Shown: piece after piece, positions 1 through 28,455 of the stretch
Numbering within the stretch: position 1 is the first letter of the stretch
Layout: each line of letters opens with the position of its first letter
Source: Saccoglossus kowalevskii
Taxonomy: Eukaryota > Hemichordata > Enteropneusta > Harrimaniidae
DNA: 28,455 bases
Assembly: GCF_000003605.2 (NCBI RefSeq)
Contig: NW_003144786.1
Location: forward strand, 798,416 to 826,870
Direction of reading: 5' to 3'
Notes under the pieces: model-generated
Seen by the model: only the letters and a program-made list of their open reading frames with translations
Databases searched by the model: none
What the model was told of the DNA's origin: nothing
Translations under genes and position numbers: made by a program

Positions 1-1353
1 CTGATGGCTGCCATTTTGGTTCCCGTTGATTGAAGCGATCATGAACAAACTGAAATTGTTAAAATATTAAAGAAAGGTGTAGAATAGAAGGAACCAGTAC
101 CCTATTGTACAAAGGAAATGTAGTATGTCTACTTGGCTATTGCGGTTAATATCTATTTGGTCACCTCTGACGAACACTGTACCCCCGCAGTGACATCAGC
201 GTCGAAATAGTTGTCATAGCCACTCATTCGCCATTTTTAAATGGGGAATTACTTACTTCTATTTAAAAATGTCACGGAATACAATACTATAATATACAAT
301 ACAATAAAAAAAATAGCAGTTTACTCTGGCACTGGCAATATATAACGCATTTGACAATCAACTGTGGGTGGTTTGTCTCAAGTTTATCACAAATTGTCTA
401 TAAATGAGACGCATTAGTCTTATCAATAAAACAGTACCCTGGCCTATGTGTAGACATTTCTATCTTGCATCAAGGTAGAAGGCCTTATGAATGGAAATAC
501 CAAACCAGTATCCAATAAACTGTACTCAGTCTCTCGGCCATAATAAGTTTATTGTCATGATTAGCGTATTGTGCTGGTTATATGTTATGGAGTCACGGCC
601 AAATTGTCTGTATTACCATGGGTTACTATAGTGAAGATATTATATTATCTCAATTTTTAGCTTTCGACTCAGAGTGGAATAATTATGACAGATAGTGTTA
701 TATCTTATCCTGAATGATTTCAGAAAAACGGGGTATTATATAATGTTGTGCCAACTTTCTAAAAAGATTTGAGTACATTACATTATTAAAAAAAATCAGG
801 TCATTAAATTCTGGCTATAAATTTAATCATCACCCTATACGTATTGGCAAACATTTATTTCAATTTGACCTTTAACCCGTCGTTAATGGTGATATTGTGT
901 ATAATAAGTTAGATCACATCTCTGTTTAAACATTCCATTATGTTATTTTTAGAACTCTTTTACGATATATCAGTCGATAATTAACTGTCTTCGCCGCCGA
1001 GTAAATATTTCCGTATTGCACCTCAAATAAACAAATATCTGCACGGTACGTTACAATTTTCGTCGTGTGCTTGGAACCACCTTCCGGGGCGTGACATCGC
1101 CCGACCTGAGAGTTAAAAATAACCCCAATTTATTACGATCGATATGTTGTGCGCAATAATACCTCGGTGTCCGGTTACCCATTCCACTGCTCTCATCTAG
1201 TCAGATGGTGTATGATCGAAATGCTTAAAGAATTTATTCGGATATCACATGTGCAATGTGAGCCACCCGTTATTAACTTTAATATTTCATTCCTAAAACG
1301 AACAAAAAACCAAACGAGATTTCATGTCCTGGTCTTTTTCAATTTTGTCATAG
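1..1353. other. Non-coding upstream region, no gene recognised
   Basis: AT-rich sequence with no long hydrophilic reading frame and no convincing exon bounded by splice sites. An open frame runs from about 1149 into the first exon of the left gene, but its translation up to about 1350 is hydrophobic. The corresponding DNA is pyrimidine-rich just before 1353, as expected for the end of an intron. The missing 5' exon and promoter of the left gene should lie here or to the left of the window. I could not identify them. Confidence 0.4.
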
Positions 1354-1436
1354 TGACACAAGTTTCTCCAGATGTCGATTTTGGGAAAAAAACTCTCGAG
1401 GATAGGGATCGGCAATTCCGAAGGGAAGTTCTTATG
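1354..1436 (+). CDS. Left gene, first recognisable coding exon (LURAP/FAM89-like helix, N-terminal half)
   Basis: A small exon that ends at the donor ATG|GTAGGC (intron from 1437). Its reading frame is phase 0 at that donor and continues directly into the large open frame at 3155. The acceptor is ambiguous: TAG at 1351-1353 or the stronger pyrimidine-rich CAG at 1369-1371. I prefer 1354 because the translation then aligns with the start of the right gene. Positions 5-6 are Ser-Pro and 8-9 are Val-Asp in both, with a Lys at 13. With the 1354 acceptor the exon begins TG, so a preceding exon ending in A would create a split ATG. The exon encodes a charged helix rich in Lys, Arg, Glu and Asp that ends Arg-Glu-Val-Leu-Met before the intron. 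The splice sites and frame are seen directly. The start and the family assignment are inferred. Confidence 0.5.
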
Positions 1437-3154
1437 GTAGGCATTTTTAGCGGTTAATGACTAGTATGTTGCTGATACTAGTTGTTAGTTATATTAGCTA
1501 GCTGGACTCGTTGTGAATAGTTTGTTCATAATGATAAAATAACATGCTTAATAATAAAAGCTTGATTGATCGCACGATCTGTGGTATTTATATCTACGCA
1601 TTTTTGATAACATGATCGTCACCGTCACGTTTTGAACTTGTTGGATCCAGCCATGTCGCCATGGTGTCATTACGTGCACGTCACCATACTCTGAAAATAC
1701 AAATCAACACATATAATTGCAAGTCGCCTGGCACCTATCCTTGTTAGGTCATGAAAGGTCAACTTGTGGACATTCCTGCTACTTTGCTAACATTCTTCTT
1801 CTGCACGTGGAACCATTCCGTGATATGTGAATGTTCCCCCCTGTACCATTATGTATGTACACATGCTTTTGCAATTTAAGATGACAACTTCATAACTTAA
1901 CGTCCAGTTTTCATTGCCTCGCATTACCTACATTACAACATTTTCACATATATCCCCGATATAATGTGTTTAATGACGGATGTAAAATCGGTTTAACTAA
2001 CTCGATGGAGCCAGTCCGTGGATGTGATAAACGAGTATAAAAGACGACATTCATTTAATCGTTTGTACCTAGTAATGATCTTAAGTAGTTTACTAATCAA
2101 GAACTATGTTTCACGTAATTAAATTAAATTAACTGAAGTGAACATGCCAAAATTTTCTATTCGTATTTGAGTCCATACTAATGAGTACGTACAAACCGGA
2201 CTGTATTGGGGAGATGTGTGATATTATATCATAGATATGGCTACGACATTATCACGTGACCATACATATTACCGCGGTCTTAACTTCTTCTCTAAATCCA
2301 TTTACCCAATTCAGAATTATCCTCTTGGGATGTAAAAATTCACATTGTTATTAATAAAGCACACTTTTTTGGCACGTGGTATGTTTGTCCGAGTATGTCA
2401 GCAACTCCGCCATCTTGTTCGTTCTGTTAACCAACTACTAACAATGAACAGAAATAAATCACACAGAATATCACGAGTGTCAAACACCAACAAAAGGTCT
2501 GATATGTTTCACAATATCGACGAATTTGGACAAAATACAATATAAATGCAACTTGTGTCACAACTTTAGTGCGAAATAATTTAATTACTCTTCCTGGCAT
2601 CCATTTTATTACAAATTATTTGAAAATTGGAAACTTCTTCTTGTCTATCTTCAGAATATAAGAGAAAATTGAGAAGTAATTCTACATTAATCAAGGTCAC
2701 AAAGGTCACTGATATTTTTTGAAACCAGCTCATCGTGTGTGTCGTCAGTCTTGAAATTGGTACCAGTGTTGTTGTCAACGCAACGGGTAACCTTAGGTTG
2801 CCTGGCACGTTGGCACTTGTTGAGAGTTAATAGTTCGTTGTAATGTCAAAGATCACATCATACTTTACTGTATGTTGACAATTTAGCAGCAGACATACAT
2901 GTTCTGTTCACACAGACAACTATAAATTACAGTGAATCCTCGATTCTCAGAGTAAACAATTGCTTCTCACTCATCAAGGGGCCTAAAGTCTCACTGAATC
3001 CTGGACTCGGAGTTTTCGTGTGGCCCATTCCACGCTGCTAAAACAACAAACATTTTTCACAGTTACGCTCCATGCAATGATATTATTATGACAATATTGT
3101 GGTGAAGCAAAACAATAGTTTGTTCTCATTCTGTTTTTGTTTTTATTTTTGAAG
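1437..3154 (+). other. Intron of the left gene
   Basis: A phase-0 intron of about 1.7 kb, bounded by GTAGGC at 1437 and a long T-rich tract ending GAAG at 3151-3154. Reading frames inside it (2345-2545 on the + strand, 2581-2808 on the - strand) have no splice context and low coding character. I regard them as chance. The position of this intron matches that of the intron in the right gene. Confidence 0.5.
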
Positions 3155-6100
3155 GTTGGACTACGTGCCTCCGGTGACACCCTTTCTCGCCAAGTTGCAA
3201 CGATGTTCAGAACATTTAATGAAATGAAAGACTCTGGCGCCCTCAGCGACGTTAGTGACGTAGAATTTGAATACGAATCAGATGACGATAGTCAAACAAC
3301 CAACCCGAGTTCTGCGGGTTCATTAGACGATGATTTCGACTATATATCAGAAGACAGAAGCAGGGAACTCAGAAGAGCAAGTTGTCCTACAAATTCGTTA
3401 GATTCTGGTTACTATTCCCGGTCAGACTCTTCATACGGCCGACCAATGAGGCCCGGCAGTCTATATATATCTCCACCAATCAGCGGCGAGGAAGATAACT
3501 ACGATTCCAGTATTGACATCCGGAGTTCCAGCGAGGATGAATATGAACCTTCACATCATCATGGCAGGTGTGCTTGTTGTCCCCCCTCTCCAACTGAAAG
3601 TGTTGAAAGTGTCAAATCGTTTTGTTCATCCAGAAGTTCTTCCTCGTCATCGCTTTCCGAGAGCGATGACGAGACAGACGATACTAAGCGGGACAATTTC
3701 TTCAACTTCGCCGAAACCCACAGTAGTGGCGTCGCCGAGAAAGATAATAGCGAAAGCCATGGTGACGTGAGAGCGAAAAATGACAGTAAACAATTCGAAA
3801 GTGAAGAAGATGCGGCTTTATGGAGACGGCGACGACTGAGTCCTGTGTACGAAAACTCCCCTGGACACCACGAACCCAAGGGAGGGCCCTTTATACCAAC
3901 ACTGGTGTTTGAACGCAAGGGAGAAGAAGAGAAACGTATTAAAAACGATAAAGTACCATTAAGTCCTATTGTAGAAACGTCAATTGATGATGTACCTCCA
4001 TCACCGATGAGCCCCATACTAGAACGAAAAAGTTCGGAATCAGCTGATGATAGTCATGACGTCAGCGATACGACTGAAGATGAATCAGTAAAGACAGAAG
4101 TCGAAGTGGACGACATCTCCACAGATGAAATTGCTCCTGATGAAGAACCCGAGATCCAGAGATCAAAGAGTGTCCGCGAGCTGAAGGCTGCTTTTCAGGC
4201 AAAGAGTTTGACGGACACGCAGCAGAAAAGTGAACCCAAAGAAGAAAAAGTGAAAATAAAACAGAAAACTGAGAATGTAAAATCACCGGTGAAAATTCCG
4301 GACGTCGACAAAAAAAGTGACGAGCGAGAGGACAGTGAACAGTTATTGATCAGGCTGCCAGTCGCCGAACGCCGGAAAATATTTGACAATAAAATTAAAG
4401 AAAACACAGACAAAAATAATAAAAATAAATGCCCCATTCACCATCATCATCATCGTCACAACCACCAAAAATCAAGTCCGGTGGCCAAGAACCTAGTCGC
4501 TAATAAGTTTTTACAGAAACAACAGCATGTCAACTTAAAGGGGAAAATCGTCATTTCTGAAAAAGGTGTTGAAAATCGACTTGAAGAATCGCATGAACCG
4601 GACAGAAAACAACTTGCCACACAAGTTAGGGAGCTCAAGAGATGGTGGAAAGATAAACAAAATACAGATGAGAAATCATCAAATGAGAAAAATACCAGCA
4701 AATCGCTGCCACGTAAGATCAATAAAGTAGCGCCCTATTCGCTAATCGACAATGAAGGGTTGAATAACCCACCTCGAGAATCTGAAAAAAAAATCGACAT
4801 GAAACATTCCGAGGAAGTTCGAGATAAAAAAGAAGATTATGTACCTGTTGAAGCGGTTTATAGTAAAATTCACCACGACAGGCCAACGAGTGTACCACGA
4901 ACCGCCATTGTCGTACCATCGGCACAATCTGACGACGAACTACTGACTCCGTCTCGTGGCAGAGGGCGTAGTAGGAAGAAATACATAAACGACACAGAAC
5001 TTCAAAAGGAACATCTTTCCCCGTCAGAAAGATTCCTGAGATCATTATCAATGGATGAAGGTTTTCAACTTATGCATCCTGTGAGGGGCATGAAGAAACC
5101 TTCACGGACGACAATCACGTCCAAAATAAAACAAAGAAGAACCCCGGCGCCACAAATTGCTAACATCATCTCACCCGATATTGACATACCACGCGATACG
5201 GGTGTTCTCATGCAACCAGTTCGTAGTCAAGTCTATCGCCGTGAGCATAGTTGTCCGCCAGAAATGAGAATACACGATAATCGTCCGAAATTTTTACCAT
5301 TTCCAAGGCGATATGGAATAGGAAGACGGTGGAGCTTAACTCCAGAAGAATTGAAGCAGAAAGAGGAGGTGTCCCCCAAACGCCGTCACTGTGTTGGTAG
5401 CGATCCTTACGCGGAAACACACAGCGCCAAGGAATATCCACCTGCCCGCGTTTGCGAACCTCTCGCCCAGACTGAACAGTTGTCAGCATCTAAAGTAGTG
5501 CTGTCAGCAAAGACGAACAATGTACAAAATCTTTTCAAGGAATTACAACAGACAGAAAAGTCCACCGACGATGCTCCTTCACCTAAATCAGCGGTACCAA
5601 AAGGTGCAAAATATGGCGATTTTATGTTTGTTAAAGAAAATAGACTCAAGCAAATGCCGGATGGATCAACAAAAAGTTCAAAATGTCTCAAAATCGTGGT
5701 AAAAAGTGTTAAAAAGCTACCCACAAGTAATGATGAGAGTAAAGTCGAGTCTCGCGATGAAAATGCAAATATGCCACAGGGCAGAGACAAAGGCGAGACG
5801 TCTAAAACTGAGCGCGTTACAACTACGTTTAAAACACAGATCGGTAATGTAGACCATTCAGATAAAACTAAGCAGATACAATTACACGCCAGAACTACAC
5901 CACTGATAACCAGAGAGATACCGCTGACAACCGTGACAACCGGATACACACCATACATAACAACAGACATACCAATCGTAACTAGGAGTATACCAATACT
6001 AACTACAGATAATCCTGTGGTAACTAGACATATATCAACGAATAGCAGAGAAATACCGATAACGATCACACAATCACCGCGAGTAATGCAAGAAATCAAC

Positions 6101-6379
6101 GAAGATAACGCCGCGACTTTCAAAACCGAAATCGATACCGAAGAGGGCGGCAACGTTATCGTTATCAGACGCGTTAAGCATTTTCAGCCGAAGAAGTCAA
6201 CGAGTAGCGTGATGACAAACTTACGAATTGATGTGCCATCCAATACGGAGATAGGCAATCGTGAGTTTAAAATCCCGTTACAAATACAGCAATCGTCTTA
6301 CGGTGGACAGATGAATACGCAACGGTTACAAAGTGGACGAGTCAAAAGCACGTATAGGCATACCTTCGGCACTTCCTAA
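3155..6379 (+). CDS. Left gene, terminal exon: long disordered LURAP/FAM89-like adaptor protein
   Basis: An uninterrupted frame of 1,074 codons ending in TAA at 6377-6379, preceded by a good acceptor. With the upstream exon the protein is about 1,102 residues. If translation began instead at the first ATG inside this exon (3203) it would be 1,058. The first 25 residues complete an amphipathic helix (Gly-Leu-Arg, Gly-Asp, a hydrophobic series, Thr-Phe). It aligns without gaps with the right gene and resembles the leucine-repeat segment of vertebrate LURAP1 and FAM89. The rest is compositionally biased and probably disordered. It contains an acidic Asp/Ser patch, a Ser-Asp-Ser-Ser-Tyr stretch (also a FAM89-like trait), a poly-Ser run near 3637-3660, two VRELK motifs, a His-rich run near 4436-4460 and a 7-residue tandem repeat near the end. 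Vertebrate members are only about 180-240 residues, so the tail is unusual. The frame and composition are seen directly. An adaptor role on MRCK/actomyosin is family-based inference. Confidence 0.7.
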   Translation, partial: VGLRASGDTLSRQVATMFRTFNEMKDSGALSDVSDVEFEYESDDDSQTTNPSSAGSLDDDFDYISEDRSRELRRASCPTNSLDSGYYSRSDSSYGRPMRPGSLYISPPISGEEDNYDSSIDIRSSSEDEYEPSHHHGRCACCPPSPTESVESVKSFCSSRSSSSSSLSESDDETDDTKRDNFFNFAETHSSGVAEKDNSESHGDVRAKNDSKQFESEEDAALWRRRRLSPVYENSPGHHEPKGGPFIPTLVFERKGEEEKRIKNDKVPLSPIVETSIDDVPPSPMSPILERKSSESADDSHDVSDTTEDESVKTEVEVDDISTDEIAPDEEPEIQRSKSVRELKAAFQAKSLTDTQQKSEPKEEKVKIKQKTENVKSPVKIPDVDKKSDEREDSEQLLIRLPVAERRKIFDNKIKENTDKNNKNKCPIHHHHHRHNHQKSSPVAKNLVANKFLQKQQHVNLKGKIVISEKGVENRLEESHEPDRKQLATQVRELKRWWKDKQNTDEKSSNEKNTSKSLPRKINKVAPYSLIDNEGLNNPPRESEKKIDMKHSEEVRDKKEDYVPVEAVYSKIHHDRPTSVPRTAIVVPSAQSDDELLTPSRGRGRSRKKYINDTELQKEHLSPSERFLRSLSMDEGFQLMHPVRGMKKPSRTTITSKIKQRRTPAPQIANIISPDIDIPRDTGVLMQPVRSQVYRREHSCPPEMRIHDNRPKFLPFPRRYGIGRRWSLTPEELKQKEEVSPKRRHCVGSDPYAETHSAKEYPPARVCEPLAQTEQLSASKVVLSAKTNNVQNLFKELQQTEKSTDDAPSPKSAVPKGAKYGDFMFVKENRLKQMPDGSTKSSKCLKIVVKSVKKLPTSNDESKVESRDENANMPQGRDKGETSKTERVTTTFKTQIGNVDHSDKTKQIQLHARTTPLITREIPLTTVTTGYTPYITTDIPIVTRSIPILTTDNPVVTRHISTNSREIPITITQSPRVMQEINEDNAATFKTEIDTEEGGNVIVIRRVKHFQPKKSTSSVMTNLRIDVPSNTEIGNREFKIPLQIQQSSYGGQMNTQRLQSGRVKSTYRHTFGTS
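4172..4657 (+). other. Twin VRELK motifs within the left protein
   Basis: Two copies of an 11-residue motif starting Val-Arg-Glu-Leu-Lys and ending in Lys lie at 4172-4204 (VRELKAAFQAK) and 4625-4657 (VRELKRWWKDK). Between them, near 4360-4400, is a related basic/aromatic stretch, PVAERRKIFDNK. The order basic-acidic-Leu-Lys, then aromatic residues, then Lys suggests short helical linear motifs in an otherwise disordered chain. I do not recognise a named motif. Confidence 0.5.
5900..6097 (+). repeat. Seven-residue tandem peptide repeat in the left protein
   Basis: About nine units of a degenerate heptapeptide, Pro - aliphatic - aliphatic - Thr - (Arg/Thr) - (Glu/Asp/Ser) - Ile. Examples are PLITREI, PYITTDI, PIVTRSI, PILTTDN and PVVTRHI. 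One unit carries a 3-residue insertion, and the later units decay. The DNA of the units is too diverged to be a fresh microsatellite, so the amino-acid pattern appears older than the DNA repeat. The alternation of aliphatic and polar residues could form short beta strands. No known repeat family is recognised. Confidence 0.75.
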
Positions 6380-7111
6380 TGTGACCCAGAAAAAGTGACT
6401 ATCTAGCTAAGGGCTGAATGGGAGTTTATTTCATTTACACGACGTGGTTTAGGGCAGTTTTCCCGACTTATTGTTTTTATATAGTGTCATAGACATTTTT
6501 TGTTCTGAATTGAAGCAGGTCTTCAATCCTTGTCTGGACTATAAGAATTTGAAACGAAAGTGCTCCCCCTGGCGATCGTTCCAAGTCAGTTGACACTGAG
6601 CAAGTGATGTATACGAATACGATATGGAAAGGGAAAAAAAATGTGAAAGAAACACTTATTTGTAGAATCGTAAACAACTTTTCCATCATTATATAATGTA
6701 GTTACAAATCTCCAGTGTTTTGAGTTATAATGCACCTTACTTAATACAAAATGAGCTTAAACATAGGGGTTATGATAATGAATAATTAATTATCTCAGTA
6801 ATTATTGAAATATTTTATATAAGCATGAATGGGGTAACTGTTCATTACGCTGGTCTATTGTTATTTCAGCTTGCCATGCGATTGGATGCGTATTCTGCTT
6901 TGTTGTATTGAAACTAAGTGCTCTGAACAGCGCTTTTGTACATTGTATATTAAATCGCAGCAGTCGTTGCGCCGCGTCATCTTAAACATGACGTCTACAA
7001 CGCGTGTAAAATATTTGAACGCACTGCGTGACAAATGGGACGCTTGGACATTACAAACAATTGACGACCAGCATCGCTAGACTGTTTATCTTAATTACAT
7101 AATATAATAAA
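6380..7111 (+). other. Probable 3' untranslated region of the left gene with polyadenylation signal
   Basis: There is no coding frame after the stop. The first canonical AATAAA on the + strand lies at 7106-7111, about 730 bases downstream of the stop. A diverged TTAA-flanked mobile element (6950-7082) would lie inside this UTR just ahead of the signal. The signal is seen directly; its use is inferred. Confidence 0.4.
6950..7082 (+). mobile_element. Diverged copy of a TTAA-flanked miniature transposon
   Basis: The left end is TTAA at 6950-6953, followed by a GCAGCAGTCGTTGCGCCGC-like terminus. The interior carries the motif ACAACGCGTGTAAAATA (7000s), which is also found in the two full 133-bp copies at 12649 and 24633. 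The right end (GACGACCAGCATCGCT) matches their terminal motif but has lost the second TTAA. The small reading frame across it (6871-7080) is a by-product of the repeat. Confidence 0.6.
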
Positions 7112-7699
7112 TGTTAATCATATTTATTTGAAAATATTGCCACCACGCACCATTTTACTAATTGCCTGTATATTTACTTGTACTCTCGTTTATATTGCAT
7201 TACAAACCAACCCACGTAGATGGCGCCCTACAGACTAGACTAGAAAGATTTGCCAGAGTGTTGAGTTTATTCACTTACTAAATTGTTTTAAATTGATATA
7301 ATTACTTATTAACGTAAATTTCGTATCTCTAGGTATTGCGGCTACATTTTCTGTAATTTGCATAAATTTTTCATAAACTTTGTGCAATATCTTTCCGTAA
7401 ATAATTGTATAAGAATAACATTCGTGTTCAGTAGTTCATTGTTTTTTTATTTCATTGGGGCAGACCATTTGATGTTTGAACTCTGCCCACGTATATGCAC
7501 AATTCTATTATTCAAGCTCTAGTACACTCCTTTTACACGCTGTTCATGGGCGTAAGTTGTTGAAAATTTTAAACTTAATTTACCTCTCTTAGATCCGATT
7601 TGCAAGTCTTTATTTACCTTAAACAAGAAACAAAAACAAACGGTCAGCCCCTTTTTCAAAACTCGAGTACACAGACGAGATTGATTTTGTTGGTGCATG

Positions 7700-7770
7700 T
7701 TATTACGCCCTCAAAGACGGACTCGCTCGGACACATGCAGCATGCGAATCCGTCGACGAGGGCGCGATAA
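7700..7770. repeat. Imperfect inverted repeat (hairpin)
   Basis: The arms at 7700-7726 and 7744-7770 match at about 21 of 27 positions, including GCCCTC/GAGGGC and GACGGA/TCCGTC blocks, around a 17-base loop. It is more GC-rich than its surroundings. It may be a decayed terminal-inverted-repeat element or a structured RNA. Confidence 0.6.
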
Positions 7771-7819
7771 CTGACACTCATTGACTGTAATAGCTTGTTG
7801 TGACGTATCAGTTTACAGT

Positions 7820-7830
7820 TGACGTCACGT
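7820..7830. promoter_or_regulatory. Overlapping CRE palindrome and E-box
   Basis: TGACGTCA (7820-7827) overlaps CACGTG (7825-7830). These are consensus sites for CREB/ATF bZIP factors and USF/MITF-type bHLH factors respectively. The sequence match is exact. Function is not shown, and the nearest gene end is more than 1 kb away. Confidence 0.25.
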
Positions 7831-8844
7831 GATTAATGTACGTGTTCCTTGATATCCATATTCAATCATTATCTATGCATGTATTTAAGGATTTACGAAA
7901 TAAAGCTTTTTTGTATTTGTTTTCACCGCAAACTTGATGTTTGTATTATTTTTACAAATATCAAATGCTTTAACGAACTCTAAGAGTGTTACATTTGCAG
8001 ATGGTAGTTAAACAATATTCGTACATGATTTGAAGTATCAACATTTATATTTTTTATTAAAGCCTTGCCATGCAAGCAGTTTAATGGATACTTTTAATGC
8101 TGCCAATGACTTTAACAATGCACAACAGGCAGTAAATACAGTAACGGATTTAATCTCTAATAACTAGTAAAAACCTATAGAAAACACACAAATAGGAAAA
8201 TAAATAAAAAAATACCCCCAAAATATACAATAGTGTTACACTAGTGAATCTCAAAAAAGAAGTTCAAATTATCTCGTAATCCATGCAATAAAGAGTTCGG
8301 AATAGAATTTACAATTTAAATCGAAAATATTTACACATTGTAAAAAAAAGAGAAGAAACTATAAGAAAGTCTCGCTGGCCAAGCTATATACAATCAGCAT
8401 TTCATATCCTGGTGAGAATTTGAACTGATAAATATATTGGAAGAAAGTCAAAACAATAATGACAATAAAAATCTGCTAATCAAAAGTGACAAGAACACTT
8501 AAAAAACCTAAAAAAGAACGGATCAGATACATTGGGAAAGAATTAGAAAAAAAAACAATTGCTAGACTAGACCATAATATTTCTCAACTAGACATTCATC
8601 CCCGCTATCAATAATTAAAAAACATAAGAAATCCCCTGTTGTAGACGAGACAACAATTACTGGGTTGTAATAAAATTTAGGTCGCCTGGAGATCAAGGAT
8701 ATATTATAGAAAACAGTCACACTAATAATAATAACATGACTACCGAGGAATTAAAAAGTCATTTGAAATCGATAGTAAATAAAAATCTATAATGGTAAAA
8801 ATAAAGGGGTCAGCCATATAAACTAATTGCGCACATACAACATG

Positions 8845-9154
8845 TTAAAGGGAAAGTCAATGCTAACAACATTATACTCCCAGATAAAAGAGCTTAGCAA
8901 ATGTAAGAACAGGCAATTTACAGTTTTTTTATACCACTTTTTATTCTCTAGATATTCAACTTTTTATCAATTTATGTAGTCTGCCATCTTGATTCTTCAG
9001 CAAAGGATTATGGGCAGAGTATGATATCATATAATTTGTTGTCAGAAATTGAGAATGAAAATTGATATAGAAAAACTGTAAATTACATTCTCCTACATTT
9101 GTGGAGCTTTTTCTCGAGGGGTCATTATGTTGTTTGGCTTGATGTTTCCTTTAA
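8845..9154. mobile_element. 310-bp fold-back element flanked by TTAA
   Basis: Bounded by TTAA at 8845-8848 and 9151-9154. The two halves are inverted copies of each other over roughly 100 bp. The outer ends pair (AGGGAAAGTCAATGC against AGGAAACATCAAGCC, then AACAACAT in both). An inner block (AAATGTA...AATTTACAGTTTTT) is repeated inverted near 8895-8935 and 9065-9105. The centre also pairs (TCTGCC near 8980 with GGGCAGA near 9013). It has no coding capacity. It fits a non-autonomous element of a TTAA-targeting superfamily such as piggyBac or Sola3; the superfamily is inferred only from the target site. Confidence 0.7.
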
Positions 9155-9693
9155 TAACAAATATTTCACCTGCCTATAATATAACATACAAACCACAGGT
9201 CAGCTTTAACAAAATTAAGTGCCCATATTCTACAAATTGAAGTGGTGCGCTACAAACATCGAGATGTGTGTATTATAAAGTGTACAGTGTGCAAAGTGAA
9301 GCTGACTGATGAACACTACGAAAATGAAAGAAATCAATTATTTAAAGAGACAAATATAAGATTGATATCACTACAGTTTAAAAAAATCATGATAGCAATA
9401 TTGAATAATACCGACAGTGTAAAAGTAAAAACATACCCGTTTCAACATAAGAGAATCATTACAATTATTAAAAAATTACCAAAAATAAGAAAAAATATTC
9501 TGCATGATTATTTATTATTTCGTACAGCGTACTTTATTGAACTTTTCAAGTCAACACCATACGATAACAATAAAGTTATTGTTAAGCATTCCAGTATAAT
9601 AGCAAGTATGAGTAGTCTGGTTACCACGGTGTTTCGTGTTTGTACAGTGAGTGTATTTCTGTATAATTATGAATAACTAAATAAATAAAATAA
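9155..9693. other. Intergenic with one AT-rich open frame of unknown status
   Basis: A 144-codon frame at 9242-9676 (+) opens with GTG rather than ATG. Its translation is rich in Ile, Lys, Asn and Tyr, as chance frames in AT-rich DNA are. It has no recognised domain and no clear splice or promoter context. It carries a CxxC pair near its start, which is not enough to support a gene. Confidence 0.3.
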
Positions 9694-10125
9694 CTACCTT
9701 ACTTACCCTGCCTCTTCCCACTGTACCCTGCCTATTCTCATCTTCTTCCCACCCCATGCCTCTTCCTTGTGGCCTCTTCCCATCGTACCCTGCTTCTTAC
9801 CACCATACCATTCTCTCCACCCATCCCACCCTGTCTCTTCCACCACACCCCCCTTTTCCCCACCTACTCTACCTTTTCTTACCATACCTTTTCTATTCCC
9901 ACCATACTCTGCCTCTCCCCACTGTACCCCACATTTTCCCATCTTACCATGCCTCTTGCAATTGTACCCTGCCTCTTTCCATTCCTGTCTTCCCACAACA
10001 CCCGGCTGCTCCATACCGCACTCTGTCGTCTCTCACCGCATTTTACCACTAATCATATCCTGCCTTTTTCCATCGTATCCTGTCCTCTTTCCGCCATACC
10101 TGTCTCTCAATTGACACCTATCTGC
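9694..10125. repeat. Pyrimidine-rich degenerate minisatellite
   Basis: About 430 bases of C/T-rich sequence built from a roughly 20-bp degenerate unit resembling TACCCTGCCTCTTCCCAYCG. Strand asymmetry is near complete. Overlapping open frames in three phases here are artefacts of the low stop-codon content. Confidence 0.75.
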
Positions 10126-11105
10126 TTCTTCTTGGCGACGTGACCTCACCATGTTTTTTTTAAACACAGAATAGAGAGAAATGCAGTTTTTATATTGTGG
10201 AGGTTTTTTTCACTCTTTTGTTTTCCGCCTTTGTACACCGGCCAAGTGATTGACTGTGTGAATAGGCAATTAGCCACCGTGTTGCAGCTGGTGATATTAC
10301 TGGCCATAACTTCTCACTGCAAACTGCAAAGCAGCTGGCCTGAACGTTTTAGTGTGTTGCTGAGTTATTTTAAGCAGTGAAGTCGTAAAGCAGGTGAGGT
10401 CCTGGCCACTGAGTGGTTAGAGACTAATTTGAATAAATTAAATTATCAAATGAATCAAAGAGTTGTTTCGGACCACGCCCTCGCAACACTCGCCTGTTCT
10501 GTGGTGTATTTGTTGCGCGTGCGATTTACATATACAATGTACGTACAAGTAAGAATAACATGCACTCTAGTGTTTTCTTTAATTCCAAAAAAAAAAAAAC
10601 GTTCCAAAATACTGTTTTTTTTTATAAAGATGTACAAAATTTATAATTCCGAATTGTTTTTGGGAATGCTAAATACAATATTTTCGTTCCAGAAAAACAC
10701 AGCTTTAGGCAAGAAACTATTTATACCCATGTAATTTATTTTATCCCAATTGTCATAAATTTTATGCAAAATGGGTTTTTATTTTTGATGATTTACATTG
10801 TCAAGCAACTAATTTGGCGAAAGCAAGTTCCAATAATAGATAAAGTAATATTTATCAACAAAATCAAGCGCAAAATTGTGTCTGTAAACATGTGTTTATT
10901 AACGCATATGTTTAGCTGTGTGTGTCCCACGTAGGAATGATATCCAATGTATGGTGGAAAAATGGAGACAAATAGGCTTAGGCGTTATAAATGTGCCGTC
11001 GCAAAAAAATAAAAAAAATGAAAACAGGTACATAATATGTTCAGCGTATGTTGTCCGAGCCATTTTAACAGCAAAATCGACACCAACGACTAGGTGTAGG
11101 CTTGG
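10126..11105. other. Intergenic, possible regulatory island, no gene supported
   Basis: Contains a more GC-balanced island at about 10231-10345 with two CAGCTG E-boxes (10285-10290 and 10332-10337) and homeodomain-like ATTA cores. This is followed by AT-rich sequence with an A12-13 run near 10587. The short frames here have no splice context that joins them to a gene. Confidence 0.35.
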
Positions 11106-11270
11106 TTAAAGCGGGGGAGTCGTCACCTGCGTATGCGTCAGATGGACATAGCGTGTCATTGTTTACAAACAAGCGTCTACCCATAAGTCTTTGCGTTTTT
11201 AGTGTGTGTTGTTATCGTTGCTTGGGACTCAACTCCAGCGCGTGCGCAGGCGACGACCCTCGCGCTTTAA
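11106..11270. mobile_element. 165-bp TTAA-flanked miniature transposon (second type)
   Basis: TTAA at 11106-11109 and 11267-11270 enclose imperfect terminal inverted repeats of about 32 bp. The left end reads TTAAAGCGGGGGAGTCGTC and the right end, inverted, TTAAAGCGCGAGGGTCGTC, both continuing into CCTGCG. The interior is unlike the 133-bp copies, but the termini share the GTCGTC-C core with them, so the two types could be mobilised by the same transposase. The 60-codon frame inside it is not a gene. Confidence 0.7.
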
Positions 11271-11670
11271 CTCTTTTTAAGTAACCGTTGTTTAGACATT
11301 AACAGAATATTTTCGTTTCAGTAAAAAACACCTGTATATTGCATCTCTTGATCTGTTAACACCTGTGTTTTAAAATAATCCCATCGGAACTGAAACTGTC
11401 GCAAATTACGTGATTCATGAGTCATCGAATAGTTTATATGTTCAAATTGGTCAGAGATGCTCTGTTAGCTTCGGAGCACAGTCTCATTCGACATTTATAA
11501 TACTCTGGCGACATATGATGGTCATTGCAGAAACGCGCCATCTTGAGACGGAACGCGTGAGACGTTAACACAAGCACTGGCAGATCAAGTCAATTCATGG
11601 TCAAATCCATTCATGATCAAATAAACAAGAACACTTCTCGTAAAGCCATGATTGATTCATGGAATGACCC
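11271..11670. other. Intergenic, nothing recognised
   Basis: No coding frame, RNA gene or strong repeat was found before the 31-bp array. Confidence 0.4.
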
Positions 11671-11794
11671 ATGTCACACTGGTCTCTGGTTTGTCACATA
11701 CATGTCACACTGGTCCCAAGCTCAACGTATAAATGTCACACTGGGCCCATGCTCGTCGAAAACATGTCACACTGGTCCCTAGGTTTGTCGCATA
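11671..11794. repeat. 31-bp tandem repeat, four copies
   Basis: The anchor ATGTCACACTGG recurs at 11671, 11702, 11733 and 11764, an exact 31-base spacing. The second half of the unit is more variable. Because 31 is not a multiple of three, successive units shift frame, so the array is not a peptide repeat even though two open frames cross it. Confidence 0.85.
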
Positions 11795-12648
11795 CACCAC
11801 GGTTACCGTGCATATACGTTGCCAACAAAAATAGATTATGTCTACATCTTGGTCTTTGAACATTATTTACACATCTGTCATTGTGATAAATGTCGGCGGA
11901 CCGCCGCACAGTCTCAAAATGAGTAATTCCCTCGTTTAGGGCGGACCGTAGTAAATTTCAATCGCTGAATTTCTATGTATCGCTATGAATCTGTTCGTCA
12001 AAATATGCGCGCTACCAAAAAGGGACACATGCTAAATATTTGTTTTATAATAGACCCCGATCTCTGTCCACAGGGATAATGCAAAATTAACAACCAATCA
12101 CGTGCCATCAATTTTGGATGCCAGTTGGAGCAGACATCATTGGTTTAACCACAGTCCCTCTAGAGGGATAGAGGGACTGTGGTTTAACCGAGCAAAACTG
12201 ACTTAAAGAATTAGACTGCACTTATGACCTAACTTGCTATTGAAGTACATCTTCCACAAAAATGTCATAAAATTGTAATTTGTTATTTGTTATGGGTACT
12301 AAACTGCGTACAATTCTGTGAAACCGAGGATCACTCGACCTCAGTTCCTATCAAAGACAATTTGAGACTGATCCCGAGATTCCCTATCTAAATAATCATG
12401 GTAGAACTGTGACATAAAAATGACTTCGCTGGGCGCCTGTCATGATAATTCAAAACATCGACACCGCTCAACAATTTGCGGATTAACAAACTTGCTTACA
12501 ATGTCGATTGTTTTGTCGAACTTTAACAAAAATGCAGAAATTAAGAAAAAGGCAGTGACAAATAGTCTTTTATTTTCAAACAAAAATTCTTGTAAGCAGG
12601 ACTAGGCTTCGAGCTAAACCCATCTAAATCGCATTTTGTTCAATAAAT
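11795..12648. other. Intergenic, hairpin only
   Basis: No supported gene. It contains the CACAGTCCCTC hairpin listed separately. A 61-codon frame at 12420-12605 lacks splice or promoter context. Confidence 0.4.
12141..12189. repeat. Hairpin CCACAGTCCCTC/GAGGGACTGTGG within 10-bp direct repeats
   Basis: A perfect 12-bp stem at 12149-12160 and 12171-12182 around a 10-base loop. The whole is bracketed by direct repeats TGGTTTAACC at 12141-12150 and 12180-12189. A related hairpin occurs at 25817-25846. The arrangement resembles a tiny inserted palindrome with a target duplication. Confidence 0.7.
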
Positions 12649-12781
12649 TTAAAGGGCGGCAGCCGTCGCGCCGCTTCCTGTTCGATATGGGACTCATAGC
12701 GACGTATACAACGCGTGTAAAATACATTGTTTATTTACATGAAATTCGAACACGCGCTGCGCGACGACCATCGCGCTTTAA
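12649..12781 (+). mobile_element. 133-bp TTAA-flanked miniature transposon, copy 1
   Basis: TTAA at 12649-12652 and 12778-12781 enclose imperfect terminal repeats of about 23 bp (AAGGGCGGCAGCCGTCGCGC against AAGCGCGATGGTCGTCGCGC). It is the same length as the inverted copy at 24633-24765 and differs from it at about 6 of 133 positions, all near the ends; the central 95 or so bases are identical. The 63-codon frame that crosses it is a product of the repeat. Confidence 0.8.
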
Positions 12782-13779
12782 CACAATGTTGAAAACTGTA
12801 CTAATATATTCATGGGATTACTACTAAAACTCCGGGATAGTCGTAAATTACTAGTCTATGAGTGTGTGTTCACACAGCTGCGGCATATTTAGACACACGT
12901 ACATATTTAGTACGTAACCATGACGATAGTACGTGAATTAATGTTGCATATATGAAACCAAAGCATCGCCTGTAATACAGGTTTACAAATGACCAGTTCT
13001 ATGTCTCAATTTCCATAGTAACGAGTTCGAGTCATTATTTTACATTATCCATTGTATGAGATACAAAATTGTGTTTGGCGCCCTCATCAACTCGTCATAT
13101 TTTCTTCCGGAATCAGAAAGAATCGTGCATTTGATTTGAATCAATATAAAATAATTAAATGTAGAGAGGAGTCTAAATAATAGTGTCTCGAACTGACGAA
13201 ATAATGCAAGTTTGTGTATGTGTCTTCACTAACAATACAGAGTTAATAGTGTTGGAAAGAAAGGACGAAGTGACCCGGGACTGACCCGAAATACTCCGAC
13301 GAACATAAACACTTTCCTCAGTTCGGCATGATTTATTGCCGACTTGCAGAGACATATGACCCGAGTACTCTTCGTCATCTGTCAGTATTGTCTCATTACT
13401 AAGCATATGGGTGATGTGACATTTCGGTCAAAAGTTTATAAACAAGTGTCTGTAGCATAAAAATATACTTATAATAGTACCATTTAAATCTAACATCGAG
13501 TCAGTCTCCACCCCTCTGGTGCCGCTATTTCGTCTGTCCAGAAATGTGCATAGTGTTACTTTACTTTAAATACCGAAATCTCAAAAAAAATGCACATAAT
13601 TTCCCCATGCTCTTAGAAAATTTCAAAATTTTCTTTTGCACTCGAGAAATAGAATTCTTTTCTTGTCCTCAACAAATCTTCTCGGAAAAGCTCTATTGAC
13701 TGCACCTGTTGATATCACGATACACCACAACTCGTCGCTAAGCTCTCTGATGCCAATGTCATGAAAATACACATTGATA
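12782..13779. other. Intergenic with weak exon-like frames on the minus strand
   Basis: A 77-codon - strand frame at 13173-13406 is hydrophilic and contains an Arg-Ser-Ile-Ser-Gly-Gln stretch. It resembles one in another - strand frame at 13948-14131. A further short protein-like frame is readable on the - strand at about 13620-13775. No splice pairs consistent with all three were found, so I do not call a gene. Confidence 0.25.
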
Positions 13780-13947
13780 TAGACTTGCATACAGTCTCTT
13801 GTGTTTTTGTGTGTGTATGTTTTTCAATAAATTAAAACATGGGAGTGTATAAATGGCGAAAGTCGGGTTTATTGCGCGGTAACCCGGCTTTCGCCATTTA
13901 CACATTCCTATATTTTAATTTATTGAAAAAAAATGTATGCAAGTCTA
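13780..13947. mobile_element. 168-bp fold-back element flanked by TA
   Basis: The ends GACTTGCATAC (13782-13792) and its inverse (13935-13945) are flanked by TA. After a 24-base stretch present only on the left, the arms continue to pair through TTTTTCAATAAATTAAAA and TAAATGGCGAAAG to a short centre near 13870. The whole element can fold into one long hairpin. The TA flank suggests a Tc1/mariner-type target site. No transposase is encoded. Confidence 0.75.
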
Positions 13948-14131
13948 ACATTTCTACAATACCGGATACACCCATACTGTGCACATCGTTGTTTACTTCT
14001 AACTGTCCTGACATAGAGCGTATAAACTTTAGTCTCTCATTGCCATGTGAAACATACGTCACGCGGGCAATAAATCTCTGTGAGACCCCATCTTCATTTA
14101 TAACACCTTCATTGTCTTCTGGTGCATACAC
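13948..14131 (-). other. Exon-like open frame, unresolved
   Basis: On the minus strand this encodes a hydrophilic segment with an Arg-Ser-Met-Ser-Gly-Gln stretch. It opens at an upstream stop near 14170 and runs into the fold-back element at its 3' side. It could be a decayed exon interrupted by that element or a chance frame. No confident splice sites were found. Confidence 0.2.
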
Positions 14132-17124
14132 AGACCAGTATACTCGGAGAATACGTCTTATAATTGATCATTGGCCAATGTGTTGCCTTTCTTGAAATCT
14201 GGAGACAACCCTGACAGCAACAATGATATCCTATTCACGTAAGACTGTAAATTCTCATTTAGAGTTTGGGATATATCTACTATTTATTGTTGACGCAGAT
14301 TGATACGTAGAATGTTAATTGCAGTCTCCCAGATAGCTGACATACATGTGCAATGTGATTTCCATATTCTAGTCATTGGACTGGGAAGCCATAACATATA
14401 TTATTGCTATTAAAACAACACATATAAAACATCAGACTCACCATAAACTATAACCAGCATAATGGGTATCACGGGTCACACATATATAGATATCATATGC
14501 AAATGAATCACTATTAAACTCGTTTTAAATTCGCTTACAATTACCCACTAAAATGCGAGGCAGAAATGTTATTCGGGCAAAATTGACACTTAGAGCAAAT
14601 AACGAATAATTAAAACTGTTTTTTTAACTGTTTTGCTAATGGTATAATCTCCCTCTAGTCTCGTAAACTGTGTTGTATATAGAATTGTCATGTGACTCCT
14701 TGCCAAACAAGTTTCCAATGATAAATAAAGTTATCATTTATTCATAGGTCTGATGCCGCCGTCGGCGCCATGTACATCGTATACAATATACGATGTATAC
14801 TGTTCATAGGTTATAAACAAGCTTTCCAGTTCACCAACCTTAGACAAGTGTGGCCTATTTTATGAATGGTTGTCTAAAACCGCGTAAAATGGCACAATAC
14901 GATGCAAAACAGTAGTTTTTTATTTATTTATCGCACTTCTTCAAGCGCAATCAACAGCTTGTGTTGGTGCTGTCTGAAGTGTCGGATACATCATATACAT
15001 GTTTTCCGGATCCCTAGGGAGGACGTCGCTTCTATAATTCCCCAGAGTTCGTCGCTTCCTTCTTAATCGTTTCTTTTATATAGAGGAGAGTGATATATTC
15101 ATGTGAGGTCCACGAAGTCAGTCATGCTACAATGAAACACGCCCGTTAATTTCTACAAATCTTACAATACAATCAAACACAACACAACACAAGATTTATT
15201 ATCGTTGTTGTCGAAACGTAGAAACACGATAACTTGTAGAGTCGCCTTTAATGTGCGGATGAAAGAAAGCACGTCAACTTCAGAGAAATATTGACGCTAA
15301 ATTGTGAAATAAATTCGCGATGGATCATACGTACGTCAACGCCCGGAATGCCAACTCACCATAACACACCATAAACGCAGATGTCTTGCGCTTTAAGTCC
15401 ATCTGAACGCCACCGCTTTCCCGCCAAAAGTAAGGTGCAAAATTTTGCATTTTTTATATCTTCCCATTGGCTACAGATGAAATATGCGTATTTTTTTTGC
15501 AAAAAATCTATTGAGAAAACGGATAAATTATTTTGCAATACTGTCATTAAAGCATCAATAGTGCATAATAACCATGAAAGACTATTGGAACCAGCAAAAT
15601 AAATAAATATTAGTCGGAGTTGCATTTCCACTTTGTTTTATATGCAGAACATCAGTTGCTATGGCAACAAATCCTGAAATATTGTAGCAATAAAGCTAAA
15701 TTCTAAATTCGACTTCAGGATTCTGTTTGTTGAGATTTCTCATGAACTGAACAAAATTCAAAGTCCCTATAATGTTTACAGGGGGCCAGTGAGTGTTTTT
15801 TCTACAGATAATAAAAAGTGATAATGCAATTTTAAATCTGCCGATTTCCATTTTTTGCTGAACTAAGTTACTAGTAAAAGTCGTGACATATAAACAACAC
15901 TTACAGGCCGCAATGGAACTTTGTTTTGTAAAAGCTATAAATACAACTATGTTTTCCACGTACTTCCATCGCCAGTCAGTTAACTGCAACATTCAGGTCT
16001 TGTAGCGGCGTGATAGAAGAAAACTGATAAATTTACAAACACAGCGGGGAAATGGATCAATAGATTTCATATACATGTACTGGTCTGTACTGAGTAATGT
16101 CGATGTAATGTTTAGACTGGCCTAGCTGATGGCATACCACGCGGCCGCCGAAGAAATCGACTCCTTTCCCGTAAACATTCATATATACATGTTCAGCGAA
16201 TTAAGTGTTTTAGCGGGTGATACATTCGAAAGGGTTACATTTGTGTGATGGTTGACTAGGTATAGGAAATGAACAGCGATGACAGACACAACGTCAATAT
16301 ATGTACGCCTTGGGTGATATATATCATATGGATGGATAGTTTTCACTAGAAAGTTTTATAGAGACTGAGTATATATTTAAACTGGACTACTTTAGTAGAG
16401 ATCCATGTGTGAGATTTCAGCCATGCGATATTTACGAGTCGTATCAGGTTTTTATTTAGAGGAAAAGCAGCGTGAAATACGGCGTGCCCTCACGTCAGAA
16501 TTCTGTACCTTATGGGTGACAGCGTGATCGTGTACACTTCGTCGAATATTACGATCAATTCACACAACACTAATTCCCACGGCCATTATGATGCAACATG
16601 CAAAACGTGATCAAACGAAATATCCTTTAAGTTTCTCCAGATTGGACCCCTGACCCAAACGCACTTATACATACATGATAGAAATACTTCTGTAATTGGT
16701 CTACTCTGGCCCCCTGACCCGCGACCAAATTATATTGACCATGATAAAATTGTAGAAGAGTTAGGGATAATAACGCTAATATTATTCAAAGAGTTGAGGG
16801 GTCCAAACGGTTACTGAAACATCTCAGAAGATTTTGTGACCTATTTGAACTTGTAATATTATAGGAACGTTATAATGCGATACGCAAGTACCCTGTAGTT
16901 AACTATATAAATATATACTGTATTCATACAGAAATATCTCAAACATACGTTCTGGCGTAGAAAAAAAACACATTCCATTTTAAGCGTGTATTAAATATCT
17001 AGATATAATCGTCGCTTCATATAGAAATAAAATACAATGAGATGAAATTCTGATCTGGTAGAAATATCAATTACATGGAGTCACGGTGCAAAAACTGAAT
17101 AAAAAAATAATATCACTGTTCAGT
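14132..17124. other. Intergenic, no gene supported
   Basis: Nearly 3 kb of AT-rich sequence. Short frames on both strands near 15356-15992 lack coding character or splice context. A perfect 11-bp palindrome lies at 14773-14797. A TATATAGAGGAG stretch near 15079 looks like a TATA element but has no gene attached. Two CCCCTGACCC motifs lie near 16647 and 16710. Confidence 0.4.
14773..14797. repeat. Perfect 11-bp palindrome with 3-base loop
   Basis: TACATCGTATA (14773-14783), loop CAA, then TATACGATGTA (14787-14797). It could extrude as a cruciform or bind a dimeric factor. No related copy was noticed. Confidence 0.7.
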
Positions 17125-17197
17125 TTTATTGAAAATGGCACGTCCTCCTGATATAAAATGGCAATAAATTAAATTTATATTTTATTTTCGTTTAAAT
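17125..17197 (-). other. 3' untranslated region and polyadenylation signals of the right gene
   Basis: Minus-strand AATAAA hexamers lie at 17181-17186, only about 12 bases past the stop, and at 17125-17130, about 70 bases past it. The second has more usual spacing. The hexamers are seen directly; their use is inferred. Confidence 0.45.
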
Positions 17198-19082
17198 TTA
17201 ACAATATGTTGATTGCAATTGCTCCCGACTGCTTTCGCGGCGTCTATTGACATGGTTCGATTTATCCAGCACTGTGAAACCGCTGAAAGATCGCCGCTTG
17301 CCAACGTTATTGGGGCTTTGCCATGCGGCTTTGAAACCTGCGTAGCGAATTGCACACAGTCTCAGTGTTTCTTTGTCATTACTTTTTCGTCTTGTTTTGT
17401 CATGCGCATGTAACATTCCGTTTGCTTTCTCTGCTTTATTCGCATTAGAAGAAGGAATCGAGCATTGCTCTTTCGTGGGGAAGTATATTTTACTGGGGAG
17501 TACGGGACCATGATAAGTTCGTAATCGTGGGCGTTTTTCCTCAAAATATGAGTGATCGTGTTGCTCTTTTGCTAACTCTCTGTCTAAGTCAAAATCTTGA
17601 GCACCTAAATCCCACGTCGTCCTTCTATTGGCCCAATTCGAGCCGATCCCGAGCTCAGTCCGATTGTCGCCGACTCTCAAGTCTAGATCGCCGTCACCAG
17701 GTGAACTTTCGACTCTTGTGTTTCTGTGATATCGCAGGTCATTAAATTTTACTGGCATACCATCGGTTTTAGGTATAACATTTTCAGTAAAATTCGTGTC
17801 CATGTCACTAAGTATGAGAGGTTGTCTATTTCCGGCTACGTTCGTAATACTGTGGCGTCTATAATTATAATGTTGTGTAATATCTGGATGGATATGCGCC
17901 CCTTGTGTCGACGTATTGCTACTATTTGGTAACGATACTGTGGAGCTAACTCGCGGAATTCTTTCCGAAAACGCCCTCATTAACGTTCGTTTATTGTCGT
18001 CGTCGAATTCTTTGTCAGTTGCTCTAACATTTCCCACAATTCCGTCGTCTTGTTTCTTTTTCCTGATATCACTTAAAGTTCCGTTAGTTATGATCCTTTT
18101 ATTTGTAGTCCTACTTGCGTTTTCGTTATTATTTTTATCAATATGTTTGCCACCCGGTCGTTCAAACGGTCGCATATTTGGAACAGCAGAGTTATGTTTA
18201 CAGGTACAAACGATATCGACGTTGTTTTGATTACAACTGCTCTGAGTGGAAGTTAGGTGACTGAGAGAATTTGACGACCTATTTGACATTCCATTATATG
18301 AATCCTTGCACGTGATCTTTCCGGTGTTGTTCTCACAACTGTGGTGTGCGCCACGTGACCATAGCGGCGTTGTGTTGGTTTCCCAGTTATTGGTTGTTGT
18401 TTTGTTATAGTTGTTGCTATGCTCACTACCTATTTTCTTATTGGAGGGCACGTGATAATGTCCGGCGCTATTTGGTACGACTTTTTGGTCCTCGATTCGA
18501 TACATTTGTGGTGACTTTTAGTTTGCGGCTCAGATTTGTCGTTATTAGACCACGTGAGTTCCTCGGCTTCCCAGTCGTAAGGTAAAGTCGCCACCTCATC
18601 GTCATCGCTAAAACTACCCCAATCATACTGTATTGTGTCAGAGTCTCTATCAGGTATATCCTTTTCGCCTGTCATTTCGTAATGTTTTCCAGTTAACTGG
18701 AAATGTCCGTATTTTATCCATTCCTCTGTCAGTCCGTTTCTGGTATTTTTATTCTGGGGTGTGTATTCGTTTTCGTCATCGTCTTCGTCGTCAAGTTCAT
18801 ACCAAGCACGTGGGGGCACATATTTATCGTTTTCCCCATTACCGTCGTTAAGGAAGTTGCCATGGGATGGCTCTCTCTGTGACAGATACTTGGTGTTATT
18901 ACATTCCTCGCCTCCATCCTCCGTCGCCGTAGCAACCCGCTATCTCCGTCCTCCATGCTTTCTTCGCTTATCTTTTCGTTGGAAAACAAAAACGTCGATC
19001 TTTCGTAAAGGACATCTTCAAAAGTTTGATATAAATTCCACATCGTTTCGGATACTTGATCTCCTTGACAACGAAGTGCTTT
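17198..19082 (-). CDS. Right gene, terminal exon: LURAP/FAM89-like adaptor, with two apparent frame breaks
   Basis: The exon starts after a good acceptor (pyrimidine tract then TTACAG at 19083-19088) and ends in TAA at 17198-17200. The first 40 or so residues complete the leucine-repeat helix (KALRCQGD, then Trp-Asn-Leu-Tyr and Thr-Phe-Glu-Asp). A Tyr-Glu-Arg-Ser-Thr-Phe follows, recalling the region after the helix in vertebrate LURAP1. After that come acidic patches, two Tyr-Asp-Trp segments and an Asn/Ser/Arg-rich tail ending Ser-Thr-Tyr-Cys. The frame changes twice, each time as if one base were absent: near 18900-18940 (a GGG run at 18936-18938) and within 18430-18517 (an A5 run at 18482-18486). 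The 1,885 bases plus two make exactly 629 codons. The breaks could be homopolymer sequence errors or real decay. The tail is far longer than in vertebrate relatives. Confidence 0.65.
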
Positions 19083-20502
19083 CTGTAAGTGTAAATAAGT
19101 GAGAGTAATTACCATAAATTGTTGCATATGCTACATACCGTTGTCATTGGATGTTCCCACCCCTGCCATTTTTGCCGCGGCCGTGAACACAGTGATCGAG
19201 TACTCATTAATTTTAGATGTATCCATGTACTTTTAAATAACATTGGCCAAAATAAATAATGTGGACACAGCAAGACACTGCTACTAATTGCCAAATAACT
19301 AACACAGTCCATTTACACCAGAAACCTTATATGAGAGTGTAACTTTATTATTTTCAAGTCAAATATAATCACTGATAATAAAGAATATGAGTTCAGTAAC
19401 ATTTCATTTCCCATGTGCGAACCGCTCAACAACGGAGGTCACGAACAAATCCACAGTCAATATAAAGATTATTAAATGCAATTCCACGACAATGTCGGTA
19501 TTGTTAAAACGGCCATGGCACATCCCGGTGACAAAGCTTTGAATGCCGACATGGTATCACATTGACAAACAATTACTGGCATATTTGATTGAATATGTCT
19601 AATTGGCGTTACAAGCAAAAAACATATATTCGCCTCAAGGGTGGACCAATTGAACTCTCCGGGGGGCTAGCTTTGGAAGATGGAAAGAAAGAGGTAAACC
19701 TATTTTTTGCGCTTACTATATGATTTCTGTTTTTAAAGTTAACAATTATATTCACGTCTATCATTGTGGCAAGCTTTTCTGGGTGAACAGTTTGAACATT
19801 TTCCGTGGAATCTGCCCCTCCCTGATTCTAAATGGCCCACCCCTGAAAGCCGGCTGGGACAGTTTTGCGAAATGAATTCTGTAATCCAATATGATATGTT
19901 GAGCTGGTGGCCATCTTGGGTGAAAATTCATATTCAAGTTAGTGTGATGGAGTTCAGTGGTTCCACGTATATTTGATATGTTTGTTTTTAAGACTGCTTT
20001 GACCGTTACTATACAATTAAAACACTCGATATGGCTATGTCCACATGTAGGTCCCAAGACCCCAACCAACATCAGTAGTCAAGATTGAATGACTTCTCCG
20101 TGGGAGGCACTTAATTATTTCTGAGTGTCAGTTAGAGCTAACAGGTTTTTACCAAGATGGCGGAATATGGTCAACTTCACACTGTTGTTTGCTATTTCAT
20201 CATAAAAAAAAACGCACTTGAAAAAAAAATCCAATTTTAGAAATATAATATTGATAATACATTCGGGTCACCGCCTGCACGAATCCCTGCTTGTTCAACT
20301 TGAATGCAACTGAAGTATTTCAAACAGTACCAACCAACGTACCATTCTAGTACATAAGCCGAGGACTTTTAAGTACCACTACGTACCACACAATACGAGG
20401 GTTTGTTTACAAGAACAGAGAACGAATATGACAAATGTAACCAGAACCAGCTCACTAAATGTTGACTGTTCGCACGCAACAATGGCTTACAAATGTACTT
20501 AC
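19083..20502 (-). other. Intron of the right gene
   Basis: A phase-0 intron of about 1.4 kb with donor GTAAGTAC at 20502-20495 and acceptor TTACAG ending at 19083, both strong. It interrupts the protein two residues before Leu-Arg, the same place as the left gene's intron. The interior, including short frames at 19761-20072, shows nothing recognisable. A YY1-like AAGATGGCGG occurs near 20155. Confidence 0.65.
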
Positions 20503-20610
20503 AATATCCTGCTTCAATGTTGCTAGGAGAGAATCCATTCTTGAACTAAATTTCGCCACCTTAGCTCCATCTTTCGTCCTGGAATCCACACCCGGTGAGT
20601 TCATGTCCAT
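20503..20610 (-). CDS. Right gene, start exon (LURAP/FAM89-like helix, N-terminal half)
   Basis: The exon runs from an acceptor (pyrimidine tract then TTTTAG at 20617-20622) to a strong donor GTAAGT at 20502. It opens TGAAAG then ATG at 20610-20608. Other frames are blocked by stops, so this ATG is the start and the first six bases are 5' UTR. It encodes 36 residues ending MDSLLATLKQDI. This has the heptad spacing of the leucine-repeat adaptor family: the pattern continues across the intron with Leu-Arg, Asp and Trp-x-Leu-Tyr. Vertebrate FAM89B/LRAP25 and LURAP1/LRAP35a use this segment within adaptors that link MRCK kinase to LIMK1 or MYO18A. The exon boundaries are seen directly. Family membership rests on my reading of the pattern. 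Confidence 0.7.
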
Positions 20611-20616
20611 CTTTCA

Positions 20617-23600
20617 CTAAAATACAGAGACAATAATACTGGATATGTAGGTTATTTTTAAAAAAAGGTGGCCAGCTGCCTACTCCAGCAAGACGACAAT
20701 CGAATTGTCACAATGTAGTACATGTACCGCTATCGTACACTGGGTATACCTCTATTATGGTTGGCTTTACGACCCACTCGTGGTGTTCTGGCTGTGCAGT
20801 TACAAGCCACTACGCCCTCTGGACACGAGGATGTTTCGCATAATTTCAATTTGAAACGTGCAAATAAACAAGCACCGGGCCTCGATATTAATAAGTGAAC
20901 TACAGTTGGGACATATTGATTTCAATAGTTCGAGAAAATACCGTTGCAGTGAGGATGCACTCTTTGAAACCACGCCCGTTGCGGTGGGGATGAGATTGCT
21001 TAACAGCGTCCACCAACGTGCGTGCAAAACGACATTCCAGCGATTCGCGTATAAAAAGAGAATGCACAAAGAAATCACCTGCATCAGTGTGCGGTATATT
21101 TGCATATGTTATGCCTTTAAGCAAAGATCTCACACACGCTTTGCGAGAGCGATAATCTAACACACTTACACACACACGCACACTCAATAGTACCCTCCTC
21201 GCGTTAACGAGGTAACACGAATAGAACATTAAATCTACTCCATATGTTGCAAATACGACGCTTACTTTTAACATAAACATTTTAAACCGAGACTGATATC
21301 GCGGCTTGGTCTGAAAATACAAATACGTTTGTACTGTTCGGGACCTGATGAGCATCTGTTCTCGTGAAAGATGCCAATTTTAAAATGATGCCTTTGCTAA
21401 ATTGAATTTGACATTTCATAAAGTTCTATTAATAGCCTACAATCAAAGACAGATTCGCCCACGTTGGTCACATGAAGGTAACCAAGTCTGATTTGGGAAC
21501 CCCTGGCATTTTTTAATGAATGTCGGACCGGACAGCCCAAAGGGCATGACACTAAGCGTAAAATTATCGGATATGATTAACCCACTTGGGCGGAGAAAGT
21601 GTTTGTCTTACCTGTTGTGGCGACCTGAAAACCAACCGTAGCGGACCTCGCATGCATCGATCGGAAAATGATATATGATATCCGATTTACCAAAGCACAG
21701 TTTACACTAGGGGTATCTAAACGAATCGTCGTTTGGAATGTCTGGCATTGTAGCATGACTCACTGAGCTAAAAGCAACGCTGACTAAATGCCATCTTGAG
21801 TTTCTATTCCGATGCCATTCACAGCGGTCGATCGGGTGGAAAAATTAAAATTGCATGTATGTCCCCATTTATTGGTAAGGTCAGTCCAGGGATTCTTTGT
21901 ATTGTGTCGTACCGTGTTATCGTTACGAGGAAACTTACTCATTAACGCTGTGCTGTTGAACACCCGGAGTAAGTGTGTAACTCCGATATTTATTAAAAAC
22001 ACAGTTCATGATACATCCGCTTTAGGATATTATTTTTCATAATACACGTAGTTCTCTAAATCAGCCTGTTTAGATTGTTAATGTTCAGAATGGTAGCAAT
22101 TTCTGGAATTTAAAAGAAGAAACACTTTCCCACGTCCAATTCATTAAGTTGTAAAGTCCATTTTCGTGATATGGGATGTGTATTGTCTTACGCATTACGT
22201 CCAATGAATATACTTTGCAATTGTCTGCTGATGAAATGGTGTGCCATAAATCAAAGAGTTTTGTATTCTTGCTAAGACAGGCAATACATGCGAGTTTAAA
22301 TCATGGAAGTTCCTCCTACTCAAATGAAGTCACTCTTAACGCCGGAATATGACGGTACTCACCTCGTTCTCGCGTTAGTTCCCAATTTAAATAGTTTTGG
22401 ATAAAAAAATGCGCACAGTTGTTGGTTGTTTCATTCATAAATCAGCTTACTGGGACTCATAGTGAAATAAATTCCGGTTAATATATAATATTGATCAAAA
22501 GTGGAATGTGTAATTTGATGTATTTTGGCAATACTCGACGTGTAGCATTTTAATTAAATCTAAATGTTGCTGGTATAGTATTACACCATCAGCAAGGCTA
22601 CGTTATCACCCGCCGCGGCGTGTTGTACAACTGTATCACGCTTCGCATACCGGATGAACATACTGAGTTGACGTAAAACGCGTTGTGATCAGGATTCTGC
22701 CACAGTGCCTTTATTACTGTAGATGAACCGTGATTATACACAGCATGCAAACAACACAACAACACACAAATACAAATTGACATTACACCAATTTATATTT
22801 ATGGTAAAATCGATAACTATTCATATGTTTATTTGGTTTTATTGGATTTGTTATTCGCCATGAAAGAATAAATTGAATAATATATCAATGACGATGTTGT
22901 TACGTGTTCATGTCATGGGAAAGCCGAATAATAATCACGACCACAGAAAAATAACAATACCCTCCTCTATATAGACACAATAATGTTTTTTGTATATGGC
23001 AACCTCCGATAAACAACCAAATTAACGACTTTCTTGCTCCTAACCCCATTGTTGAATTGTATAGTATTGTTCTTTTTTGCCGACAATGTCAGCGAATTTT
23101 ACTGCGTTGTTCGCCAAGTGGAATGCAATGCAAACGTATGGGTAATATTGTTCTCGTGTTTAGAATCTAACAAAAGAGGCAAATATACAAGGACACGATT
23201 CATTACAAATAGAATGAAATAGATCCTGTATATTTGTATAGAAGGGGTGGAGGTAATGTCAGGTGCACACATTGCCGGAATTGATGACACTGTCAATTTA
23301 ATATATTCGTTGACATGACATTGCATCATTGAATTCTTCTATTTACTAGTATTTAGTTCTATTTTAGGTGTACTGTACTTTTCAAATGAACCTTGTCTAT
23401 TGTAACAACTAAACCTGAATGTAACTCAGAGAACAAACCACTTCACCTCGAGTCTGTATTCAAACCACTTGACACATATAACAATGGTACTGACGGTAGT
23501 AAAAGGTGAACAACTCTCAAAGTCAGATAAAAAAGTTAAAAAGGTAAGAATATGTTTCTCTTGGAACAGACAACAGTCGACCGTTTCAAATGAAAGAAAA

Positions 23601-24632
23601 AGTATTTTCACATAGAGGTTCAAGTTGTTCACACTTTTAAACAGAAATAAATATACACATACTTTTTTTTTTATAAGTCGTTTTATAAAATTATTTGTCT
23701 CCAAACCACATCTTGATGAATGTGGCCTTTTACAATAAATTTGTTTTTTGCCAGATAAATGGGCCAATCGATTGATCCTTACCATATGGTGACCTTGATT
23801 TGGATAATTAATATTAAATATCGCTTGACATTCTATCCACTCCCACGAATTGAAAGTGCCTTTCTCTTTCCTGTTTCAGGGGGTGGGGGATAATAGTTCC
23901 GCTATAGTTTCGAACGATAAAGGTTCCCCATGATGAAAAACAATTTGCGCTGACTTGCAAAATTTAGCTCACCGTATTTTTCTCATTATTTATCCGACCT
24001 GGATTAAATACCACTGCAACCGATTGGCAGTTGTATCACTGACTTGATTGTCGACTACATATTGACGTCAGATTTATTTCTGCAGGGTCACTAAAGGTCA
24101 CAAGATCAATGTTGTCATATCACCGGGACACTCATAATTTGTTTACCGGGCGCACAGAGAATGCATGGAATGCTGTGGCCCGATATTGTTCATTATTTGA
24201 CACTTCAGTGTGGAATGACAAAGAAATTACAGATATGATATGAATACATATTTGTACATGCTCCAGATGTTCGGAGACGCAACTATCTATTTAAATTTTT
24301 CACACAAATCCATTCACCCCATATGGTGCACGCATTAAACTTAATATCGCTTATTATATATCCTATTTATCGTCCCCAACAACTTATATAGATTTACTAA
24401 CTTTAATTGAAATTTATATTCCCCCTCTGCGTATGATTTTTAAAACATTTGGTAAATAAAATAAAATTACCGAATGTCACAACGAAATCTAATTCTTATA
24501 CAATTATTTCAACGTATTCAATTCACTTGAAAGAATTGTTTTTTGGTATTAATAGTAAATTGTTAAACATTTCTTTAGTTTTGCGTGACATTAAAAGTAT
24601 TTTTAATTTCGTAAATAGTGGAAATTGTTATG
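20617..24632. other. Upstream region of the right gene; untranslated exons possible
   Basis: The start exon has an acceptor, so at least one 5' UTR exon lies upstream on the minus strand. Two - strand donors are candidates: CAACAG|GTAAGA at 21612 and AATC|GTAAGTAAG at about 24840. TATAAAAAG on the + strand at 21050-21058 is TATA-like without an evident gene. The many short frames of 60-150 codons here lack coding character. Confidence 0.3.
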
Positions 24633-24765
24633 TTAAAGCGCGGTGGTCGTCGCGCAGCGCGTGTTCGAATTTCATGTAAATAAACAATGTATTTTACACG
24701 CGTTGTATACGTCGCTATGAGTCCCATATCGAACAGGACGCGGCACGACGACTGCCGCATTTTAA
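24633..24765 (-). mobile_element. 133-bp TTAA-flanked miniature transposon, copy 2
   Basis: An inverted copy of the element at 12649-12781 with TTAA at 24633-24636 and 24762-24765. About 127 of 133 positions agree. The conserved peptide that appears in both copies' open frames reflects DNA identity, not a gene. Confidence 0.8.
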
Positions 24766-24870
24766 TGATATGAAGAGAATAATGGTATAATTGAAACAAC
24801 ATGGTTACTTTGTTTACATAATTTAGAAACCTTACTTACGATTGGATGAGTTTAGTGCATAACTGAAATT

Positions 24871-25350
24871 GATTGAATCATCGTCCGTTTTAGGTCGCAT
24901 ACATCTGTTTTCCTCGGACTCCGACTTTCTCATTTTCAACGATGAGGGCATACATAGAATAAAATATTCGGAAAACAAACCAGTTGACGTACAATTTTAA
25001 AACCAACCTCAAAATATTTCCACATACATTGGGTCTTCAAATATAACGTTGGTTAAATAATACACGTCCGTTTTTAGGCAGCAAACATACATTTTTTTTC
25101 ACTCTCAGACTTTCTCATTTTCATCGATGAGGGCATAAAAAGCATAAAATATTCGAAAAATAAAACAGTGAATGTACAATTCCAAAACCAACCTCAAAAT
25201 ATTTCCACATACACTGGGTCTTCAAATATAACGTTGGTTGAATCATACATGTTCATTTTCACGCAGCACACACACATTTTCTTCACTCTCGGACTTTCTC
25301 GTTTTCGACGATGAGGGCATAAACATAGATTAAATTTTCGGAGAATAAAC
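24871..25350. repeat. Tandem repeat of about 185 bp, roughly 2.6 copies
   Basis: GATGAGGGCA occurs at 24941 and 25126, and the matching GATGAGGGCAT at 25310. AACCAACCTCAAAATATTTCC occurs at about 25001 and 25186. The period is therefore 184-185 bases. The copies are perhaps 80-85% alike. On the minus strand each copy can encode a short start, Met-Pro-Ser-Ser-x-Lys-x-Arg-Lys-Ser-Glu-Ser-Glu. Only the first copy (lowest coordinates) is followed by a strong donor, GTAAGTAAG near 24840. Confidence 0.8.
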
Positions 25351-26254
25351 CCGAGGACGTCGTTGCAATATATACCATTTTGTTTGCGTCGAATATTATG
25401 TGACTGAATAAAAGCACATGGTTCATGAATTTTGCTGGAACGTATGTGAAGTTTAATATTCCTGTTCTCGGTTGTTGACATTTATTCTGCCCATAACTTA
25501 CGTAAAAAGATTATAAATGTATACATTTGGTCTCGTCAAAAGCTTGTTATTAGTTTAAAATAAAATCAATCGGTGTTTGAATTGAGAAAATGTCTGAGCG
25601 TCACGGTCATTGTGGACAATAGACAGACTTATATTTTCTAGGCATATAATTTGTGTTGTTTAGTAAAGCAATTAATTTGAGATATTTATTTATGATGCAA
25701 TACATAATGTTTTAAATCTATCAACATTGTATTATCACTGGAGACGAGTTGATCTGATGTCTGTTTACAACTGCTCACTAATATAACAGTATAAAGCATA
25801 AACCCTCTAAAAGACCCACAGTCCCTCCGTCGATAGAGGGACTGTGATAAACCCTGAGCGCCCTCAAAGTCTGTTACAATAGTGCCTTTCGTAGTCTAGT
25901 CGGTCACCCAGCCTGTCGGTCACCCATGTAATTGCAGTGAAAGTATATTGTTAGGGACCACTAAACGTTTGAATACATTCTCAAATCTATGCGTAACACT
26001 TTGTTTATAATGATTACACATATAAGGACATTATTTTTTCTTGGCAAAGTTGACCAAGTCGCTTATTGAAGTACACATATACATTCAGATTTGCATATTT
26101 TTGTTATACATATGTTATATCTTGTTTGTAATTTTCATTTTCCAGGTCATCATCATAATAGAATCTTAATAAACTAGCCACTAACTAGCCAGTAGACATT
26201 GACCTGTTGGTTGTGTATTGTATGAGTGTGTATTTGTATTTGGCAGGCGTAGCT
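25351..26254. other. Intergenic, hairpin only
   Basis: No gene is seen. It contains the second CACAGTCCCTC hairpin (25817-25846) and a short direct repeat CGGTCACCCA near 25900-25925. Confidence 0.4.
25817..25846. repeat. Second CACAGTCCCTC/GAGGGACTGTG hairpin
   Basis: A perfect 11-bp stem at 25817-25827 and 25836-25846 with an 8-base loop. The stem sequence and the loop-proximal GATA match the hairpin at 12149-12182, but the flanks differ. Confidence 0.75.
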
Positions 26255-26260
26255 GTCTCT

Positions 26261-26311
<51 letters not shown>

Positions 26312-26328
26312 GAGCCCACCCAGGGACG
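26255..26328 (+). tRNA. tRNA-Asn (anticodon GTT)
   Basis: A 74-base cloverleaf folds cleanly. The acceptor GTCTCTG pairs with CAGGGAC (one G-U). The D arm is GCGC/GCGC, the anticodon stem TTCGG/CCGAA has loop CTGTTAA (anticodon GTT), and the T stem GGTGG/CCACC has loop TTCGAGC. The discriminator base is G. There is no intron and no encoded CCA, as usual for eukaryotic nuclear tRNA genes. The internal A and B boxes (TGGCGCAATCGG and GGTTCGAGC) are intact, and a T4 pol III terminator lies at 26335-26338. It supplies asparagine for AAC/AAU codons. Confidence 0.96.
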
Positions 26329-26334
26329 GTGTAG

Positions 26335-26338
26335 TTTT
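26335..26338 (+). terminator. Pol III T-stretch downstream of tRNA-Asn
   Basis: TTTT begins six bases past the mature 3' end, the usual position for RNA polymerase III termination. Confidence 0.75.
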
Positions 26339-26350
26339 ACTAAGTTTTAA

Positions 26351-26385
26351 CACGGTTACTAGTCAGACACCGACTAGTAACCGTG
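26351..26385. repeat. Perfect 14-bp hairpin downstream of the tRNA gene
   Basis: CACGGTTACTAGTC (26351-26364), loop AGACACC, then GACTAGTAACCGTG (26372-26385). It lies just past the pol III terminator, so it is probably outside the main tRNA transcript. Confidence 0.85.
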
Positions 26386-26838
26386 GTTTTAACAACTACG
26401 TTTTGGCTAAATATTCAATACGTGTTTGGAAATTTCTTTACACGTAACCCCCCCCCCCCAAATGAATAACTTGATTGTTTTTCAAAGCATGTAATTCATT
26501 ATCAAATTACCCGAAGCTTAATATGTTTAAACAACTTAGTGAAGTAATAAACGACTATTGTCATTTAAAACACGTTTGGATAAAACTTTCTATTTTAGTA
26601 AAATATCAATCAAAATGGCGATGTGGATATTTTTTTTAATTGTGTTTGCTATTACATCTTGACGAAAGCAGTAAGGTGAGATTTATGACAGATGACAGAG
26701 CGCCAAACAAAACAAGGCCATTATATATTCTAAATAAACAAGTTAGGTATTCGTGTTCAAACTATTCCGTTACAACAACCCGACAGAATCTTTTTATATC
26801 TCATTATTACGAGTACGAAATATGTGTCTTGGTATAAA
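26386..26838. other. Intergenic, nothing recognised
   Basis: Contains a C12 run at 26448-26459 and AT-rich sequence. A 65-codon frame at 26640-26837 (+) has no supporting context. Confidence 0.4.
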
Positions 26839-26922
26839 GAGTTAGTCTCGTGTTAGCACGAGTTAGTCTCGTGTCAGTACGAGTTAGTCTTGTGTTAGCA
26901 CGAGTTAGTCTCGTGTTAGCAC
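26839..26922. repeat. 21-bp tandem repeat, four copies, self-complementary
   Basis: Four exact-length units at 26839, 26860, 26881 and 26902. The consensus starts GAGTTAGTCTCGTGTTAGCA and a further C completes it. Junctions form CTCGTG-TTAG-CACGAG hairpins. Copies 2 and 3 carry single-base changes. Confidence 0.9.
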
Positions 26923-28203
26923 GAGTTTGATAGTATCTCGTTTGAAGAGTTAATATTTTTGTTTATCCCTCACTATCATGTCCCAGTAAGCCTTCACAGA
27001 ACGCCTATATTTCAGTAATCATATGATTGAATTACAATTAAGTATATAATTCATATGTCCCCTACGCCCTATATTTGAGAATATTCAAATAAAAAAATAA
27101 CCTTTATTCTATCAGACCAGTCATGTGACTGAATGGAAGATTCGCCATCATTGGATGTGCCTGAATTCCACCAATACTTTGTTTAGTTATCATGTACTGT
27201 ATATTTGATTCATACACATTATGGTAAGATAGATCTAAAACAAAAGCGTTCATGACGTCACTGATTAGCGTACAATCTGCACATTTATATGAGAGATTAC
27301 TCTGATGATCACGGATAATGTCGCGAATAGACAACGCCGGTTGCTATAGGCACGTATTATATTTTGGTTGAATGCTATTATGGTCTAGTAATTAACCCCG
27401 TGCGAACCAAGCCGAGTGTAACTACTGAAAGGATACTGGTGTCATTAATATTCGTAATCTTGACATACGGAATTCGGGAGGTAACCTCCCGCGGTTGTCG
27501 TTGATAGATACAAACCAATACGCTAGTTCGCCATGTAAGTTTGACAATTATAGCTATGACGTCAACAACATGTACTATTAATGATGTTATCGGAAGCGTA
27601 TATGATTGGTTTAATGTTGAGAATATGATGAGTCATTCCTATGTGATTGGCTAGTGCAACTTTAGAGGGCGGAGTTTGTGTCAGAATTTTCAGAAACATT
27701 TCATATGCTTTCGCATGTAGTTGACAAACGATTTGGAGTTTTGTTTGATTGGGTGGCGTCTTCACAGTTATTGAAACAAACTAGCTTCATCCCCGAAAAA
27801 TAGTCCTCAAGCTAGGGACAATGGAGAATCCGCTCTTAGGTGACGACGACAAAAAAAAAAAAAAACGAAATCAACCGTTTCACATTTCACTGTTACGAGA
27901 TCGTAAACACGATTTTTTCGGCATTTTACAACTGCCTATACCATAGCACTGACAGTACCGCCACGGTGTTGTCGGACACACGTATGCAGCCGTGTCACAA
28001 AACGCAAAAGTACGTGGATAGTAATATACCGAGTCGTTACGTCATCAATAATACTAGTAGATGTTTGCAATATTACAGTATATACGTTACATTTGTCAAA
28101 AATGACATATGAGGGCGCACTATAATAACCGATTTTTTAATCGACAATATATATTTTTAATCAGGTTATAATACTATATAAACATTTGTTCGCCTGTAAC
28201 GTC
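26923..28203. other. Intergenic, no gene supported
   Basis: Contains two TGACGTCA palindromes (27253-27260 and 27557-27564), a GC-rich palindrome (27476-27492) and an A15 run at 27851-27865. An ATG at 27821 opens a 41-codon frame (Met-Glu-Asn-Pro-Leu-Leu, then acidic and poly-Lys) that stops at 27946. It might be a first exon, but no donor was identified. Confidence 0.35.
27476..27492. repeat. GC-rich palindrome CGGGAGGT-A-ACCTCCCG
   Basis: Perfect 8-bp arms around one central base, in an otherwise AT-rich stretch. It could be a dimeric protein-binding site or chance. Confidence 0.6.
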
Positions 28204-28315
28204 ATGGGATGGAATAGGTTAAGATGGGATGGAATGAGGTGGGATGGGATGGGATGGGATTGGATGGGACGGGGGGGATGGGGTGGGATGGGATGGGATG
28301 GGATGGGATGGGATA
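28204..28315. repeat. GGGAT simple-sequence tract
   Basis: About 110 bases of imperfect GGGAT units on the + strand, with two purer blocks (28239-28260 and 28282-28314). Repeated GGG runs spaced by AT fit the G-quadruplex pattern. Opposing open frames across it are low-complexity artefacts. Confidence 0.9.
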
Positions 28316-28455
28316 TGCAATTAATAGGATATTTTATTTGGAACATACGCAAAACAAAAGCTTTTGCAAAATCCATAGACATAAATAACAAAACAGAGCA
28401 GTTAAAATAATTTTAGGCCAAGAAAAAAAGATCTAATATACTGGAAATATAACTG

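Follow-up and report, generated by a model that had tools for sequence, protein, structure and literature searches.

The question raised by this locus is how two coding regions that face each other tail to tail, each with a leucine-repeat helix split by an intron, relate to one another and to the LURAP/FAM89 adaptors, a small protein family that couples kinases to the contractile cytoskeleton. The window, that is, the whole stretch of 28,455 nucleotides of Saccoglossus kowalevskii DNA that was analysed (C3574:798416-826870), belongs to an assembly of 572 Mb in 4830 contigs. The parts of the papers that we draw on describe LURAP/FAM89 adaptors from vertebrate cells and embryos (PMC5677176, PMC9954052, PMC8699034): the leucine repeats of LURAP1 bind MRCK and its PDZ ligand binds MYO18A/Dishevelled, the C-terminal class I PDZ ligand of zebrafish LURAP1 being T-F-L (PMC5677176, PMC8699034), and LRAP25 (FAM89) links MRCK to LIMK1 (PMC9954052). 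Sequence comparison makes it fairly probable that two convergent, diverged paralogues of the LURAP/FAM89 adaptor type lie in the window, coiled-coil genes set tail to tail whose tails are long and mutually unrelated. Both tails are probably disordered. The features are collected in Table 1.

Table 1. Features of the convergent gene pair (positions in the window; slashes in the text mark exon-intron or exon-exon boundaries)
Feature	Position	Strand	Description
Segment previously taken as left exon	1372..1436	+	GTAGGC, a weak donor; heptad poorly kept; codon use coding-like
Left gene, terminal exon	3155..6379	+	begins V-G-L-R, second half of leucine repeat; ends ...HTFGTS; one open frame, 1074 residues; position includes the stop
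Gap between both stop codons	6380..17197	.	10.8 kb
Right gene, terminal coding stretch	17198..19082	-	begins K-A-L-R; ends ...EQLQSTYC; three frames
Right gene, exon 1	20503..20610	-	MDMNSPGVDSRTKDGAKVAKFSSRMDSLLATLKQDI; first half of leucine repeat; donor GTAAGT

The similarity between both genes is concentrated where the intron cuts the helix, which reads ...LKILREEL/VGLRASGD... on the left and ...LATLKQDI/KALRCQGD... on the right. As the preliminary description had stated, the two peptides match without gaps and share L, R, G, D, S, T and F, which makes 7/21 identities. Over the 26 residues after the intron the BLOSUM62 score is 35, a value reached by 0/10,000 full shuffles and, when the hydrophobic pattern is kept, by 0/10,000 shuffles in one run and a fraction of 0.0003 in a second; blastp gives E 7e-5 as a single comparison. 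Single-sequence AlphaFold2 predicts a helix over residues 5-27 of the left exon 2 (mean pLDDT 64.1) and over residues 2-36 of the right one (mean pLDDT 73.6). The likeness does not extend to the tails, for which the best blastp match, that of the left tail to the final piece of the right one, has an E-value of 0.20. The claimed phase-0 intron two residues before Leu-Arg is borne out by both acceptors, located at 3154/3155 on the left (TTTTTGAAG/GTT) and at 19083/19082 on the right (TTACACTTACAG/AAA), and by the right donor after 20503, but not by the left donor that had been placed at 1436. Likewise, the single huge terminal exon attributed to both genes holds for the left one and breaks down on the right, where three frames are used.

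The first exon of the left gene had been placed at 1354-1436. This assignment does not stand, since the donor (ATG/GTAGGC) is non-consensus, the exon end falls off the heptad and a better exon ends at C3574:789994. Indeed, the end of the 1354-1436 exon scores -6 against LURAP and -13 against the right gene, with a heptad core of QRMLGLVMFM; read from a splice-like AG at 1370-1371, the exon is 65 nt long and offers no join to a phase-0 exon. When the 9.9 kb upstream of the window and the first 3.15 kb of the window itself were searched for exon ends in phase 0 that keep the LURAP heptad, three candidates came up, one of which has a GTAAGT donor. This candidate exon (...KIDLSLKILREEL/GTAAGT) lies 8.4 kb outside the window and leaves an intron of 11,575 nt up to position 3155. 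Given 22 matches in 572 Mb for the exon-1 signature described below, the chance of meeting one on the correct strand of the left intron is about 2e-4, yet it is present, in an exon that was itself chosen through the heptad filter. With this donor, the phase-0 intron two residues before L-R is found in both window genes and appears as a family trait in this genome. As to the start of the left protein, the codons of 1354-1436 are coding-like (0.20 per codon; values above 0.2 occur in 0.4% of 260 intergenic open windows) and, for the exon at C3574:789994, the 19 codons from its sole in-frame ATG are not (-0.05 per codon) but its entire open frame is (0.14 per codon). At best, 1372..1436 would be an alternative 5' exon rather than a LURAP-type exon 1. 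The first 113 residues of the left terminal exon are encoded at a single place in the genome.

Kinship with the LURAP/FAM89 leucine-repeat segment was examined against the canonical LURAP gene of the same genome, which is carried by contig C1647 and is the sole Pfam LURAP match in the genome family search (PF14854, exons joined, 43.7 bits, E 2.9e-11). Its exon 1 ends ...DGKLRKLKADI/GTAAGT and its exon 2 begins MALREMDVKL...; the intron between them is phase 0 and falls two residues ahead of L-R, at the same site as in the window genes. Its exon 2 had no match among solved structures at E up to 1. The match of both N-termini to a LURAP profile, which the preliminary description had led one to expect, did not appear: seven protein entries of varied lengths and joins gave no Pfam LURAP match at E up to 10, and both window genes, scanned with and without exon 1, stay under the curated 25 bits for PF14854, that is, outside formal membership.

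A DNA signature of the exon-1 end exposed one further, low-scoring relative that was missing from the Pfam genome search. Scanned over the whole genome, this signature has 22 matches in 572 Mb (11 per strand), against 18 for a reversed control pattern; they include LURAP, one exon of each window gene (on the right C3574:818913-818941, codon score 0.18, with an in-frame TGA six bases ahead of the ATG) and a locus on contig C298, and 6/22 form one tandem array (C2726). At the 11 forward-strand loci the upstream peptides were read, the downstream acceptor filter being so strict that even LURAP and C298 were lost, and the reverse-strand matches, except the right gene, were judged on the matched letters alone. 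Of three loci whose flanks were examined, C298 yielded an exon 2, one of two candidates that passed the filter in 30 kb, and the flanks of C1215 and C3527 gave no convincing one. The C298 gene (L030:1231-1491, C298:62730) is a fourth, LURAP-like gene, reading ...KIRINGKLEQLRSDL/TSLQNQDQSLLRQLLHIHEMIGQL... across an intron of ~1.1 kb. Its joined exons reach E 7e-4 against Pfam LURAP with 20 bits, under the curated 25, and this E-value is somewhat flattered as the exon was picked via the signature; exon 2 alone has no LURAP match.

Aligned across the intron, the helix reads ...LRKLKADI/MALREMDV... in LURAP and ...LEQLRSDL/TSLQNQDQ... in C298, and all four genes, LURAP, C298 and the two of the window, have their phase-0 intron at the identical site in this one genome. 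Each window gene has a five-heptad helix, split after the first heptads, in the register of the canonical LURAP. The ten heptad core positions are LLILDLLIIL (LURAP), LLLLDLLIIL (C298), LLLLGLVMFM (left) and LLILGVMLFV (right); in all four the a/d repeat is regular with one break, where an Asp or a Gly stands seven residues into exon 2, so that 9/10 core positions of the window genes are hydrophobic and the break stands where LURAP has it. This pattern, break included, arises in at most 1/20,000 shuffles of each sequence. Furthermore, hhalign of left plus right against LURAP plus C298 gives a probability of 67.7 and E 4.9e-5 for this single pair. The exon-2 starts compare more loosely: LURAP against left has 4/21 identities and a score of 11 (P 0.0016 with full shuffles, 0.026 with the hydrophobic pattern kept), and LURAP against right has 3/21 and a score of 6 (P 0.0098 and 0.138). 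The kinship proposed for the window genes is thus supported by intron site, core break and hhalign but not by a Pfam match; what carries it is register, core break and intron site taken together, over one short helix. Finally, since both window genes have G-D, S and T-F, which are absent from LURAP and C298, it is probable that one derives from the other or that both descend from a single enlarged ancestor.

The likeness of the two window genes could be fortuitous, two unrelated coiled-coil genes having come to lie tail to tail; the matching segment is indeed short and the tails do not align, but the score of 35 that no full shuffle reached and the identical intron site make such a coincidence highly improbable. 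A heptad pattern is common to any two coiled coils, and the helix of FAM167 resembles that of LURAP, so the window genes might also be mutual paralogues from another short coiled-coil family, FAM167 for instance or an unnamed one, with a generic likeness to LURAP and a fortuitous intron. Neither gene matches Pfam LURAP, and once the hydrophobic pattern is kept the 36-residue comparisons with LURAP are weakly above chance (P 0.05 for left, 0.011 for right), which favours such an origin. Against it, the phase-0 intron site and the core break are alike in LURAP, C298, left and right, and the window proteins have no FAM167 match in the Pfam scans. A genome profile search with FAM167 (PF11652) speaks neither for nor against it, being silent in the genome and in all 14 controls alike. 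We regard this origin as rather improbable, and diverged LURAP/FAM89-type paralogues as the better reading.

The state of the right gene calls for another weighing. Instead of the single terminal exon of a 660-residue protein that had been described, its last exon of ~630 codons passes through three frames, from 19082 to ~18900, from ~18900 to ~18500 and from ~18500 to 17198, with coding-like codon use shifting frame near 18900 and 18500. The two shifts share one direction, which is what a loss of bases would produce, and no normal-sized intron fits. Assembly indels and real decay account for these breaks equally well. The right gene could accordingly be a pseudogene, a once giant adaptor now carrying two frameshifts, as the coding-like signal crosses three frames, which no intron of normal size accounts for, and the stretch has one copy in the genome. 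However, every piece is open over hundreds of bases, the splice sites are intact, and the two shifts are alike in kind, as single bases missing from the assembly would be; we hold decay of the gene to be less likely than not, though more likely than either of the foregoing alternatives.

Between the two genes, the open-frame listing and Pfam reveal no convincing gene. This gap contains a 163-residue open frame (9185-9676) whose top Pfam match has an E-value of only 0.065, and an inverted repeat of 50 nt with an 11-nt spacer and 90% complementarity (13820-13930). A 138-nt element occurs twice in the window, at 12649-12786 and 24628-24765, in opposite orientation, 95% complementary and 11.8 kb apart; it looks like a dispersed, MITE-like repeat, and letters akin to it were seen by eye at ~6960-7030 as well as on the 3' side of the C298 gene. 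Beyond the right gene lie a tandem array with a unit of 185 nt in 2.2 copies (24919-25323), further tandem arrays at 26839-26927 and 28204-28314, and a tRNA-Asn (GTT) gene predicted by ARAGORN (26254-26329).

Compared with known systems, the window genes share with LURAP1/LRAP35a (PF14854) the N-terminal leucine-repeat helix, the heptad register and the core break, together with the phase-0 intron as seen in the LURAP gene of this genome. They differ from it in the break itself (D in LURAP, G-D in the window genes), in lacking a Pfam match and in the last exon, which in the LURAP of this genome comprises 175 residues and ends in TDL, a class I PDZ ligand, whereas those of the window genes run to 1074 and ~630 codons and end in GTS and TYC, with no standard class I PDZ ligand at either C-terminus. 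The C298 gene resembles them in intron site and heptad and departs from them in its short exon 2 (86 residues long up to its stop codon, further exons being possible), their own last exons being long. FAM89/LRAP25, which we take to belong to the Pfam family of LURAP and presumably resembles the left window gene at VGLR, is a small protein, unlike the products of the window genes. The role proposed below for the window genes is akin to its own as a leucine-repeat MRCK adaptor that recruits LIMK1 (PMC9954052). No invertebrate or giant LURAP/FAM89 gene is named in the titles and abstract openings of the open-licence papers that the literature searches listed.

Both window tails are rich in Ser and charged residues by composition. 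Motif candidates tried in them were set aside. The second motif of LURAP and C298, R-S-L-S, is not above shuffles in the giant tails (P 0.52, 0.38 and 0.56). For basophilic R-R-x-S sites the left tail has 3 where 0.68 would be expected (P 0.029) and the right tail 3 where 0.35 would be (P 0.005), post hoc and with several motifs tried, and the looser [RK][RK]x[ST] shows no enrichment (P 0.40 left, 0.06 right).

By analogy with the known adaptors, the helix of each window gene may dimerise or bind a partner helix, such as that of an MRCK-type kinase, and docking and phosphorylation would take place on the long Ser- and charge-rich tail, in place of the short tail of LURAP with its C-terminal PDZ ligand. 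The window genes would then encode putative cortical actomyosin scaffolds whose tails have a different set of partners. We consider it possible, if somewhat short of probable, that the LURAP-type adaptors of this lineage spawned an enlarged subfamily, a tail-to-tail pair whose kinase-binding helix is joined across a conserved intron with long and independent disordered tails in place of the PDZ ligand, one actomyosin-kinase adaptor having given two multi-site scaffolds. If true, LURAP/FAM89 adaptors would be an older animal family whose intron flags distant members that profile searches miss, and the giant forms would let one test whether the helix alone fixes the kinase partner and the tail sets the location.
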